A stretch of 64,000 nucleotides of DNA from Actinopolymorpha sp. NPDC004070 (lineage in GTDB: Bacteria > Actinomycetota > Actinomycetes > Propionibacteriales > Actinopolymorphaceae). The notes beneath the pieces were generated by a model that was given only the letters and a program-made list of their open reading frames with translations, was not told where the DNA came from and made no database searches. The translations under genes and the position numbers were made by a program. Positions 1-64,000 of the stretch are shown here, piece by piece. The stretch lies in the NCBI RefSeq assembly GCF_040610475.1, contig NZ_JBEXMJ010000010.1, positions 62,001-126,000 of the forward strand, given 5' to 3'. The stretch's first letter is position 1. Each line of letters starts with the position of its first letter.

Positions 1-1
1 G

Positions 2-610
2 TTCTCGGCGGTCGAGGAGTACGCCCGCGGGATGCACGTCGACACCTCCAAGCTGGAGGAGGCGGTCGGCACCATCGACATGTCCAACCCCGAGGCGCTC
101 AACGACGCGCTCGCCGGCGGGCTGCTCGAACCCGAGGAGACGCCCCGGCAGAAGGCCGCACTGGCCCGGCTGGAGACCGCGCTCGCCCTGGTCGAGGGCT
201 GGGTCGACGACGTGGTCACCTCCGCAGCCACGCCGCGGATGCCGTCCGCCCCGCTGTTCCACGAGGCGATCCGCCGCCGCCGCGCCGAGGGCGGGCCGGC
301 CGAGCAGACGTTCGTGACGCTGGTGGGGCTGGAGATCCGGCCGCGGCGGATGCGCGACGCGGCCACGGTGTGGGCGTCGCTGCGGGAGACCCGCGGCATC
401 AGCGGCCGGGAGGCCCTGTGGGCCCACCCCGACATGCTGCCCACGGGCGACGACCTGGACGACGCGAAGGGATTCGCCGAGCGGGCCGCCTCACCGGACC
501 GGATGGACATCGGCGACCTGGGCTTCGACGAGCCTCGTGGCGACGGTGACCAGTCCGGCGGGGGCGAGAGCGGGGACGAGGGCCGCGGCGACGACGGCAC
601 CACCCGGTGA
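2..610 (+). CDS. Zinc-dependent metalloprotease family protein, C-terminal part (truncated by window edge)
   Basis: The reading frame is open from base 2, so the gene starts outside the window and only about 200 C-terminal residues are visible. The segment around VEGWVDDVVTSAA, followed by RRRRAEGGPAEQTF and a W-A-H-P-D-M-L-P end, matches the C-terminal half of the actinobacterial family called zinc-dependent metalloprotease or F420-biosynthesis-associated protein (Rv3195-like). The HExxH zinc site expected in this family would lie upstream and cannot be checked. The last 30 residues are Gly/Asp-rich and probably disordered. The stop overlaps the GTG of the next gene (GTGA), which implies translational coupling. 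The family call rests on recognition of the sequence and on gene order. Confidence 0.8.
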   Translation, partial: FSAVEEYARGMHVDTSKLEEAVGTIDMSNPEALNDALAGGLLEPEETPRQKAALARLETALALVEGWVDDVVTSAATPRMPSAPLFHEAIRRRRAEGGPAEQTFVTLVGLEIRPRRMRDAATVWASLRETRGISGREALWAHPDMLPTGDDLDDAKGFAERAASPDRMDIGDLGFDEPRGDGDQSGGGESGDEGRGDDGTTR

Positions 611-1176
611 GCGTGCCGAACACCCACGAGGCGAGCGCCCTGCACGCCGACGCGGTGCGCGTCCTGTCGACGTGGCGGCCGCCGTCACCCGGCCAGGCGA
701 CGCTTCGGCAGGACTACCTCGACCACCTCGCCGCGCGACCCGACGGCGTGTGGCGTGCCTGCACGCCCGCGCACGTCACCGCCAGCATGGTGGTCGTCGA
801 CCCGACGGCCGATCACGTCCTTCTCGTACTCCACGGCCGCATTCACAAGTGGCTGCAACCCGGCGGGCACTGCGAGGAGGGTGACGCCTCACTCGCCGCG
901 GCGGCCGCGCGGGAGGCGCTGGAGGAGACCGGTCTGGCGGACCTTCGAGTGAGCGAGCAACCGCTGCGACTGGACAGGCACGGTGCGCCCTGCCACGCCG
1001 AGACCCACCTCGACGTGCAGTACCTCGGCACCGTTCCGTACGGCGCGGTGCCGGTGGTGAGCGCGGAGTCGGCGGACGTGCGGTGGTTCGGGGTCGGCGA
1101 GCTCCCCGACGAGCTCGCGTCGGGGGTCGTGGACAGCGTGGCGGCCGCGCGGCGGGCGGTCTCGGCGCTCACCTGA
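607..1176 (+). CDS. NUDIX hydrolase
   Basis: A 189-residue protein with a Nudix box at about residues 87-109 (GG at 86-87, REALEETG at 102-109), the Mg-binding motif used to hydrolyse nucleoside-diphosphate-X compounds. Asp replaces the first acidic Glu of the usual pattern (EEGD). The roughly 55 residues before the fold are of unknown role. The GTG start overlaps the stop of the preceding metalloprotease gene, so the two are probably one operon. The substrate cannot be told from sequence. It is likely cytoplasmic, as no signal peptide is seen. Confidence 0.85.
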   Translation: MSVPNTHEASALHADAVRVLSTWRPPSPGQATLRQDYLDHLAARPDGVWRACTPAHVTASMVVVDPTADHVLLVLHGRIHKWLQPGGHCEEGDASLAAAAAREALEETGLADLRVSEQPLRLDRHGAPCHAETHLDVQYLGTVPYGAVPVVSAESADVRWFGVGELPDELASGVVDSVAAARRAVSALT

Positions 1177-1243
1177 GCCCGACCGCGATCCGGTCGTCAG
1201 GCTCGGGGGGCCCGCGCGCGGCGAGCCCGGGGCCCACTCGGGC

Positions 1244-1483
1244 TCAGGACAGCGCGAGGACGGCGACCACCAGGAGCACCACGAGAACGGCCGCGCCGGC
1301 GACCATCGTGATCATCCGCGTACGACTGCCGGACGGCGTAGCGCCGCGCTCGTCGACATACTTCTGGAACATCACCGTACTGGCAGCCGGATCCTCCTCG
1401 GAGCTGCCCGGCCGGGCCTGGGATCGGGGCGCGTTCGCCGGTGGCTGGGTCGGGTCTGCCGGTGGCTTGTTCGGGTCCGCCAT
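1244..1483 (-). CDS. Small single-pass membrane protein, unknown function
   Basis: A 79-residue protein with a Pro/Ala-rich soluble N-terminus (PPADPTQPPANAP), a middle segment FQKYVDERG, and one hydrophobic C-terminal helix at about residues 57-78 that ends the protein, so it looks tail-anchored. I chose the ATG at 1481-1483 because it begins the well-formed protein; the frame stays open upstream but reads as low-complexity Arg/Pro shadow sequence. It is convergent with the NUDIX gene and divergent from def. I do not recognise a named family. Confidence 0.6.
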   Translation of the reverse strand: MADPNKPPADPTQPPANAPRSQARPGSSEEDPAASTVMFQKYVDERGATPSGSRTRMITMVAGAAVLVVLLVVAVLALS

Positions 1484-1775
1484 GCGAGGACCATACCGAC
1501 GTGTCCCCGGGCGAGGTGGGTCGGTGCTGCCCCGGCGCGGGTGCGTGTCGCCGCTCCTTGCCCGAGGCGACCCCGAGGCGACCCCGGGGATGAGCCGGGG
1601 TGAGCCGCCGGGAATCCGGCCCCCGGCGTGGCATACGGTGATCGCCGGAGGCCCGGCCCGACGCCCCGCACCGGCTTCCGGCCGGCCACCACCCGCCCCC
1701 ACCCGCACCGACACGCCGGACGAACGACCGGTGCCGCCCCGCGAGGCGCGGCCCGACCCAGCCTGAGGAGACGCC

Positions 1776-2354
1776 GTGGGCACGCTGCCCGAGGGAGGAA
1801 CCGTCCGCCCGATGACGCGGTGGGGCGACCCCGTCATGCACCGCCCCTGCCGGCCGGTCGACGCGTACAGCTCCGAGCTGCACGCGCTCGTGGCCGACAT
1901 GACCGCGACGATGGACGCCGCGGACGGCGTGGGCCTCGCCGCCAACCAGGTCGGCGTGGATCTTCGGGTGTTCGTCTTCCGCTGTGCCGACGACGAGGGT
2001 GTCATCCACCAGGGCGTGGTGTGCAACCCCGTCCTTGACGTGCCGACCGGCGCCGGCCGCCGCCTCGTGGAGGAAGAGGAAGGCTGCCTGTCCCTGCCCG
2101 GTGCGTACGCCCCGTGCGCCCGGCCCGACGAGGCGACCGTCCGGGGAACGGACGAGTACGGCAAGCCGGTCGAGTTCCGCGGAACCGGCATGCTGGCCCG
2201 CTGCCTACAGCACGAGACCGACCACCTGAACGGAACGGTCTTCGCCGACCGGCTGTCCCGGAGGGTACGCAGGAGGCTGTTCGGCGAGGCGGAGATCGTC
2301 GCGGAGGAGTTCCCCGACGACTGGCCGGTCTCGTCCCGGCCGGCCGACGGCTGA
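1776..2354 (+). CDS. def: Peptide deformylase
   Basis: A 192-residue enzyme that removes the formyl group from the N-terminal Met of new proteins. All three metal and active-site motifs are present: GVGLAANQ (51-58), EGCLS (102-106, Cys metal ligand) and HETDH (146-150, two His ligands plus catalytic Glu). Length is normal for an actinobacterial Def. The GTG start at 1776 has a GAGGAG ribosome site five bases upstream. It stands alone between two minus-strand genes. Genomes of this group often carry more than one def, so this may not be the only copy. Confidence 0.95.
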   Translation: MGTLPEGGTVRPMTRWGDPVMHRPCRPVDAYSSELHALVADMTATMDAADGVGLAANQVGVDLRVFVFRCADDEGVIHQGVVCNPVLDVPTGAGRRLVEEEEGCLSLPGAYAPCARPDEATVRGTDEYGKPVEFRGTGMLARCLQHETDHLNGTVFADRLSRRVRRRLFGEAEIVAEEFPDDWPVSSRPADG

Positions 2355-2386
2355 CCACCCGGTTTCTACTGTCCGCCGCCGCGCGA

Positions 2387-2986
2387 TCAGATCGGCAACG
2401 GCGTGAGCCGGTTCTCCAGGTCCGTGATCACGTCCCGGGTGGTGACGGCCGGTCCGGGCAGGTCCTCGAACGCCGCCAGCAGCGCGGTCCGCAGCCGCAG
2501 GTGGGCCGTCCCGGCGAGCATCCGGTTCACCGCCCCGGTCGCCTGCAGCCGGTCCAGCACGGTGGTCGAGCCGGTCGCGACGTACAACCGCATCCCGCTC
2601 GCCCGCAGCGAGTAGCACAGCTCGACGAGTGCCTCACACCCGTCGTCGTCGATGTCCGGTGCCTGGTCGAGGGTGAGCACCACGACGTACGGCAGCGGCC
2701 GGGAGGCCCCCACGCGGCGCAGCACGGCCGTGACCAGGACCGACGCCGACGGGCACAGCAGCGCCTCGGTCGGCTGCAGGCAGAGCACGTCCTGCGGGAT
2801 CGCCGCCCGGCCGGTCAGCGGCCTGGCACGGGCCGGCCGGAGGGGCTGGGCGACGGCGGGGTGGATGAGTGGCTGTGTGACCTGGGCTGGGATCCGCTCG
2901 GTGCCCGAACGCCGGCTCGGGCGTCCACCTTTGGTCCCCCGCGGTGCGACCTTACGGGCCAGCCCGAACACGTCATCCAGGATCAT
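2387..2986 (-). CDS. STAS-domain protein (anti-sigma factor antagonist-like)
   Basis: The C-terminal half (about residues 75-190) reads as a STAS fold: a hydrophobic strand (VVVLTLDQAP), then DIDDDGCEALVEL where antagonists carry their switch Ser, then LYVATGSTTVLDRLQATG. The usual phosphorylated Ser position appears to be Asp/Gly, so partner-switch control by a kinase is doubtful. The N-terminal 70 residues are basic and of low complexity. The start is uncertain: ATG at 2986 gives 199 residues, while a GTG at 3091 would add 35. Confidence 0.6.
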   Translation of the reverse strand: MILDDVFGLARKVAPRGTKGGRPSRRSGTERIPAQVTQPLIHPAVAQPLRPARARPLTGRAAIPQDVLCLQPTEALLCPSASVLVTAVLRRVGASRPLPYVVVLTLDQAPDIDDDGCEALVELCYSLRASGMRLYVATGSTTVLDRLQATGAVNRMLAGTAHLRLRTALLAAFEDLPGPAVTTRDVITDLENRLTPLPI

Positions 2987-3176
2987 CAGCCAAGCCCCCG
3001 CACCGACGTCTGTCCACCAGCTCCTGAGGGGAGTCTCGGCAAGCCGGAGCGAGTTCACCTCACCCGGCCAGGATGAACCCCGGACGGTCACAGCCGAAGG
3101 ATCAGGCCCCGGGCGGTCGGCCCGGCGGGTGGCTCAGGCGATGGCCCGGTGGACAGCTCGGCGGGTCGTCCTGCGG

Positions 3177-3602
3177 TCAGCCGCGCTCGGACGGGTAGAG
3201 CTGGGCGGCGATGTAGGGCCCGACGAGCTCGGTGCAGGCCCGGCGCGGAGCGGCGACCTCCACCATCGCCCCGTCGTCCAGCCGGATCCGCAGCAGCAAC
3301 GGGCACGGTCCCAGCCTGCGCAGCGTCGACGGGGCCACCTCGAGGTCCTCGGCGAACCGGCATTCGAGGACGAGCACCTCGTTCAGGGCGAACCGGCGGT
3401 ACACGACCAGCACGTCGTGAGCCCAGACGGCGTAGAAGATCCGGCGCGGCCAGCGGTAGCCCAGGGCCTCCACGCCCCAGGAGGTACTGCGCACCTTGCA
3501 CCGGAACACCCCGGACGCGTTGACGATGCGGCGTCTGCGGGCGAGGATCCGGATGCTGAGGTAGATCCACACCAGCAAGGCGCCGGTCAGCAGCCACAGC
3601 AT
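3177..3602 (-). CDS. DUF2550-like membrane-anchored protein
   Basis: A 141-residue protein with one N-terminal membrane helix (LWLLTGALLVWIYLSIRIL), a basic stop-transfer RRRR, then a small beta-rich cytoplasmic domain starting with GVFRCKVR. This layout (one helix, then F-x-C-x-x-R) is that of DUF2550, a small actinobacterial family of unknown function often found near the ATP synthase operon. The ATG at 3600-3602 has a GGGAGG ribosome site. An upstream extension exists in frame but reads as Arg/Pro-rich shadow sequence. Confidence 0.65.
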   Translation of the reverse strand: MLWLLTGALLVWIYLSIRILARRRRIVNASGVFRCKVRSTSWGVEALGYRWPRRIFYAVWAHDVLVVYRRFALNEVLVLECRFAEDLEVAPSTLRRLGPCPLLLRIRLDDGAMVEVAAPRRACTELVGPYIAAQLYPSERG

Positions 3603-3810
3603 GAGCACCTCCCCGCGCGAAGTCGCCAGACTCGCCAGTCCCCCGCTCCACCCTGTTTCGGCACCCGCACGGCACACCACACCCGCCGCGGATGAAACGC
3701 GGGAGGTAGGGCAGGACCACTCCCGGGCGCAACGCCGGGGTGAACGGCGGAACGGGCGAACCGCCCGAGCGGACGGCATCGGGGCGTCGCAGGACGTCCA
3801 GGATCGTGCG

Positions 3811-3846
3811 GGACGTGCGGGACGTGCGGGACGTGCGGGGCGCGCG
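3811..3846. repeat. 9-bp direct repeats (GGACGTGCG)
   Basis: Three perfect copies of GGACGTGCG at 3811-3819, 3820-3828 and 3829-3837 are followed by a degenerate copy GGGCGCGCG, and a related GGATCGTGCG precedes them. The array lies just past the stop codon of the YgjP-like gene in the 246-bp space before the DUF2550-like gene. It looks like slippage-prone satellite DNA. No function is evident. Confidence 0.7.
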
Positions 3847-3848
3847 GC

Positions 3849-4448
3849 TCAGTCCGCGCACTCCTCCAGCGGCAGCTGGGCGGCCGCGGCGACCCCCTCG
3901 AGGTAGCCGCGCGCCCGGTCGGCCTGCGGGTAGTTGCGCACCAGGGCCCAGAACCTGGCGGTGTGGCCGGGTTCGACCAGGTGCACCAGCTCGTGGACGA
4001 GCACGTAGTCGATCACCCAGGCGGGCATCCCCCGCAGCCGGGTGGACAGCCGGACCGTGCCGTCGCTGGGAGTGCACGAACCCCACCGCATGCCCTGGTT
4101 GCCGACCCATCGGACACTCGCCGGCAACGGAGCGTCACCGAGATAACGGCGGGTGAGCGTGCGGGCGCGGGAGAGCAGCTCCTCGTCACTGGGGCGCCGG
4201 CGCTGCTCCATCGCCGACAGCCGGTCGAGCATCACTCCGACCCAGCGCTGCTCCTCGTCCACGCTCATCCGCGCGGGCAGCAGCACCACCACCCGGTCGC
4301 CCTCGCGGTAGGCGCTCACGGTGCGGCGGCGGCGCGGGCTCCGGCGGACCTCCACCTGGCAGGGCTCACAGCGCGAGGGGTCGGTCTTCCCGCCCGGTCG
4401 CGGCTCAGTGCGCGGCTCAGTGCGCTGCCTCGGTGCCGGCTTGGCCAC
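3849..4448 (-). CDS. YgjP-like (WLM/DUF45) metallopeptidase
   Basis: A 199-residue protein with the zinc motif HELVH at 152-156 and a third ligand candidate His at 162 (VEPGH), preceded by the family signature MRWGSCT at 120-126. These mark the YgjP-like, SprT/wss1-related metallopeptidase domain. The first 45 residues are basic and low in complexity, with a CEPC pair (27-30). The start is GTG at 4446-4448; an internal start would remove only the basic tail. Substrates of this family in actinobacteria are unknown to me. Its leader faces the DnaA-box region at 4507-4647. Confidence 0.85.
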   Translation of the reverse strand: MAKPAPRQRTEPRTEPRPGGKTDPSRCEPCQVEVRRSPRRRRTVSAYREGDRVVVLLPARMSVDEEQRWVGVMLDRLSAMEQRRRPSDEELLSRARTLTRRYLGDAPLPASVRWVGNQGMRWGSCTPSDGTVRLSTRLRGMPAWVIDYVLVHELVHLVEPGHTARFWALVRNYPQADRARGYLEGVAAAAQLPLEECAD

Positions 4449-4506
4449 GAGTGCAACGTACCCCGCCGGACCGACAGGAGCGGCCCAGGTTCACTGGGTG
4501 AGTTTC

Positions 4507-4647
4507 TTGTCCACAGCCGGTGGACGATCGAAAGAGCAGGTCAAAGCAGTACTTGGCCGAGATCGCGCACATTGTCCACAGCCGCTTCCCCAGGCTGTCC
4601 ACCGCCGTTCGGCGACCGTACACAAGCTCTCCACAGATCCGTCCACA
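4507..4647 (+). promoter_or_regulatory. Cluster of DnaA-box-like nonamers
   Basis: Two perfect TTGTCCACA nonamers (4507-4515 and 4572-4580), the form preferred by actinobacterial DnaA, are followed by three near matches in the same orientation: CTGTCCACC (4595-4603), CTCTCCACA (4627-4635) and CCGTCCACA (4639-4647). A further perfect box on the opposite strand lies at 5873-5881. Neither dnaA nor dnaN is nearby, so this is not oriC. It could be a DnaA-binding regulatory or titration site. DnaA binding is inferred from motif match only. Confidence 0.45.
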
Positions 4648-4665
4648 TCGGGAGGAAAGCTGACA

Positions 4666-4694
4666 TTGACGCCCGGCCGCCAGGGTCGTAGGTT
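4666..4694 (+). promoter_or_regulatory. Putative sigma70-type promoter
   Basis: TTGACG at 4666-4671, a 17-bp spacer, then TAGGTT at 4689-4694. Spacing and hexamers fit the main actinobacterial housekeeping sigma factor. It points towards the zinc-ribbon gene at 5034 and begins 19 bp after the last DnaA-box-like site, so bound DnaA could affect it. Confidence 0.4.
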
Positions 4695-5033
4695 CGCCAG
4701 ACACGAGCCCCCGGAAGGCCCGAGCCCGTTCGCAAGGGGAAGGCGCACGGACCCGGACAACTCCGGGGGTTTCGTCCGTCCGGGTCCCGGCTCACCGGAC
4801 TCGGTCGCCGCGCCGCCCCCGCCGGGGGGTAACGTCGACACGGCGTCGCACCGATCGACCACTTCCCGGGCCATCGGTCACGCACAGGCATAAAAGTGCG
4901 CACCATGGGCAGGACGTGAGCCATCCGCGTGCCGAGCACTCGTCGGTGAGCGGCGCTGCAATAAAGTGACCCGAGATCGGGCGGCCCGGGCTGGTCCGCC
5001 CTGCCCCGACCCAGCACAGCGAGGAGGGCCGTC

Positions 5034-5192
5034 ATGGCGGAGACCTACACAGGCGAGTTCTACTGTGTGAAATGCAAGGCCAAGCGCAACGCGACCGGCG
5101 AGATCAAGGTCAACGACAAGGGAACCAGGATGGCCAAGGCCACCTGCCCCGAGTGTGGCACCAACCTCAACCGGATCCTCGGCAAGGCCTGA
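5034..5192 (+). CDS. DUF5679-like small zinc-ribbon protein
   Basis: A 52-residue protein starting MAETYTGEFYCVKCKAKR and ending with the second Cys pair CPECG (38, 41) and NLNRILGKA. The two CxxC pairs at 11/14 and 38/41 should bind one zinc ion. The sequence matches the short actinobacterial DUF5679 family, which has no assigned role. The ATG at 5034 has a strong GAGGAGGG site at 5021-5028. It is convergent with the membrane protein gene that follows. Confidence 0.85.
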   Translation: MAETYTGEFYCVKCKAKRNATGEIKVNDKGTRMAKATCPECGTNLNRILGKA

Positions 5193-5219
5193 CGAACACC
5201 AGACGCTTCGAGCGGGCGG

Positions 5220-5849
5220 TCACCCCAGTGGCCGCCCGTCCGAGTGTCCGGCAGTCCGTCCGGCACCGGCGGAGCGTTCCTGGAGTGCCGCCAGGTAGCG
5301 GTTGTACGCCGTGAGCGCCGCCTCGTCCGCCCCGCCCTCAGCTTCAGCCGAGCCGGCGCGGCCACTCTGCTCAGCAGCCTCGGCCCCCGAGGCGGAGCGA
5401 ACCCAGGCACCGTCCGGCCGCACCACCCGCTTCGGCGGCAGCGGTGGCAACTCGGTCAGTTCGTCGCCGGCCCGCCGGTCGACTCCCGACTCCGGGTCCG
5501 GCCTCCCATCCGCGGTTTCCCCACCCGTCGAGTCCCGTTGGCTCTCCCGCAGCAGTCGCCACCACACGTAGACCGCGAACACCGCGAAGAACGGCCACTG
5601 CAGCGCGTAGCCGAAGTTCTGCCAGTCGCCTGAGCGCGACTCGAACCGTCCCAGTTGCCACCAGGCGAGGAACAGGAACGCCGCCACGGCCAGGACGACC
5701 ACCAGCGTGAAGGCGACCCACTGCCAGCTGAGCAGCCGGCGGACCAGGCTCGTGGGCGCGGGCCGGGACTCCACGGAGTCGAGAGGCGTCGCGCCGGGCT
5801 TGTCGTCCACTTCGCTTCCACTCCCCGCGCGCATCGCGGTCGCCCACAT
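5220..5849 (-). CDS. Two-helix membrane protein, unknown function
   Basis: A 209-residue protein with two membrane segments at about 45-66 (WVAFTLVVVLAVAAFLFLAW) and 83-98 (LQWPFFAVFAVYVWW), separated by WQLGRFESRSGDWQNFGYA. The long C-terminal tail is acidic and polar and ends in a helix with YNRYLAAL. The first helix plus W-Q-L-G-R resembles the start of SURF1-like actinobacterial proteins, but the periplasmic domain of SURF1 is absent. The ATG is at 5847-5849. It is divergent from the ThiF-like gene, with a perfect DnaA box in the space between. Confidence 0.65.
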   Translation of the reverse strand: MWATAMRAGSGSEVDDKPGATPLDSVESRPAPTSLVRRLLSWQWVAFTLVVVLAVAAFLFLAWWQLGRFESRSGDWQNFGYALQWPFFAVFAVYVWWRLLRESQRDSTGGETADGRPDPESGVDRRAGDELTELPPLPPKRVVRPDGAWVRSASGAEAAEQSGRAGSAEAEGGADEAALTAYNRYLAALQERSAGAGRTAGHSDGRPLG

Positions 5850-5969
5850 CCTGCGCCGACGATAACACCGGCTGTGGACAATTCCGCCTGTGGACGACGG
5901 CCGCCGGTCGGTCTTCGGTCGTGGCAGGCTTCGTTCCCGACGCCGCCGAGCCCTCCGGGGAGGTCATCC

Positions 5970-7028
5970 GTGCGCCCACAGATCAAACCCGCCCTGCGCC
6001 GGGTCTGGCGGGACGGACAGACCGTCCAGATCGGGCTGGACCCAGCCCACGCGCTGGTGGTCACCGGGCTCGACCCCGGCCTGCGTCACCTGGTCGAGAG
6101 TCTGTCGGGCGCGTGCTCGGAGGAGGATCTGATCACCTCCGCGCTCACCAACGGAGTCAGCCTGCCGCGTGCGCTCCGGCTGCTCCGGCTGCTCGACGAG
6201 GCCGGAGCTCTGCAGGACGCCGCCTCCGCCGAGTCGGTGTGGGACGGGGTGGGGCCGGCCGAACGCGAACGCCTGACTCCCGACCTCGCCGCCCGCCGGC
6301 TCGGTACGTCCGAGGACGACGGCGAGTGGCTCCGCCGTCGCCGGGACGCCGCCGTCTGTGTCTTCGGCGCCGGTCGGATCGGGGCGTCGGTGGCCAGCCT
6401 GCTCGCCGCCGGCGGACTGGGCCGGGTCGACGTGAGTGATCGCACGCACACTCGCTCGGCCGACCTGGCACCCGCCGGACTCTGCACGGGCGACGTCGGC
6501 CGACCGAGATCGATCGGGGCCGCCCGCGCGGCCAGGCTCGCCGGGCCCTCGACCGAGGTCGGTGCCGGCGGTACGACAAAGCGTCCCGACCTCGCGGTGC
6601 TCGCCCCCGACGAGGAGCCCGACCGCGACCTCGCCGACGCGCTCGTCCGCGCCGGGGTGCCGCACCTCGTGGTCCGGATGCGCGAGGGCCGGGCGATCCT
6701 CGGACCGTTCGTCCTGCCCGGTACGTCCTCCTGCGTACGCTGCCACGACCTGTACCGCACGGCCCGCGACCCGCGGTGGCCGGACATCCTGGCCCAGACC
6801 GTCGAAGCACCGAGCGGGATGCCTGCCTGCGACGTCGTGCTCGCCACCGCGGTCGCCGGGCACGCCGTCCTGCACGTCCTGGCGTTCCTCGACGGCGGCC
6901 GGCCGCCGTCGGTGGACGCGACCCTGGAGATGGCGTTGCCGCACGGGACCATCCGCCGCCGGTCCTGGTCGGCCCATCCGGCGTGCGGTTGCCACTGGGA
7001 TCCCGAACCCGCACCGGTCGCCGCCTGA
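5970..7028 (+). CDS. ThiF/E1-like protein related to TOMM leader-binding (cyclodehydratase C) proteins
   Basis: A 352-residue protein. The N-terminal 100 residues resemble a small winged-helix peptide-binding region. A Rossmann nucleotide-binding loop follows (VFGAGRIGAS, about 130-139), then a zinc-like site made of CVRC (about 254-257) and CGC (about 339-341). This is the ThiF/MoeB-type fold as found in TOMM precursor leader-binding proteins; the M. tuberculosis counterpart by position is Rv3196. The Arg finger and catalytic Cys of true E1 enzymes are not obvious. GTG at 5970 with GGGGAGG upstream is preferred over an upstream ATG. No precursor peptide or YcaO gene is nearby. Confidence 0.7.
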   Translation: MRPQIKPALRRVWRDGQTVQIGLDPAHALVVTGLDPGLRHLVESLSGACSEEDLITSALTNGVSLPRALRLLRLLDEAGALQDAASAESVWDGVGPAERERLTPDLAARRLGTSEDDGEWLRRRRDAAVCVFGAGRIGASVASLLAAGGLGRVDVSDRTHTRSADLAPAGLCTGDVGRPRSIGAARAARLAGPSTEVGAGGTTKRPDLAVLAPDEEPDRDLADALVRAGVPHLVVRMREGRAILGPFVLPGTSSCVRCHDLYRTARDPRWPDILAQTVEAPSGMPACDVVLATAVAGHAVLHVLAFLDGGRPPSVDATLEMALPHGTIRRRSWSAHPACGCHWDPEPAPVAA

Positions 7029-7125
7029 CCGCTCCGCTCGTCCGGCCCGCGCGTCCGGGTCCGCCTCGGCGGATCTCACTGCCGCCTGTCGATCTCCTGT
7101 CGGTGGTCGGTTCTAAGGTCCGCTC

Positions 7126-7995
7126 ATGAGATACGGATTCGTGCTGCCCTACGGGCACGCCCGCTCCGCCGCGGAGCTGGCGGAGATCGCCGAGGAGCAT
7201 GGCTGGGACGGCTTGTTCGTCTGGGAGGGCATCTGGGCGATCGACCCCTGGGTCGTCCTCACGGCCGCGGCCACCCGCACCAGGCGGATCCGCCTCGGCA
7301 CGATGCTCACCCCACTTCCCCGGCGCAGACCCTGGGAGCTGGCCGGACAGACCTCCACCCTGGACAACTTCTCCGGTGGCCGGGTCACCCTGTCAGTGGG
7401 CCTGGGTGTCGCCGGCGAGGACCGGTTCTGGCTGTTCGAGGACGACCCCGGCCGGCGGGTGCGCGCCGAGCAACTCGACGAGGGTCTGGCGATGCTGCAG
7501 CGGCTGTGGGGCGAGCAGTCGTTCGACTTCCGCGGCCGGCACTACAGCTCCCGCGCGGTCGGCGAGCTGGCCCCGCCGCCACCACCGGCACCGGTGCAGC
7601 GCCCCCGCATCCCGGTCTGGGTCGTCGGCGCCTGGCCCCGCCCGAAGTCGATGGCCCGGGCCGCGCGCTGGGACGGCTGGCTCCCCCATCACGCCCCCAC
7701 CGATCCAGATCATCAGGGCGGCGAGCTCACTCCCGAGCTGCTCCGGTCCGGCGTCGAGTGGATCCGGTCACATCGGGCGGAGGCCGGGCTGGGCATGGAC
7801 GGGTACGACGTGGTGGTCGAGGGCACCACACCGGCCGATGATCCTCGCGCCGCGGCGGAGCGGGTCCGCCCGTGGGCGGACGCCGGCGCGACCTGGTGGC
7901 TGGACGCCGACTGGAGCCTGGGTTTCGACATCGAGCAGGTGCGTGCCGAGTCCGAGCGCCGGCTTCGCGCCGGCCCGCCCCGGGTCGACCGCTGA
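7126..7995 (+). CDS. LLM-class flavin-dependent oxidoreductase
   Basis: A 289-residue luciferase-like monooxygenase fold. The N-terminal strand MRYGFVLPYG, the SAAELAEIAEEHGWDGLFVWE segment, the strand-helix IRLGTMLTPLPRRRPWELA and the GRVTLSVGLG phosphate/flavin region are all typical of F420- or FMN-dependent members. The substrate cannot be read from sequence. It lies between the ThiF-like and ABC1 genes, which are adjacent in M. tuberculosis as I recall, so it looks like a lineage insertion. Confidence 0.85.
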   Translation: MRYGFVLPYGHARSAAELAEIAEEHGWDGLFVWEGIWAIDPWVVLTAAATRTRRIRLGTMLTPLPRRRPWELAGQTSTLDNFSGGRVTLSVGLGVAGEDRFWLFEDDPGRRVRAEQLDEGLAMLQRLWGEQSFDFRGRHYSSRAVGELAPPPPPAPVQRPRIPVWVVGAWPRPKSMARAARWDGWLPHHAPTDPDHQGGELTPELLRSGVEWIRSHRAEAGLGMDGYDVVVEGTTPADDPRAAAERVRPWADAGATWWLDADWSLGFDIEQVRAESERRLRAGPPRVDR

Positions 7996-8165
7996 CATCC
8001 GCGTCCCACCACGTCACTCCGAGTACGACCGACGTGACGGACGCCGTGACGGAAGTGGGGGAGCAGGTCACCCTGTGCAGGAACGCACGCGTTCGCCCGC
8101 CGGACGACCACGGCATACCTCCCTCGGCCGACGCCCAGGTTGACTGCTACCTGGACAATGGATCC

Positions 8166-9527
8166 GTGAGCGATCTTCCTCGACACTCAGTCGCCCGGAC
8201 CGCACGGCTCGCGAGTCTGCCCATCGGCATCGCCGGCCGGACGGCACTCGGGCTGGGCAAGCGACTGGGCGGCAAGCCCGCCGAGGTCGTGCTCTCCGAG
8301 GCCCAGCGGCGCACCGCGGACCAGCTGTTCAAGGTGTTGGGCGAGCTCAAGGGCGGGGCGATGAAGTTCGGCCAGGCGCTGTCGATCTTCGAGGCGGCAC
8401 TTCCCGAACACCTCGCCGGGCCCTACCGCGCGACGCTGACCAAGCTGCAGGACTCCGCGCCGCCGATGTCGGCGGACCGGGTGCACAAGGTGCTCGAACG
8501 CGAGCTCGGCCCGCGCTGGCGCCGACGGTTGCGCCACTTCGACGACGAGCCGGCCGCGTCGGCGTCCATCGGGCAGGTTCACCGCGCCCAGTGGCCGGGC
8601 GGACACGACGTCGCCGTCAAGATCCAGTACCCCGGGGCGGCGGAGGCACTGCGCTCCGACCTCAACCAGATCGCCCGGCTCAGCAGGTTGTTCACCACCT
8701 GGATGCCAGGTCTGGAGGTCAAGCCGCTGGTCGCCGAACTCAAGGCCCGCATCGGCGAGGAGCTCGACTACAGCCTCGAGGCGGAGGCGCAGGAACAGTT
8801 CGCCACCGCCTACGACGGCGACCCCGACTACGCCATTCCGCACGTACGGCTGCACACCCCGCACGTGCTGGTCACCGACTGGCTGGACGGGACCCCGCTC
8901 AGCCAGGTGATCGCGAACGGAACGCAGGAAGAGCGCGACCGCGCCGGCCTGTTGTTCGTGCGGTTCCTGTTCTCCGGGCCCGCCCGTGCCGGACTGCTGC
9001 ACGCCGACCCGCACCCCGGCAACTACCGCATCACGCCCGACGGCCGGCTCGGCGTGCTCGACTTCGGCCTGGTCGCCCGGCTTCCCGGCGGCTTTCCCCC
9101 GCAGATCGGCCGGCTCCTGCGGATCGGCCTGAACGGCGACGCGGACAGCATCCTGGAGGGACTGCGAGCCGAGGGGTTCGTGAAGCCACACATCGATCTC
9201 GACGCGAGCGAGCTGTACTCCTACCTTCAGCCGTTCGTCGAGCCGGCCCAGCACGAGACGTTCCAGTTCAGCCGGGAGTGGATGCGGTCGCAGTTCCAGC
9301 GGATCACCGACGTCCGCAGCACCAGCGCGAAGACCGCGTTCAAGCTGAACCTGCCGCCGTCGTACGCCCTCATCCACCGGGTGTGGAGCGGCGGGATCGG
9401 CGTGCTGGCTCAGCTCGGCACGGAGGCGCCGTTCCGGGCCGAACTCGAACGCTGGCTGCCCGGGTTCACCGACGACCCGGTGATCGGCGCGGCCGACGGT
9501 CAGCCGTCGCCGGCGCCGACTCCCTGA
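8166..9527 (+). CDS. ABC1/AarF (UbiB-like) atypical kinase family protein
   Basis: About 453 residues. Family hallmarks are the KxGQ motif (GAMKFGQALS), an Ala/Ser-rich nucleotide loop (AASASIGQVHRA in place of AAAS), VAVKIQYPG with the binding Lys, HADPHPGN, and LGVLDFGLV in the DFG position. UbiB-like proteins act as ATPases in quinone or lipid handling in other organisms; the mycobacterial counterpart by position (Rv3197) is linked to macrolide tolerance in the WhiB7 regulon. The start is uncertain: GTG at 8166 gives the family length, although the frame is open further upstream. The whiB7 gene lies nearby on the other strand. Confidence 0.85.
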   Translation: MSDLPRHSVARTARLASLPIGIAGRTALGLGKRLGGKPAEVVLSEAQRRTADQLFKVLGELKGGAMKFGQALSIFEAALPEHLAGPYRATLTKLQDSAPPMSADRVHKVLERELGPRWRRRLRHFDDEPAASASIGQVHRAQWPGGHDVAVKIQYPGAAEALRSDLNQIARLSRLFTTWMPGLEVKPLVAELKARIGEELDYSLEAEAQEQFATAYDGDPDYAIPHVRLHTPHVLVTDWLDGTPLSQVIANGTQEERDRAGLLFVRFLFSGPARAGLLHADPHPGNYRITPDGRLGVLDFGLVARLPGGFPPQIGRLLRIGLNGDADSILEGLRAEGFVKPHIDLDASELYSYLQPFVEPAQHETFQFSREWMRSQFQRITDVRSTSAKTAFKLNLPPSYALIHRVWSGGIGVLAQLGTEAPFRAELERWLPGFTDDPVIGAADGQPSPAPTP

Positions 9528-9570
9528 GCCGCACCCGCCCGGCGGCGCGCCGCGACGGGTTCGCCGGCCG

Positions 9571-9732
9571 TCACCAGTAGCTGCGCTCCAGCCTGCACTC
9601 GATGTTGCGTACGTTCTCGCGCGCACAGCGGTCGCAGTAGTGCTGGACACTTCCCCGCTCCCGCGACACCACCCAGCCGAGTGGTGGCACCGCCCCAGGA
9701 GCGGTCGTTCCACACAGGTCGCAGTCGATCAT
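9571..9732 (-). CDS. Small zinc-finger-like protein
   Basis: A 53-residue protein, MIDCDLCG at the start and HYCDRCAREN in the middle, with two Cys pairs (4/7 and 37/40) suited to binding one zinc. It ends RLERSYW. I chose the ATG at 9730-9732 because the first Cys pair follows directly; upstream in-frame sequence looks non-coding. It is convergent with the ABC1 gene. Function is unknown. Confidence 0.6.
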   Translation of the reverse strand: MIDCDLCGTTAPGAVPPLGWVVSRERGSVQHYCDRCARENVRNIECRLERSYW

Positions 9733-9922
9733 GATCGCCGTCGCCCTCTCGCCAGCGGCCGCTCCCCTGCGGCCGCGCCCGGTCGATGCACCCATGGTCC
9801 ACGCCGAATGTGACAACAACGCTACGGACACCGGCTCAGAGCCTTTTCGTTATCCGGCGTTCGGTCCGCGACCGGTCACGGTCCGACACATCCCCACCAG
9901 AGCAGGGATCGCGGACAGCGAA

Positions 9923-9956
9923 CGGCCGGGGTACCCCGTGTGGGGCACCCCGGCCG
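9923..9956 (-). terminator. Hairpin terminator downstream of the whiB7 unit
   Basis: Perfect 10-bp arms CGGCCGGGGT and ACCCCGGCCG enclose an inner CCCC/GGGG stem. The hairpin lies 33 bp after the stop of the small basic protein, in the direction of minus-strand transcription. There is little T-run, as is common in actinobacteria. Confidence 0.6.
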
Positions 9957-9988
9957 TGTCAGTGGCGAATGGCGCCGGCTCGTCCCGA

Positions 9989-10153
9989 TCAGACGTAGCG
10001 CGTGCGAACCAGGAGGGTCCGCAGCGTGAGCTTGCGCTCCTCACGGTTGCGACGCCGGGCCCGGCGCGCCTCGGCGGCCCGCCGGTGTGCCCGGCCGGCC
10101 TCGAGGCGCGTCTGTATCTGCGCTCGTGCCAGGTCTTCGTGGAGAAGATTCAT
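9989..10153 (-). CDS. Small basic protein downstream of whiB7
   Basis: A 54-residue protein beginning MNLLHEDLARAQIQTRLE, then an Arg/Ala-rich helix (RRAAEARRARRRN) and a KLTLRTLLVRTRYV end. It is strongly basic and predicted fully helical. The ATG at 10151-10153 has AAGGAG ten bases upstream. A longer form from ATG at 10243 (84 residues, good AGGGA site) is also possible. Its position downstream of whiB7 on the same strand suggests co-transcription. No known function. Confidence 0.5.
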   Translation of the reverse strand: MNLLHEDLARAQIQTRLEAGRAHRRAAEARRARRRNREERKLTLRTLLVRTRYV

Positions 10154-10311
10154 GGTGGTGGTGCTCCTTGTGCTGGCGGTGCTGGTGGACCTTCCCCGAA
10201 GTGCCGGAGTGAGGGTGTGCTCGTTGCGGAGGTGGTCAGTCATCGGATTCCCTGTGCGAAGGGAGGCGACGGTCCGGCGCGACCGGGCCGACGTACTCGG
10301 TCGGGTGATGG

Positions 10312-10593
10312 TCATGCGGCGACTTCGTTCTTACGGGGACGCCCGCGCGGCCTCTTGCGCGGAACGACCACCCCGGCGATGAAGAGTTCGCCACCCCAGA
10401 CTCCCCACGGCTCTCGCCGGGCGAGCGCGCCTTCGAGGCACTCCCGCCGGATCGGGCAGTCATGGCAGATGGTTTTCGCGAACTCGACGTCCGACGGGGA
10501 CTCCGCGAAGAAGAGCTCCGGGTCGGATGAGCGGCAGGGAAGCTCTGCCTCTGTCACGACGTCCGTTACGGCGTCGAGGACGCTAAGACTCAC
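10312..10593 (-). CDS. whiB7: WhiB7-type redox/antibiotic-responsive transcription factor
   Basis: A 93-residue WhiB protein. Four Cys (20, 43, 46, 52) form the Fe-S cluster site (C...C-x2-C-x5-C), GVWGG (64-68) is the turn that contacts the main sigma factor, and RPRGRPRKN (81-89) is the AT-hook that separates WhiB7 from other WhiB proteins. In mycobacteria and Streptomyces WhiB7 activates intrinsic antibiotic-resistance genes and its own promoter. Gene order (ABC1 protein, whiB7, uvrD2, mycoredoxin) supports the assignment. The GTG start at 10591-10593 overlaps the stop of an upstream ORF (GTGA) and has a GAGGAGGTGA ribosome site, so translation may be coupled. Confidence 0.92.
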   Translation of the reverse strand: MSLSVLDAVTDVVTEAELPCRSSDPELFFAESPSDVEFAKTICHDCPIRRECLEGALARREPWGVWGGELFIAGVVVPRKRPRGRPRKNEVAA

Positions 10594-10775
10594 TTCCAGT
10601 CACCTCCTCGTGTCTGGTGTCGTGCTGGGCCCGTACATCCAGTGGCCGGCCACTCCGTGCTCGGTGACCAACCGGTGGTGCCGTGTTGCGGGTGGAGCGG
10701 GTGCTGCGGGTGGAGCGGGTTGTAGCGGTGACGCGGATGGTGCGGTGGTGCGTATCTGCGGTGGTGCTGGCTCAT
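10590..10775 (-). CDS. His/Pro-rich upstream ORF overlapping the whiB7 start
   Basis: A 61-residue ORF, ATG at 10773-10775, starting MSQHHRRYAPPHHPRHRYNP and continuing with LHPQHPLHPQH repeats. Its stop TGA overlaps the GTG of whiB7 by the shared GTGA. A GGCGG sequence lies seven bases before the ATG. It sits after the leader hairpin and before whiB7, so ribosomes finishing it could reinitiate on whiB7. The many Pro and His codons would make its translation slow. Composition is unlike neighbouring proteins. It may act as a leader peptide rather than a stable protein. Confidence 0.5.
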   Translation of the reverse strand: MSQHHRRYAPPHHPRHRYNPLHPQHPLHPQHGTTGWSPSTEWPATGCTGPARHQTRGGDWK

Positions 10776-10806
10776 CGACTGCCGCCTTTGGGTCCGGAGA
10801 AACAAG

Positions 10807-10842
10807 AAGGCCGCGGATCCCGGTTCGGGATTCCGCGGCCTT
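10807..10842 (-). terminator. Attenuator-like hairpin in the whiB7 leader
   Basis: Arms AAGGCCGCGGATCCCG (10807-10822) and CGGGATTCCGCGGCCTT (10826-10842) pair over 16 bp with one bulged base around a 3-nt loop. On the transcribed strand the hairpin is followed by the T-rich CTTCTTGTTTCTCC. It begins 21 nt after the stop of the first upstream ORF and about 215 nt before whiB7. An intrinsic terminator between a uORF and whiB7 is the layout reported for mycobacterial whiB7 attenuation. Confidence 0.7.
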
Positions 10843-10863
10843 GGAGGCGCCAGTCGTGATTTC

Positions 10864-11133
10864 TCATCGATCTGGTGGGCTCCAGGCTGGAACACCCGAC
10901 ACGGGGGCCTTGGCGATCGGGGCGGAAACGCCCGTCAGGAAGGCCGGAAGGGACTTGGTCACGACGTCGTCACGGACATCCAGCGCGCGCACGCGGACGT
11001 CGAATCCGCCGCCGGACACACTGGTCCCCTGGCGCGGCAGCTTGACGGGCGAGACGCAACGGCTCGCGATCAGGTGAACCGAGACGGAGGTGTCGACCAT
11101 CAGCTCGCGCGACACGTCGGTCGTAACGATCAC
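10864..11133 (-). CDS. First upstream ORF in the whiB7 leader
   Basis: An 89-residue ORF starting at GTG (11131-11133) with a strong GGAGGGGG ribosome site; an ATG at 11161-11163 would add ten residues but lacks such a site. The product (VIVTTDVSRELMVDTSVSV then HLIASRC) is rich in Val and Ser, resembles no enzyme I know, and ends PAWSPPDR just ahead of the leader hairpin. Ribosome stalling here could plausibly stop the hairpin from forming and let transcription reach whiB7, as described for the shorter mycobacterial uORF. Confidence 0.5.
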   Translation of the reverse strand: MIVTTDVSRELMVDTSVSVHLIASRCVSPVKLPRQGTSVSGGGFDVRVRALDVRDDVVTKSLPAFLTGVSAPIAKAPVSGVPAWSPPDR

Positions 11134-11197
11134 TGGGACCCCCTCCTCTCTCGGTTTGGACATGCGACGCCGCAGTGCGGCGGCGGGAGTGATGATG

Positions 11198-11236
11198 ACA
11201 CTAGTGCCTGCCCTCGGAGCCAGGCAACGGAATTAA
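11198..11236 (-). promoter_or_regulatory. Putative whiB7 promoter with AT-rich element
   Basis: On the minus strand, TTGCCT (11227-11222) and TAGTGT (11203-11198) are separated by 18 bp. TTAATT (11236-11231) lies 3 bp upstream of the -35 element. WhiB7-dependent promoters are known to carry an AT-rich block just upstream of -35 that the AT-hook binds, so this is a good candidate for the autoregulated promoter. Confidence 0.5.
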
Positions 11237-11305
11237 CGAGGGAGTTCTCAACGTTTCCGCGCCGGGCGGATCAGCCGGTGGTCGGCGTGGAGATCTGCCC
11301 GGAGA

Positions 11306-13459
11306 TCAGCTGGGCTCGCCGGCGCAGATCGCCAGCACGTCGTCGGCGTAGCGCTTGAGTTTGGTCGCACCGACCCCCGGGATCCCGGCCAGCTCGGACT
11401 CGCCCGACGGGCAGGCCTCCGCGATCGCGACCAGGGTGGCGTCGGTGAAGACGCAGTACGCCGGGACGCGCTGCTCCTGGGCCTGTTCAGTACGCCAGGT
11501 GCGCAGCCGCTCGAACATCGACTCGTCGTAGGTCGCGGGGCAGTCCGCGCAGCGTCCCACCTTGCGCTCGGCGGCGTCGTGCAGCGGCTGGCCGCAGGTG
11601 CGGCAGCGCGCCACCGACCGGGTGGTCGTACGCCGGCCGGACCGCTCGCCAGTGCCGCGCCCCTCGGTGGCGTCGGCGGCGGCGGACCCCGTCGGCCGGA
11701 CCGCGGCCAGGAACCGGGACGGCCCTCGCCTGCCCCGGCCGCCGGGTGTGCGGGACCGCGACCAGGACACGGCCAGGTGCTCCCGCGCGCGGGTCACCCC
11801 GACGTAGAGGAGCCGGCGTTCCTCCTCCACCTGTTCCTCTGTCTCGGCGTAGGTGATCGGGACGGTGCCCTCGTGCACGCCGGCCAGGAACACCGCGTCC
11901 CACTCCAGGCCCTTGGCCGCGTGCAGGGTGGCGAGGGTGACTCCGTCGGCGGCGGGGGCATGCTGGGCGGCCATGCGTTCGTCGACGACCGCGAGGAACG
12001 CCGCGAGATCGGCGTCGGGGTGCTCCTCGGCCAGGTCGCCCGCCAGCGAGGCCAGGGCCGTCAGCGACTCCCACCGCTCGCGCACAGCGCCCGAGCCGGC
12101 GGGCGCCTCCTGCGTCCAGCCGGTGGCGGCCAGGACCGCGTGCACGTCGGACACCAGCCCGGCGCCGGACATCTCCGCAGCACGAACCGCTCCGCGCAGC
12201 AGAACGATCGCCTCCCGCACCTCGGGCCGGTCGAAGAACCGCTCCCCGCCGCGGACGAGGTAGCGGACACCGCGTTCGGCGAGCGCCTGCTCGAAGGCCT
12301 CCGACTGCGCGTTGACCCGGAACAGCACGGCGATCTCCCGCAGGGGCGTGCCCTGCCGGGCCAGCCGCTGGATCGCCCGCGCGACGTCGTCGGCCTCCTC
12401 CACCTCGTCGGCGTACTCGGTGAAGGTGGGCTCGGGACCGTCGGGACGCTGCGCGCGCAGGGTGAGCCGATGCCGGCTGGCCGGCCCGCGAGCGGAGGCG
12501 AGCAGGCCGTTGGCCACCCGGACCACCTGCGGGGTGGAGCGGTAGTCGCGCTCCAGCCGGACGACGGTGGCGTCACGGTGGCGCTTGGTGAAGTCGAGGA
12601 GGTACGCCGGGCTAGCGCCGGCGAAGGAGTAGATCGTCTGGCTCGCGTCTCCGACCACGCACACGTCGGAGCGGTCGCCGAGCCACAGGTCGAGCAGGGT
12701 CTGCTGGACCGGGCTGACGTCCTGGTACTCGTCCACGACGAAGTGGCGGTACTGCGAGCGCACCGCAGCGGCGACCTTCGGCGAGTCGGCCAGCAGTGCG
12801 GCGGCACACAGCAGGACGTCCTCGAGGTCGAGATGGCCGCGGTCGCGGCGTACCTCCTCGTAGGCGGCGAACACGTGCGACACCGTGGCGGCGTCGTAGC
12901 CCGCGACCTGCCGGCCCGCCTTGGCCGCCACTCGGGGGTAGTCGTCGGGGCGGACGTTGCTGACCTTGGCCCACTCGATCTCACTGGCCAGGTCGCGGCG
13001 GCCGGCGAGGTCGGCCTGAACGCGGCACCGCGAGGCGGCCTCGGCCACGAACCGCAACTTGCTGTCGACGATCGGCGGGAGCTCACCGCCGTAGACCTGC
13101 GGCCAGAAGTAGCGCGCCTGGCGCAGCGCCGCGGAGTGGAAGGTGCGGGCCTGCACCCCGGCCACGCCGAGCTCGCGCAGCCGCCCGCGCATCTCACCGG
13201 CCGCACGGGTGGTGAACGTCACCGCCAGCACGGTCTGCGGCTGCCAGCGGCCGGAGAGGACGGCGTAGGCGATCCGGTGGGTGATCGCCCGGGTTTTGCC
13301 GGTGCCGGCACCGGCCAGGATGCACAGCGGACCGGACAGCGACGTGGCCGCCTCGCGCTGCTCGGGATCGAGCGCGGCCAGCACCTCGTCGGCGGTCGGT
13401 GCGGGCCGAGATCCCGGGGTGCCGGCGAGTCCGGCGAGAAGGTCGGTCACTTCGCCCAT
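11306..13459 (-). CDS. uvrD2: ATP-dependent DNA helicase UvrD2
   Basis: A superfamily 1 helicase of about 717 residues. It shows Walker A AGAGTGKTRA near residue 50, DEYQD (motif II), GDASQTIYSF (motif III), VRLERDYRSTPQ (motif IV), TLHAAKGLEWD (motif V) and LLYVGVTRAREHLAV (motif VI). A four-Cys knuckle follows (CRTCGQPL and CADC) and then a C-terminal HRDC domain with LAGIPGVGATKLKRY. The tetracysteine plus HRDC arrangement is that of mycobacterial UvrD2. I chose ATG at 13457-13459; a GTG at 13480 falls inside a strong hairpin. It lies between the mycoredoxin gene and whiB7. Confidence 0.93.
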   Translation of the reverse strand: MGEVTDLLAGLAGTPGSRPAPTADEVLAALDPEQREAATSLSGPLCILAGAGTGKTRAITHRIAYAVLSGRWQPQTVLAVTFTTRAAGEMRGRLRELGVAGVQARTFHSAALRQARYFWPQVYGGELPPIVDSKLRFVAEAASRCRVQADLAGRRDLASEIEWAKVSNVRPDDYPRVAAKAGRQVAGYDAATVSHVFAAYEEVRRDRGHLDLEDVLLCAAALLADSPKVAAAVRSQYRHFVVDEYQDVSPVQQTLLDLWLGDRSDVCVVGDASQTIYSFAGASPAYLLDFTKRHRDATVVRLERDYRSTPQVVRVANGLLASARGPASRHRLTLRAQRPDGPEPTFTEYADEVEEADDVARAIQRLARQGTPLREIAVLFRVNAQSEAFEQALAERGVRYLVRGGERFFDRPEVREAIVLLRGAVRAAEMSGAGLVSDVHAVLAATGWTQEAPAGSGAVRERWESLTALASLAGDLAEEHPDADLAAFLAVVDERMAAQHAPAADGVTLATLHAAKGLEWDAVFLAGVHEGTVPITYAETEEQVEEERRLLYVGVTRAREHLAVSWSRSRTPGGRGRRGPSRFLAAVRPTGSAAADATEGRGTGERSGRRTTTRSVARCRTCGQPLHDAAERKVGRCADCPATYDESMFERLRTWRTEQAQEQRVPAYCVFTDATLVAIAEACPSGESELAGIPGVGATKLKRYADDVLAICAGEPS

Positions 13460-13477
13460 GATTCCAGTTCGCTCCGA

Positions 13478-13518
13478 CACCTCGCCCCGACACCCGGGTC
13501 GGGTGCCGGGGCGAGGTG
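13478..13518 (-). terminator. Long hairpin between mycoredoxin and uvrD2 genes
   Basis: Arms at 13478-13496 and 13500-13518 form a 19-bp stem with one mismatch around loop GGT; the core reads CCTCGCCCCGACACCCG. It lies 54 bp after the mycoredoxin stop and 18 bp before the uvrD2 ATG. No T-tract follows. It probably terminates the upstream gene and argues against a uvrD2 start at 13480. Confidence 0.6.
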
Positions 13519-13571
13519 GGAGCAGAGGTACGGAGTCCCTCGAAGTCCCTCGAAGTGCTTCAGGGTGCCGG

Positions 13572-13826
13572 TCAGACGGCGGCGAGCCGCTCCTGCACCT
13601 GGGCCAGCGACGGGTTGGTCAGCGCCGAGCCGTCCGGGAAGACCACGGTCGGCACGGTCTGGTTGCCGCCGTTCACCTTCATCACGAGTTCGGCCGCCTC
13701 GGGCTGCTGCTCGATGTCGATCTCGGAGTAGGCGATGCCCGCGCGTTCCAGCTGCCCCTTGAGCCGGCGGCAGTAGCCGCACCACGGGGTGGAGTACATC
13801 GTGATCGAGTTCGACGTCTCTGACAT
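13572..13826 (-). CDS. mrx1: Mycoredoxin (glutaredoxin-like protein)
   Basis: An 84-residue thioredoxin-fold protein with the active site W-C-G-Y-C (Cys16, Cys19), the cis-Pro region TVPTVVFPDG (58-67) and the C-terminal helix LAQVQERL. Mycoredoxin-1 reduces protein-mycothiol mixed disulfides, which fits an actinomycete. ATG at 13824-13826 follows GGAAGGGACT. Position next to nudC and uvrD2 is the same as in mycobacteria. A strong hairpin follows the gene. Confidence 0.9.
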   Translation of the reverse strand: MSETSNSITMYSTPWCGYCRRLKGQLERAGIAYSEIDIEQQPEAAELVMKVNGGNQTVPTVVFPDGSALTNPSLAQVQERLAAV

Positions 13827-13993
13827 CGGAGTCCCTTCCGAACGAGCCGGACACATCGTGTCTGCCGGGCGTTTCGCTTGTGTCGGTTCTGCCGTGTGCG
13901 GCGTTGTGGTCAACCACCGGGCGGCCGTGCTTCTTCCCGCGGGTACGACGCCCGGGATCCGTCCCCCGCGACCGGTCACCGAATAAGGACGAC

Positions 13994-14971
13994 TCACCAC
14001 GATCCGGACAGCGGCGAGCCGTACCACGTCTCGATCAGCCGGCGGGCGATCGACACCTCGCTGGGCAGCAGCAGCTCCCCCGACTCCACCGCGGCCAACA
14101 GGTCGGCGCGGCTCAGCCAGCGCGCCTCGACGATCTCCTCCTCGTCCACCTTGATGTCGGTGGAGATCGCCCGGGCGAAGAAGCCGAGCATCAGGCTGGA
14201 CGGGAACGGCCACGGCTGGCTGCCGGCGTACTCCGCGTCGACGACGTGAATCCCGGCCTCCTCGTGCACCTCCCGGGCCACGGCGTGCTCCAGCGACTCG
14301 CCCGGCTCCACGAAACCGGCCAGGGTGGAGAACCTCCCCACCGGCCAGCTCCCCTGCCGGCCGAGCAGGCAGCGGTCGTCGGCGTCGGTGACCAGGACGA
14401 TGATCGCCGGGTCGGTACGCGGGAAGTGCTGGGTCTCGCACTCCGGGCAGCGGCGCACGTGCCCGCCGTCGGTCGGCCGGGTGCGCGCGCCGCACCGCGC
14501 GCAGTGCTGGTGGGCCGCGTGCCAGTTGACCAGGGCTACCGCATGGACGACCACGCCCGCGTCCCGGTCGGGCAGGGTGCCGCCGACCTCACGCAGGCCC
14601 GCCCAGCCGACCTTCGTGGGCGGCCGGTCGAGGAGTACGTCCAGATCCAGGTCCTCGGGCGTGCCGGCGAACCCGACGGCGAAGTACGGAACGCCGTCCT
14701 CGTCCAGCCCCAGGAAATACCGCTCCTCGGCGTCCGCGCGGGCGTCGGCGTCGCCGCCCTGGCCCGTGCCGCCGAACGACTCGAGCGCGGCCGGGCTGAC
14801 GTAGACCAGCGACGTGAGGTCGTCGCTCACCGGCACCTTGCCCGCGAGGACGGGGACAACGCGAGCCAGCGGGTCTGCCCACCTCGCGTCCACCCAGTCG
14901 GGGTCATGGCGACGCTCCGTCGCTCGGTCGAGGGTGGCGCGGGCAAGGGCGAGCGAGGAGAGGCGAGGCAC
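13994..14971 (-). CDS. nudC: NAD+ diphosphatase (NADH pyrophosphatase)
   Basis: About 325 residues. A zinc ribbon with Cys157, Cys160, Cys175 and Cys178 is followed by FPRTDPAII, a Nudix box at about 219-241 (GFVEPGES to REVHEEAG) and the NudC signature SQPWPFPSS (251-259), which separates NADH pyrophosphatases from other Nudix proteins. The enzyme splits NAD(H) to NMN(H) and AMP and can remove NAD caps from RNA. The GTG at 14969-14971 has no clear ribosome site and upstream codons stay open, so the start is uncertain. It is divergent from the M36 protease. Confidence 0.92.
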   Translation of the reverse strand: MPRLSSLALARATLDRATERRHDPDWVDARWADPLARVVPVLAGKVPVSDDLTSLVYVSPAALESFGGTGQGGDADARADAEERYFLGLDEDGVPYFAVGFAGTPEDLDLDVLLDRPPTKVGWAGLREVGGTLPDRDAGVVVHAVALVNWHAAHQHCARCGARTRPTDGGHVRRCPECETQHFPRTDPAIIVLVTDADDRCLLGRQGSWPVGRFSTLAGFVEPGESLEHAVAREVHEEAGIHVVDAEYAGSQPWPFPSSLMLGFFARAISTDIKVDEEEIVEARWLSRADLLAAVESGELLLPSEVSIARRLIETWYGSPLSGSW

Positions 14972-15294
14972 GGTCGACCACTGTAACGGCGTCACCGCGG
15001 GCACGTCGTCCGCGCGTCCACGCCGAGGCCGCGACGGGCCACCTGCCGGCGACCGTTCCCGGACGCGCCGGCCCGTTCGCGTCGTCCCACGGACTTCGCC
15101 GGTCGCCGAGGGCGCCCCGGGCCGGGTTCGGGCCGGACGAGCCCCGCATGTGGGGCGTACGTCAACTTTGGGGAAAGGGCAGACGAACCGTCCGAACGCG
15201 GGACTACTGTTCCCGCTGCGACTTCCAGCGCTCAGCCCGCGACCGACCCCGTCGCTCGCGGGCCTGACCCGACGCCTCATGAAGGAGGCACGGT
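14972..15294. other. 323-bp divergent intergenic region, nudC / M36 protease
   Basis: No gene is supported here. The right end holds the ribosome site GAAGGAGGCA for the protease. No clear promoter pair or repeat was identified. This is the left edge of the accessory block: in the mycobacterial order I recall, adnAB lies close to nudC. Confidence 0.5.
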
Positions 15295-18200
15295 ATGCGT
15301 TTCGCCTCGCTCCCCGATTCCCCGTCCGGCTCTCCGCCGGGTATTCCGCCCGGTGCCGGATCGCGTTCCCGCCGGCCGGCGCGAGTACGCCGCCAGGCCA
15401 TGCTGGCGGCGGGCGCCCTGCTCACCGCCGGACTGCTGCCCGCCGCGAACGCCTTCGCCGCCGCACCGCAGACGGCCCAGCCCTCCGGCTCGGCCAAGCC
15501 TGGTCATCCGGCCGGTCACACATCATCGGTGGCGTCGGGCAGCCGGCAGTCCGGGCCCGGTGACAGGCCGGCGTTCTACGACTCCCGTACCGAACCCGCC
15601 GCCAGGAAGAGCCTGCAGCGCCGGGCCGCGAAGTTCGCCGCCCGGCCCGCGGTGACGACGTTGCGCAGGTCCCTCGGCCGGGAAGGCATCGTCGACGTCG
15701 ACCCGGTGACCGGCACGCCCCGGCAGGTCGCCCGTACCGACGGCTTCCTCACCACGCCGAGCAGGGCCGCGCCGAAGACGGTCGCGCTGTCCTACGTGCG
15801 TGCCCACCTGGCCGCGCTGGGGCTGTCCGCGGCCGACGTCGACCGGCTGGCCCTGCGACAGGACTACGCCGACGTGGCCGGCACCCACCATCTGTCGTTC
15901 GTCCAGTCGGTGGGCGGCGTCCCGGTGTTCGGCAACGGACTGAAGGCGCATGTCGCCCGCGACGGCCGGCTGGTGTCCCTGGACGGCTCGCCGGTCGCCG
16001 GGCTTCCGGCCGGTCTGCCCGCGCCGCACCTGTCCGCCGACCGTGCCCGGCGGGCAGCGGTCACCGACGTGTTCGCCACCCCGAAGCGGGCGACCGCCAA
16101 GCCTGGCAGGGGCCCGGCACGCGAGACGGTGTTCTCCGACGGGGACCGGGCCCAGCTGGTGGTCTTCGTGACCACCTCCGGTCCGCGCCTGGCCTGGCGG
16201 ACCATCACCTCCCCCAGCCGCACCGCGATGTACCTCCACGTCGTCGACGCGGCGACCGGCCGGGTGCTCTACCGGCGCGACCTCGTGCAGCACGACCGGG
16301 CCGACGTCGTGGACAACTATCCCGGTGCGCCGCGCGGCGGCCGGACCCACACCGTGAACCTCCCTGCCAGGTGGCTGCCGACGAACTCCCCCCGGCTGGC
16401 CGGCAACGTCGCCCACGTCTACACCGACGCCAACGACGACGACTTCGCCGAGCCGGCCGAGGAGGTCGCGCCGGCGGGCCCGCGTTCGTTCCGGTTCCCG
16501 CTCCGGGCGTTCGCGCTTGGCGGTGACTGCTCCGCGCTCTTCCCGTGCACCTGGGACCCGAACACCCCGAACTCCTGGCAGGTCAACCGGCGTCGAGACG
16601 GCGCCCAGCTGTTCTACTTCCTCGGGAAGTACCACGACCACCTCGCCGCCGCGCCGATCGGGTTCACCCGGCAGGCCGGCAACTTCGAGGCCGTCGACGA
16701 CGACGCCGTGCAGGGTGAGAACCTCGACGGCGCCGCCACCGCCGGCGGGCTGCCCGACCCGCTGCACATCGACAACGCCAACATGGCCACCCCGCCCGAC
16801 GGCATCCAGCCGCGGATGCAGATGTACCTCTGGCGGATGCCCGGCGACCCGGGCGACCCGTTCCTCGCCGCCAGCGGCGCCAACGACGCGGGGATCGTCT
16901 ACCACGAGTACACCCACGGCCTGTCCAACCGCCTCGTCGTCGACGCCGACGGCGTGTCCACGCTGGGCAACTACCAGGCAGGCTCGATGGGCGAGGCGTG
17001 GAGCGACTGGTACGCGGAGGACTTCCTCGTCCGCAGCGGCCTGGTCAGGGACACCCGCGCGCCCGGTGAGGTGCGCGTCGGCGAGTACGTCGGCCACGGC
17101 CAGGACCTGATCCGCAGCCAGCCCATCGACTGCCCCGTCGGGTCCACCTCTCCGAAGTGCCCGGGCACCCCCGCGACCGGCCCCGGGGGCTACACCTACG
17201 GCGACTTCGGGCGGATCGCCGGCGGCCCCGAGGTGCACGCCGACGGCGAGATCTGGGCGGCCACGCTGTGGGATCTGCGAACCCGGCTGGGTTCCCGCCT
17301 CAGCGAGTCGCTGGTCACCCGGGCGATGGAGCTGTCACCGGCGAACCCGTCGTACCTCGACATGCGCAACTCCATCCTGCAGGCCGACCTGGTGGTCGAC
17401 CGCGGGCGCGCGCACAGCGCGATCTGGCAGGTCTTCGCCCACCGGGGCATGGGCTACTTCGCCGGCTCGGTCGACGGTGACGACACCTCGCCGGTGGAGG
17501 ACTTCTCCACGCCTCCCCCGGCCGGCACGCCCACCGGCACACTGACCGGCCAGGTGAGCGACTCCGACTCGGGGGCCCCGGTGGCCGGTGCGACGGTGGC
17601 GTTCGGCGGCCACAACTCCGGTTTCGCCGGCGACTACGCCGCGGTCACCGACGCGCGGGGGCACTACGTCATCTCCGGGGTCGTCGCGGGCACCTACCCG
17701 AAGGTGTTCGCGCAGGGAGCGGGCTACGACCGGGTGACCCGGACCGTGTCGGTCCACCGGGGAACGAACTCGCTGAACTGGTCGATCCGGCGCGACTGGG
17801 CGGCCCTGGCCGGTGGCAGCGAGGTGACCGACGCCAATGGCGACGACTACAGCGACTACGGCTGTGGTCCGGCGGCGATGTTCGACCAGTCGCAGGGCAC
17901 GGGCTGGTCGACCGACGCGGTGCCCGGCACACCGGCGAGCTCGGTCGATCCGAGGTACGTCGTGGTCCGGCTGCCGCGGGCGGTGGACGTCTCCGAGCTG
18001 ACCATCGACCCCACCGCGACCTGCGGCGACGGCGGCAGCTCCTCCACCGGTGACTACCGCGTGGAGACCTCGGCGGACGGCACCACCTGGACGACGGCGG
18101 CACAGGGCCACTTCGGCCTGGCCAACCGCAACCGGATGAACGCCGTACCGCTGTCGGCGGGCACCACCGGTGTCCGGTACGTCCGCTACACCATGCTCGG

Positions 18201-18303
18201 CACCCAGCTCGCCGAGGCCGGGGGCTCCACCTGCCCCGGCAACTACACCGGCTGCCAGTTCGTCGACTCGGTGGAGTTGGCGGTGTACGGCACCGGTAGG
18301 TGA
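15295..18303 (+). CDS. Secreted M36-type (fungalysin-like) metallopeptidase with C-terminal accessory domains
   Basis: A 1002-residue secreted protease. It has an Arg-rich signal peptide of about 55 residues ending near AANAFAAA and an FTP-like propeptide (about 150-300). The catalytic domain has HEYTH at 537-541 and GSMGEAWSDW near 563-572 supplying the third zinc-ligand Glu. A carboxypeptidase-regulatory-like beta domain follows (GTLTGQVSDSDSGAPVAGA, about 745-820), then an F5/8-type C-terminal domain (about 840-1000) probably for carbohydrate or surface binding. ATG at 15295 has AAGGAGG upstream. It is followed by a perfect terminator. It likely degrades extracellular protein. Confidence 0.9.
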   Translation: MRFASLPDSPSGSPPGIPPGAGSRSRRPARVRRQAMLAAGALLTAGLLPAANAFAAAPQTAQPSGSAKPGHPAGHTSSVASGSRQSGPGDRPAFYDSRTEPAARKSLQRRAAKFAARPAVTTLRRSLGREGIVDVDPVTGTPRQVARTDGFLTTPSRAAPKTVALSYVRAHLAALGLSAADVDRLALRQDYADVAGTHHLSFVQSVGGVPVFGNGLKAHVARDGRLVSLDGSPVAGLPAGLPAPHLSADRARRAAVTDVFATPKRATAKPGRGPARETVFSDGDRAQLVVFVTTSGPRLAWRTITSPSRTAMYLHVVDAATGRVLYRRDLVQHDRADVVDNYPGAPRGGRTHTVNLPARWLPTNSPRLAGNVAHVYTDANDDDFAEPAEEVAPAGPRSFRFPLRAFALGGDCSALFPCTWDPNTPNSWQVNRRRDGAQLFYFLGKYHDHLAAAPIGFTRQAGNFEAVDDDAVQGENLDGAATAGGLPDPLHIDNANMATPPDGIQPRMQMYLWRMPGDPGDPFLAASGANDAGIVYHEYTHGLSNRLVVDADGVSTLGNYQAGSMGEAWSDWYAEDFLVRSGLVRDTRAPGEVRVGEYVGHGQDLIRSQPIDCPVGSTSPKCPGTPATGPGGYTYGDFGRIAGGPEVHADGEIWAATLWDLRTRLGSRLSESLVTRAMELSPANPSYLDMRNSILQADLVVDRGRAHSAIWQVFAHRGMGYFAGSVDGDDTSPVEDFSTPPPAGTPTGTLTGQVSDSDSGAPVAGATVAFGGHNSGFAGDYAAVTDARGHYVISGVVAGTYPKVFAQGAGYDRVTRTVSVHRGTNSLNWSIRRDWAALAGGSEVTDANGDDYSDYGCGPAAMFDQSQGTGWSTDAVPGTPASSVDPRYVVVRLPRAVDVSELTIDPTATCGDGGSSSTGDYRVETSADGTTWTTAAQGHFGLANRNRMNAVPLSAGTTGVRYVRYTMLGTQLAEAGGSTCPGNYTGCQFVDSVELAVYGTGR

Positions 18304-18344
18304 CCCGGAGGTACGTCACCGGATGACGTGACCGGACTCCTGCG

Positions 18345-18379
18345 ACCGGGGCGCCGACCACCGTGGTCGGCGCCCCGGT
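18345..18379. terminator. Perfect hairpin terminator, probably bidirectional
   Basis: Seventeen-base arms (ACCGGGGCGCCGACCAC and its exact complement) flank a single central C at 18362. The hairpin lies 42 bp after the M36 protease stop and 9 bp from the end of the convergent small gene, so it can serve both strands. Confidence 0.8.
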
Positions 18380-18387
18380 TCGTTACG

Positions 18388-18534
18388 TCAGTAGCCGTCG
18401 AGGTCGAGCACGACGAGCAGGGCGTACTCCACGTCGAACAGCATTCCCTCCCGCGTGGTCGGCACGGCGACCCATCGTCGGCGGTGTGTTTCGTACCACA
18501 GCAGGTATTCGCGGGCTCGGTCGAGACGACGCAC
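18388..18534 (-). CDS. Small hypothetical protein
   Basis: A 48-residue protein starting (GTG) RRLDRAREYLLWYETHRRR and ending FDVEYALLVVLDLDGY. The GTG at 18532-18534 has a GGGGAGGAG ribosome site nine bases upstream, which favours it over an ATG at 18588. Its composition (Tyr/Trp-rich helix, then a hydrophobic strand) looks like real protein. It ends near the shared terminator. Function unknown. Confidence 0.5.
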   Translation of the reverse strand: MRRLDRAREYLLWYETHRRRWVAVPTTREGMLFDVEYALLVVLDLDGY

Positions 18535-18692
18535 GGTGAAGGCTCCTCCCCGTCGCGGAACGCAAGGACACCCCCACCCCGGGACCACGTCCGCCCGCGT
18601 CCTCTCCCCGGGATCGCCGGCCGCCGGACCGGTCGACGACGAAGCTGCCGGGAGAGGCTGCGGTCGAACGTATGGTCGAATGCTAGGTGGTG

Positions 18693-19394
18693 TCAGCGGG
18701 CAAGTGGTGTCGACACGACGGAGTGGAGGTCACGAAGTCGGTGGGTTTGGGCGACGGCGACGAGCACCGGCACGATCAGCGCCATGCCGGCGATCGTCAC
18801 CACCCCCACCAGCACGCACAGCCCCACCAGCAGCCAGGTGACCAGCGCGCGTTCCGGCGCCTGCCAGACCAGCCGCACCGACCGGGCCGCGAGTCGCGCG
18901 GGCGACAGGGAGGGGTCGGCGGCGAACAGCGGGCCCCAGTACGTCCCGCACACCGACCAGACCAGCACGCCCAGCGTCAGCACCGTCACCAGCGGAGTGA
19001 GCCCGGCCGCCGAGGCGGCCCACGCCGACCACACGAGGACGCCGAACGTTCCATAGAGCGGGGCCAGGGCGCGCAGGGCGGGTACGCCGAGCTCACGGAG
19101 GAGTTCGGTGGCCAGCCCGAGGTCGACGTGCTGACCCCGGCAGGCCGAGGCGGCGACGCCGTACACCACGGCGGTGGCCGGCGGCAGCGCGGTCGCGCTG
19201 ACCAGCCCGAGCACCACCCGCAACCAACCCGGCAGCCCGGTGAACGCCAGCGCCACCACGCCGGGCGCGAGCACCGCCGCCCAGGCGAGGTTGGTCATCA
19301 CCATCCGCTCCACCTGGTCGGCGACGGTCGCGAAGGTCGCCCAGCTCGGGCTCCGGCGTTCGTCACCGGGCCCGATGTCATCCAGGAACGGCAC
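18693..19394 (-). CDS. YesL-like (DUF624) membrane protein
   Basis: A 233-residue protein with about five hydrophobic segments (for example AAVLAPGVVALAFTGLPGWL, LVTVLTLGVLVWSV and LLVGLCVLVGVVTIAGMALI). DUF624/YesL proteins accompany oligosaccharide ABC transporters of the CUT1 type, with unknown role. GTG at 19392-19394 has a perfect AGGAGG six bases upstream and overlaps the end of the ATPase gene by 17 bp. It is the last gene of the long minus-strand operon. Confidence 0.7.
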   Translation of the reverse strand: MPFLDDIGPGDERRSPSWATFATVADQVERMVMTNLAWAAVLAPGVVALAFTGLPGWLRVVLGLVSATALPPATAVVYGVAASACRGQHVDLGLATELLRELGVPALRALAPLYGTFGVLVWSAWAASAAGLTPLVTVLTLGVLVWSVCGTYWGPLFAADPSLSPARLAARSVRLVWQAPERALVTWLLVGLCVLVGVVTIAGMALIVPVLVAVAQTHRLRDLHSVVSTPLAR

Positions 19395-20595
19395 CGGCGG
19401 CCTCCTGCCCACTCGAGGGGTTCGCGCCGGCGGCGACCGGCGCGTCCGGGGCCAGCAGCGACGCGCCGGTCTCGGCGTCGAACAGATGCGCCTTCGCCAT
19501 GTCGACGCCGAGCGGGATCTCCTGGTCGAGGTAGCTGTTCGGCACCCGTACCTTGAACGTCGCCACGAAGTCCTGACCCTCCGAGCCGCCCGACCCGCCC
19601 GGCCCGCTCGGCCCCGCCGGCAGGCTGAGGTAGACCGTGCTGCCGGCGGACGTGGGCTCGACCAGGTTGACCACGCCGTGGATGGTGTTGTCCTCGGTGA
19701 CCTCGAACGGTGCCATCCGCGGCACGTGCAGGTGTTCGGGCCGCACGCCCAGCTTTACCGGCCGGTCGACGTGCCGGCGCAGCCGTTCGGTCACGCTGCG
19801 ATCCAGCGGCAGCCGCAGGCCCGCGCCCTCGACCACCAGCCCGTCGCCCTCGCCGCGCACCACCATGTCGAAGAGGTTGATGCTCGGCGTGCCGATGAAG
19901 TACGCCACGAACAGGTTGGCGGGGTGGTCGTACAGCTCCGCCCCGGTGCCGACCTGCTGGATCCGGCCGGCGTTCATCACCGCGATCCGGTCACCGAGCG
20001 CCATCGCCTCGGACTGGTCGTGGGTGACATAGACGGTGGGCCGGCGCTTCTCCCGGTGCAGGGTGAGGATGTCCTCGCGCGCCTGGTAGCGCAGCTGGGC
20101 GTCCAGGTTCGACAGCGGTTCGTCGTAGAGGTACAGCTCCGCGTCGCGCACCATCGCCCGCGACAGCGCCACCCGCTGGCGTTCACCGCCGGACAGCTGC
20201 CGCGGCTTGCGGGCCAGCAGGTGGTCGATGCGGAACGTCGCCGCCGCGGCCGGTACGGCGTTGCGGACCTCCGCACGCGGCGTACGCCGGGACCGCAGGC
20301 CGTAGGCGATGTTCTCGAACACCGTCAGGTGCGGCAGGATCGCGTAGTCCTGGAAGACCATCGCGATGTTGCGGTCCCGCGGCCTGATCTCGTTGACCAG
20401 CCGCTCGCCGAAGCGGATCTCCCCCGAGCTGACGGGTTCCAGGCCGGCGAGCAGCCGCAGCGTCGTCGTCTTGCCGCAGCCGGACGGGCCGACCAGGACG
20501 AGCAGCTCACCGGCGGCGATCTCGAAGCTCACCCCGTCGACGGCGCGTTTCTCCGCGAACTGCTTGACCAGGTTGTCCACCGCGATCGCGTTCAC
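19378..20595 (-). CDS. MalK/UgpC-type sugar ABC transporter ATPase (copy 1)
   Basis: A 405-residue ATPase: Walker A GPSGCGKTT (about 36-44), Q-loop VFQDYAI, signature LSGGERQRV, Walker B LYLYDEPLSNLD and switch His in VTHDQSEA. A C-terminal TOBE-like regulatory domain follows with GVRPEHLHV. It energises sugar import at the inner face of the membrane. It is one of three MalK-type ATPases in this operon. The last 50 residues are Gly/Ser/Ala-rich. It follows copy 2 by 30 bp. Confidence 0.92.
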   Translation of the reverse strand: MNAIAVDNLVKQFAEKRAVDGVSFEIAAGELLVLVGPSGCGKTTTLRLLAGLEPVSSGEIRFGERLVNEIRPRDRNIAMVFQDYAILPHLTVFENIAYGLRSRRTPRAEVRNAVPAAAATFRIDHLLARKPRQLSGGERQRVALSRAMVRDAELYLYDEPLSNLDAQLRYQAREDILTLHREKRRPTVYVTHDQSEAMALGDRIAVMNAGRIQQVGTGAELYDHPANLFVAYFIGTPSINLFDMVVRGEGDGLVVEGAGLRLPLDRSVTERLRRHVDRPVKLGVRPEHLHVPRMAPFEVTEDNTIHGVVNLVEPTSAGSTVYLSLPAGPSGPGGSGGSEGQDFVATFKVRVPNSYLDQEIPLGVDMAKAHLFDAETGASLLAPDAPVAAGANPSSGQEAAGAVPG

Positions 20596-20625
20596 CGTGC
20601 CGCTCCTCCTCGTTCCGGTGCCGTG

Positions 20626-21744
20626 TCAGAACAGTTCGAGTACGCCGGGGACATGGTGCGGCTCCTCTCCGTCGGCGGCGAACACGTACGCCCGCTCCCA
20701 GTCCGGGGTGATCGCCACCTCGGCCCGGTCGGGATAGTCGACGGGCGCGGTCACAGCGACGTTGGCCTCGCCCAGGTGGCCGTACAGGAAGCTCGCCCGC
20801 TCGGTGGGGATCCGCTCGCGGTGGCGTATCCGCAGCGGCGCTCCGTCGGAGGTGTCCAGCAGCCAGCCCTCCGGCCGTACGCCGACCCGCACGGGACCGG
20901 TCGGCAACGAGCCGGCGAGACCGTCCGGCAGCTGCCAGGTGCCTCCGGGAACGGTGACCCGGCCCGCCTCGATCGCCGCCGGGATCACCGCCATCGGCGG
21001 GGCACCGACGAACGTCGCCACGAACAGGTTCGCCGGCGTGGAGTACAGCTCGTCGAACGTGCCGACCTGCTCGATCCGGCCGCCGCGCATCACCGCGATC
21101 CGGTCGCCCATGAAGATGGCTTCCTGCTGGTCGTGGGTGACATACAACGTGGTGATCGCGAACTTTCGCAGGAGCTTGCGGATCTCCACCCGGGTGCGTT
21201 CGCGCAGCTTCGCGTCCAGGTTGGAGATCGGCTCGTCCATGAGGAACAGCTGCGGCTCGCGGACGATGCACCGCCCGATCGCCACCCGCTGCTGCTCCCC
21301 GCCGGACAGCGTGTCGGGCACCCGGCCGAGCAACTGCTCGAACCCGATGCCCATCCGCTCGGCGGTCTCCCGGGTGCGCTGCTCGGCCTCCTCCTCGGTG
21401 CGGTCGTGCACCTCGAAGTAGTAGGCCAGGTTGCCCTTTCCCTTCATCGACGGGTAGAGCGCGTAGTCCTGGAAGACCATGCCGACACCGCGTTCCTGCG
21501 GGCGGACGTGGGTTACGTCCTGGCCGTTGTAGAGGATCCGGCCGGAGTCGGGGTACTCCAGTCCCGCGACCACCTTGAGCAAGGTGGACTTGCCACATCC
21601 GGACGAGCCCACCACGCTGACCGTCTCCCCCTCGGCGAGGGACAGGCTCACGCCGTCCAGCGCCGGGCGTTCCTCGCCGTGCAGGTCGACCACCCGCTCG
21701 GCCTGGTAGCGCTTGCGCACCTGCTCGATCTCGATCGACGCCAT
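20626..21744 (-). CDS. MalK/UgpC-type sugar ABC transporter ATPase (copy 2)
   Basis: A 372-residue ATPase: Walker A GSSGCGKST, VFQDYALYPSM, signature LSGGEQQRV, Walker B LFLMDEPISNLD and VTHDQQEA. A C-terminal TOBE-like domain follows with GVRPEGWLL. It has an insert YYFEVHDRTEEEAEQRTRE after the Q-loop region. It may form a heterodimer with copy 1, since both sit directly behind the two permease genes. It begins 9 bp after malG-like. Confidence 0.92.
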   Translation of the reverse strand: MASIEIEQVRKRYQAERVVDLHGEERPALDGVSLSLAEGETVSVVGSSGCGKSTLLKVVAGLEYPDSGRILYNGQDVTHVRPQERGVGMVFQDYALYPSMKGKGNLAYYFEVHDRTEEEAEQRTRETAERMGIGFEQLLGRVPDTLSGGEQQRVAIGRCIVREPQLFLMDEPISNLDAKLRERTRVEIRKLLRKFAITTLYVTHDQQEAIFMGDRIAVMRGGRIEQVGTFDELYSTPANLFVATFVGAPPMAVIPAAIEAGRVTVPGGTWQLPDGLAGSLPTGPVRVGVRPEGWLLDTSDGAPLRIRHRERIPTERASFLYGHLGEANVAVTAPVDYPDRAEVAITPDWERAYVFAADGEEPHHVPGVLELF

Positions 21745-21753
21745 CGGCGGTCC

Positions 21754-22779
21754 TCACTTCAGGCCGCGCAGGCGGATGCCGCGCAGCAGGTACTCACGGC
21801 AGACGATGAACGCGATGAACACCGGCAACGACTGCAGGATGCCGAGCACCATCAGGCCGTTCCACGACATGCCGGCGGACAGGATCTGCTGCATCTGCTG
21901 GGCCGCCGCACTGGCCTGGTTGGCGTCCGTCGCGCCCGCCTGGGTGAACTTCTGCAACAGGTTGTAGATCTCCACCGAGGCCGGCATCTTGTCCGGACTC
22001 TGCAGCACCACCAACGGCCACAGGAACTGGTCCCACGCTCCGCTGAACGCACCCCAGATCGCCACGGCGTACACGGGAACGCTCATCGGCAGCACGATCC
22101 GGCGGAAGATGTTGAACTCCGACCCGCCGTCCACCCGGGCCGCCTGGATCACCGAGTTCGGGATCGTGTCGAAGAACCCCTTGAAAAGAAGGAAGTTGAA
22201 CGCCTGGAAGACGATCGGCAGGATCACCGCCCAGTGCGTGTCCCAGATCCGTACGTTGGGCCAGACGAGGGTGTCGCTGCCGAAGAACGACGGCGCGTCC
22301 GGAAGGGCGAACGGGAAGTTGCGGGTCAGCAGGTAGTTCGGGATCAGGGTGAGTGCTGCCGGCATCATCAGCGTGCCGATGAAGAACAGGAAGGACCAGC
22401 GGGCCAGCGGCCCGGTCTGCAACTTCGAGTTGGCGTACGCCGCGAGCGAGGTGATCGGGATGCCCAGCACCAGCACCCAGAAGGTGATGTTCACCGAGTT
22501 CAGGAAGAACTTCCAGAACGGTCCGTCCATCAACGTCGTGGCGGCGGTGTTGCCGCCCTGGACCAGGCTCACCACCAGCCGCCAGCCGGCGACGGTGCCG
22601 TCGTGCGGCCACCAGGTCGGCGGGAACTGCAGCACCTCCTGGCCGGACTTGAACGACGTGATCAGCATGAAATAGAAGGGAAACAGGTGCAGGGTGATGC
22701 CGAGGCACAGGAACGCCACGACCAGCCACCAGGCGATCCGCAGCATCGGCTGCCTGCGCCCCACGCGTGGGAAGAGCAT
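21754..22779 (-). CDS. CUT1 carbohydrate ABC transporter permease (MalG-type)
   Basis: A 341-residue permease with six hydrophobic segments and the EAA-type coupling loop VIQAARVDGGSEFNIFRRI before VLP, which contacts the ATPase. An extracytoplasmic stretch near the N-terminus carries FPPTWWPHDG. The segment after the EAA loop has an unusual Gln/Ala-rich insert (QASAAAQQMQQIL). It follows the MalF-type gene by 36 bp. Confidence 0.92.
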   Translation of the reverse strand: MLFPRVGRRQPMLRIAWWLVVAFLCLGITLHLFPFYFMLITSFKSGQEVLQFPPTWWPHDGTVAGWRLVVSLVQGGNTAATTLMDGPFWKFFLNSVNITFWVLVLGIPITSLAAYANSKLQTGPLARWSFLFFIGTLMMPAALTLIPNYLLTRNFPFALPDAPSFFGSDTLVWPNVRIWDTHWAVILPIVFQAFNFLLFKGFFDTIPNSVIQAARVDGGSEFNIFRRIVLPMSVPVYAVAIWGAFSGAWDQFLWPLVVLQSPDKMPASVEIYNLLQKFTQAGATDANQASAAAQQMQQILSAGMSWNGLMVLGILQSLPVFIAFIVCREYLLRGIRLRGLK

Positions 22780-22815
22780 GTCTTCGGTCCTCCTACCGGT
22801 CTACTGGTCCGTGGC

Positions 22816-23841
22816 CTACTGGTCGGGGTCCTCGCGGAAGAACCTGCGCTGGATGACCACCAGCACCATGGTCACCACGAACAAGAAGACGCCGAGTGCG
22901 GTCGCGTCGGCGTAGCGCAGGCTGCGCATGAGCTCGTAGAGGTACATCACGACCGTGCGGCTCGCACCGCCGGGCCCACCGCCGGTCATGATGAGCGGGA
23001 ACTCGAACGCCTGCGAGGATCCGATCACCGCGAAGATCAGCAGCATCGAGATGACCGGTCGCAGCCGGGGCAGCGAGATCGTCCAGATCTTGCGCCAGAA
23101 ACCCGCACCCTCGATCTCGGCCGCCTCGTAGTAGGAGGCCGGAATCCCTTGCAGGGTTGCCATGTAGATAAGCCCCGGCCCGAAGAACAGGATGCCGGGG
23201 AACACCAGCCAGAACAGCACCTGGTTGCCGCTGTTGAGGAACGGCTGCGGCGACAGGTGCAGCACCTCCGTGGCCACCCACTGGAACAGGCCGTACTGCG
23301 CGTTGAACATGTAGCGGAACAACAGCGTGCTGGCGATTCCCGACAGCGGCAGGAACCACAACAGCATCATCCAGCGGATGTGCCGCCGCGGCATCTCCAT
23401 CAACAGGATCGCCACCACGACCGGGATCATGAACGTCAGCCCGATGCTCAGCACCGTGTAGATCGCGGTGACCTTGAACGCTTCGCCGACCAGCGGGTCA
23501 CGCCACATCCGCAGGTAGCTCGTCAGCCCGGTGAACTCCACCGGACCGCGGAAGCGGGCGTTGGTGAAGCTGATGACGAACGCCATCAGCAGCGGGTACC
23601 AGCCCCACGACAACTGGAAGAGGAACGCCGGTGTGACGAACAGCGCTCCCTCCAGCCGGCGCCGGCGGCTCAGCTTGGGCGCGGCCGCGGTGGCCTGGCC
23701 CTGCGGGCCCTGAGGGGTCCCGGCGCCGGGCGCATCGGTCAGCGCGGTCGACGCGGTGCCCTGACGGGCCGCGGGGTTCGGGGTGTTGTCGGGGTTCTGG
23801 CCGGAGCCCGAGGCCCCGGGAATCACTCGTTCACCAGTCAT
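22816..23841 (-). CDS. CUT1 carbohydrate ABC transporter permease (MalF-type)
   Basis: A 341-residue permease with a 60-residue Pro/Gly/Gln-rich cytoplasmic N-terminus, then six membrane helices starting LEGALFVTPAFLFQLSWG. The EAA loop is YYEAAEIEGAGFWRKIWTI before SLP. It is the usual partner of the MalG-type subunit. It starts 9 bp after the solute-binding protein stop. The long polar N-terminus is atypical but probably disordered. Confidence 0.92.
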   Translation of the reverse strand: MTGERVIPGASGSGQNPDNTPNPAARQGTASTALTDAPGAGTPQGPQGQATAAAPKLSRRRRLEGALFVTPAFLFQLSWGWYPLLMAFVISFTNARFRGPVEFTGLTSYLRMWRDPLVGEAFKVTAIYTVLSIGLTFMIPVVVAILLMEMPRRHIRWMMLLWFLPLSGIASTLLFRYMFNAQYGLFQWVATEVLHLSPQPFLNSGNQVLFWLVFPGILFFGPGLIYMATLQGIPASYYEAAEIEGAGFWRKIWTISLPRLRPVISMLLIFAVIGSSQAFEFPLIMTGGGPGGASRTVVMYLYELMRSLRYADATALGVFLFVVTMVLVVIQRRFFREDPDQ

Positions 23842-23850
23842 CGGTGCCGC

Positions 23851-25530
23851 TCATCCCTTCAGGGCCGGCAGGACGGAGTTCTGGTACCACGGCGAGAAGA
23901 CGTCGCGGTGGTAGTCCGGTGCGTTCTCCCGCCAGTAGGTGTCGTGCGCACCGAAGTAGTCGCGCGCAGCCTTGACGAAGTCCGGGTCGGAGGTGCTGGA
24001 GGAGAAACTGCGCGCCTGGGCGTTCATCGTCGCCTCCATCTTCGCCAGGTCACCGCGCAGGTCGAGGGTGCCGCGTTCGTTCGCCCACCGCGAGGTCATG
24101 TCGTCGCGCGCGGTTCCGGTCGGCCCGGGGCTGAGCTCGGCCGGGAAGTAGAACGCCTCGTTCGGCACCAGCGGGATCTTCGAGGCCCGGCGTACCTGAT
24201 CCATGAACGGCTTGCCCCACGCGTCGTCGGGAGTGACCGGCATCTGCTCCACCAGCCCGGCGAACAGCGGCATGAAGTCGGCGCTGTCGAAGACCCGCTT
24301 GGCATCCTTGGTGGCCGCGTAGGTCGCCTTCTTCTGCTCCACCCAGCCGGGACCCTTCATCCACGCGTGCAGGCTGATCGCCTTGTCCAGCGCGAGGTCG
24401 TCCATGTCGGGTGAGAAGCCGACGAGGTCCACCTGCCCCTGGGTGGTGCCGGTGCGCCCGTTCAGGCCGATCGGCTGGGTCATCCACCCCACGACGTCCT
24501 CGATCGGCTTCTTCAGCCGGGCGGCCAGGTCGGCCGGTGCGGTGTCGCTGCCCGGTGTGTTGGCGAAGAAGATCACCGTGTTGTTGTGCATCGCGGCGTC
24601 GCCGCGGACGAACGCCGCCAGCGTGTCGCCGTCGCCCATGCTCACGTCCGCGAGCACGCTCTTGTCCTTGAAGACCATGTCCCGCATGCCCTGGATCAGC
24701 GGCACCCAGCGGTCGACGCCGGACATGTAGTCCCAGCGCCAGTTCCAGTTCGTCGACGGTGCGGGCAGCTTGGCGTGGTAGTCCATGCCGTCCGCGCTGA
24801 GCCGCATGTTCAGGCCCCAGCCCTGCAGGACGATTCCCTTGCGCTTGCCCTTGGTCAGTCCCTTGGCCAGCGTGCGTACGTCGTCCCAGGTCCAGTCCGG
24901 CGTCGGTTCCTTCAGCCCCAGCTCACGCACCAGGTCGACGCGGTAGTGCAGGCCGGTCCCGACGTTGTAGATCCACGGCGCGGCGTAGAACTTCCCGTCG
25001 ACCTGCCACTTCTCCCAGATGGGCTTGACGTAGCTCGCCAGCTTGCCGGCGATGTCGTGGGTCTTCAGGTGTTCGGTCACGTCGGCGGACAGCCCCTGTG
25101 CCATCGCCGAACGCACCGCCTGGCGGTTCCAGCCACCGAGCACGTCGCCGGGGAACATCGACGGGGCGGTGCCACCGGTGATCGCGGTGGACAGCGTCTG
25201 CTGGTTCCACACGTCCAGCTTGACGTCCTGGATGGTGACGCCGGGGTTCTTGTCCATCCACGCGCCGAGCACGTCGGCGTAGGACTTCGTTCCCGCGTTG
25301 GCCTTCTGGTCCTTCTTCGTCGGCATCGGGCCGTAAGGCCAGCCGCCCGACGTCTTCAGGACGACATGGCCGTCGGTGCTGGCACCCCGGCGCGCGCACG
25401 AGCTCAGCAGGCCGCCACCCGCGGCGAGGAAGGTTCCCGACGCCATCAGCGACAGCATCTGCCGTCGGGTCGGCGCGGCGGCGTACCCCTTCGGCGCAGG
25501 TGTTCTCGGACTTGCGGGATCGGTGTTCAT
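23851..25530 (-). CDS. Large Tat/lipoprotein extracellular solute-binding protein
   Basis: A 559-residue binding protein. Twin Arg at 22-23 (TRRQML), a hydrophobic stretch and a lipobox ending LLSSC (Cys45) indicate Tat export and lipid anchoring. The mature part carries the motif GTAPSMFPGDVLGGWN and many Trp residues (for example NWNWRWDYM), fitting an oligosaccharide ligand. At about 515 mature residues it is larger than a typical CUT1 binding protein and closer to the YtcQ/LplA type that travels with YesL. The ATG overlaps the propeller gene stop (ATGA). Confidence 0.88.
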   Translation of the reverse strand: MNTDPASPRTPAPKGYAAAPTRRQMLSLMASGTFLAAGGGLLSSCARRGASTDGHVVLKTSGGWPYGPMPTKKDQKANAGTKSYADVLGAWMDKNPGVTIQDVKLDVWNQQTLSTAITGGTAPSMFPGDVLGGWNRQAVRSAMAQGLSADVTEHLKTHDIAGKLASYVKPIWEKWQVDGKFYAAPWIYNVGTGLHYRVDLVRELGLKEPTPDWTWDDVRTLAKGLTKGKRKGIVLQGWGLNMRLSADGMDYHAKLPAPSTNWNWRWDYMSGVDRWVPLIQGMRDMVFKDKSVLADVSMGDGDTLAAFVRGDAAMHNNTVIFFANTPGSDTAPADLAARLKKPIEDVVGWMTQPIGLNGRTGTTQGQVDLVGFSPDMDDLALDKAISLHAWMKGPGWVEQKKATYAATKDAKRVFDSADFMPLFAGLVEQMPVTPDDAWGKPFMDQVRRASKIPLVPNEAFYFPAELSPGPTGTARDDMTSRWANERGTLDLRGDLAKMEATMNAQARSFSSSTSDPDFVKAARDYFGAHDTYWRENAPDYHRDVFSPWYQNSVLPALKG

Positions 25531-27380
25531 CGTCCCCTCCTCGTCGGAATCGCGGTCCACACGCCGCCGCCGGCGAGCAGGACGAGGAGCTCGTCGCCGC
25601 GGCCGGCAAGGTCGTACGCCGACGCGGGATCCGGGCCGTCCTCGACGCGGCGCCAGTCGGTGTCGCTGCCGGTGTCGGTGCTGGTGTCGGTGCTGTGCTC
25701 GAGGTCGTACGTCCACAGCCCGTCGCCGGTGAGCGCGGCCAGGCCGTCCGGAGTACCGGTCATCGCCCGTACTCCCGTGTCGAAGGTGGTGAGCTGCTTC
25801 CACCCGCCATCGTCACCGCGGACGATCACCAGCCGCCCGATGCCGAGGACGGCCGGGCCCCCGGCCCCCGCCCGGGCGAAGTGCACCTGCGGCCACGCCG
25901 TCTCCGCGGTGAGCTGCTGCCGCCACGTCCGGCCTCCGTCGGCGGAGTCGAAGACGGTGACGAGGTTGCGCCGGTGGTCGAAGGTCGCCGCCACGAGGTC
26001 GTCGCCGCCGACCCAACCCAGTGCGGTGAGCGGGAAGGTGCCGAACGGCGCCGGCCGCTGCTGCCACGTACGCCCGGCGTCGGCACTGTGCAGCAGCATG
26101 TCGCCGTGCCGGGCCGGCGCGGCCCATCCGCGCCCGTCCGCGGCGAACGCCAACCGGCCGACCTCCCCGGCACTCCCCTCCACCACCAGGGTCCAGTCGA
26201 CGTCGGCCGGCGTCCGCCGCAGGAGCCCGTCCGGCCCGGATGCCAGCAACGCGCCGTCGGACGCGACGCCCAACCCCAGCAGGGGAAACGGCACATCGGC
26301 CACCGGCTCCCAGGCGCCCGGCGCGGCCGGCGCGGTCAGCGCGGCCGGCCGGACGATTCCCGACCGCGGACCGGCGAGCAGCGGGCGACCGTCCCACCAG
26401 ACCAGCCGATCCAGGTCGGCGGTGGAGGGGACGCCGACCTCGGACCAGGTGTGCCCGTCGTCGTGGCTGACCAGCAGGCCGGTGTCTATGCCGGCGTACG
26501 TCGCCGTGCCGTCGGCCAGCAGGCAGTGCACCGTTGTTCCGGCCGCCGTTGTCGCGGCCACCGTCGTTGCAGCCGCCGTCTCGCTCCAGCCGGTGCCGTC
26601 GGTGGAGCGCCACACTCCCCTGCCGGACGTACCGGCGAGCAGCGTTCCGGACGCGGTCGCGACCAGCGCGGTGACAGGTGCGGGGAGCGAGCCCAGCGGT
26701 GACCAGGTTCGTCCGTCGTCGGCGGAGCCCCACAGCCGACCGGACTCCAGTCCGGCGACGACCGAGCCGTCCGCCCTCGACGCGAACGCCGCCACCGGTG
26801 CGTCGGGACCCGGTGCGTCGGGACCCGACGCGTCCGGGCGGGTGCGTCCGGTCCGCCGCCAGGCCCGGCCGGAGTTGTCGCCGGCGAACACGCCCTCCGG
26901 CGTACCGGCGAGCAACCGGCCGCCGGGCGTACGGACCAGCGCGGTGACCTCGGTGTCGGCCAGGCCGAACACCGGCTGCCACGTCCGCCCGCCGTCCACG
27001 CTGCGGAGTACGCCGTCCCCGAGCGTGGCCGCGAGGGCGACGTTGCTGTCGGCATTGCCTTCCTCGTGGTCGGACGCCGCCGAGTCCACGTCCGCCGCCG
27101 GCACGTCGAGGAACGCCACCACGGGCGCACCACTCCCCTGCACCTGCGCGAGATCCCACGCGTCGCCGGTACGGCGGGCGATCCCCTCCGCGCCGCCGGC
27201 GAGCAGCCGGCCCGCCACGGCACCGAGCGCGGCCACACAGGTCAGCGGGCCGTCCACGCCGGCCGCGCCGTCCACGCCGGTCGCGCCGATCGACACCACC
27301 CCGCCGACTCCGCCCAGCCACAACTCCTCCGGGCGAGGACCCCTCGCGGCCGACAGGATCGGGCTCGCCGGTTCACCCAC
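25527..27380 (-). CDS. Cytoplasmic Asp-box (BNR/YCF48-like) beta-propeller protein
   Basis: A 617-residue protein with repeated Asp-box motifs (S/T-x-D-x-G-x-T-W): SVDGGRTW, SADDGRTW, STDGTGW, SHDDGHTW, SADAGRTW and SADGGRTW, each followed by a beta strand. This predicts one or two beta-propellers. There is no signal peptide and no membrane helix, which is odd for a family usually exported, so it probably stays in the cytoplasm. It overlaps the chaperonin gene by 8 bp and the binding-protein gene by 4 bp. No sialidase active-site Arg triad or Tyr was identified, so it is likely a binding scaffold. Confidence 0.75.
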   Translation of the reverse strand: MGEPASPILSAARGPRPEELWLGGVGGVVSIGATGVDGAAGVDGPLTCVAALGAVAGRLLAGGAEGIARRTGDAWDLAQVQGSGAPVVAFLDVPAADVDSAASDHEEGNADSNVALAATLGDGVLRSVDGGRTWQPVFGLADTEVTALVRTPGGRLLAGTPEGVFAGDNSGRAWRRTGRTRPDASGPDAPGPDAPVAAFASRADGSVVAGLESGRLWGSADDGRTWSPLGSLPAPVTALVATASGTLLAGTSGRGVWRSTDGTGWSETAAATTVAATTAAGTTVHCLLADGTATYAGIDTGLLVSHDDGHTWSEVGVPSTADLDRLVWWDGRPLLAGPRSGIVRPAALTAPAAPGAWEPVADVPFPLLGLGVASDGALLASGPDGLLRRTPADVDWTLVVEGSAGEVGRLAFAADGRGWAAPARHGDMLLHSADAGRTWQQRPAPFGTFPLTALGWVGGDDLVAATFDHRRNLVTVFDSADGGRTWRQQLTAETAWPQVHFARAGAGGPAVLGIGRLVIVRGDDGGWKQLTTFDTGVRAMTGTPDGLAALTGDGLWTYDLEHSTDTSTDTGSDTDWRRVEDGPDPASAYDLAGRGDELLVLLAGGGVWTAIPTRRGR

Positions 27381-29013
27381 GGCCGCTCACCACCGACGCC
27401 GACACCAGGACGCCCGCCGTGGCGCCGGCCGCCTCCACCGCTGCGACGGCCACGCCCGCGACGTCGAACACACCGGCCGCTCGCATCGGCAGGCAGCGAT
27501 CGGTGAGTACGTCGATGCCGTGGCCGGGCCCGAGTGCGCGGACCGCGGCCAGGGCGACCCGGGGGTCGCGGGCGCCGGCGTTGGCGACCAGGCGGAGGAA
27601 CGGCGCCTCCAGGGCCGCCGCCACCGCGTCCATGCCGGCGCCCCGGTCGGGGTCGGTGCAGTGCGCCCACGCCGTGCGGACGGCGTCCACGCAGTCCAGG
27701 TAGGCCACCCCGCCGCCGGTCACGACGCCCTCCCGCAGCGCGGTCCGGGCCAGCCGCACCGCCCGCCGGGCCGTGCGCAAACGGTCGTCGCGTTCGGCCT
27801 CGGTCGCAGCACCCACCCGGACGGCGCCGACCCGGCCGAGCAGGCGCGCCTGGCGCAGCCACATCCGGTCGGCGGTACGCGTGGACGCCTCCGAGCCGTC
27901 GTCGAGTTCCCAGGCCCGGGTACGCAGCCGGGCGGCCAGGTCGGTGAGCGCGCCCCGGTCGCCCTCGCCGCCCGCTACGGACATGTGCCCGGCCCGCACG
28001 ACGGCGCGCCGCGCCCGGCCGGCGTACGCCGGGACGAACCGCTCCGGCGGCGGGCCGAACTCCGGCGACAGCACGGTGGCACCGGTGAGCAGGGCCAGGT
28101 CGGCGAGGTCCTCACCCTGCCGGACCCCGGCCGTGGTGAGGACGACCGGCGCACTCACCACCAGCCCGCGGCGGTCGTTCAGCAGACACGTGGTGGCCGC
28201 GCCGCCGGTCACGTCCCGGGCCACCAGCAGCAACGGCGGCCGGCCGGGCAGCGCCCGCACGGCCTCCAGGATCGGGACGACCTGCGCCGGTTCGTCGAGT
28301 ACGACGTCCGCGACCACCACCGCCGGGTCGACCAGGGTCAGCTCGGTGTGCGAGCCACCGAACGCGCCACCGCCGGACAGCAACTCCGGCCCGGCCGGAC
28401 GGGCGGGCCACCGGCTGCCGTCCACGTAGTCGTGAGCGACGCCGGTACGTACGGACTCCTCCACCACGACCGCCCCGTCGGGCCCCAGCACGTCCAGCAG
28501 TTCCCCGACCGCGCCGGCCAGCGCCCGGTCGCCGCTGGCGGCCGTGACCAGGCCGGCCAGGTCGTCCGGCCCCTCGACCGGGCTCGCCTGGCCCTTCAGC
28601 GCGTCGGCGGCGCATCCGACCGCGGCCGTGATCCCCTCGCGGACCAGCACCGGATTGGCGCCGGCGGCCACCATCCGGTGCGCGTGCCGGACGATCGCCG
28701 CGGTCAGCACCGCGGTGGTGGCGCCGCCGTCGCCGTGCCGGCCGACCACCGTGCGTACCGCCTCACGCAGCAGCGCCGCGCCCGCGTTCGCGCCGCGCCC
28801 GGGCAGGGTGGTGACCCGGCGGGCGATGGTCGCCGCGTCGTCGAGACCCTCGGCGGTCCCGCCGCCCGCGTCGTTCAGCACCACGCCCCGGGACGGACCG
28901 AGGGTGAGCGCGAGCAGCCGGGCGAGGGTGTCGAAGCCGGCCATGAGGGCGGCCTCGGACCGGTCGGCGGGCGTGGCGGACCGGTCGCCAGCCGTGGCGG
29001 ACGCGGCGGTCAT
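27373..29013 (-). CDS. Divergent GroEL-like (Cpn60) chaperonin, probably altered ATPase
   Basis: A 546-residue protein alignable by eye with E. coli GroEL nearly end to end: LGPSRGVVLN (38-47), GDGGATTAV (94-102), AAGANPVLVREGI, the apical motif PLLLVARDVTGGAATTCLLN, LTGATVLSPE, VGAATEAE and EGVVTGGGVAY (429-439). Asp95 matches GroEL D87 and Asp59 matches D52. In the ungapped segment between GAATE and EGVV, Arg418 replaces D398, the residue needed for ATP hydrolysis. Two of the three Thr after D87 are Gly and Ala. The Gly-Gly-Met tail is absent. It overlaps the ATPase gene (ATGA) and the propeller gene. No groES is nearby. It is probably a specialised assembly or holding factor. Confidence 0.85.
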   Translation of the reverse strand: MTAASATAGDRSATPADRSEAALMAGFDTLARLLALTLGPSRGVVLNDAGGGTAEGLDDAATIARRVTTLPGRGANAGAALLREAVRTVVGRHGDGGATTAVLTAAIVRHAHRMVAAGANPVLVREGITAAVGCAADALKGQASPVEGPDDLAGLVTAASGDRALAGAVGELLDVLGPDGAVVVEESVRTGVAHDYVDGSRWPARPAGPELLSGGGAFGGSHTELTLVDPAVVVADVVLDEPAQVVPILEAVRALPGRPPLLLVARDVTGGAATTCLLNDRRGLVVSAPVVLTTAGVRQGEDLADLALLTGATVLSPEFGPPPERFVPAYAGRARRAVVRAGHMSVAGGEGDRGALTDLAARLRTRAWELDDGSEASTRTADRMWLRQARLLGRVGAVRVGAATEAERDDRLRTARRAVRLARTALREGVVTGGGVAYLDCVDAVRTAWAHCTDPDRGAGMDAVAAALEAPFLRLVANAGARDPRVALAAVRALGPGHGIDVLTDRCLPMRAAGVFDVAGVAVAAVEAAGATAGVLVSASVVSGRG

Positions 29014-30134
29014 GGCACCAGCGCCTGTTCGCTGTCGTGGTCGAACAGCCGCAGGCCCTCCGGAGCGACGTCCAGGCGTACGGAGTCACCCGGGGCGAGC
29101 GAACCCTCCTCGCCGGCCCGGAAGATCGCGGCCATCGACCGGCCCGCGGTCCTCAGCCGGACCACCGTCTCCCCGATCAGCGGCTCCACGTCGGTGACCT
29201 CACCGGTGATCGCCGCGTCCCCGTCGGCGGCCGGCACCAGCGCGTCCGGGCGGATCCCCACCGTCACCTGCTCCTTGCCGTACCGCGACAGGGTGTCGCT
29301 CCACGCCGACGGCAGCGAGAAGGCGGTGCCCGAGCCGTTGGGACCGCCCGGGCCGTCCGAGCCGTGTGCGACGTACGCACCGTTCACCGGCCGCAGCCGG
29401 GCGGGCAGCAGGTTCATCGGCGGTGACCCGACGAAGCCCGCGACGAACACGTTGGCGGGCCGGTCGACGAGCTCGTCCGGCGGGCCGATCTGCTGCACCC
29501 GGCCGTCGGCCAGCACCGCCACCACGTCGCCCATCGCGAACGCCTCGGTCTGGTCGTGGGTGACGTAGACGCTGGGGCGGCCCTTGTCGCGGTGCAGGGC
29601 GAGGATGTCGCGGCGCAGCCGGTACCGCAGCTTCGGGTCCAGGTTCGACAGCGGTTCGTCGAAGAGGTACGCGTCGGCGTCCTTCACCATCGCCCGGCCG
29701 AGCGCCACCCGCTGCTGCTCGCCACCGGACAGGTCGGTGATCGGTGAGCTGAGCAGCGGGCCGAGGTCGAGCCGGTCCGCTGCCGCCCGGATGCGGCGTT
29801 CGATCTCGTCCTTGGGCACACCGCCGCGTGCCTGCAGCCCGTACGCCATGTTGCCGAAGACGTCCATGCTGGGATACAGGCCGTACTCCTGGAAGACCAT
29901 CCCGAGGTTGCGGTCCCGCGACGGCAGCGAGGTCACCACCCGGCCGCCGATGACGACGTCGCCCGCGTCGGGATGTTCCAGTCCGCACACGATCCGCAGG
30001 GTGGTGGTCTTCCCGCAGCCGGACGGGCCGAGGAGTACGAAGAACTGCCCGTCCTCGACCGTGAACGACATTCCGTCCACCGCCCGGTGGTCACCGAGCT
30101 GCTTCACCAGGCCGCGTACCTCCAGGGTGGGCAC
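29010..30134 (-). CDS. MalK/UgpC-type ABC transporter ATPase (copy 3)
   Basis: About 374 residues: Walker A GPSGCGKTT, VFQEYGLYPSM, signature LSGGEQQRV, Walker B DAYLFDEPLSNLD and VTHDQTEA. A TOBE-like C-terminal domain follows with GIRPDALVP. GTG at 30132-30134 lies eight bases after AAGGAG; a GTG at 30143 would overlap that site. Unlike copies 1 and 2 it is placed first in the structural operon, next to the chaperonin, with a 4-bp overlap. A third ATPase for one permease pair is unusual; it could serve another transporter or be a client of the chaperonin. Confidence 0.9.
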   Translation of the reverse strand: MPTLEVRGLVKQLGDHRAVDGMSFTVEDGQFFVLLGPSGCGKTTTLRIVCGLEHPDAGDVVIGGRVVTSLPSRDRNLGMVFQEYGLYPSMDVFGNMAYGLQARGGVPKDEIERRIRAAADRLDLGPLLSSPITDLSGGEQQRVALGRAMVKDADAYLFDEPLSNLDPKLRYRLRRDILALHRDKGRPSVYVTHDQTEAFAMGDVVAVLADGRVQQIGPPDELVDRPANVFVAGFVGSPPMNLLPARLRPVNGAYVAHGSDGPGGPNGSGTAFSLPSAWSDTLSRYGKEQVTVGIRPDALVPAADGDAAITGEVTDVEPLIGETVVRLRTAGRSMAAIFRAGEEGSLAPGDSVRLDVAPEGLRLFDHDSEQALVP

Positions 30135-30150
30135 GGCAACCACTCCTTCC

Positions 30151-30215
30151 GGGTCAGTTGGCTGGGTCGGTTGGCTGGGTCGGTTGGCTGGGTCAGGTGG
30201 GCTGGGTCAGGTGGC
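30151..30215. repeat. 13-14 bp tandem repeats at the PhyH/ATPase junction
   Basis: Five imperfect units of GGGTCGGTTGGCT form (units 2 and 3 identical; the last two GGGTCAGGTGGGCT and GGGTCAGGTGGCC) span the 63-bp gap and include the PhyH stop codon at 30207-30209. Such an array could vary by slippage and change spacing between the two genes. Confidence 0.65.
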
Positions 30216-30974
30216 CGGTGCGTTCGCGACGACTTCGCGCATGCCCGCCCACTCCCGCCAGATGTCGGTCATGCACTCCCAGCGCACCGACTGGTGGTCG
30301 ACGTGGCTGAGCCGGAAGAAGATCGCGTACCGGATGTGCGGGGAGGCGTTGCCGGCGATGCCGTGCCCGAGCTGGTAGTGGGCGAGCACCGCGTCACCGG
30401 CCCGGGCGGTGACCTGCTCCGGCTCGGCCACCTCCACCTCCGGCATGCCGTTCAGCAGGGAGTCCGGGCCGTGCTCGCGGAAGTAGCTTTCGTACTGGCG
30501 GTGGCTGCCCGGCCAGACGGTGAAGTTGCCGGCATACGACGTGGGCACGTCGCTGAGGAACACCCCGACCAGCGCGGTGAAGTTGGCGATCGTCCCCTTG
30601 GGCACACCGTTGTGCGGGCTGTACATGCCGTCGATGTGGGCGTGCGGGTCGTGCGGTGTGCCGGCGGCGGGGAAGCGCAACGCGATCTGGCCCGCGTTCA
30701 CCGGTGCGATCGCGCCCTCACCGATCGCGGACTCGGCGACCTCCCACAGCGGTGACCGGTGCAACAGGTCGGTGATGGCCGGTGAGGTCTGGAGTTCCGG
30801 GGTGTACGACCGGGACCGGAAGGTCACCAGTTCGTCGGGATGGATGCCCTCGGAGCCGAGCGAGCCGTTGATCGCCCGCAAGGCCGCGTTGACAAGCTCG
30901 CTGGGAACGATCCCAGGCAGGCGAACCAGCCCGTCGTCGTACAACGCCTGCTTGTGGGCCGTGGTCAGCCGCAT
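30207..30974 (-). CDS. Phytanoyl-CoA dioxygenase (PhyH) family oxygenase
   Basis: A 255-residue protein with the Fe(II)/2-oxoglutarate facial triad: H-x-D at 113-115 (HAHIDGM) and distal His204 (QLGHGIAGN), followed by Arg215 (SPHIRYAIFF) for 2-oxoglutarate. PhyH enzymes hydroxylate diverse small molecules; here the setting suggests modification of the imported sugar or glycoside. It starts 7 bp after the LacI gene and is probably in the same transcript. The substrate is unknown. Confidence 0.85.
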   Translation of the reverse strand: MRLTTAHKQALYDDGLVRLPGIVPSELVNAALRAINGSLGSEGIHPDELVTFRSRSYTPELQTSPAITDLLHRSPLWEVAESAIGEGAIAPVNAGQIALRFPAAGTPHDPHAHIDGMYSPHNGVPKGTIANFTALVGVFLSDVPTSYAGNFTVWPGSHRQYESYFREHGPDSLLNGMPEVEVAEPEQVTARAGDAVLAHYQLGHGIAGNASPHIRYAIFFRLSHVDHQSVRWECMTDIWREWAGMREVVANAPAT

Positions 30975-30981
30975 CAGTCGA

Positions 30982-32106
30982 TCACCCTTGTGTGATGGAG
31001 GTTGTGGAGGTTGTCGCGGTGGTTCCGGTGGTTCCGGTGGTTGCCGTCACCGGCTCGTACGGCGGCGCCGGCGGGTTGCGCGGCGCGGTTGACCCACGGA
31101 CCACCAGGTGGACGCCGACCCGGGTCTCCCGCCAGCCCATGTGCGGAAAGCGCAGCCGCTCGGTGAGGTTCCACACCGCCTGCATGCCGAGCAGTTCCTT
31201 GTCGACGGCGATGGTGGTGAGCCCGGGGACGCTGTGCGCGGCCATCGCGATGTCGTCGTAACCGATCACCGAAACGTCGGTGGGCACGGCGATCCCGCGT
31301 TCGCGGAGCAGGTCGATGGCACCAAGGGCGGTGTTGTCGTTGCCGCAGAAGACCGAGGTCGGCGGCACCGGCAGATCCAGCAGGGCGGCCATCTCCTCCC
31401 TCCCGCTCTCCGCGCTCAACCGGCCGCCGCGAACGTAGGCCGGGTCGGCCGGGACGCCGTACTCCGCCAGCGCCTGGTGGTATCCGGCCAGCCGCGCGGT
31501 GATCGAGTACGCCGTCGACGGTCCGGTGATGATGGCCGGCGGTGGGTTGCGGTGCCCCAGGTCGAGCAGGTGGGTGGTGGCCAGGTAGCCGCCACGGTGG
31601 TCGTCGGCACGTACGCAGTCCACGGGCAGGTCCTCGACCAGGTGGTCGATCAGCACGCAGGGCGTCCCGGTCTCCAGCAACCTCTCCACGTACCGCTGTT
31701 CGTGGTAGCCGGCCAGCAGCAGCCCCTGCGCCTGCCGGCGGCGCAGCACCAACGGCAGCGCGCGGCTGTCACGATCACCGTCGTGCAGGGTCTCCATCAC
31801 CAGCGACACCCCGAGGGCGGCGATCGCCGACTGCGCACCGTAGAGAACCGGACCGTAGAAGGGGTTGGCCGGGCCGACGTAGTGCTCGCCACGAGCCAGC
31901 AGGCCGAACGCCGAAACGCCAGCGGCCAGTGACTCCGCCGGCCGCCGGCGTGGTTGGTAGCCGATTTCCTCCGCGGCGGCCAGAACCGCCTTTCGGGCCT
32001 GTTCGGAAACGGCCGCATTACTGGTGAACACACCGGAGGCGGTCCCGATAGAAACACCTGCGCGCGCGGCGACCTCCCGCAGTGTCGACCGCCGCCGTGC
32101 ACCCAT
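30982..32106 (-). CDS. LacI-family transcriptional regulator
   Basis: A 374-residue regulator. The N-terminal HTH (TLREVAARAGVSIGTASGVF, residues 8-27) is followed by the hinge RPAESLAAG and a periplasmic-binding-like sensor with SVIGYDDIAMA near the end. The C-terminal 20 residues are a Thr/Gly repeat tail encoded by short DNA repeats at about 30997-31050. ATG at 32104-32106 has GAGGGG upstream. As first gene of the minus-strand operon and divergent from the amidohydrolase, it probably controls both in response to a sugar. Confidence 0.92.
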   Translation of the reverse strand: MGARRRSTLREVAARAGVSIGTASGVFTSNAAVSEQARKAVLAAAEEIGYQPRRRPAESLAAGVSAFGLLARGEHYVGPANPFYGPVLYGAQSAIAALGVSLVMETLHDGDRDSRALPLVLRRRQAQGLLLAGYHEQRYVERLLETGTPCVLIDHLVEDLPVDCVRADDHRGGYLATTHLLDLGHRNPPPAIITGPSTAYSITARLAGYHQALAEYGVPADPAYVRGGRLSAESGREEMAALLDLPVPPTSVFCGNDNTALGAIDLLRERGIAVPTDVSVIGYDDIAMAAHSVPGLTTIAVDKELLGMQAVWNLTERLRFPHMGWRETRVGVHLVVRGSTAPRNPPAPPYEPVTATTGTTGTTATTSTTSITQG

Positions 32107-32124
32107 TCAGACCCCTCGGGTTTC

Positions 32125-32138
32125 ACTGAACATTCAGT
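32125..32138. promoter_or_regulatory. Candidate LacI-type operator 1
   Basis: ACTGAA-CA-TTCAGT, a perfect 6-bp inverted repeat with a 2-bp centre, 19 bp upstream of the lacI ATG. It shares ACTGAA-NN-TTCAG with the second site at 32255. Confidence 0.5.
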
Positions 32139-32217
32139 AACCCCTGCCTGCGTGGAGGTTACGTGCACATGTCGGTGACGGGGAACGCCGCTGTCCCATC
32201 GTGGACAGGACCCGGGC

Positions 32218-32225
32218 AAGCGCTT
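32218..32225. promoter_or_regulatory. Palindrome AAGCGCTT resembling a LacI/CcpA-type core
   Basis: AAGCGCTT lies within GGCAAGCGCTTTCG, which fits the TGNAANCGNTTNCA-like pattern of LacI-family operators. It is midway between the two ACTGAA palindromes. A second regulator or the local LacI protein could bind it. Confidence 0.35.
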
Positions 32226-32254
32226 TCGCGTTCATTTCGACAAGTGAAGAGAAC

Positions 32255-32267
32255 ACTGAAAGTTCAG
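32255..32267. promoter_or_regulatory. Candidate LacI-type operator 2
   Basis: ACTGAA-AG-TTCAG(C), matching operator 1 at 11 of 12 arm positions, on the amidohydrolase side of the intergenic space. Two like palindromes, one near each divergent gene, are typical of a shared regulator. Confidence 0.5.
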
Positions 32268-32374
32268 CCGTATTCGGCCGTCTGAAACCAGCTACGAACT
32301 TCCCGGAAAAGGCCTCACGCGGTCGACAATGTGGCCATGCCGAAAAGCGTTCGCCATTCGGCGGTGTGGCCGCG

Positions 32375-33328
32375 ATGAGCCCCTACACCGGCCCCGTCGT
32401 CGACGCACACCACCACGTGTGGGACCTGGCTCTGGGCGGCCAGCCGTGGCTGGTGGACGACCCGATGATCGCGTTCCGGTACGGCAACTACGGGCGGATC
32501 CGCCGCGACTACCTGCCCCCGGACTTCCGCACCGACACCGCCTCGGTGGCCGACCTCGGGCTCGACGTGGTGGGCAGCGTCTTCGTGGAGACGGAGTGGC
32601 GCGTCGACGACACACTGTCCGAGATCGCCTGGGTGAGCGGACTGGCCGAGAAGACGGGCGTGCCCAGCGTGGTCGTCGGGCACGCGGTACTGAACTCATC
32701 CGGCATCGCCGAGCACCTGGCGGCAGTCGCCGCCGCACCACTCACCCGCGGGATCCGGCACAAGCCCGGCGGCGCGGCCACACCGGACCGGGCATCGGCC
32801 GAACCCACGATGATGACCGACCCGCGCTGGCGGGCGGGCTTCGCGCGGCTGGCACCGCTCGGACTGCACTACGAACTCCAGGTGCCGTGGTGGCACCTGC
32901 ACGAGGCGGCCGACCTCGCGGCGGAGTTCGACCAGACCCCGATGGTGATCAACCACACCGGGCTGCCCGCCGACCGTTCGCCGGCTGGGTTGGCCGGCTG
33001 GCGCGACGCGATGCGGCTGGTGGCGGAAAAGCCCAACGTGTACTGCAAGATCTCCGGCCTGGACATGCCGCGCACCACCTGGACGCCGGAGCTGCAACGA
33101 GAGGTCGTGCTCACCACCCTGGAGCTGTTCGGCTCGCAGCGGTGCATGTTCGCCAGCAACTTCCCGGTGGACGCGCTGTGGGCGACGTACGCACAGATCT
33201 TCGGTGGCTTCCAGGACCTCACCGCCGACCTGTCCGCGAGCGAACAACGCGCGGTCTTCTTCGGCACCGCGTGTGACTTCTACCGCATCGGCCCGGACCG
33301 CCTGTGGCCGGCGCCGAACGCCGGCTGA
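32375..33328 (+). CDS. Amidohydrolase family protein, fuconolactonase/PDC-lactonase-like (COG3618)
   Basis: A 317-residue TIM-barrel hydrolase of the amidohydrolase-2 type. VVDAHHHVWD (8-17) gives the metal-binding His group; INHTG and CMFASNFPVD are the usual later motifs. The family opens sugar lactones such as L-fucono-1,5-lactone or similar rings. ATG at 32375 is preferred over an ATG at 32201 because the fold starts directly after it and the earlier segment would span the operator sites; a GTG at 32366 is also possible. It is divergent from LacI, so it is probably part of the same sugar-use regulon. Confidence 0.85.
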   Translation: MSPYTGPVVDAHHHVWDLALGGQPWLVDDPMIAFRYGNYGRIRRDYLPPDFRTDTASVADLGLDVVGSVFVETEWRVDDTLSEIAWVSGLAEKTGVPSVVVGHAVLNSSGIAEHLAAVAAAPLTRGIRHKPGGAATPDRASAEPTMMTDPRWRAGFARLAPLGLHYELQVPWWHLHEAADLAAEFDQTPMVINHTGLPADRSPAGLAGWRDAMRLVAEKPNVYCKISGLDMPRTTWTPELQREVVLTTLELFGSQRCMFASNFPVDALWATYAQIFGGFQDLTADLSASEQRAVFFGTACDFYRIGPDRLWPAPNAG

Positions 33329-33342
33329 CCGCGCACTGCCTT

Positions 33343-33390
33343 CTCAGTCGCCGACCGCCTCAGTCGCCGACCGCCTCAGTCGCCGGCCTC
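33343..33390. repeat. 16-bp tandem repeat over the end of adnB
   Basis: Units CTCAGTCGCCGACCGC at 33343-33358 and 33359-33374 are identical; the third (33375-33390) diverges in its last bases and contains the adnB stop. It lies between convergent genes and probably arose by duplication of the adnB 3-prime end. Confidence 0.7.
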
Positions 33391-36300
33391 CTCGGGGACG
33401 CCGGCGATGAGTGCCTCCAGGCCGTCGGCGTCGAGCAGGTCGACGGGCCGGACGGTCCGGTTGTGGCGTACGTAGTGGAACGCGGCCCGCACCTGCCCCA
33501 GCGGCAGCCCGGTCAGCCGGGCCCAGGCCAGCCGGTACGCCGCCAACTGCACCGTGCGGGCGGCCTCGTCCTCGGCGTCTCGAGGAGGACGCCCGGTCTT
33601 CCAGTCCACCACCTCGATCGCGGTCACCGGTTGGCCGCCGACGATCGCAGTCACCGGCGAGTCGCCGCCGTTCGCCGAGCGGGAGCGGCCGTTCGCCGCG
33701 TCGGCACCCCGGACCGGGAACACCGCGTCGGCGCGGCCACGGACGACCACGCCGCCGACCAGGAGCTCGAACGGCACCTCGACCTCGAGCGGGTCACGGT
33801 CGGCCCACTCCGAGGCGAGGAACGCCTCCTGCAGGGCGATCAGGTCGTCGTCCGGCTCGGCCTCGGCATCGGCCGAACCGGGCAACTCGTCGATGTCGAG
33901 CAACTGCGGCAGGCCGTACCGCGACTCCAGCCAGGCGTGAAACGCGGTGCCCCGCCGGGCCAGCGGGTTGGGGGCGTGCGGAACCGGCCGGCGGATCGAC
34001 CGCGCCAGCGCCTCCGGCTCCCGCCGCAACTGCACCAGCTGGCTGACCGAGAGCCGGTCGGGCAGGGTGACGACGATCTCGTCGCGGTTCACCCGGCGGG
34101 CGCGTTCGGTGAGCAGGAGGTCGACGTCACGCTGCCACTCCAGGGCGGCCTGCGCCACCTCGGCGGGAAGCTCCCGCTCGGCCGCGAGCTCGGCCTTGGA
34201 CCGGCGTACGAGCTCGGCACCCATCTCCAGCTCCGAGCGGCGCTGCGGGGTGAGCGGGTCGTAGGGCCAGGCGTGCCGGCGCGGCTGCGCGGTCAGCGGG
34301 TTGCCTGCCTCCAGGTCGACCTCGCCGTGCCAGATGCCGACCTTCCCGGCACCGGCTCGGCAGGCGTCGGCGATCTCCAGGAGATACTCCCCCGGCTCCC
34401 GTGGCCGCTGGGTCTCGTCCCAGCGGTAGCCGGAGCAGACCAGCAGCTGCCGCGCCCGGGTGACCGCGACATAGGCGAGCCGGCGCTCCTCGATCCGGGC
34501 GCGCTCGCCGCAGTCCTCCACGAACTGGTCGAACGCCTCCTTGACCTCCTTCTGGTCCAGCGCGTGCTCGACGTCGAGCACCGGCAGCGCGTCCCGGTCT
34601 CCGCGCAGCGGGAACGGCAGCGCGCCCAGGTCGGTCAGCCAGGCCTTGTCCTTCGCACCGGCCGTCGGGAACACGCCCTCCACCAGGCCCGGCACGAACA
34701 CGACGTCCCACTCCAGGCCCTTCGCGCCGTGCACGGTGAGGACCTGGACCCGCTCCTCGGCGACCTCCACCTGCCCGGGCTCCAGGCCGCGTTCCTCGGT
34801 GTCGGCCGCGTCGAGGAAGGCGAGGAACGCCGCCACCGAGACGCCCTCCCCGCTCTCGGCGAACCCGACGGCGACGTCGAGGAAGGCGTCCAGGTCGGCC
34901 CGGCTCACCGCGACGTCACCGGTCCGGGCGGCGATCTCCACGTCCAGGCCGAGAGTGCGCACGACGTCGGCCACCAGGTCGACCAGCGGCTGCGCGGCCC
35001 GCCGGCGCAGCGACCGGAGCTCGTGGGCGAACAGCGTGAGCCGCCGGCGGCCCTCCGGGGAGAACCAGCCGTCGGCGGGTGCGGTGTCCACCGCGTCGAG
35101 GGCGTCGATGATGCTGGCGTTGTCCACGTCGTCGGGATCGGCCTGTTCGGCGGACTCCGCGGGTTCGGTCGACCCGGCTGAGCCGACCGAGCCGGCCGGC
35201 TCCGACGTGGCGGCCTTCTCGCCCACTTCCGTGAGAGCGTGGCCACCGCCCGGCTCCGCTCCGGACGCCTCGGCCGACCCAGCTGAACCCGGCCCGTCAC
35301 CCGCCCCGGCCGAGCCGCCCACGCCACCGGCAAACCCGGGACCGGCAGCCAGCCGTCGAGCCCACCGGCCCAGCGCGTCCAGGTCCCGCGGACCGATCCG
35401 CCACCTGGTCCCGGTGAGCAGCCGCATCAGTGCGTCTCCGCGCCCGGGGTCGGCGAGCACCCGAAGGGTCGCCACCACGTCGGTGACCGCGGGCGCCGAC
35501 AGCAGACCGCCGACCCCGACCACCTCCACCGGCAACCCGGCGGCTCGCAACTCGTGGGCCAGCCGGTCGATCTGGCTGCGGCGCCGGACCAGCACCGCGA
35601 CCGTACGCCCCGGCTTCCCCTTGGCGCGGTTGTCCGCGTCGGCGTCCCACACCGCCCGCGCGCGGGCCGCCACGTCGGCCGCCTCGTCGTCGACCGTGTG
35701 GTGCAGCGACACCACCACCCTGCCCTTGGGGTTGGCCGGATGCGCGGCCAGCTCACGTACGTCAAGACCGCCTTGACGCAGTGGCGTCGCGAGGACGTTG
35801 GCCACCTCGAGCACCGAGGCGCCGTTGCGGAAGCTGGTAGTGAGCGACCGGGTCGGCGCCGGGTTGCCGTCGGAGGTGCGGAAGTGACTGCCGAACGACG
35901 TCAGCGTCGCCGCGCTGGCGCCCCGCCAGCCGTAGATGGACTGGCACGGGTCGCCGACGGCGGTGACCGGGTGACCGGTGCGGCCACCGAAGAGTCCGCG
36001 CAGCATCGCCAGCTGGGCGTGGCTGGTGTCCTGGTACTCGTCCAGCAGCACGACCGGGTAGCGCTCGCGTTCCCGCTCGCCGACCTCCTCGAACTCCTCA
36101 GCCAGCCGGGCGGCCAGCGCGGCCTGGTCGGCGAAGTCCACCGCCTCCCGGCGGCGCTTCTCCGCCTCGAACGCCTGCACCAGCGGCAGCAACGCGACCC
36201 TGGCCTGCTGGCGGGCGAGCGCCTCCGCGACGTTGCTGTACAGCGCCTTGCGGGTGCGGGCGACCGCGGGCTTGCTGGTCACCGCGGCCACCAGGTCGGC

Positions 36301-36930
36301 GGTGAAGGCGGCGACCTGCTCGGCGGTCACCAGGTGGCCGCTCATCTCACCGTGCAGGGCGAGCACCGCGTCGACCACGGTGGAGAACGCCGCCTCCACC
36401 GCGTCCATCGGCCCGTCGTAGGTCTCCACCACCCGGGTGGCGTACTGCCAGGCTGTGGCCGGGGTGACGAGTCGCGACGCGGGCTCGCGGCCGAGCCGCA
36501 GCGCGTGTTCGGACACGATGCGCTGGGCGTAGGCGTCGTAGGTGGCGACGTTGACCTCGCCGGGCGGCGCGTCCCCGTCGGCCTCCATGCTGACGTGGCC
36601 GCGGGCGCGGAGCTGGCCGAGCCGATGCCGGATGCGGGCCGACAGCTCCCGCGCCGCCTTGCGCGTGAACGTCAGACCGAGCACCTGCTCCGGCAGCACC
36701 AGACCGTTGGCGACCAGCCAGACGACCCTGGCGGCCATCGTCTCCGTCTTGCCCGAACCGGCGCCGGCGACGATCACGCCCGGCTCCAGCGGTGCCTGGA
36801 TCACCGCGGCCTGTTCGGCGGTCGGCGGGTGCTGCCGCAACAGCCGGGCCAGGTCGACCGCGGTGTAGCGGACGCCGTCGGCGCGGACCAGCGGAAGCGC
36901 CAGCTGGGTGGCGGAGAGTTGCTCGGTCAC
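33376..36930 (-). CDS. adnB: AdnB subunit of the AdnAB helicase-nuclease
   Basis: An 1184-residue UvrD-like motor fused to a C-terminal RecB-type nuclease. Walker A is GAGSGKT (56-62); motif II is LLDEYQDTSHAQ; TVHGAKGLEWD and YVAVTRARQLLV are later helicase motifs; the nuclease core is EVVDWKTGRPP. AdnAB resects double-strand breaks for recombination in actinobacteria. A linker of about 70 residues rich in Gly/Ser/Glu splits the helicase domain. GTG at 36928-36930 overlaps the adnA stop (GTGA), giving coupled synthesis. A longer in-frame ORF upstream is shadow sequence inside adnA. Confidence 0.93.
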   Translation of the reverse strand: MTEQLSATQLALPLVRADGVRYTAVDLARLLRQHPPTAEQAAVIQAPLEPGVIVAGAGSGKTETMAARVVWLVANGLVLPEQVLGLTFTRKAARELSARIRHRLGQLRARGHVSMEADGDAPPGEVNVATYDAYAQRIVSEHALRLGREPASRLVTPATAWQYATRVVETYDGPMDAVEAAFSTVVDAVLALHGEMSGHLVTAEQVAAFTADLVAAVTSKPAVARTRKALYSNVAEALARQQARVALLPLVQAFEAEKRRREAVDFADQAALAARLAEEFEEVGERERERYPVVLLDEYQDTSHAQLAMLRGLFGGRTGHPVTAVGDPCQSIYGWRGASAATLTSFGSHFRTSDGNPAPTRSLTTSFRNGASVLEVANVLATPLRQGGLDVRELAAHPANPKGRVVVSLHHTVDDEAADVAARARAVWDADADNRAKGKPGRTVAVLVRRRSQIDRLAHELRAAGLPVEVVGVGGLLSAPAVTDVVATLRVLADPGRGDALMRLLTGTRWRIGPRDLDALGRWARRLAAGPGFAGGVGGSAGAGDGPGSAGSAEASGAEPGGGHALTEVGEKAATSEPAGSVGSAGSTEPAESAEQADPDDVDNASIIDALDAVDTAPADGWFSPEGRRRLTLFAHELRSLRRRAAQPLVDLVADVVRTLGLDVEIAARTGDVAVSRADLDAFLDVAVGFAESGEGVSVAAFLAFLDAADTEERGLEPGQVEVAEERVQVLTVHGAKGLEWDVVFVPGLVEGVFPTAGAKDKAWLTDLGALPFPLRGDRDALPVLDVEHALDQKEVKEAFDQFVEDCGERARIEERRLAYVAVTRARQLLVCSGYRWDETQRPREPGEYLLEIADACRAGAGKVGIWHGEVDLEAGNPLTAQPRRHAWPYDPLTPQRRSELEMGAELVRRSKAELAAERELPAEVAQAALEWQRDVDLLLTERARRVNRDEIVVTLPDRLSVSQLVQLRREPEALARSIRRPVPHAPNPLARRGTAFHAWLESRYGLPQLLDIDELPGSADAEAEPDDDLIALQEAFLASEWADRDPLEVEVPFELLVGGVVVRGRADAVFPVRGADAANGRSRSANGGDSPVTAIVGGQPVTAIEVVDWKTGRPPRDAEDEAARTVQLAAYRLAWARLTGLPLGQVRAAFHYVRHNRTVRPVDLLDADGLEALIAGVPEEAGD

Positions 36931-39900
36931 GGTGTCACCTGTCCACCCTCGACGTGCAACGGGCACGACCGCCGGGACGGGCACACCCCGCACCAGCGGT
37001 TCTCGGTCGCGTGGAAGTCGGCCGCGGCCATGCCCTCGGCCGTCTCCTCGACCAGCTGCTGCGCCCACTTCGGGTTCTCCGCGCCGGACAGCGGCGCCTG
37101 CGACTGCTCGGTGACCTTCGAGCCGCTGCCGAGCTGGACCAGCACCGCGCCGCCGGACCGCGGACCGTCCTCCGGCCCACCCTCGAACCCGCCTTCCTCG
37201 ACCGCCAGCTGGTAGGCGCCGAGCTGTGGGTGCGTGGGCAGGTCGGCCGCCACCGGCTTGCTCTTGCCCGTCTTCAGGTCGACCACCACCAGCCGCCCGT
37301 CGGCGTCGCGTTCGAGCCGGTCGACCCGGCCGGACAGCACCGCCCGGCCGACCTCGACGGCGAACGTCTCCTCGGCCGCGGCCAGCTCCCGGGGGTTGCT
37401 CCGCAGCCAGCTGGACAACCGCTCGACCAGGGTCCGGGCCTGTTCGTGCTGGCGGCGGGAGTGCCAGCCGGTGCCGCTGTCCAGCCGCGCCCAGCGGGTC
37501 TCGAACGCGGAGAGGATCTCGTCGGGCACGACCGCACCGATCGCGACGTCGTACGCCAGGTCGTGCACGAGGGTGCCGACACCCTGGCTGAGCAGGTCGC
37601 CGGCGGTGCCGCCGCAGCTTTCCAGCAGCCAGCGCAGCGCACAGCGGGCGAACGCCTCCACCTTGCTGGGCGAGACCCGGACCTGCTCGTCCGGTCCGCG
37701 CAGCGGCGCGTCGTCGGTGAGGGGTGCCACGGCGTACCACTCGGCCGGGTCGGCGCCGCGGATCCCTGCGGCGGCCAGCCGGGCGAGCTGGTGCGCGGCG
37801 GCCAGCCGGCGCGGCTCGTCGGGAGCGTCAGGGCCGGCCTCGGGCGCACACACCACCGACCGCAGCTCGGCCACCACGGCCGCCAGCTCCAGGCCGCGGG
37901 GCACGCGGGTGAGCGGGCGTTCCTCGCCGGGACCGTTCCAGGGCACCAGCTCGTCGACGAACCGGGACGGGTGCGTCTCCTCACTGGACACGGCGGTGAC
38001 GATCAGCCGCCGCCGCGCCCGGGTGACGGCGACGTAGAACAGCCGGCGCTCCTCGGCCAGCAGATGGCTCACCGTGACCACCGGCGACGGGTCGCGCCCG
38101 GCGACCAGGTCGACCAGTGACTCCGACCCCAGCAGGGAGCCACGCAACCGCAGGTCGGGCCACACCCCTTCCTGTACGCCCACCACCGCGACGACGTCCC
38201 ACTCCAGGCCCTTGGAGGCGTGCGCGGTGAGCACGGTGACCGTGTCGCCCTCCGGCGCCCGGGGCGCGAGGGTGTCGGCGGGAATCTCCTGGCCGAGCAG
38301 GTGGTCAAGGAACACCGCCGGGCCGGCCGCCGGCATCCGGTCCACGAACCGCGCGACCATGTCGAACAGCGCGGTCACCGCGTCCAGGTCGCGGTCGGCC
38401 GCGGACGCGCCCGGCCCACCGGACGCGGCCCGGCGTGCCCAACGGTCGGACACCCGGCCGGCCGACCACACTGCCCACAGCACGGTCTCGGCGGTCGCGT
38501 TCGGCTCGGCCGCGGCCTCGGCGGCGGTGGTGAGCAGGTGCCCGATCCGTCGCGCGGGTGCGGTGGCGGCCGGATCGAGCGGGATCAGCACCCGGGGGTC
38601 GGCCAGCGCCTCGACCAGCAGGACCGAGGAGGACCGGCCGCCGCCCGCGGCCAGCTCGCTGCGGCGCAGTTCCTGTCGCAGCCGGCGAAGGGCGAGCGCG
38701 TCGGCGCCGCCGTACGGGCTGACCAGCAGGTCGAGGGTCTCCTCGGTGGTCAGCTCGGTGCGGCCGGTGGCGATCGCGAGGACGGTCAGCAGCGGGCGGA
38801 CGGCGGGCTGGTCGACCAGCGGGGTCTCCTCCAGCCGAACCGTGGCGGGTACGCCGGCGGCGGCGAGGGTGCGGCGCAGCAACGGGATGTAGGACGCCGC
38901 GCGCACCAGCACCGCCATCCGGGCCCACTCCACGCCGTCGACGAGGTGCGCCTCACGCAGCCGCTGGGCGACGAACGACGCCTCCTGGTTGCGGGTGTGC
39001 AGCAGGTGCGCCTGCACCTCTCCCGGGGGCGCGTCGGGCTCGGCGACCAGGCGGCGGTGTGCGGGTGGCCCGCCCAGCCGGTCGGTGATCCGCCGGGACG
39101 CCTTGAGCAGCGTGGCCCCGGCCCGGCGGCTGCGGGTCAGCGCGACCGTCGGCGCATCGGCCCCGCCGACGGTCGGAAAGCGTTCGGTGAACCGGCGGAT
39201 CCCCTCGCTCTCGGCGCCGCGGAAGGCGTAGATGGACTGGTCGGGGTCGCCCACCACCACCAGCTCCCGGCCGCCGCCGGCGAGCAGCCGCAGCAACTCC
39301 TCCTGGGCCGGGTCGGAGTCCTGGTACTCGTCCACGAACACCACGGCCCGGTTGGCCCGCTCCCGGGCGAGTAGCTCGGGGTCGGCGCGCAGCAGGTCGA
39401 CCGCGGCCCGGACCAGCTCGGCGGGGTCGTACGCCGGAGCCTCCGGGCGCAGTGCGGTGATCGCGGCGTACTGGCGGGCGAACCTCGCCGCCGCCCGCCA
39501 GTCGTCGCGGCGCTGCTGCCGGCCGAGGGCGCCCAGGCCCGGCGGTTCGATCCCCCGCTCGGCCGCACGCAGCAGCAGGTCGCGCAGCTCCTGGGCGAAG
39601 CCGCGGGTGCGGAGCGCCGGCCGCAGCCGGGTGGGCCAGTCCTTCGCGCCGAACTCCTCGACATCACCGCGCAGCAGGTCGCGGATCATCAGGTCCTGCT
39701 CCGGGCCGGCCAGCAACCTCGGCAACGGCAGGTCGTTCAGCACCGCGTCGTTGCGCAGCAGACCGAAGGCGTAGGAGTGGAAGGTGCGGGCCAGCGGCTC
39801 GCGGATGGTGCGGTCCAGCCGGGCGGCGATCCGGTCGCGCAACTCGGCGGCCGCCCGGCGCCCGAAGGTCAGCAACAGCACGTGCTCGGGCTCGATGCCG

Positions 39901-40169
39901 TCCCGCTCGATCCGGTCGACCGCGGCCTCCACCAGCGTGGTCGTCTTGCCGGTGCCGGGCCCGGCGAGCACCAGCAGCGGACCCCCGCGGTGCTCCACGA
40001 CCCGCCGCTGCGCCTCGTCGAGCTCCGGGCCGGTCAGCCGCGCCGGATCGCTCGCCCGGGGCCGCCGGACGAGCCGGTAGGCCGGTGCGTCCGAACCACC
40101 GGGCGGAGCCGAGGAACCGGGCGAACCGGAGGAACCGGAGGAAGGGGCGACAACCGACACGCACCGCAT
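36927..40169 (-). CDS. adnA: AdnA subunit of the AdnAB helicase-nuclease
   Basis: A 1080-residue protein: Walker A GPGTGKTT (70-77), motif II VVFVDEYQDSDPAQ, GDPDQSIYAFRG, LTAHASKGLEWDVVAV and YVAVTRARRRLIV. The C-terminal nuclease has VVVDLKTGKSKP and an Fe-S Cys set (FARCALRW and CGVCPSRRSC). A short Ser/Gly/Pro-rich N-terminus precedes the motor. It forms the heterodimer with AdnB encoded just downstream. Sizes agree with the mycobacterial pair. ATG at 40167-40169. Confidence 0.93.
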   Translation of the reverse strand: MRCVSVVAPSSGSSGSPGSSAPPGGSDAPAYRLVRRPRASDPARLTGPELDEAQRRVVEHRGGPLLVLAGPGTGKTTTLVEAAVDRIERDGIEPEHVLLLTFGRRAAAELRDRIAARLDRTIREPLARTFHSYAFGLLRNDAVLNDLPLPRLLAGPEQDLMIRDLLRGDVEEFGAKDWPTRLRPALRTRGFAQELRDLLLRAAERGIEPPGLGALGRQQRRDDWRAAARFARQYAAITALRPEAPAYDPAELVRAAVDLLRADPELLARERANRAVVFVDEYQDSDPAQEELLRLLAGGGRELVVVGDPDQSIYAFRGAESEGIRRFTERFPTVGGADAPTVALTRSRRAGATLLKASRRITDRLGGPPAHRRLVAEPDAPPGEVQAHLLHTRNQEASFVAQRLREAHLVDGVEWARMAVLVRAASYIPLLRRTLAAAGVPATVRLEETPLVDQPAVRPLLTVLAIATGRTELTTEETLDLLVSPYGGADALALRRLRQELRRSELAAGGGRSSSVLLVEALADPRVLIPLDPAATAPARRIGHLLTTAAEAAAEPNATAETVLWAVWSAGRVSDRWARRAASGGPGASAADRDLDAVTALFDMVARFVDRMPAAGPAVFLDHLLGQEIPADTLAPRAPEGDTVTVLTAHASKGLEWDVVAVVGVQEGVWPDLRLRGSLLGSESLVDLVAGRDPSPVVTVSHLLAEERRLFYVAVTRARRRLIVTAVSSEETHPSRFVDELVPWNGPGEERPLTRVPRGLELAAVVAELRSVVCAPEAGPDAPDEPRRLAAAHQLARLAAAGIRGADPAEWYAVAPLTDDAPLRGPDEQVRVSPSKVEAFARCALRWLLESCGGTAGDLLSQGVGTLVHDLAYDVAIGAVVPDEILSAFETRWARLDSGTGWHSRRQHEQARTLVERLSSWLRSNPRELAAAEETFAVEVGRAVLSGRVDRLERDADGRLVVVDLKTGKSKPVAADLPTHPQLGAYQLAVEEGGFEGGPEDGPRSGGAVLVQLGSGSKVTEQSQAPLSGAENPKWAQQLVEETAEGMAAADFHATENRWCGVCPSRRSCPLHVEGGQVTP

Positions 40170-40263
40170 TCCATCAGACCCCGCCGACAGCAGGGTTCGG
40201 CAGCCGCCCGCGTCGCCCGCGAACGGCTGCCGAACCTGCTTGCCACGTCAGCCGACCACCACG

Positions 40264-41868
40264 TCAGCCGACCGGCACGTCCCTCCGCCGTACGCCGACC
40301 AGACCGGCGACCACCAGGACGGCGGCGACCAGCGTCAGCCACAGCAGCGGCGTGGCGGACGCGTGCCCGCCCGGCAGCCGCGGGATGTGGGTGAACGGCG
40401 AGAGGTCGAGCACCTTCTGGCTCAGGCCGAGCAGCACGCCCACCTGTCCCACCAGCAGGAACGCCGCGAACACCGCCCAGCTGACCCCGGCCAGCCGCGG
40501 CGCCAGTCCGACCAGCGCCGTCGCGACGCCGGCGAGCACCCACACCGCGGGCAGTTGCACCATCGCGCCGGCGAACACGCGCGGCAGCTCGCCCGCCACG
40601 TCGTCGGTGTTGGCGCCGTGCGCCAGGCCGGCGGTGATCCCGGCGGCGGCCAGCGCCACCGTCGGGCCGAGCACTGCGAACCCGAGGTGGCTCACCACCC
40701 AGGTCACCCGGCCGACGGCTGTGGCCAGGACGGGTTCGGCCCGTCCGCCGGTCTCCTCCGCGCGCATCCGCAGCGCCGCCTGCACGGCGTACGCGGCGGC
40801 GATCAGCCCGATCGTGCCCAGCATGGCCGCGAGGGTGGCGTCGACGATGGCCGACTGGCCGCCCATGCGCTGGAACATCTCCTCAAGCTGCGGGCTGCCG
40901 TTCATCATGTCGCGTACGCCGTCGGCCACTCCGCCGTACACGACTCCGAGCAGCGCCAGCGTGATGGTCCAGCCGAGCAACAGCCCGCGGTGGAGCCGCC
41001 AGGCCAGGCCGAACGCGCCGGACAGCCGCGGTGAGGCCTCCGCCGGACCCAGCCGCGCCGGCAGGATGCCCGCCCCGAGGTCACGCCGCGCGGACAGGGC
41101 GGCCGCCGCCACGGCGAGGAGCACGGTCACCGCGGCACCGAGAGCGAACACCCACCAGCGTTCGTCGCCGTACGCCCGGACCGCGTGCGACCAGCCGATC
41201 GGCGACAGCCAGGACAGCCACGCCGCATCGGAGTCCGGCCCGCCGACGTCGCCCGCGACCCGCAGCACGAACGCCGCGCCGAGCGTGCCGAGCGCGATCG
41301 CGCGGGCAGCGCCCGCCCCCTCGCTGAGCTGGGCGGACAGCCCGGCCAGCGCGGTGAACACGCAGCCGCCCAGCGCGCACCCGAAGCCGAGCGCGTACGA
41401 GCCGGTTGCCGGCAGGCCCACGCCCACCAGGCCGACCGCCATCAGCAGCCCGAAGACGAGATTCGCGCAGACCGTGACGAGCAGCGCGGCGGCCAGTCCG
41501 GCCTGCCGGCCGAGAACGGTGGCGCCGAGCAGTTCTCGCCTGCCCGCGTCCTCCTCGGTCCGGGTGTGGCGTACGACGGTGAGGATGCTGATCACCGCGA
41601 GCACCACGGGGAAGAATCCGACGCGCTGCGCGACCAGCCCGCCGATGCCGGAGGCGTGCAGTGGGCCGTACAACGCCAGGAACGTGGGGTTGGTCCCGGC
41701 TGTCTGGGCGTACTGCTCCTGCTGGGCGAGGGTGGGATACAGGTCGCGGGTCCCCGATGCGAGGGTGGCCGGGAGCAGGCCGAGCAGCACGATCCACAAG
41801 GGCATGACGAACCGGTCGCGGCGCAGGATCAGCCGCACCATCCGGCGGGTGCCGACGAGCGCGCTCAT
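40264..41868 (-). CDS. ABC-2-type transporter permease
   Basis: A 534-residue integral membrane protein with about 12 hydrophobic segments in two halves, starting [20 protein letters not shown]. The halves look like a duplicated six-helix ABC-2 permease, as in exporters for drugs or polyketides. The ATG overlaps the ATPase stop (ATGA). With the ATPase and the divergent regulator it forms an efflux module. The substrate is unknown. Confidence 0.85.
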
Positions 41869-42785
41869 CGGGCCACCTCCGCCGGCTCGGTCCCGGCCAC
41901 GTCGTCCTGGTAGTGCCGCAGGAACAGCTCCTCCAAAGTGGGCGGCTGGCTGGTGAGTCCGCGCAGGCCGGAGCGGGTGAGCTCGGCCATCAGCACGTCG
42001 AGCCGGCTGGTGTCGACCTCGCACCGCACCCGCGTACCGTCGACCTCCAGGTCGTGCACGCCCGGCAGGGACGCCAGGCCGTTCGGCGGGGTGGCCAGGT
42101 CGGCCTGGATCGACGTACGCGTGAGGTGTCGGAGCTCGGCGAGCGTGCCCGACTCGACCGTGTGGCCCCGGCGGATGATGCTCACCCGGTCGCACAGCGC
42201 CTCCACCTCGGCGAGGATGTGGCTGGACAGCAGGACCGTCCGCCCACGTTGGCGTTCCTCGTGGATGCACTGCTGGAAGACCTCCTCCATGAGGGGGTCC
42301 AGGCCCGACGTGGGCTCGTCCAGCAGCAGCAGCTCGACTTCGGAGGCGAGCGCGGCGATCAGGCCCACCTTCTGCTTGTTGCCCTTGGAGTACGCCCGGC
42401 CCTTCTTGCGCGGGTCGAGCTCGAACCGCTCCAGCAGGTCGGCCCGGCGGTGCGGGTCCAGCCCGCCGCGCAGCCGGCCCAGCAGGTCGATCACCTCACC
42501 GCCCGACAGGCTGGGCCACAGCGTCACGTCGCCGGGGACGTACGCCAGCCGCCGGTGCAGGGAGGTGGCGTCCTTCCAGGGGTCGCCGCCGAGCAGGTTC
42601 ACCTGGCCCGCGTCCGCGCGCAGCAGGCCGAGCAGGATGCGAATGGTGGTGGACTTCCCGGCGCCGTTGGGGCCGAGGAAGCCGTGTACTTCACCGGCCC
42701 GGACGCTCAGGTCGAGGTCGTCCAGGGCCACGGTGCGGCCGAAGCTCTTGCGGAGCCCGGACACGGAAATGGCAAGTTCGGTCAT
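41865..42785 (-). CDS. ABC transporter ATPase (DrrA-like exporter type)
   Basis: A 306-residue ATPase: Walker [26 protein letters not shown] in the Q-loop region, a signature that departs from LSGG ([15 protein letters not shown]), Walker [14 protein letters not shown] and [12 protein letters not shown] with the switch His. A C-terminal domain of about 90 residues follows, as in DrrA-type exporters. ATG at 42783-42785 is used; the open frame upstream is low-complexity. The YSKGNKQK form is common in this exporter class. Confidence 0.9.
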
Positions 42786-43278
42786 CGAAGTGTGTCCTCG
42801 TCGTACGTGGAAGTCGTGGGGTCGGGCGATGCGCGGCTGCCGCTCGCGGTGCATGGGCAGGGTCGGCCGGGCCATTCCCGGGTCGGAGCTGGCCGGGCCT
42901 GGTCGGGCCTGTTTCGTCTGGCCGAGAGGTGCCGGACCGGCGCCGTCCTGGCCGGTCCCGATCTGCCCTGACGCGGCGGCTCGAGTCAGCGCGGCGGGTC
43001 GGAGTCGGCCTTGCGCGCGGCCGCGGTCAGTGCCCGGGAGGGGGCCACCTCGCGGCCGGCCGGCCGTACGGATGGGTGAGCGTTTGTCCGCCACGGCGCC
43101 GGAGCGCCCTGCAGCGAGCTCATCGGGTCTCTCCTCTGCCTCGGCGCAGCCGACGGATCGCGGCTGGCAACCTCCGAGGCGTACGTTTCGCACGCTACAC
43201 GAGATTCACACACTCATGAAGCTTGTTTACAGCGTTATGCTTGGGAAGCTCGCGACGGCGCTGGAGGGTGTGACGAGG
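42786..43278. other. 493-bp divergent intergenic region, exporter / GbsR-MarR regulator
   Basis: This space should hold both promoters of the exporter and its likely regulator. A small minus-strand ORF with a good ribosome site is at 42986-43123. An AT-richer stretch (43205-43250) includes TTGTTTACAGCGTTATGCTT close to the regulator start and could be promoter or operator. No clear palindrome was found. Confidence 0.4.
42986..43123 (-). CDS. Small hypothetical ORF upstream of the exporter
   Basis: A 45-residue [23 protein letters not shown] to the end [10 protein letters not shown], with GAGGAGAG eight bases before the ATG at 43121-43123. It is polar, without membrane or metal motifs. It could be a leader peptide for the ABC exporter operon or non-coding. 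No family is recognised. Confidence 0.3.
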
Positions 43279-43857
43279 ATGACAACCGAGACCACGAGGG
43301 GTGCGGCCCGGCCCACCGAGCGCGACCAGGGCCCCGACCAGAGCCCCGACGGGGGCCGCGACGAGGAAAAGGTCCGGCTGTTCGTCGAGCACATGGCGAT
43401 GGTCTTCGAGAACTGGGGCTTCCCCAGGATGGCCGCCCGGGTGCTGCTGACCATGATGGCCGCCGACGAGGAGTCGCTGACCGCCGGTGATCTCGCCGAG
43501 CGACTCGGGGTGAGCGCGGCCGCGATCTCAGGTGCGGTGCGCTACCTGCAGCACATCGGGATGCTCAGCCGGGAGCCGGTGCCGGGTTCGCGTACGCATC
43601 GCTACCGGCTCCCCGACGACGTGTGGTACGAGACCTCGATCAACAAGCGCGGGGCGCTGGCGAACGTCGCCGCCCTCGCCGACGAGGGTGTTCGGTCACT
43701 CGGCGGCCCGGACACACCATCCGGACGACGGATGGAACAGATGCGCGACTTCTACACCTTCATCGACGAGGCGCTCGACGACCTGATGAAGAAGTGGAAG
43801 GCCGAGCGCAACGCGAAGGCGGAGGGCAGGGCCAGGGCGAGGCGGAGCCAGGGCTAG
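43279..43857 (+). CDS. GbsR/MarR-family transcriptional regulator
   Basis: A 192-residue regulator. A winged helix at about 55-115 carries LTAGDLAERLGVSAAAISGAVRYL as the HTH and GSRTHRYRLPDDVW as the wing; the C-terminal helix (LDDLMKKWKAERNAK) is for dimerisation. It belongs to the MarR-like group that controls adjacent drug-type ABC exporters. ATG at 43279 is preceded by GGAGGG; an ATG at 43216 would add 21 residues. It is divergent from the exporter, likely its repressor. Its stop shares the palindrome CTAG with the convergent gene. Confidence 0.85.
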   Translation: MTTETTRGAARPTERDQGPDQSPDGGRDEEKVRLFVEHMAMVFENWGFPRMAARVLLTMMAADEESLTAGDLAERLGVSAAAISGAVRYLQHIGMLSREPVPGSRTHRYRLPDDVWYETSINKRGALANVAALADEGVRSLGGPDTPSGRRMEQMRDFYTFIDEALDDLMKKWKAERNAKAEGRARARRSQG

Positions 43858-44180
43858 CTCTGGCCCCCGGCACCCTCCGCGAGGGCGCCGTCCCAGCGGG
43901 CGGCGGCCATGTCCACCCGGCCGGATGGTTCGCGAAACGGCGTGCCCTCCCCACGCAGCCGCCGGATCGCCTCGCCGGCGTGACAGTCGGCGGGCCGCCC
44001 GTCCGAACGGACGACCCGCCACCAGGGAACGCTCCCGCCGTAGTGCGACATCACCCAGCCGACCTGGCGGGGACCGCCGTCTCCGAGGTACTCCGCGACG
44101 TCACCGTAGGCGAGCACGGCGCCGGGTGGGATGCGCTCCACGACGGAGAGCACCCGCTCGACGTACTCCTCGGACGGCAT
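43854..44180 (-). CDS. MGMT-domain alkyltransferase-like (ATL) protein lacking the active Cys
   Basis: A 108-residue protein with the DNA-binding part of O6-alkylguanine-DNA alkyltransferase (IPPGAVLAYGDVAEYLG, then VGWVMSHYGG). The acceptor motif PCHRV is PWWRV (52-56), so Trp53 stands where the alkyl-accepting Cys should be. ATL proteins flag alkylated bases for nucleotide excision repair rather than repairing them. The start at ATG 44178-44180 is chosen by fold. It lies just after moeZ on the same strand (40-bp gap), as in the mycobacterial order. Confidence 0.85.
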   Translation of the reverse strand: MPSEEYVERVLSVVERIPPGAVLAYGDVAEYLGDGGPRQVGWVMSHYGGSVPWWRVVRSDGRPADCHAGEAIRRLRGEGTPFREPSGRVDMAAARWDGALAEGAGGQS

Positions 44181-44220
44181 CGGCTCGGTCGGCTCCAGGT
44201 CGTTCAGCCGCGGACGCGGA

Positions 44221-45393
44221 TCAGTAGGACGGCTTGTCGGGCTCGATCTGGCTGACCCAGGCGGAGATGCCGCCCGCGACGTGTACGGCGTCGCCGAAGC
44301 CCGCGCCCTTCGCGGCGGCCAGCGCCTCGGCGGAGCGGCCACCGACCTTGCAGTGCAGCACGACCTGCTTGTCCTTCGGCAGCTTCTCGAACGCCTGGCC
44401 GTTCAGGAACTCACCCTTCGGGATCAGCACCGCGCCGTCGATGTTGACGATGTCGTACTCGTTGGGCTCGCGGACGTCGACCAGCAGGAAGTCACGCTCT
44501 CCGCGCTCCCGGGCGTCCAGCCACTGCTTCAGCGTGCGCACGTCGATGGTGGAGTCGACCACGGCCTCGGCCGCCTCGTCGGAGATCACGCCGCAGAAGG
44601 CCTCGTAGTCGATGAGCTCCTTGACCGGCGCGGTCTCCGGGTCGCGGTTGACCTTGAGCTCACGCCAGCTCATCTCCAGCGCGTCGAAGATCAGCAGCCG
44701 GCCGATCAGCGGCTCGCCGATGCCGGTGATCAGCTTGATCGCCTCGTTGACCATCACCGAGCCGATGGAGGCGCACAGCACGCCGAGCACGCCGCCCTCG
44801 GCGCAGGAGGGAACCATGCCGGGCGGCGGGGGCTCGGGGTAGAGGTCGCGGTAGTGCGGGCCGTGCTCGGCCCAGAACACGCTGACCTGGCCCTCGAACC
44901 GGAAGATCGATCCCCAGACGTAGGGCTTGCCGAGGATGACCGCCGCGTCGTTGACGAGGTAGCGGGTGGCGAAGTTGTCGGTGCCGTCCAGGATCAGGTC
45001 GTAGTCGGCGAAGATCTCCAGCGCGTTGTCGGAGTCGAGCCGTTCCTCGTGCAGGTTGACCCTGACGTAGGGGTTGATCTCGGCGATCGACTCCTTGGCG
45101 GAGACCGCCTTGGGCTTACCGACGTCGCTCTGCCCGTGGATCACCTGGCGCTGGAGGTTGGACTCGTCCACGACGTCGAAGTCGACGATGCCGAGCGTGC
45201 CCACACCGGCGGCTGCGAGGTAGAGAAGGGCCGGGCTGCCGAGACCGCCGGCCCCGATGACGAGGACCTTGGCGTTCTTCAGGCGCTTCTGCCCGTCCAT
45301 GCCGACCTCGGGGATGATGATGTGCCGGGAATACCGGCGTACTTCGTCCACACTGAGGTCGGGGGCTGGCTCGACGAGCGGCGGCACGGACAC
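44221..45393 (-). CDS. moeZ: MoeZ: adenylyltransferase/sulfurtransferase (ThiF plus rhodanese)
   Basis: A 390-residue fusion. The N-terminal MoeB/ThiF domain has RYSRHIIIPEVG, the nucleotide loop GAGGLGS (47-53) and DGTDNFATRYLVND; the C-terminal rhodanese domain has the persulfide Cys348 in HCKVGGRS. It adenylates and then thiolates the C-terminus of small sulfur carriers (MoaD, ThiS or CysO type) for molybdopterin, thiamine or cysteine synthesis. GTG at 45391-45393 has GAGGAG six bases upstream. Length matches mycobacterial MoeZ. Confidence 0.95.
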   Translation of the reverse strand: MSVPPLVEPAPDLSVDEVRRYSRHIIIPEVGMDGQKRLKNAKVLVIGAGGLGSPALLYLAAAGVGTLGIVDFDVVDESNLQRQVIHGQSDVGKPKAVSAKESIAEINPYVRVNLHEERLDSDNALEIFADYDLILDGTDNFATRYLVNDAAVILGKPYVWGSIFRFEGQVSVFWAEHGPHYRDLYPEPPPPGMVPSCAEGGVLGVLCASIGSVMVNEAIKLITGIGEPLIGRLLIFDALEMSWRELKVNRDPETAPVKELIDYEAFCGVISDEAAEAVVDSTIDVRTLKQWLDARERGERDFLLVDVREPNEYDIVNIDGAVLIPKGEFLNGQAFEKLPKDKQVVLHCKVGGRSAEALAAAKGAGFGDAVHVAGGISAWVSQIEPDKPSY

Positions 45394-45467
45394 GTCTGAC
45401 TCCTCGGATTGTCGGGTGTTCCTCTTCGGGGGCAACCACCGGTTTGCCTCCCATGTTCCCGCGCCCC

Positions 45468-45562
45468 GCCGACATGCCCCGGACGGGGTGTCGGCGCCGG
45501 GCCCGAGCGGGGGCGCACCCGACTGGACGGCCGTCACGGCGTCGCCGGGCGGTGACGCCGTG
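45468..45562. terminator. Two hairpins upstream of moeZ
   Basis: One hairpin has CACGGCGTC (45535-45543) and GACGCCGTG (45554-45562). A second has GCCGACA (45468-45474) with CCCC/GGGG inside and TGTCGGC (45489-45495). They lie between the response-regulator remnant and moeZ and could end transcription of the remnant. Confidence 0.4.
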
Positions 45563-45604
45563 CAACCGGGGCATTCCCCGCGTTCCCGGACAGGTTCCCG
45601 GGAC

Positions 45605-45890
45605 TCAGCCCTGCTCGTCCAGCAGGCCGGCGTCGTGGGCAAGCAGCGCGACCTGGACCCGGTTGTTCAGGTCGAGCTTGGTCAGGATGCTCGACACGTG
45701 CGTCTTCACGCGCCGGACCTGCCGACCGCGGCACACGCCCACCCTGCGGGCGCGCAGGCGCGCTCTCGCCGAGAACGACGACACCGACGCCGAGCAGCTT
45801 CGCACCGAACTCGGCCGGCTCGGCGTCGTCGTCCGCGACGAGCACAAACGACAGCAGTGGCGGCGTACGCGACCGATCAGTGGCCCGCAC
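45605..45890 (-). pseudogene. Remnant of a LuxR/NarL-type response regulator
   Basis: The 3-prime end encodes VKTHVSSILTKLDLNNRVQV and then ALLAHDAGLLDEQG, a clear end of a LuxR HTH. Upstream in this frame the sequence is Arg/Ser/Cys-rich and non-homologous, while an adjacent frame reads FVLVADDDAE, which recalls a receiver-domain start. No full receiver or complete HTH is present. It looks like a deleted and frameshifted gene. The short tandem repeat at its start (45892-45936) may mark the rearrangement. Confidence 0.6.
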
Positions 45891-45891
45891 A

Positions 45892-45936
45892 CCTGACCGA
45901 CGGCCCGCGCGCCTGACCGACGGCCCGCGCGCCTGA
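45892..45936. repeat. 20-bp tandem repeat
   Basis: CCTGACCGACGGCCCGCGCG occurs at 45892-45911 and 45912-45931 and is followed by a partial copy. It is wedged between the regulator remnant and the end of the aldo/keto reductase gene. Confidence 0.7.
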
Positions 45937-45946
45937 CGCGCGAACC

Positions 45947-46888
45947 TCAGCGCCCGGGCGGCGGCGCCAGCTGGTCGATCTCGGCCAGCTCCGCCTCGGT
46001 CGGCTCCCAGTCGGCCGCGGCGGCGTTGGCCCGCACCTGTTCGGCGGAGGTGGCGCCGGCGATGACCGAGCCGCAGACGGGCCGCCCCGCCAGCCCGCCG
46101 ACGGCGACCTCCAGCAGGGACCGGTCGTGCTCCTTGGCCCAGGCGGCCAGCGCCTCCACCCGGTCGAGCTTCTCCTCGGTGACGTAGCCCTCCCGGCCGG
46201 CCAGCCGGGAGTTTTCCGGAATCGCCCCTCCGCGCCGGACCTTGCCGGTGAGCAGGCCGTTGGCCAGCGGGAAGTAGGGCAGCACGCCCACGCCGTAGTG
46301 CTCGGCGGCCGGCACGAGGTCGGTCTCGACCGCGCGCTCCAGCAGGGACCAGTGGTTCTGTGCGGAGACGAACGCGGTCGTGCCGAGTTCGCGGGCGACG
46401 TGGTGGGCCTCGGCGAGCTGCCAGCCGGAGAAGTTGGAGTGGCCGAGGTAGCGGACCTTGCCCTCCTTCACCAGCTCGTCGAGCGCGGCCAGGGTCTCCT
46501 CGATCGGGGTGTCCGGATCCGGGCGGTGGATCTGGTAGAGGTCGATGTGGTCGGTGCGCAGCCGCCGCAGCGACGCCTCCACCGCACGGCGGATGTAGGC
46601 ACGCCCTCCCGGCGCACCCGCGACCGGGCCGTACCCCATGTCACCGGCGAACTTCGTGGCCAGCACGACCTCGTCGCGGTGGCCCGCGAGCGCCTGGCCG
46701 AGCAGCTCCTCCGAGCCGCCGCGGTTGCCGTACACGTCGGCGGTGTCGAACAACGTGACGCCGGCGTCGAGGGCGGCGTCGACGACCGCGCGGGTGCCTG
46801 CGAGGTCGAGCCGGCCGCCGAAGTTGTTGCAGCCGAGGCCGACGACCGAGACCAGCAGGCCGGAATGTCCAAGAGATCGATAGCGCAT
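45947..46888 (-). CDS. Aldo/keto reductase
   Basis: A 313-residue TIM-barrel NADPH-dependent oxidoreductase. Asp48 and Tyr53 (FDTADVYGN) and Lys79 (LATKFAG) form the catalytic set, with LGHSNFSGW later. It resembles the YhdN/Kv-beta-like group (start RYRSLGHSGLLVSVVGLG). It probably reduces aldehydes or ketones; no specific substrate is indicated. It stands alone, divergent from the M6 protease. Confidence 0.9.
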   Translation of the reverse strand: MRYRSLGHSGLLVSVVGLGCNNFGGRLDLAGTRAVVDAALDAGVTLFDTADVYGNRGGSEELLGQALAGHRDEVVLATKFAGDMGYGPVAGAPGGRAYIRRAVEASLRRLRTDHIDLYQIHRPDPDTPIEETLAALDELVKEGKVRYLGHSNFSGWQLAEAHHVARELGTTAFVSAQNHWSLLERAVETDLVPAAEHYGVGVLPYFPLANGLLTGKVRRGGAIPENSRLAGREGYVTEEKLDRVEALAAWAKEHDRSLLEVAVGGLAGRPVCGSVIAGATSAEQVRANAAAADWEPTEAELAEIDQLAPPPGR

Positions 46889-47094
46889 GCGGCGACCCTA
46901 CGACCTCGCGCCGACAGACGTTCGCTCCCGAAAATCTTCTGCGAACGATCGGACAGATCTGGCCATCTTGTGCCAGTTTGTGGATCCTTGTGGATCATCG
47001 TCGGCGATGTTGCCGATCATCGACCATCGACAGCGATCGTTTCCAGCACGCCCGTGGCCGGCGACCCCGGCCCCGGGCGTTCCGAAGGAGTCCA

Positions 47095-49407
47095 GTGAGA
47101 GTTCGCAGAGCCACCGCCGCCGTGGCCTCGGTGGTGACAGCGGCCGCCCTCGCCGCCGCCGCGGCCGGGATGCCGGCGTCCGCGTCACCGCCCGCAAAGC
47201 CAGGGGCCGCGCGCACCCATGCGCCCGACGACAAGCCCAACCCGCTCGGCGACAAGATGCGGGCCACCCGCAAGGCCGCCCTGGAGAAGGTTCTGCGCGG
47301 CGAGGCCAAGGTGCAGCGCCGAGGCAAGTCCGACGTCGTTCAGCTGGGCAAGAACAAGTTCGCCCAGCTCAGCATGGAGAAGACCGACAAGATCTTCACC
47401 ATCCTGGTCGACTTCGGGGACAAGACCGACCCCCGCACCGGCGGCTCCCCAGGCCCTGTGCACAACCAGATCCCGGAGCCCAACCGCAGCCGCGACAACA
47501 CAACGCACTGGACGTCCGACTTCAACCGTGCGCACTACCTCGACATGTTCTTCGGCCAGGACGGCGAGTCCATGTCGACGTTCTACCGCGCGCAGTCGCA
47601 GGGCCAGTACACCGTCGCCGGTGACGTGAGCGACTGGGTGCGCCTGCCCTACAACGAGGCGCGGTACGGCAGCAACGAGATCTCCGACGCCGACGGCTCC
47701 TGGAACCTCGTCAAGGACGCCGCCACCGCGTGGTACGACGCCCAGCGCGCCGCGGGCAAGACGCCGGACCAGATCCGCGACTACCTCGCGCAGTTCGACA
47801 ACTGGGACCGCTACGACTTCGACGGCGACGGCAACTTCGACGAGCCGGACGGCTACGTCGACCACTTCCAGGTGGTACACGCCGGCGAGGGCGAGGAGGC
47901 CGGCGGCGGCGCCCAGGGCGCGGACGCGGTCTGGTCCCACCGGTGGTTCGCCTTCCCCGGCGGGGACGAAGGCCCCGAGCTGAACCAGCGCGGCGGCGTG
48001 CCGTTCGGCGAGACCGGCATCTGGGCCGGTGACTACACCACGGAGCCGGAGAACGGCGGGCTCGGCGTCTTCAGCCACGAGTTCGGCCACGACCTCGGGC
48101 TGCCCGACCTCTACGACACCGCGGGCGGGGACAACGGAACCGGGTACTGGACCCTCATGTCCTCCGGCTCGTGGCTCAACCACGGCAAGGACAGCATCGG
48201 CACCACCCCGGGCTACATGGGCGCGTGGGAGAAGCTGCAGCTCGGCTGGGTCGACTACGACGTCGCCTCCCCGGACACCACCAGCACCAACGTGCTCGGG
48301 CCGGCGGAGCTGGAGACCGGCAACCCGCAGGCGCTGGTCGTCCCGCTGCCCAAGGAGCAGGTCGTCGACCACTACAACGACCCCTACTCCGGGTCGTACG
48401 AGTGGTGGGGTGGATCCGACGACTACCTCAACAACGTCCTGCGCCGGCCGATCGACCTGACCGGCAAGTCCGGCCCGGTGACGCTGACCGCCAAGGCGTG
48501 GTACGACATCGAGGAGGGCTACGATTTCCTGCACGCGGAGGTCTCCACCGACGGCGGCACCCACTGGAGCCGGGTCGGCGACCCGGTGACCGGCAAGTCC
48601 GACGGCTGGACCACGCTGACGTACGACCTGTCGAAGTACGCCGGCAAGTCGATCGTCTTCCGGTTCCGCTACGCCACCGACGGCGGCGTCCACTACGCCG
48701 GCCCCATGCTCGACGACATCGCGGTCACCGCGGCCGGTTCCACCGTCTTCTCCGACAACGTGGAGGGTGGCACCAACGGCTGGACCACCAACGGCTGGAA
48801 GCGCATCAACGGCACGGTGACGACGTACAAGGGCAGCTACTACATCGCCGAGAGCCGCCAGTACATCGGGTACGACGACACTCTGCGGACGGGCCCGTAC
48901 AACTTCAACCGGGGCATCACCCGGCCCGACTGGGTGGAGCACTACCCCTACCAGAACGGCCTGCTGGTGACCTACTGGAACGAACGCCAGGAGGACAACA
49001 ACACCGGCAAGCACCCGGGTGAGGGCCTGATCCTGCCGGTCGACGCGCGACCCAAGCCGATCCGGTGGGACACCGGCGCGACGCTCGGCCTGCGCGCCCA
49101 GACCTTCGACGCGACGTTCGGGCCGGAGTCCACCGACCCGCTGTCGCTGAGCCGGGAGGTGCGCAACGGCCGCCAGGTTCAGGTGCAGATCGCGAACGTG
49201 CCGAAGCAGAGCCCGATCACGGTGTTCGACGACTCCCAGCCGAACCGCTACTGGGACGCGTCGCTGCCCAACAACAGCGTGAAGGTCGCGGGGTACGGCG
49301 TCCGGATGAACATCACCGGCCAGTCGGCGGACAAGCAGCAGATGACCGTCGTCGTCCAGCCGGTCCTGAAGAAGAAGCTGACCAAGAAGTTCCAGACGAC
49401 CAGGTGA
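47095..49407 (+). CDS. Secreted M6-family (immune inhibitor A-like) metalloprotease
   Basis: A 770-residue exported protease. A signal peptide (VRVRRATAAVASVVTAAAL) ends near ASA (about residue 30), followed by a propeptide with KKA-like repeats. The catalytic domain has HEFGH at 328-332 and a downstream LPDLYD; the met-turn is WTLMSSGSW. The C-terminal half holds a beta-sandwich domain (FRYATDGGVHYAGPMLDDI) typical of InhA. GTG at 47095 has GAAGGAG upstream; two strong hairpins follow. It degrades extracellular proteins. Confidence 0.9.
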   Translation: MRVRRATAAVASVVTAAALAAAAAGMPASASPPAKPGAARTHAPDDKPNPLGDKMRATRKAALEKVLRGEAKVQRRGKSDVVQLGKNKFAQLSMEKTDKIFTILVDFGDKTDPRTGGSPGPVHNQIPEPNRSRDNTTHWTSDFNRAHYLDMFFGQDGESMSTFYRAQSQGQYTVAGDVSDWVRLPYNEARYGSNEISDADGSWNLVKDAATAWYDAQRAAGKTPDQIRDYLAQFDNWDRYDFDGDGNFDEPDGYVDHFQVVHAGEGEEAGGGAQGADAVWSHRWFAFPGGDEGPELNQRGGVPFGETGIWAGDYTTEPENGGLGVFSHEFGHDLGLPDLYDTAGGDNGTGYWTLMSSGSWLNHGKDSIGTTPGYMGAWEKLQLGWVDYDVASPDTTSTNVLGPAELETGNPQALVVPLPKEQVVDHYNDPYSGSYEWWGGSDDYLNNVLRRPIDLTGKSGPVTLTAKAWYDIEEGYDFLHAEVSTDGGTHWSRVGDPVTGKSDGWTTLTYDLSKYAGKSIVFRFRYATDGGVHYAGPMLDDIAVTAAGSTVFSDNVEGGTNGWTTNGWKRINGTVTTYKGSYYIAESRQYIGYDDTLRTGPYNFNRGITRPDWVEHYPYQNGLLVTYWNERQEDNNTGKHPGEGLILPVDARPKPIRWDTGATLGLRAQTFDATFGPESTDPLSLSREVRNGRQVQVQIANVPKQSPITVFDDSQPNRYWDASLPNNSVKVAGYGVRMNITGQSADKQQMTVVVQPVLKKKLTKKFQTTR

Positions 49408-49414
49408 CACCGGC

Positions 49415-49440
49415 CGATCAGCCGGGCAGCCGGCTGATCG
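49415..49440 (+). terminator. Hairpin terminator after the M6 protease
   Basis: CGATCAGCCGG (49415-49425), loop GCAG, CCGGCTGATCG (49430-49440): a perfect 11-bp stem starting 8 bp after the stop codon. Confidence 0.75.
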
Positions 49441-49469
49441 GGTCACCCGCGGTCATCCGCGGCCACCCG

Positions 49470-49503
49470 GGGCCCCGCCACGCGAGACGTCGTGGCGGGG
49501 CCC
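49470..49503 (+). terminator. Second hairpin terminator in tandem
   Basis: GGGCCCCGCCACG (49470-49482) pairs with CGTGGCGGGGCCC (49491-49503) around an 8-nt loop. Together with the first hairpin it isolates the protease from the polymerase gene downstream. Confidence 0.7.
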
Positions 49504-49574
49504 TCCGCATGTTCACGGCGCGTCGCGGGCGGCCCGCCTGGCCGAACCCGCCGGGACCTAGCAGGATGGTCCCC

Positions 49575-50486
49575 ATGGCAGACAAGGCGACCCGCGTCCG
49601 CATCGACGGGCACGTGCTCTCCCTGTCCAACCTCGACAAGGTGCTCTACCCCGAGGTCGGGTTCACCAAGGGTGAGGTCATCGACTACTACTCCCGGATC
49701 GCACCGGTGCTGCTCCCGCGGCTCACCGACCGCCCGCTGACCCGCAAGCGGTGGCCCGACGGCGTGAGCGGCCAGCCGTTCTTCGAGAAGAACGTCCCCC
49801 GCGGCACCCCCGACTGGGTACGCACCGTCACCGTCGCCTCCCCGGGCAGCACTCGCGACCGGGAGGAGGTCGAGTACGTCGTCGCCGACGACCTGCCGAC
49901 CCTGGTGTGGCTGGCCAACCTCGCCGCCCTGGAGCTGCACGTCCCGCAGTGGCGGGTCGGTCCGCGCGGCGGCGTCCGGAAGCCGGACCTGCTCGTGGTC
50001 GACCTCGACCCCGGACCGCCGGCCGACCTGGTGGCGTGCTGTGAGGTGGCGTTGCTGCTGCGCGACCTCCTCGACGCCGACGGGCTGCGGGCCTGGGCCA
50101 AGACCTCCGGCGGAAAGGGCATGCAGCTGTACGTCCCGATCGCCGAGACCTCCGGGGAGACGACCTCGGCGTATGCCAAGGAGCTGGCCGAGAAGCTCGC
50201 CCACGACCGCCCCGAGCTGGTCGTCTCCTCGATGCGCCGGTCCCTGCGGCCGGGCAAGGTGCTGCTCGACTGGAGCCAGAACAACACTGCGAAGACGACC
50301 ATCGCGGCGTACTCCCTGCGCGGGCGGGAGACCCCGACCGTCTCCACCCCCCTCGCCTGGGAGGAGGTGGAGGGCTGCGAGGAGGCCGGCGCGCTGTCCT
50401 TCGGCCCGGCCGACGTCCTCGACCGGGTGGAGGAGTTCGGAGACCTCTTCGCGGACCTGTCGACGCTGGAGCAGCGGCTGCCCTGA
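49575..50486 (+). CDS. Stand-alone LigD-type polymerase domain protein (NHEJ primase-polymerase)
   Basis: A 303-residue primase-polymerase. It shows SNLDKVLYPEVGFTKGEVI, FFEKNVPRGTPDWV, metal-binding DLD in LLVVDLDPG (about 137-145), SGGKGMQLYVPI, and SMRRSLRPGKVLLDWSQN. In LigD the SGSKGLH motif carries His; here it is Gln, as in some actinobacterial stand-alone copies. It would fill gaps in end joining, working with Ku and a ligase not seen here. ATG at 49575 follows AGGA; an ATG nine bases upstream is in frame. Confidence 0.85.
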   Translation: MADKATRVRIDGHVLSLSNLDKVLYPEVGFTKGEVIDYYSRIAPVLLPRLTDRPLTRKRWPDGVSGQPFFEKNVPRGTPDWVRTVTVASPGSTRDREEVEYVVADDLPTLVWLANLAALELHVPQWRVGPRGGVRKPDLLVVDLDPGPPADLVACCEVALLLRDLLDADGLRAWAKTSGGKGMQLYVPIAETSGETTSAYAKELAEKLAHDRPELVVSSMRRSLRPGKVLLDWSQNNTAKTTIAAYSLRGRETPTVSTPLAWEEVEGCEEAGALSFGPADVLDRVEEFGDLFADLSTLEQRLP

Positions 50487-50682
50487 CCACGTCGCGGCGC
50501 CGGTCGGCTCCGAAGCGTACGCCCGATTCGCGCGGTTCGGGCTGCCGTCGACGGGGCTTCGCGGTTACTGTCGGGTTACCGTCGGGAGGAAGGCGGTGGG
50601 TACGCCGGACTCGAACGGTCGGTTCACCTGCGTCGCGGCCGGTTCGCGCACGGATGGAATGGATGGAATGAGGAGGCAGGCC

Positions 50683-50859
50683 ATGTCCGAGACCGAAGTA
50701 CCCTTCGACGGCGAGGTCGAGGTGCCCGCCCTCGAGGAGGAGCCCGCGGACACCGAGGAGACGGCCGAGGAGTCGGAGGAGCCCGACATCGAAGCGCCCG
50801 AGGCCGACTTTGTCGAACAACACATCGAGGTCGACCTCGATGACGACGACTACCGCTGA
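50683..50859 (+). CDS. Small, very acidic protein upstream of TetR
   Basis: A 58-residue protein, MSETEVPFDGEVEVPALEEE to HIEVDLDDDDYR, nearly half Asp and Glu and without any Lys. A strong AGGAGG lies six bases before the ATG at 50683. It is probably disordered; it could mimic DNA, bind cations or be a protein partner. It ends 22 bp before the TetR gene and may be co-transcribed. I know no family. Confidence 0.6.
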   Translation: MSETEVPFDGEVEVPALEEEPADTEETAEESEEPDIEAPEADFVEQHIEVDLDDDDYR

Positions 50860-50881
50860 CCGCAGGCACTGAGGAGCGCAC

Positions 50882-51499
50882 GTGACCGTGTCCGAGGCCC
50901 GCCCGCGCGGCGGCCGACTTCCCCGGCTGGCCCGACGTGCCCAACTGCTCGACGCGGCACGCCAGGTCTTCGTCGCGGTCGGCTACCACGCCGCCGCGAT
51001 GGACGACATCGCCGACCGCGCGGGAGTCAGCAAACCCGTGCTGTACCAGCACTTCCCGAGCAAGCTCGAGCTGTATCTCGCCCTGCTCGACGCCACCTGC
51101 GACGGCCTGGTGGACGCCGTACGCACCGCGCTGGCCTCGACGACCGACAACCAGCAGCGGGTTGCGGCGACGATGCGGGCCTACCTCGACTTCGTGAGCG
51201 ACGAGGACGGCACGTTCCGCCTGGTGTTCGAGTCCGACCTGACCGGCGAGCCCGCCGTCCGCGAGCGGGTGGAGCGGGTGGCGCACCAGTGCGCGGACGC
51301 CATCGCCGACGTCATCCAGGAGGACACCGGGGTTTCCCGCGAGCAGGCGCTGCTGCTGGCGGCCGGGCTCGCCGGCACCGCGCAGGTCACCGCACGGTGG
51401 TGGCTGTCCTCGGAGGGCTCGATCGGCCGGGACGAGGCCGCCAGGCTGTTGACCACCCTCGCCTGGCGGGGTCTGCGGGGGTTCCCGCGGGCAGAATGA
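50882..51499 (+). CDS. TetR-family transcriptional regulator
   Basis: A 205-residue regulator. The HTH lies at about 20-66, with LLDAARQVFVAVGYHAAAMD then DIADRAGVSKPVLYQHFPSK. The C-terminal ligand domain has FRLVFESDLTGEP. The position before DUF3107 and near rhlE corresponds to mycobacterial Rv3208, a TetR of unclear targets. GTG start at 50882. The target may be its own operon, but no operator was identified. Confidence 0.9.
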   Translation: MTVSEARPRGGRLPRLARRAQLLDAARQVFVAVGYHAAAMDDIADRAGVSKPVLYQHFPSKLELYLALLDATCDGLVDAVRTALASTTDNQQRVAATMRAYLDFVSDEDGTFRLVFESDLTGEPAVRERVERVAHQCADAIADVIQEDTGVSREQALLLAAGLAGTAQVTARWWLSSEGSIGRDEAARLLTTLAWRGLRGFPRAE

Positions 51500-51724
51500 C
51501 CACCGCCGCGGCGGCGTTTCACCTGGTTCTGCCCGCTCCGCGGCGGGTGCGGCAAAGGGACGAAGCGGGATGATCCTGCGCGACTTAGTGCACGTTCTCG
51601 GCTAGCCTCGTCCCGCCGGTGCACCATGGGGGTTAGAGGCCGCCGAACTGGGGCACCGGCGGTCAACCGACCGACAATGCGCCCCGACACATGGACAAAA
51701 CGACGAAGAAGAGAGGGCGACCAC

Positions 51725-51952
51725 GTGGAGGTCAAGATCGGTGTCCAGCACGCTCCTCGGGAGATCGTGTTGGAGAGCAACGACAGTCCCGAGGCCGTCG
51801 AAGCCGCGGTGAGCAAGGCTCTCCACGGCGAAGACGGGTTGCTCAGCCTGGCTGACGAGCGAGGCCGCCGTGTCGTCGTTCCCGCCGCCAAGCTCGCCTA
51901 CGTCGAGATCGGTCCCGAGTCGGAGCGTCGCGTCGGATTCGGCGCCATGTAA
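51725..51952 (+). CDS. DUF3107 family protein
   Basis: A 75-residue protein, (GTG) EVKIGVQHAPREIVLESND to YVEIGPESERRVGFGAM. It matches the short actinobacterial DUF3107 family (mycobacterial TB9.4/Rv3208A), predicted to be a small alpha/beta fold and able to bind ATP according to the family description I recall; the role is unknown. GTG at 51725 follows GAGAGGGCG. It lies 225 bp after the TetR gene. Confidence 0.88.
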   Translation: MEVKIGVQHAPREIVLESNDSPEAVEAAVSKALHGEDGLLSLADERGRRVVVPAAKLAYVEIGPESERRVGFGAM

Positions 51953-52067
51953 CCCCATCGGCCACGCCACCACGGGGGACCAACGGCTTCGGTCGAGGGA
52001 GCACCGCCCCAGGGCCCGAACGGGCCCCGGGGGGATCACATTTGCAGCTCCATGGAAGGTGACCTAG

Positions 52068-52331
52068 ATGAGCCTTATCGGCCTTCTGATCGCAGGCATC
52101 ATCATCGGTCTGCTCGGTAAGTGGGTAGCCCCGAGCAACCGTGACAACATCCCGATCTGGCTGACCATCATCTGCGGAATCGTCGGTGTCCTGGTCGGAT
52201 ACTGGGTCGCCGGCGCGCTGGGTGTCGCGTCGACGTCTGGTCCTGACTGGATCCGCTGGATCATCAGCATCGTCCTCGCAGCCATCTTCGTGGCGATCGC
52301 GTCGGCTCTGACCAGCCGCCGCGGGAGGTAA
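52068..52331 (+). CDS. GlsB/YeaQ/YmgE-family stress membrane protein
   Basis: An 87-residue protein with three membrane helices: LIGLLIAGIIIGLLGKWVAP, PIWLTIICGIVGVLVGYWVA and IRWIISIVLAAIFVAIASAL. It ends in basic residues. The family (transglycosylase-associated) is stress-linked with unknown function. ATG at 52068, terminator at 52445. Confidence 0.88.
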   Translation: MSLIGLLIAGIIIGLLGKWVAPSNRDNIPIWLTIICGIVGVLVGYWVAGALGVASTSGPDWIRWIISIVLAAIFVAIASALTSRRGR

Positions 52332-52444
52332 TGCATCACAAGATGAGGTACGTACGAATCCTCGTCTGAGTTCCCAGCAGTTCAGCAAGTCCGGTTCGGG
52401 ACGCTACTGAGCTCACAGCGCCACTCGAACCACGCCGAACGACA

Positions 52445-52486
52445 GGACGCGCAGGTCCGGGCCCGCCAGGCCCGGCCGGCGCGTCC
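52445..52486 (+). terminator. Hairpin terminator after the GlsB-like gene
   Basis: GGACGCGC (52445-52452) pairs with GCGCGTCC (52479-52486), with an inner CCGGGCC/GGCCCGG stem, followed by the T-rich TTCGCTTTTCC. It also lies just beyond the end of the convergent ferritin-like gene. Confidence 0.7.
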
Positions 52487-52509
52487 TTCGCTTTTCCGCT
52501 CGCCAGGGG

Positions 52510-53232
52510 TTAGGCCTGCAGGCCGAGTGTGGCCATCCGCTGGGCGTGCTTCTCGGTCAGCCGGGCGAACATCCGGCCGATCGCCGCGAGGTCCATGCCG
52601 GGGCGGTCCACCCCACCGACCAGCAGCGCGGTGAGCACGTCGCGTTCGGCGGCGACCCGCTGGGCCTGCGACAGCGCCTCGCCGACCAGCCGCCGCCCCC
52701 ACAGGGCGAGCCGGCCGCCGATCCGCGGTTCCTCCGCGATGGCTTTGCGGACCCGATCCACCACGAAGACCGCGTGCCCGGTGTTCTCGAGCACCTCCAG
52801 CACCAGGGCGCGGGTGTCCGCGTCGACGTAGGCGGCCACCTCGCGGTAGAAGTCGGTGGCGATGCCGTCCCCGACGTACGCCTTCACCAGCCCCTCCAGC
52901 CAGTCGGCGGGAGCGGTGTGCCGGTGGAAGGTGTCCAGCGCCGCCTGGAACGGCCGCATCGCCGACACCGGCTCGACGCCGAGGTCGCGCAGCCGATCGC
53001 GCAGGCGTTCGTAGTGGTGGAACTCCGTCACCGCCAGGGCGGCCAGCTCCGCCTTGTCCTCCAGCGTGGGCGCCAGGGTGGCGTCGTCCGCGAGGCGTTC
53101 GAAGGCGGTCAGCTCGCCGTACGCCAGCACGCCGAGCAGGTCGATCACCGCGGGCCGGTAGACCGGATCGTCGTAGGCCGCGACCCCGGCGGACGACGTG
53201 CGGGCGGGCGAACTTTCCGGGCTGTCGCTCAT
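52510..53232 (-). CDS. Ferritin-like fold protein (MiaE-like)
   Basis: A 240-residue helical protein with diiron-type motifs: Glu40 (AYGELTAFERL) and E-x-x-H at 70-73 (TEFHHYERL), later EVAAYVDADTRA and LENTGHAVFVVD. It resembles actinobacterial ferritin-like proteins distantly related to the tRNA hydroxylase MiaE; by position it equals Rv3210c. Whether it binds iron or hydroxylates RNA is not shown. It is divergent from rhlE. Confidence 0.82.
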   Translation of the reverse strand: MSDSPESSPARTSSAGVAAYDDPVYRPAVIDLLGVLAYGELTAFERLADDATLAPTLEDKAELAALAVTEFHHYERLRDRLRDLGVEPVSAMRPFQAALDTFHRHTAPADWLEGLVKAYVGDGIATDFYREVAAYVDADTRALVLEVLENTGHAVFVVDRVRKAIAEEPRIGGRLALWGRRLVGEALSQAQRVAAERDVLTALLVGGVDRPGMDLAAIGRMFARLTEKHAQRMATLGLQA

Positions 53233-53494
53233 GGGCCGAGCTTAGGGCGTTTCCTGTGGATCAGGCGGCGAAGGGTGACTGTGATCAGGGCGGCTACGTC
53301 CGCCTCGCGAGCCCGGTCCGGCCGCCTGGTAAAGGGGGCGGGAGAGGTGGCGGATAGACTCACGGTGGCGGGGAGCCGTCCCGGCAGCCGTTGATCACCT
53401 GCTGGCCGCCGCGCGGACGTCGCAGCCCCACCCCTACGCGCACAGTCCAGATCCAGCACACCACCGAGTGTGACGAACCAAGAGGCGAGAAGCT

Positions 53495-55156
<1,662 letters not shown>

Positions 55157-55172
55157 GGACCAGCGCAGGGGG

Positions 55173-55946
55173 CTAGCGCAGGACGACGACCTTCGTGCCG
55201 ACCGGCGCGAACCCCCACAGCGCCCTGGCGTCGGCCGGGTCCTGGCGTACGCATCCGTCCGACAGCGACTGACCGAGCTGCAGCCGGGTCTGGATCGCCT
55301 TGCCGGTGGAGATCACGATCGGAATGTCGTGGAACCCGATCGCGGCGTTGCGCCCATGGGTGAACGTCACCATGTACTGCATGCGGTCCGCACCGTCGTA
55401 GCTGGTGGTGTGCCGGCGCTTGCGCAGGACCTTGTAGGAGCCCGGCGAGACCTGGCCGAACTTCGTGCCGGACACGAGGTAGGACCGCCGCACGGTGTTG
55501 CTCGCGTCGACCAGCCACACGCGGTTGGCGGACAGCGAGTAGACGATCCGCTTGCCGTCGCCGGTGCCCGCGGGCATCTGGTCGCCGACGGTCGCCGACA
55601 CCGCGTCCAGTGCCACGGTCGCGTCGGCCACTCCGGCCGGTGCCTGCTTGGTGGTCGGATTGCGGCTGGGCGAGGGCGTCGCCGTCGGCTTGGCGGTCTC
55701 CGTCTGCTTGTGGACCGACGGCTCGCCCGGCGCGCGCTGGGAACGATCGGCGATCTGCCGCGAGCGATCGTCCAGAACGGAGTTCTTGGCCGAGGCGACC
55801 ATGCGGACGTCCCCGAGAGGCAACACGCCGACAGCACCGAGGAGTGCGACGGCGACCACGAGCGCGGAACCACTCGCCGCGAGCAACCGCCACCTACGAA
55901 GCCGGGTGCGCGGACGCTGGCGCTCGCGCGACGCGGCGTGCCTCAT
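55173..55946 (-). CDS. L,D-transpeptidase (YkuD) family, membrane-anchored
   Basis: A 257-residue protein with a basic N-terminus, one signal-anchor helix (SGSALVVAVALLGAVGVLPL), a Thr/Pro/Ser linker and a C-terminal YkuD domain. The active site reads LSDGCVR (228-234) with Cys232; the usual S-H-G-C has Asp in place of His. FHDIP earlier supplies a His. The enzyme would act on peptidoglycan cross-links outside the membrane. ATG at 55944-55946 has AAGGAGAGG; an upstream start adds 28 unlikely residues. It is convergent with rhlE. Confidence 0.85.
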   Translation of the reverse strand: MRHAASRERQRPRTRLRRWRLLAASGSALVVAVALLGAVGVLPLGDVRMVASAKNSVLDDRSRQIADRSQRAPGEPSVHKQTETAKPTATPSPSRNPTTKQAPAGVADATVALDAVSATVGDQMPAGTGDGKRIVYSLSANRVWLVDASNTVRRSYLVSGTKFGQVSPGSYKVLRKRRHTTSYDGADRMQYMVTFTHGRNAAIGFHDIPIVISTGKAIQTRLQLGQSLSDGCVRQDPADARALWGFAPVGTKVVVLR

Positions 55947-56075
55947 GGCAGCACCTCTCCTTATGGGGAACGGAAATCCGCGAAGATCGCGGGCCGCCCA
56001 TCCTAGTGCGTTTACGTGGCGCAATTTCACGCCCTGTCTCCGCTCCGAACTCCGGCAACGCTAGCGTGGCGTTCC

Positions 56076-56966
56076 ATGAGCACGCCGAGGTTCCTCGACT
56101 TGCCCGCGGGTGTCCGCTCCGCCCGGCTCGACACGTCCCGAGGTGAGTTCGCGGTGCTCGAAGCCACACCTGCCAAGGGAAGTTCCGGCGGTCCCGGCTC
56201 GGCGGTTCTGCTGCTTCCCGGCTGGACCGGCAGCAAGGAAGACTTTCTGTCGTTGCTGCCCGCACTGGCCCGGACAGGCCGGCGCGCGGTGGCGGTCGAC
56301 CAGCGCGGGCAGTACGAAACCGCCGGTCCGGACGAGCCGTCGGCGTACGACCTGAACGAGCTCGGACTGGACGCGTACGCGATGGCCGAGGCCCTCGGCG
56401 CCGGACCCGTCCACCTGGTCGGTCACTCCTTCGGCGGCCTGATCGCCCGGGCCGCGGTGCTTGCCAGGCCGGAGGGGTTCGCGTCCCTCACCCTGCTAGG
56501 TTCCGGCCCGGCCGGGCTGGGCGGTCCGCAGGCGCAGTTGCTCAGTCTCATGGCGGAGGCCATTCCCACGCAGGGGCTGGCCGCGGTGTACGCCGCCAAA
56601 CGCGAGCTCGAACGCAGGAACGGCGCGGGCGAGGAACCCGCACACATCGAGGAGTTCCTCGCCCGGAGGTTCCGCGCCAACAACCCCGTCTCGCTCACCG
56701 AGTTCACCCGCCAGCTCGTCGAGGCGCCCGACCTGGTGGCCGAGCTGGTCTCGACCGGCGTACCCACAATGGTCGCCTTCGGCGTCGACGACGACGCGTG
56801 GAGCCCTTCCGTACAACGCGAAATGGCCGATCGGCTCGGTGCGCCGGTGCACGAGATCGACTGTGCGGGCCACTCCCCCGCGGTGGACCGGCCCGACGCC
56901 ACGGCGGAAGCGCTCACGGCGTACTGGAACTCACTCCACCGCGACGCGGCGGGGTCAGCCGGGTAG
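56076..56966 (+). CDS. Alpha/beta hydrolase
   Basis: A 296-residue alpha/beta hydrolase: oxyanion region LLPGWTGSKED, nucleophile GHSFGG (Ser118), acid in FGVDDDAWSP and His in CAGHSPAVD. No signal peptide. ATG at 56076 is chosen; an ATG at 56016 adds 20 residues unlike the family. The substrate is unknown. Its end overlaps the convergent membrane protein gene by 12 bp. Confidence 0.88.
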   Translation: MSTPRFLDLPAGVRSARLDTSRGEFAVLEATPAKGSSGGPGSAVLLLPGWTGSKEDFLSLLPALARTGRRAVAVDQRGQYETAGPDEPSAYDLNELGLDAYAMAEALGAGPVHLVGHSFGGLIARAAVLARPEGFASLTLLGSGPAGLGGPQAQLLSLMAEAIPTQGLAAVYAAKRELERRNGAGEEPAHIEEFLARRFRANNPVSLTEFTRQLVEAPDLVAELVSTGVPTMVAFGVDDDAWSPSVQREMADRLGAPVHEIDCAGHSPAVDRPDATAEALTAYWNSLHRDAAGSAG

Positions 56967-57233
56967 CCGCAGCCCGCCGGGGAACAACGCGCCGTAGGCC
57001 ACGAAGGCCAGTGCCCACGCGAAGAAGAGGTAGATCCAGCCGCGGCCGGCCCGGCGTTGCTTCCACGCCAGCACGCTGAGAATCACGACCGGCAGCAGGA
57101 GCACGAGACCCGCGGGCAGCCTGCCGTCGTTCTGCCCGAACACCCACACCGCCGCCAGGGCCGACGCCACGACGGTCGCCCCGCCCAGCAACTTGCGCGG
57201 AGTGGTCAACAGGCGAAGCAGATCCATGTACAT
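56955..57233 (-). CDS. Small membrane protein, unknown function
   Basis: A 92-residue protein with three hydrophobic stretches: LLGGATVVASALAAVWVFG, LPAGLVLLLPVVILSVLAW and GWIYLFFAWALAFVAYGALF. A basic loop KQRRAGRG lies between the second and third. Start may be ATG at 57233 or 57227. Not recognised beyond actinobacterial hypothetical proteins. Confidence 0.65.
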   Translation of the reverse strand: MYMDLLRLLTTPRKLLGGATVVASALAAVWVFGQNDGRLPAGLVLLLPVVILSVLAWKQRRAGRGWIYLFFAWALAFVAYGALFPGGLRLPG

Positions 57234-57355
57234 ACCGTAGGTGCCGCACTACGCCGGTGCGAGCGGGCCACGATGACAATCCCGGCACCTTCCCTGCCCG
57301 GGGTCCGGCCGCTGCCCGTGCGCGCGGGAGGCGGACGCGGCGGTGGCGTATGTGC

Positions 57356-58339
57356 TCAGACGTTCGGGTCCAGCCCGTCCCAGGGCCGCTTGGACGGATA
57401 GGCGGAGCGGCCCTGCGGGCAGTGCGCGGAGAAGTCGCACCACTGGCACAGCGGACCCGGCCGGGGCGGGAACACCTCGTCGAGGTCGGCCGCGGACAGT
57501 CCCTGTGCGAACGCCTGCTCGGCGTGTGCGGCCTCCGCGCCCATCTGGTCGGCGCGGTGGAGGTGCCGGCGCAGCGACTCCTCGGTGTGCTCCCAGCCGA
57601 CGACCGCACCCGAGGCGAGGTGGTGCAGCTCCACCTTCCGGCACGGCCGGCGCAGGGTGCGGGCGGTCGCGGCGGCGTAGACCGCGAGTGCCAGCGAACT
57701 TCGCGCGTCGGCGGTGGTGAGCACGCGGGTGCCGCTCTTGTAGTCGACCACGACGAGCTCGAGGGCGTTGTCGTCGTGACCGGGGGCGGAGCCGTCCGGC
57801 CCTTCGGCCTCGTCGTCGAGGATGCTGTCGTCCTCGTCGTCCTCGTCGTCCTCGATGTCGTCGCCTTCGTCGGTGTAGCCGTCGTGGGAGACCGGACGCA
57901 GGTCGATGCGGTCCACGCGTCCGGACAACGCGAGCGTGGACGTGGTGAGGGCGACCGTGCGCTCGACACCGATCGGTTCGTCGGCCGGGTCCAGCGTCGC
58001 TGCGTAGTCCTCCACCATCCGGCACGCGTGCATGCGCCAGCGTTGGCTCTGCGCGTCGTCGCGGAAACCCTCGTCGATCCAGGCCCGCCAGGCGATCCGG
58101 GCTGCGGCGACGGGAGTGCGCTCCTGCACGGGAAGCCGCCACCAGGCGGCCAGCGCGGTGTGCACGCTCGCGCCCACGCTGTTGTGTGCCCACGGCGGAC
58201 CCTTCGGCGGCGTGGGCCGGTCGAGGTAGGTGAACCGGTAGCGGCGCGGGCAGTCCAGCCAGCTCACCAACCTGGTGGGCGTCGCCCGGAACAACCGGCG
58301 CGGCATCGCCTCGAAACCCAGCTGCTCCATCGCGCTCAT
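57356..58339 (-). CDS. RecB-family (PD-(D/E)XK) exonuclease-like protein
   Basis: A 327-residue nuclease of the Cas4/AddB-nuclease type. First Cys in SWLDCPRRYRFTYLD, core SGRVDRIDLR ... VVVDYKSGTR, and a final C-x2-C-x5-C set (CQWCDFSAHC) predict a 4Fe-4S clamp. A run of about 25 mostly Asp/Glu residues interrupts the nuclease core between the two motifs. It is a stand-alone nuclease, with no helicase fused. ATG at 58337-58339. Confidence 0.85.
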   Translation of the reverse strand: MSAMEQLGFEAMPRRLFRATPTRLVSWLDCPRRYRFTYLDRPTPPKGPPWAHNSVGASVHTALAAWWRLPVQERTPVAAARIAWRAWIDEGFRDDAQSQRWRMHACRMVEDYAATLDPADEPIGVERTVALTTSTLALSGRVDRIDLRPVSHDGYTDEGDDIEDDEDDEDDSILDDEAEGPDGSAPGHDDNALELVVVDYKSGTRVLTTADARSSLALAVYAAATARTLRRPCRKVELHHLASGAVVGWEHTEESLRRHLHRADQMGAEAAHAEQAFAQGLSAADLDEVFPPRPGPLCQWCDFSAHCPQGRSAYPSKRPWDGLDPNV

Positions 58340-58422
58340 CCGGCCATCCTGCCAAGGACCACCCCCAGGCCGTCCGCGGGACCGGGACGGGAGCGGGACG
58401 GGACGGCGACCGCCGGGCGACC

Positions 58423-59304
58423 CTAGGGAAGGTACGGCGACGGCGTCTGCCGGCCGGAGCGTTCGGCCGCGGACCGCGCACGGTCCAGCAGCCGGGCGAA
58501 CTCCTCCTCGCCGGTGCCGAAGCATCCCAGCTCGTGGTCGGTCTTGCCGGCACCGTGGTGGTCGCTGGCGCCGGTCACCACGAGGTCCAGCGCACGGGCG
58601 AGATCGCGCAACTGTTCCCGCACCTGCGGAGAGTGGTCACGGTGGTCGACTTCGAGGCCCGCCAGCCCGGCCCCGGCCAGATCGGCGATCACCTCGTCGG
58701 TGAGCACCCGGTGGCTGGAACGCCCACGCGGATGAGCGAGTACGCAGACACCGCCGGCCGCGCAGACCTGTCCGATCACCTCGGCCGGCTCCGGGGCGTA
58801 CCGCGTGACGTACCCGGACTTCCCCTCGCTCAGCCACCGGTCGAAGGCCTCCCGCCGGTCGCGTGCGTATCCTCGCGCGACCAGCGCGTCGGCGACGTGC
58901 GGGCGGCCCAGCGAGGTGGCCGCGCGGGACTGTGCGGCGACGTCCTCCGGCGTCAGGTCGATGCCGTGCTCACGCAGCCGCTCGACGATGAGGGGAACGC
59001 GCGCGTTGCGGCCTTCGCGTATTCGCGCGAGCGTGCGGTCGAGGTCGGCGTCGCCGGGGTCGGGGAGGTAGGCCAGCATGTGCACGCTCACCCCGCCCAG
59101 CCGGCAGGACACCTCCGCACCGGGGACCAGGCCGACGCCCAGGCGGCGCGCCTCGGCACCCGCCTCGTCCCAGCCCGCGAACGTGTCGTGGTCGGTGAGG
59201 CCGAGGACGTCCACGCGGGCAGCGGCGGCGTGGCGTACGAGCTCGGCCGGCGGGTCGGTCCCGTCCGAACAGTTCGAGTGGGTGTGCAGGTCGATGAGAC
59301 GCAC
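58423..59304 (-). CDS. PHP-domain phosphoesterase
   Basis: A 293-residue PHP protein: DLHTHSNCSDG (5-15) and LTDHDT give metal ligands; later HPRGRSSH and GASDHHG complete the site. It is of the YciV/RNase AM or 3-prime,5-prime-nucleotide phosphatase type. It starts with ATG at 59302-59304 and follows the DUF6758 gene on the same strand. Confidence 0.88.
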   Translation of the reverse strand: MRLIDLHTHSNCSDGTDPPAELVRHAAAARVDVLGLTDHDTFAGWDEAGAEARRLGVGLVPGAEVSCRLGGVSVHMLAYLPDPGDADLDRTLARIREGRNARVPLIVERLREHGIDLTPEDVAAQSRAATSLGRPHVADALVARGYARDRREAFDRWLSEGKSGYVTRYAPEPAEVIGQVCAAGGVCVLAHPRGRSSHRVLTDEVIADLAGAGLAGLEVDHRDHSPQVREQLRDLARALDLVVTGASDHHGAGKTDHELGCFGTGEEEFARLLDRARSAAERSGRQTPSPYLP

Positions 59305-59444
59305 CGGATCTCCAGCCGACGGGTGCCCGGCTTCACGACGGTGTGGACGGCGGGCGATGAGCGCGGATCGTTCGGGCCGTGTCCGACCCTAGTGTCAACC
59401 GGCCCGGGCTGTCAGTGCCCGGCCCGCGTCGGTGCCCGGCGTCT

Positions 59445-59494
59445 GTCAGGGCCCGGCCGGTCAGCGCCGTGCCTGTCACGGCCCGGCCGGTCAG
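59445..59494. repeat. 20-bp near-identical direct repeats
   Basis: GTCAGGGCCCGGCCGGTCAG (59445-59464) and GTCACGGCCCGGCCGGTCAG (59475-59494) differ at one base. The second copy includes the DUF6758 stop. The surrounding 59400-59500 is rich in related GTCAG/CCCGG units. Possibly a terminator-like or duplicated end. Confidence 0.6.
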
Positions 59495-60126
59495 GGGTCG
59501 CGCAGCCTGGGCGTGAGGGCGCCGTAGGGCAGCAGGTCGACCTCGTGCCCGAGCGCGCGGACGTCCATCAGCTCGATCGGCTCCAGCAGCAGCGCACCGG
59601 CGGTGTCGGGGTGGAACACCAGCCACAGCCACGACGCGGCCGACTCCCCGACGTAGACCGCGCGGTCGGGCGGGGTGTCGGCCAGCCACAGTGCCGTCGG
59701 ATGGGAGTCGGCGTCGACCTTCGCCTGCGGGGTTCCCCGGCCGACACGTCCGCCTGGGTCGGTGCCGTCGATACCGGCGTACGCCGCACCGAGTCCGACA
59801 CCCATCTCCTCCGCGACCAGCAGGAGCTCGCCAGCGCCGCCCAGCGGGTTCGGGCCCGAGCAGGCCACGACAGTGGCGCGAACTCCCTCGACGTCGCTGC
59901 CGGCGTGACCGACACCGGTGATCACCCAGGAGTGCGGAAGTGGCCACGGCACCCACAGCGGCAGCCGCGACCGGGCAGCGAGCCAGCGCACCAGGTCGGC
60001 ACTGGGCTGGACGAACGGCTGCAGCGGAGGCACCGCTCCGTGCACCGGACAGGTCCACCGGTCGGCCCAGGCAGACGGGGCTCGCACTGCCCGGTGGCAT
60101 CTCGGGCATACGGGGTGGCCCTTCAT
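59491..60126 (-). CDS. DUF6758-like protein with N-terminal zinc ribbon
   Basis: A 211-residue protein starting MKGHPVCPRCHRAVRAPSAW with a further Cys in RWTCPVHG, a probable zinc ribbon, then an alpha/beta domain with WVITGVGHAGSD, SGPNPLGG and LLLVAEEMGVGLGAAYAG. It matches the actinobacterial DUF6758 family, with no known role. ATG at 60124-60126 was chosen because the Cys pair follows directly. Confidence 0.78.
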   Translation of the reverse strand: MKGHPVCPRCHRAVRAPSAWADRWTCPVHGAVPPLQPFVQPSADLVRWLAARSRLPLWVPWPLPHSWVITGVGHAGSDVEGVRATVVACSGPNPLGGAGELLLVAEEMGVGLGAAYAGIDGTDPGGRVGRGTPQAKVDADSHPTALWLADTPPDRAVYVGESAASWLWLVFHPDTAGALLLEPIELMDVRALGHEVDLLPYGALTPRLRDP

Positions 60127-60207
60127 GGATACGACGGTTCCCGTTCCGGCTTCGTGCGTCAAGGGTCGTTCGGACGTGTCGTACGCCGGACGCCATAGCC
60201 TGGGCGA

Positions 60208-60615
60208 ATGGACCTGCGGCGGGTGCTGTGCGTGGGTGCGGTCATGCGCGACGAGGAACACCGGCTGCTGGTGGTACGCCGCGGGCGGCCGCCGGACGTC
60301 GGCCGCTGGTCACTGCCCGGCGGACGGGTCGAGGCGGGTGAGTCCGCGCCGGTCGCGGCGATGCGCGAGGTGGCCGAGGAGACCGGCCTGTCCGTCGTCG
60401 CCGGGCGGCTGCTCGGCTCGGTCGAGCGGCCCGGGCCGGGCGGTGTCACCTACCTGATCCTGGACTACGTGTGCACCGCGGAGCCGCCGGGCCAGGCGCC
60501 GCGCGCGGGTGACGACGCAGCCGACGTGCGCTGGGTGAGCCCGGCCGAGTTGGCGGCCCTGCCGACCACGCCGGGGCTGCTGGACGCGCTGCGCGCCTGG
60601 GGCGTTCTCGACTGA
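60208..60615 (+). CDS. NUDIX hydrolase (MutT-like)
   Basis: A 135-residue minimal Nudix protein: LPGGRVEAGES (37-47) to MREVAEETGL (52-61) is the full Nudix box. It could clean oxidised nucleotides or hydrolyse ADP-ribose-like compounds. It starts at ATG 60208, divergent from the DUF6758 gene. Confidence 0.9.
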   Translation: MDLRRVLCVGAVMRDEEHRLLVVRRGRPPDVGRWSLPGGRVEAGESAPVAAMREVAEETGLSVVAGRLLGSVERPGPGGVTYLILDYVCTAEPPGQAPRAGDDAADVRWVSPAELAALPTTPGLLDALRAWGVLD

Positions 60616-60686
60616 CCCACTTCGTCCGGATGTTCCGCGTTTGCCCACCTGATCATGCTCTGAGCGGTCATGCCACGATTGCGCGC

Positions 60687-61565
60687 ATGCCACCGAGTCG
60701 CCGCTCGTTCCTGTCCGCGGGCATCGGAACCCTCGCCGCGGGCGCCACCGGCGTCGGGCTGGTCGAGTCCGGGCTGGTACCCGGCCGGACGATGATGCAC
60801 ACCGCGCTCGGGCTCACCGGAGAGAACGGCGTCGTTCCCGACGTCGCGCCGGGCCCGAAGGTCACCGGCACCTTCACCTCCGCGGCGCGGGCCGGCACCC
60901 AGGTCGTCTGGACCGTCGCCTACCCGCCCGGGTCCCGCACCGACGCGGCGCTGCCGGTCGTCCTCGCGCTCCACGGGCGCGGCGGCGACCACGACTTCGC
61001 GTTCGGCGAACTCGGTCTGGACCGCTTCATGGCCGCGGCCGCCGCCGACTGGCGGACGCCGTTCGCGCTGGTGTCCGTCGACGGCGGCCCCGCGACGTTC
61101 TGGCACCGCCGCCGCAACGGCGACGACCCGCAGTCGATGCTCCTCACCGAACTGCTTCCGCGGGTGGCCCAACGCGGCCTGCGCACGGATCGGATCGGCC
61201 TGATCGGCTGGTCTATGGGCGGTTTCGGTGCCCTGCTGTTCGCCGCGGCCCAGCCGGACGTGGTGGGCGCGGCGGTCGTCGTCAGTCCCGCGCTGTGGCG
61301 CAAGTGGGAGGACGTACGCCCCGGCGCGTTCGACGGGCCCACCGACTTCGCCGCCAACGACGTGTTCGCCGACCAGCGGCCGCTCGCCGGGCTGCGGCTG
61401 CGGGTCGACTGTGGCCGCGACGACCCGTTCGCGCCGGCGACCCGGGAGTTCGTCGCCGGGCTGACGCCGCCCCCGGCCGGTGGGTTCCAGCCGGGCGCGC
61501 ACACCGTCGGCTACTGGCGCCGGATGGCACCCGAACAGCTCCGGTTCCTCGCCTGGAACCTGTGA
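60687..61565 (+). CDS. Tat-exported alpha/beta hydrolase (esterase-like)
   Basis: A 292-residue protein with a Tat signal (PSRRSFLSAG, RR at 5-6, then a Gly/Ala-rich core). The hydrolase has LALHGRGGD, nucleophile GWSMGG (Ser176) and DCGRDDPF for the acid; His in GAHTVGYW. It resembles the esterase D/antigen 85-like group. ATG at 60687 is chosen because the twin-Arg motif follows; an ATG at 60630 is less likely. It acts outside the membrane. Confidence 0.85.
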   Translation: MPPSRRSFLSAGIGTLAAGATGVGLVESGLVPGRTMMHTALGLTGENGVVPDVAPGPKVTGTFTSAARAGTQVVWTVAYPPGSRTDAALPVVLALHGRGGDHDFAFGELGLDRFMAAAAADWRTPFALVSVDGGPATFWHRRRNGDDPQSMLLTELLPRVAQRGLRTDRIGLIGWSMGGFGALLFAAAQPDVVGAAVVVSPALWRKWEDVRPGAFDGPTDFAANDVFADQRPLAGLRLRVDCGRDDPFAPATREFVAGLTPPPAGGFQPGAHTVGYWRRMAPEQLRFLAWNL

Positions 61566-61578
61566 GACGAACCGCGGC

Positions 61579-62154
61579 TCAGGAGTTCCAGCGGTCGAAC
61601 GCCGGGGTCTCCCGCTCCCAGCCGAGCACGCTCACGGTCGCCACGTCGAGGAGGAAGTGCGCGCCGTCGCGCGGTGACAGGCCGATCCAGCGCGCGCCGA
61701 GCACCCGGAGGAAGTGCCCGTGGGCGATGATCAGCGCCCGCTCGGCCACGTCGTCCCGGATCCGCTCGATCACCCGGTCGGCGCGGGCGCCGACCTGCTC
61801 GGCGGACTCCCCACCGGGCACCGGGTCGTTCCACACGCTCCATCCCGGCACTTCGGTACGGATGTCGGGAGTGGTCCGTCCCTCGTACTCGCCGTAGTCC
61901 CACTCCCGGACGTCCGGCTCGACCACCGCACGGTCACCGAAGCCGGCCAGCCGGGCGGTCTCCCGGGCCCGCGCCAGCGGGCTGGTGACCACCAGGTCGA
62001 ACGACGTACCGGCCAGCCGGTCACCGAGCGCCCGGGCGGCGCGCTCGCCCGCCTCGGTCAGCGGCAGGTCCGTCTTCCCCGTATGGCGTCCGTCCCGGCT
62101 CCACTCGGTCTCTCCGTGGCGGGCCAGCCACAGCTCCGGCTGCCGGGCAGTCAC
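61579..62154 (-). CDS. Histidine phosphatase family protein
   Basis: A 191-residue phosphatase with the phospho-accepting RHGETEW (12-18), RARETARLAGF and the second His in IIAHGHFLRVLG. By order it is the counterpart of the mycobacterial acid phosphatase Rv3214 (Gpm2). It is likely a broad acid phosphatase rather than a glycolytic mutase. It follows the stress protein gene by 7 bp. Confidence 0.9.
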   Translation of the reverse strand: MTARQPELWLARHGETEWSRDGRHTGKTDLPLTEAGERAARALGDRLAGTSFDLVVTSPLARARETARLAGFGDRAVVEPDVREWDYGEYEGRTTPDIRTEVPGWSVWNDPVPGGESAEQVGARADRVIERIRDDVAERALIIAHGHFLRVLGARWIGLSPRDGAHFLLDVATVSVLGWERETPAFDRWNS

Positions 62155-62161
62155 TCGCGCC

Positions 62162-62653
62162 TCACAGCTCGCCCTGCTGCAGGGCGAGCCTGGCCAGCAA
62201 CTGCCGGGCCTCCTCGGCGTGGTCGGCCTTGCAGATCACGTCGTACGTCCCGGCGACCACCTGGGTCATCGAGGTGAAGTCGCGCTGGCCGCCGGTCGCG
62301 CGGTAGCCGATCCAGCCGAAGATGATCCCGAAGATCACCCCGATCACGATGCCGAAGACAAGCAGCAGAACGGTGTTGGCGCCGCGCGGCGCGAACAGGC
62401 TGAGCAGGATGCCGACGAACAGGCCCCACCAGGCCCCGCCGGCCGCCCCGACCCCGATCGCGCGGCCCTCGGTCAGCCGGCCGGTCACCCGCTCGACCAG
62501 CCGCAGGTCGTTGCCGACGATGGAGACGTTCTCCACCGGGAACTTGTTGTCGGACAGGAAGTCGACGGCCCGCTGTGCCTCCGCGTAGGTCTGGTAGGAC
62601 CCGACGGTTACACCGCTGGGCAACTCAGGCAGTGGTCTCGGCGTGGTGCGCAT
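62162..62653 (-). CDS. YflT-like general stress protein with membrane segment
   Basis: A 163-residue protein. The N-terminal part GVTVGSYQTYAEAQRAVDFL then VENVSIVGNDLRLVERVTGR is the YflT/heat-induced stress fold. Two hydrophobic helices (GAWWGLFVGILLSLF and NTVLLLVFGIVIGVIFGIIF) follow. The C-terminus is soluble. Related proteins are induced by general stress in actinobacteria and firmicutes. It lies just before the histidine phosphatase in the same operon. Confidence 0.82.
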   Translation of the reverse strand: MRTTPRPLPELPSGVTVGSYQTYAEAQRAVDFLSDNKFPVENVSIVGNDLRLVERVTGRLTEGRAIGVGAAGGAWWGLFVGILLSLFAPRGANTVLLLVFGIVIGVIFGIIFGWIGYRATGGQRDFTSMTQVVAGTYDVICKADHAEEARQLLARLALQQGEL

Positions 62654-63155
62654 GGGAACCCCTCGTCGTCGCTGGGCTGCTCGTGCTCGGCCGGTGGTCG
62701 GTGGAACTCGCTGTGACCAGTGTGCTCCGCGCCCGGCGGTTCACGCGTTCCCCTGAGGATGCCCGTGGATCCATCGAGGATGCGCGCCGTCTTCCGGTTT
62801 GCCGCTGATACCCTGTCCGTCGGTCGCCATGAACACTGGCCAATGTCCGGATTTGCTCGTTGTGAGCGCTGTGGACGCGGTTGTGTGCGACCTTCGAGGT
62901 GGTCCCGCCCTCACCAGGGGCCGGTGTGAAGGAGGTGCTCGGGTGAAACCTGCCTGTCCGTGCAGTACCCGCGTCCTCCGTCGCCCGCCGGCCGCATCGC
63001 GCTAGCCGCGGTTCGCCCGGCCCGCCCATCCCGGTAGCCCGGCCACGGAGGACGTCCGCCGTCCACCACCCAGGTGGACGAGTCCGTCTGCCCACGTTCG
63101 GGACGCGTTCCGAACACGTTCGGGACAAGAGTTCGGGACAAGGAGGTGGCCTGCC
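62654..63155. other. 502-bp divergent intergenic region, stress protein / corA
   Basis: No convincing gene was found. The corA side holds inverted repeats GTCCACC...GGTGGAC (63061-63079) and GTTCGG...CCGAAC (63096-63115), then two more GTTCGGGACA copies (63119-63128 and 63131-63140) that run into the AAGGAGG ribosome site. This could form a structured leader for a metal transporter mRNA. No known riboswitch consensus was recognised. Confidence 0.45.
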
Positions 63156-64000
63156 ATGGCCCTGCCCGGTGTTCGTGACCACCGCAACGCCGTCCTCGGC
63201 GGACGCCGTGCCCGCGCCATGATGCGCGCCATCCGCCGCCGGCCCGACACCCATCTGAACGGCCACCAGAGCAGTGTCCGCACCGACAACCCTCGTACGG
63301 CGGTCGTCGACTGGGCCTTCTACCGCGACGGAAGGCGCCAGGACGACGTCACCTCCTACACCGAGGCGGTACGCCGCGCCCGGGACGGCGGCGGCTTCGT
63401 CTGGATCGGGCTGTTCGAGCCGACCGGCGACCAGCTCGCCGGGATCGCGGAGGAGTTCGACCTGCACGCGCTGGCGGTGGAGGACGCGGTGACCGCCCAC
63501 CAGCGGCCGAAGCTGGAGCGGTACGGCGACTCGCTGTTCGCGGTGTTCAAGACGGTGCGCTACTGCCCGCACGAGGAGTTCACCGCCTCCAGCGAGGTGG
63601 TCGAGACCGGTGAGCTGATGGTGTTCGTCGGGCCGGAGTTCGTGGTCACCGTCCGGCACGGCGACCACAGCGAGCTGGGACGGGTGCGGCGCCAGCTCCA
63701 GGACAACCCCGACCACCTGCGGCACGGACCGAGCGCGGTGCTGCACGCGGTCGCCGACCGGGTGGTCGACGACTACCTCACCGTCGTCGACCGGCTCCAG
63801 GACGACATCGACGAGCTGGAGATCTCGATCTTCTCCGATCGAGGCGCCCGCAACGTCGAGCGCGTCTACCAGCTCAAGCGCGAGGTGCTGGAGCTCAAGC
63901 GCGCCGTCGCCCCGCTGGCCGGCCCGCTGCGCCAGCTGGCCGAACGCCCGGTGCGTCTGGTGGCTCCGGAGATCCGGGAGTACTTCCGCGACGTCGAGGA
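63156..64000 (+). CDS. corA: CorA-type magnesium/cobalt transporter, N-terminal part (truncated by window edge)
   Basis: About 281 residues are visible. The basic N-terminus (VLGGRRARAMMRAIRRR) is followed by the cytosolic CorA domain: FVWIGLFEPTGDQL, HALAVEDAVTAHQRPKLERY, FVVTVRHGDH, and helices with VVDRLQDDIDELE. The pore helices and G-M-N selectivity motif would lie beyond base 64000. ATG at 63156 has AAGGAGG at 63140-63146. The long leader may carry regulation. Confidence 0.9.
   Translation, partial: MALPGVRDHRNAVLGGRRARAMMRAIRRRPDTHLNGHQSSVRTDNPRTAVVDWAFYRDGRRQDDVTSYTEAVRRARDGGGFVWIGLFEPTGDQLAGIAEEFDLHALAVEDAVTAHQRPKLERYGDSLFAVFKTVRYCPHEEFTASSEVVETGELMVFVGPEFVVTVRHGDHSELGRVRRQLQDNPDHLRHGPSAVLHAVADRVVDDYLTVVDRLQDDIDELEISIFSDRGARNVERVYQLKREVLELKRAVAPLAGPLRQLAERPVRLVAPEIREYFRDVE

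Follow-up and report, generated by a model that had tools for sequence, protein, structure and literature searches.

Organization of the chaperonin locus

The window analysed here is a stretch of 64,000 nucleotides from Actinopolymorpha sp. NPDC004070 (contig C10). On its minus strand, which carries all the genes described below, an open reading frame at 27373..29013 encodes a divergent group I chaperonin (Cpn60) of 546 aa in which the equivalent of Asp398 is absent, as judged from the ORF, Pfam, an alignment and an AlphaFold2 model. These coordinates agree with the original prediction, to which the strand is now added. Upstream of the chaperonin gene are found genes for a MalK/UgpC-like ABC ATPase (ATPase 1, 29010..30143; Pfam, NCBIfam), a PhyH-family (phytanoyl-CoA dioxygenase-like) protein (30207..30974; Pfam) and a LacI-family regulator (30982..32106; Pfam, NCBIfam). 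Downstream, a GTG-initiated ORF (25527..27380; Pfam) encodes a 617-aa protein predicted to be an Asp-box (BNR/Ycf48/sortilin-like) beta-propeller; a frame at 25813-27321, considered for the same protein, was discarded as spurious, with no Pfam or NCBIfam match. Next come an extracellular solute-binding protein (SBP) of 559 aa (23851..25530), whose N-terminus appears twin-arginine/lipobox-like by eye, and two sugar ABC permeases, one at 22816..23841 (24.4 bits, slightly under the Pfam cut-off of 26.4, and also recognized by NCBIfam) and one at 21754..22779 (Pfam, NCBIfam). They are followed by a second MalK/UgpC-like ATPase (20626..21744; Pfam, NCBIfam), a third, MalK-like one (19378..20595) and what looks by eye like a membrane protein of ~240 aa (18693..19412), without Pfam match but with relatives at L021, L022, L024 and L098. 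The host of this sugar-uptake operon with a GroEL relative is a soil bacterium.

The chaperonin and propeller genes are thus placed between MalK and SBP genes. The sequence ATGA (29010-29013) is common to the stop of ATPase 1 and the start of the chaperonin, the chaperonin stop and the propeller GTG start overlap by 8 nt, and a second ATGA (25527-25530) is common to the propeller stop and the SBP start. These overlaps on both sides of the chaperonin gene are in line with its predicted translational coupling to the ABC ATPase and the propeller. The observation that no groES gene is nearby was also correct, as both Cpn10 matches of the genome lie on another contig (C1). Two Cpn10 matches were present in 12 of the 13 genomes searched, this one included; the second GroES-like gene was rejected as a missing co-chaperonin, since it also occurs in relatives without a detected member of the clade described below.

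A divergent chaperonin with an altered nucleotide site

The protein passed the Pfam Cpn60_TCP1 profile (PF00118; 93.9 bits for a cut-off of 34.3), one of the checks proposed in the original prediction. Its residues ~20-541 could be aligned with solved GroELs, which bears out the nearly end-to-end resemblance previously noted by eye, and its identity to canonical GroEL was about 30% over nearly the whole length. The AlphaFold2 model displayed the three-domain Cpn60 fold (mean pLDDT 93.8). By sequence and model, the protein is an intact, divergent member of the Cpn60/TCP-1 superfamily with a group I fold. It scored 245.4 bits with the canonical GroEL equivalog TIGR02348, under the cut-off of 582.1; 60.7 and 51.8 bits with the chlamydial GroEL2/GroEL3 models NF038369 and NF038370 (cut-off 600); and at most 30.8 bits with the group II/III (thermosome/CCT) models (cut-off 400).

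Residues were mapped on a multiple alignment (E. coli GroEL numbering, Met = 1), and codon positions were calculated from the ORF start. The nucleotide-site aspartates D52, D87 and D495 are kept as D59 (codon 28837..28839), D95 (28729..28731) and D517, the first two as predicted. At the site of Asp398, in helix M, stands R417 (27763..27765). The replacement by Arg had therefore been correctly recognized, but not its position, residue 418 being Ala; an Asp at this site, which had been named as contrary evidence, is not found in the alignment. The predicted change of the DGTTT loop to DGGAT (T89, T90 and T91 to G97, A98 and T99) and loss of the Gly-Met tail were both observed; the C-terminus reads ...SASVVSGRG, and the two canonical copies of the same genome end in HGHGHGH (L001) and ...GGGMDF (L002). 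Further nucleotide-site changes are K34 to S41 and S151 to A159. N479 is replaced by D501, a change that was not retained as a mark of the clade, Asp being also present in 17 of 40 canonical proteins. Apical residues are partly kept (Y199 to P, Y203 to E, F204 to L), and the inter-ring sites R452 and E461 correspond to L473 and R482. With these losses, the score under the TIGR02348 cut-off and the separate clade described below, the protein is indeed a non-canonical chaperonin.

The model was nearest to the GroES-bound closed shape (TMq 0.83 with 1aon_A, 0.58 with 1oel_A). A canonical control, modelled with less confidence (pLDDT 80.5, 41 rows), was likewise closed (TMq 0.82 with 1aon_A, 0.63 with 1oel_A). 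The closed shape of the variant model is thus uninformative, and a "locked closed" mechanism was dropped.

The chaperonin frame was open in all six Actinopolymorpha genomes searched; in A. alba it is a 526-aa ORF, the longer match containing one TGA. Comparison with three congeners gave dN/dS values of 0.24-0.27 for the chaperonin and 0.32-0.41 for the propeller. Both genes are under purifying selection. A decaying, pseudogene-like paralogue would fit the dN/dS of the chaperonin, ~2-3 times the values for the MalK and SBP genes linked to it, but the open frames, the value of 0.24-0.27 itself and the presence of D87 in every clade member (see below) make it very improbable.

A clade of chaperonins mostly lacking Asp398

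Out of 197 chaperonin frames, 8 shorter than 350 aa were dropped, and merging of identical cores reduced the remaining 189 to 152 distinct ones; 112 distinct clade members were compared with 40 canonical GroELs from genomes of the same set. This well-separated clade corresponds to one side of a branch with a support of 100 (FastTree, 153 rows, nucleotide-site columns removed). Its hosts are mostly Chloroflexota, with a few Actinomycetota, and it apparently represents an undescribed clade of group I chaperonins. Among 396 sampled Actinomycetota genomes a match was obtained in one, that of the window, at a threshold (E <= 1e-75) that misses distant members. The family profile matched 198 of 201 Chloroflexota genomes, a figure that is not a prevalence, the profile also scoring canonical GroEL.

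At site 398 the 112 members have R (64), E (11), K (10), Q (9), A (6), D (4), H (3), Y (2), S (2) or a gap (1). The Asp is thus replaced in 107 of the 111 members readable there, which supports the view that its loss is a state maintained across the clade and not an alignment slip; the four members that keep it are L031, L040, L050 and L169. T90 is replaced by Ala in 107/112 members. One search pattern itself required this Ala; among members found otherwise than through that pattern, the count was 24/29. D87 is present in all 112 members, D495 in 111 (one gap), and the GGG loop is nearly invariant (G414 in 111, G415 in 107). Charges at sites 52 and 398 apparently covaried (Fisher p 5e-6), but a 52-398 salt bridge was unsupported once kinship was allowed for (median p 0.5 on independent pairs).

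At least two clade members were present in 16 of the 33 genomes examined, and a full-length canonical GroEL match in 30; in G064 and G072 only fragments were found outside the variant, and G081 had no canonical match. The variant might accordingly join the rings of canonical GroEL as a specialised co-subunit or regulator and tune them, forming no ring of its own. The mostly lost R197 (Arg in just 9/112) and the altered inter-ring residues of the window protein (L473, R482) would be consistent with this. However, identity to canonical GroEL is only ~30%, many members seem to keep inter-ring contacts of their own (Arg at R452 in 82/112, Asp or Glu at E461 in 76/112), and the propeller pairing described below is left unexplained. 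We consider such mixed rings quite improbable.

Pairing with a beta-propeller gene

The window propeller matched Pfam BNR (35.2 bits for a cut-off of 27) and contains five Asp boxes by regular expression; a sequence search for a matching PDB chain gave none. The gene product is predicted to be an Asp-box beta-propeller, with one or two propellers judging by its length. A propeller gene was detected downstream of 80/112 clade members versus 0/40 canonical GroELs. The pairing was found in 77 of the 105 members with at least 1 kb of downstream sequence, and in 16 of the 29 outside the training set of the propeller model. In 58 pairs from a first survey, the program-called ORFs overlapped in 21 cases and were 0-60 nt apart in 29. 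The pairing noticed in the window is thus widely conserved; homologues unlinked to ABC or propeller genes had been named as evidence against a dedicated chaperonin, and most are propeller-linked.

In 32/112 members no propeller was found downstream, three of them having less than 110 bases of contig left; in others the next gene encodes PhyH, an SBP, a GH10 enzyme, or what looks by eye like a dehydrogenase or aldolase-like protein. On the tree of 112, the pairing requires 13 changes, indicating that it was often gained, lost or missed. These changes, the Glu that replaces Asp398 in 11 members and might still serve, and the conservation of D87, D495 and the GGG loop would suit an ordinary GroES-cycling GroEL paralogue whose linkage is an accident of operon shuffling. 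Against it, most members have Arg, Lys, Gln, Ala or others at 398, and contig C10 has no Cpn10 match. Moreover, one shuffled operon would not be enough, given that the pairing occurs on both sides of the deepest forks of the clade and that 11 of the 33 genomes have at least two propeller-paired members. This explanation is improbable.

A crude test for signal-like sequences was positive for 15/59 propellers, 14/14 SBPs and 2/79 chaperonins; a hydrophobicity measure did not discriminate between propeller (1.53) and SBP (1.48) of the window. From sequence, the propeller is probably cytosolic. A role in anti-phage defence was rejected, a PADLOC search giving no match for chaperonin or propeller.

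Linkage to sugar transport genes

Sugar-ABC permease genes lie within 5.5 kb of 61/112 clade members versus 1/40 canonical genes, and of 48 of the 74 members for which 8 kb or more of flank was available. When SBPs are included, the counts become 63/112 and 2/40. Neighbour family calls were checked on representatives; for the SBP profile "sbp11", the two checked members of the underlying cluster gave a TAT-signal match only and no match, respectively, and the permease counts are therefore preferred. The immediate upstream gene encodes a permease in 22/98 members and a MalK-like protein in 8/98.

These figures, with the placement of the window genes between MalK and SBP, could designate the chaperonin as a factor dedicated to folding or assembling the sugar ABC transporter (permeases, SBP or MalK-like ATPases), the propeller being a co-factor or lid-like adaptor. 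However, sugar ABC transporters are commonly present without any chaperonin, and MalK-like genes are near 19/112 members only and also near 4/40 canonical genes. Furthermore, no sugar permease or SBP gene was found within 5.5 kb of 25 of the 74 well-flanked members, and 23 of these 25 keep the propeller. We thus regard a transporter factor as unlikely. The original prediction had proposed a putative slow-cycling assembly platform dedicated to the transporter or the propeller; the ABC linkage is real, but it is looser than that to the propeller, and dedication to the transporter is the less supported of the two.

Possible function of the chaperonin-propeller pair

Our best reading, tentative and at somewhat less than an even chance, is that the chaperonin cycles slowly or not at all and is dedicated, within sugar-use loci, to the propeller encoded beside it, which is probably cytosolic. 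With its Cpn60 fold retained, the protein is probably still able to bind Mg-nucleotide, as suggested by the near invariance of D87, D495 and the GGG loop. ATP hydrolysis would be slow or absent, the Asp398 latch and the T90, K34 and S151 contacts being gone. From residues and linkage we infer that the propeller is most likely the main partner: a chaperonin ring might take up the propeller once it is synthesized and hold on to it or, alternatively, the two might remain together in a stable complex, in cells that use the sugar taken up through the linked ABC system.

That hydrolysis is probably impaired is deduced from E. coli GroEL D398A, which retains ~2% of wild-type ATPase and is slow both in moving its domains and in releasing substrate (PMC3813556). 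The same site is altered in that laboratory mutant, but the variant is natural, has Arg and not Ala, carries more nucleotide-site changes and is kept by selection. Compared with canonical GroEL, it shares the three-domain fold, D87, D495 and the GGG loop, but lacks Asp398, T90, K34, the Gly-Met tail and a linked groES, and is propeller-linked.

MmoG and MimG are GroEL-like proteins of di-iron monooxygenase operons. An MmoG-type gene beside such an operon is reported to be needed for functional expression of one enzyme (PMC7994243), and the likeness to our locus lies in the presence of a GroEL-like gene beside a metabolic operon. Here the partner is a propeller in sugar loci; no di-iron monooxygenase was detected among the window neighbours scanned (18693-33328), the product of 18693-19412 having no family match. 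Chlamydial GroEL2 and GroEL3 are also divergent paralogues with differing ATP and GroES regions (PMC1892554), but the variant scores far below the cut-offs of their NCBIfam models.

A functional parallel would be offered by eukaryotic CCT/TRiC, a group II, hetero-oligomeric, ATP-driven chaperonin that has WD40 propellers among its clients. It is possible, though doubtful, that Chloroflexota and a few actinobacteria have a bacterial counterpart of the CCT-WD40 system: ATPase-crippled chaperonins, often several per genome and most with their own cytosolic propeller, in which a long-lived complex (capped ring or holding scaffold) would mature or store a sugar-use propeller and dispense with GroES.

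GroEL is regarded as a generalist cage whose timing depends on ATP, Asp398 being central to the timer. A clade without this residue, with a pocket otherwise kept and mostly tied to one partner, would show how a chaperonin can function without a timer, and its members would be natural slow-cycling proteins for structural work. No description of this chaperonin or of a chaperonin-propeller pair was found in the open-licence PMC literature. The pairing also provides a handle on the function of a propeller family named in databases by its repeats only, and the data suggest that the label "chaperonin GroEL" on genes of this clade is misleading.

Nucleotide-site residues of the window chaperonin

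The chaperonin encoded on the minus strand at window 27373-29013 (546 aa) ranks as a divergent Cpn60-superfamily protein and not as a GroEL equivalog. In a multiple alignment that included E. coli GroEL (numbered from Met = 1), D52, D87 and D495 corresponded to D59, D95 and D517, all three Asp being retained, and the D398 site was occupied by R417. T89-T90-T91 aligned with G97-A98-T99, K34 with S41 and S151 with A159. The original prediction had put Arg418 at the D398 site, one residue too far; its other residue calls agreed with this alignment. PMC3813556 describes a contact of GroEL helix M Asp398 with the gamma phosphate and an ATPase of about 2% of wild type for E. coli GroEL D398A. Modelling gave the predicted fold of the window protein; its closed shape is uninformative on the variant, the canonical control model having the same shape.

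The chaperonin belongs to a separate clade

A protein search retained 85 sequences including the query (E <= 1e-60, 7991 candidates scored), and Asp at 398 was found in 0/85. A genome scan, whose pattern around D87 requires Ala at T90 so that the Ala state is partly selected, retained 80 of 154 confirmed loci. Nearly all were titled Chloroflexota or one of its subgroups; the rest carried the names Actinopolymorpha, Streptomyces and Microlunatus or, in one record each, Proteobacteria (L078), Bacteroidetes (L083) and uncultured bacterium (L061). A search for all Cpn60 genes in 33 of the scanned genomes added paralogues, together with canonical GroELs as controls. After removal of eight frames below 350 aa and merging of identical cores, 152 distinct proteins remained, 112 from the clade and 40 canonical, the latter defined by having both D398 and T90 (Asp398 is thus present in 40/40 by construction).

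In a FastTree phylogeny of 153 rows including E. coli, clade and canonical proteins fell on opposite sides of one branch with support of 100. As columns 34, 52, 87-91, 398 and 479 had been left out, this split is supported independently of the nucleotide site. FastTree is prone to joining long branches and many inner forks were weak, so the inner order is unsure; on this tree, three changes between Asp and non-Asp at 398 were needed. The Actinomycetota members were nested within those of Chloroflexota, and a close clade member occurred in only 1 of 396 sampled Actinomycetota genomes, that of the window itself; together these suggest that the gene was transferred between phyla. At least two clade members were present in 16/33 genomes, with a maximum of five.

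Among the 112 clade members, position 398 was R in 64, E in 11, K in 10, Q in 9, A in 6, D in 4, H in 3, Y in 2, S in 2 and a gap in 1; outside the first survey, Asp398 was found in 1/29. D87 (112/112), T91 (108/112), D495 (111/112), G414 (111/112), G415 (107/112) and G416 (109/112) were near-constant, whereas K34 and S151, like 398, were mostly substituted. The core nucleotide pocket is thus retained, and most of the hydrolysis and switch contacts are gone. N479D was rejected as a clade mark, the state not being clade-specific, and covariation between 52 and 398 was unsupported once kinship was allowed for. Five members (L059, L173, L180, L189, L198) combine Lys at the Asp52 site with Glu at the Asp398 site, as if the two charges had been exchanged. 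In one genome (G079), two GroEL-type proteins that are canonical in other respects (L234 and L237) have Ala at the Asp52 site.

Linkage to a propeller gene and to sugar transport

The minus-strand gene order in the window is LacI regulator, PhyH-like (phytanoyl-CoA dioxygenase-like), MalK-like ATPase, chaperonin, Asp-box propeller (25527-27380, 617 aa), solute-binding protein (SBP), two permeases, two further MalK-like ATPases and a membrane protein. The chaperonin gene shares an ATGA with the MalK-like gene and overlaps the propeller gene by 8 nt; the propeller and SBP genes also share an ATGA. Two canonical GroELs are encoded on other contigs, one with groES directly upstream. Near-identical gene sets, permuted and without PhyH, were found in Microlunatus parietis (L022) and on an Anaerolineae contig (L024, with LacI); in a Pfam check of the L024 genes, the binding-protein candidate matched a TAT signal only. 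The three MalK-like genes of this single operon lie at 19378-20595, 20626-21744 and 29010-30143, and the same similarity cluster has three genes each in L022 and L024, one of which was checked.

Using a profile built on the chaperonin-adjacent gene of first-survey loci, we detected a propeller downstream on the same strand for 80/112 clade members, against 0/30 canonical GroELs with 1.5 kb flanks and 0/40 with longer flanks. Held-out paralogues, not used for the profile, were paired in 16/29 cases. The family matched Pfam BNR above cut-off, sortilin and Ycf48 mostly weakly, and NCBIfam NF045728 under cut-off; its putative cytosolic location was weakly tested. Where at least 1 kb was available downstream (n=105), the next gene was a propeller in 77 cases, PhyH in 7 and SBP in 1, the remaining 20 having a different gene or none. 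Among 58 first-survey pairs, the mechanical ORFs overlapped in 21; 29 pairs had a gap of 0-60 nt and 8 a longer one. Pairing required 13 changes on the clade tree. The loci with a PhyH-profile match directly 3' of the chaperonin, in place of the propeller, are from Chloroflexota (L094, L097, L182, L185, L190, L192, L200; Pfam check on L097 only); the window PhyH lies two genes upstream of the chaperonin.

Within 5.5 kb, sugar permease genes accompanied 61/112 clade members (48/74 well-flanked) versus 1/40 canonical, permease or SBP 63/112 versus 2/40, PhyH 13/112 versus 0/40 and MalK-like genes 19/112 versus 4/40; Pfam confirmed representatives of the permease clusters and one SBP cluster. Well-flanked members lacking permease and SBP still had the propeller in 23/25 cases.

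In comparisons with three congeners, the chaperonin had a dN/dS of 0.24-0.27, the propeller one of 0.32-0.41, and MalK and SBP values of 0.09-0.12, indicating that chaperonin and propeller are maintained, yet evolve faster than the transporter parts. The best reading, tentative and somewhat short of probable, is a chaperonin of sugar-use loci that still binds nucleotide, has a disabled ATP timer and serves only the propeller encoded beside it. The analysis shows the predicted fold, the residue states, the clade, the linkage, the gene overlaps in the window and the selection; biochemistry, oligomer, partner contact, location and physiology are inferred.

Other genes at these loci

In L054, L058, L067, L070, L079, L080 and similar Chloroflexota loci, the pair is followed by alpha-L-fucosidases, MFS transporters and an APH-family kinase, as identified on L054 representatives (13 loci for the first family, 12 for each of the remaining two). 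Downstream of one clade chaperonin lies a gene for a family 10 glycosyl hydrolase (L171:7578-8750). Adjoining the window operon, neighbouring overlapping frames at 33376-40169 carry UvrD helicase and PD-(D/E)XK nuclease domains and are AdnAB-like; at 15295-18303, a metallopeptidase of family M36 (fungalysin) also carries a discoidin-like F5/8 C domain. A second divergent Cpn10-like match (L104:1375-1803 and relatives) was present in 12 of the 13 genomes searched (the window's own and those of relatives), where it occurred independently of the variant chaperonin.
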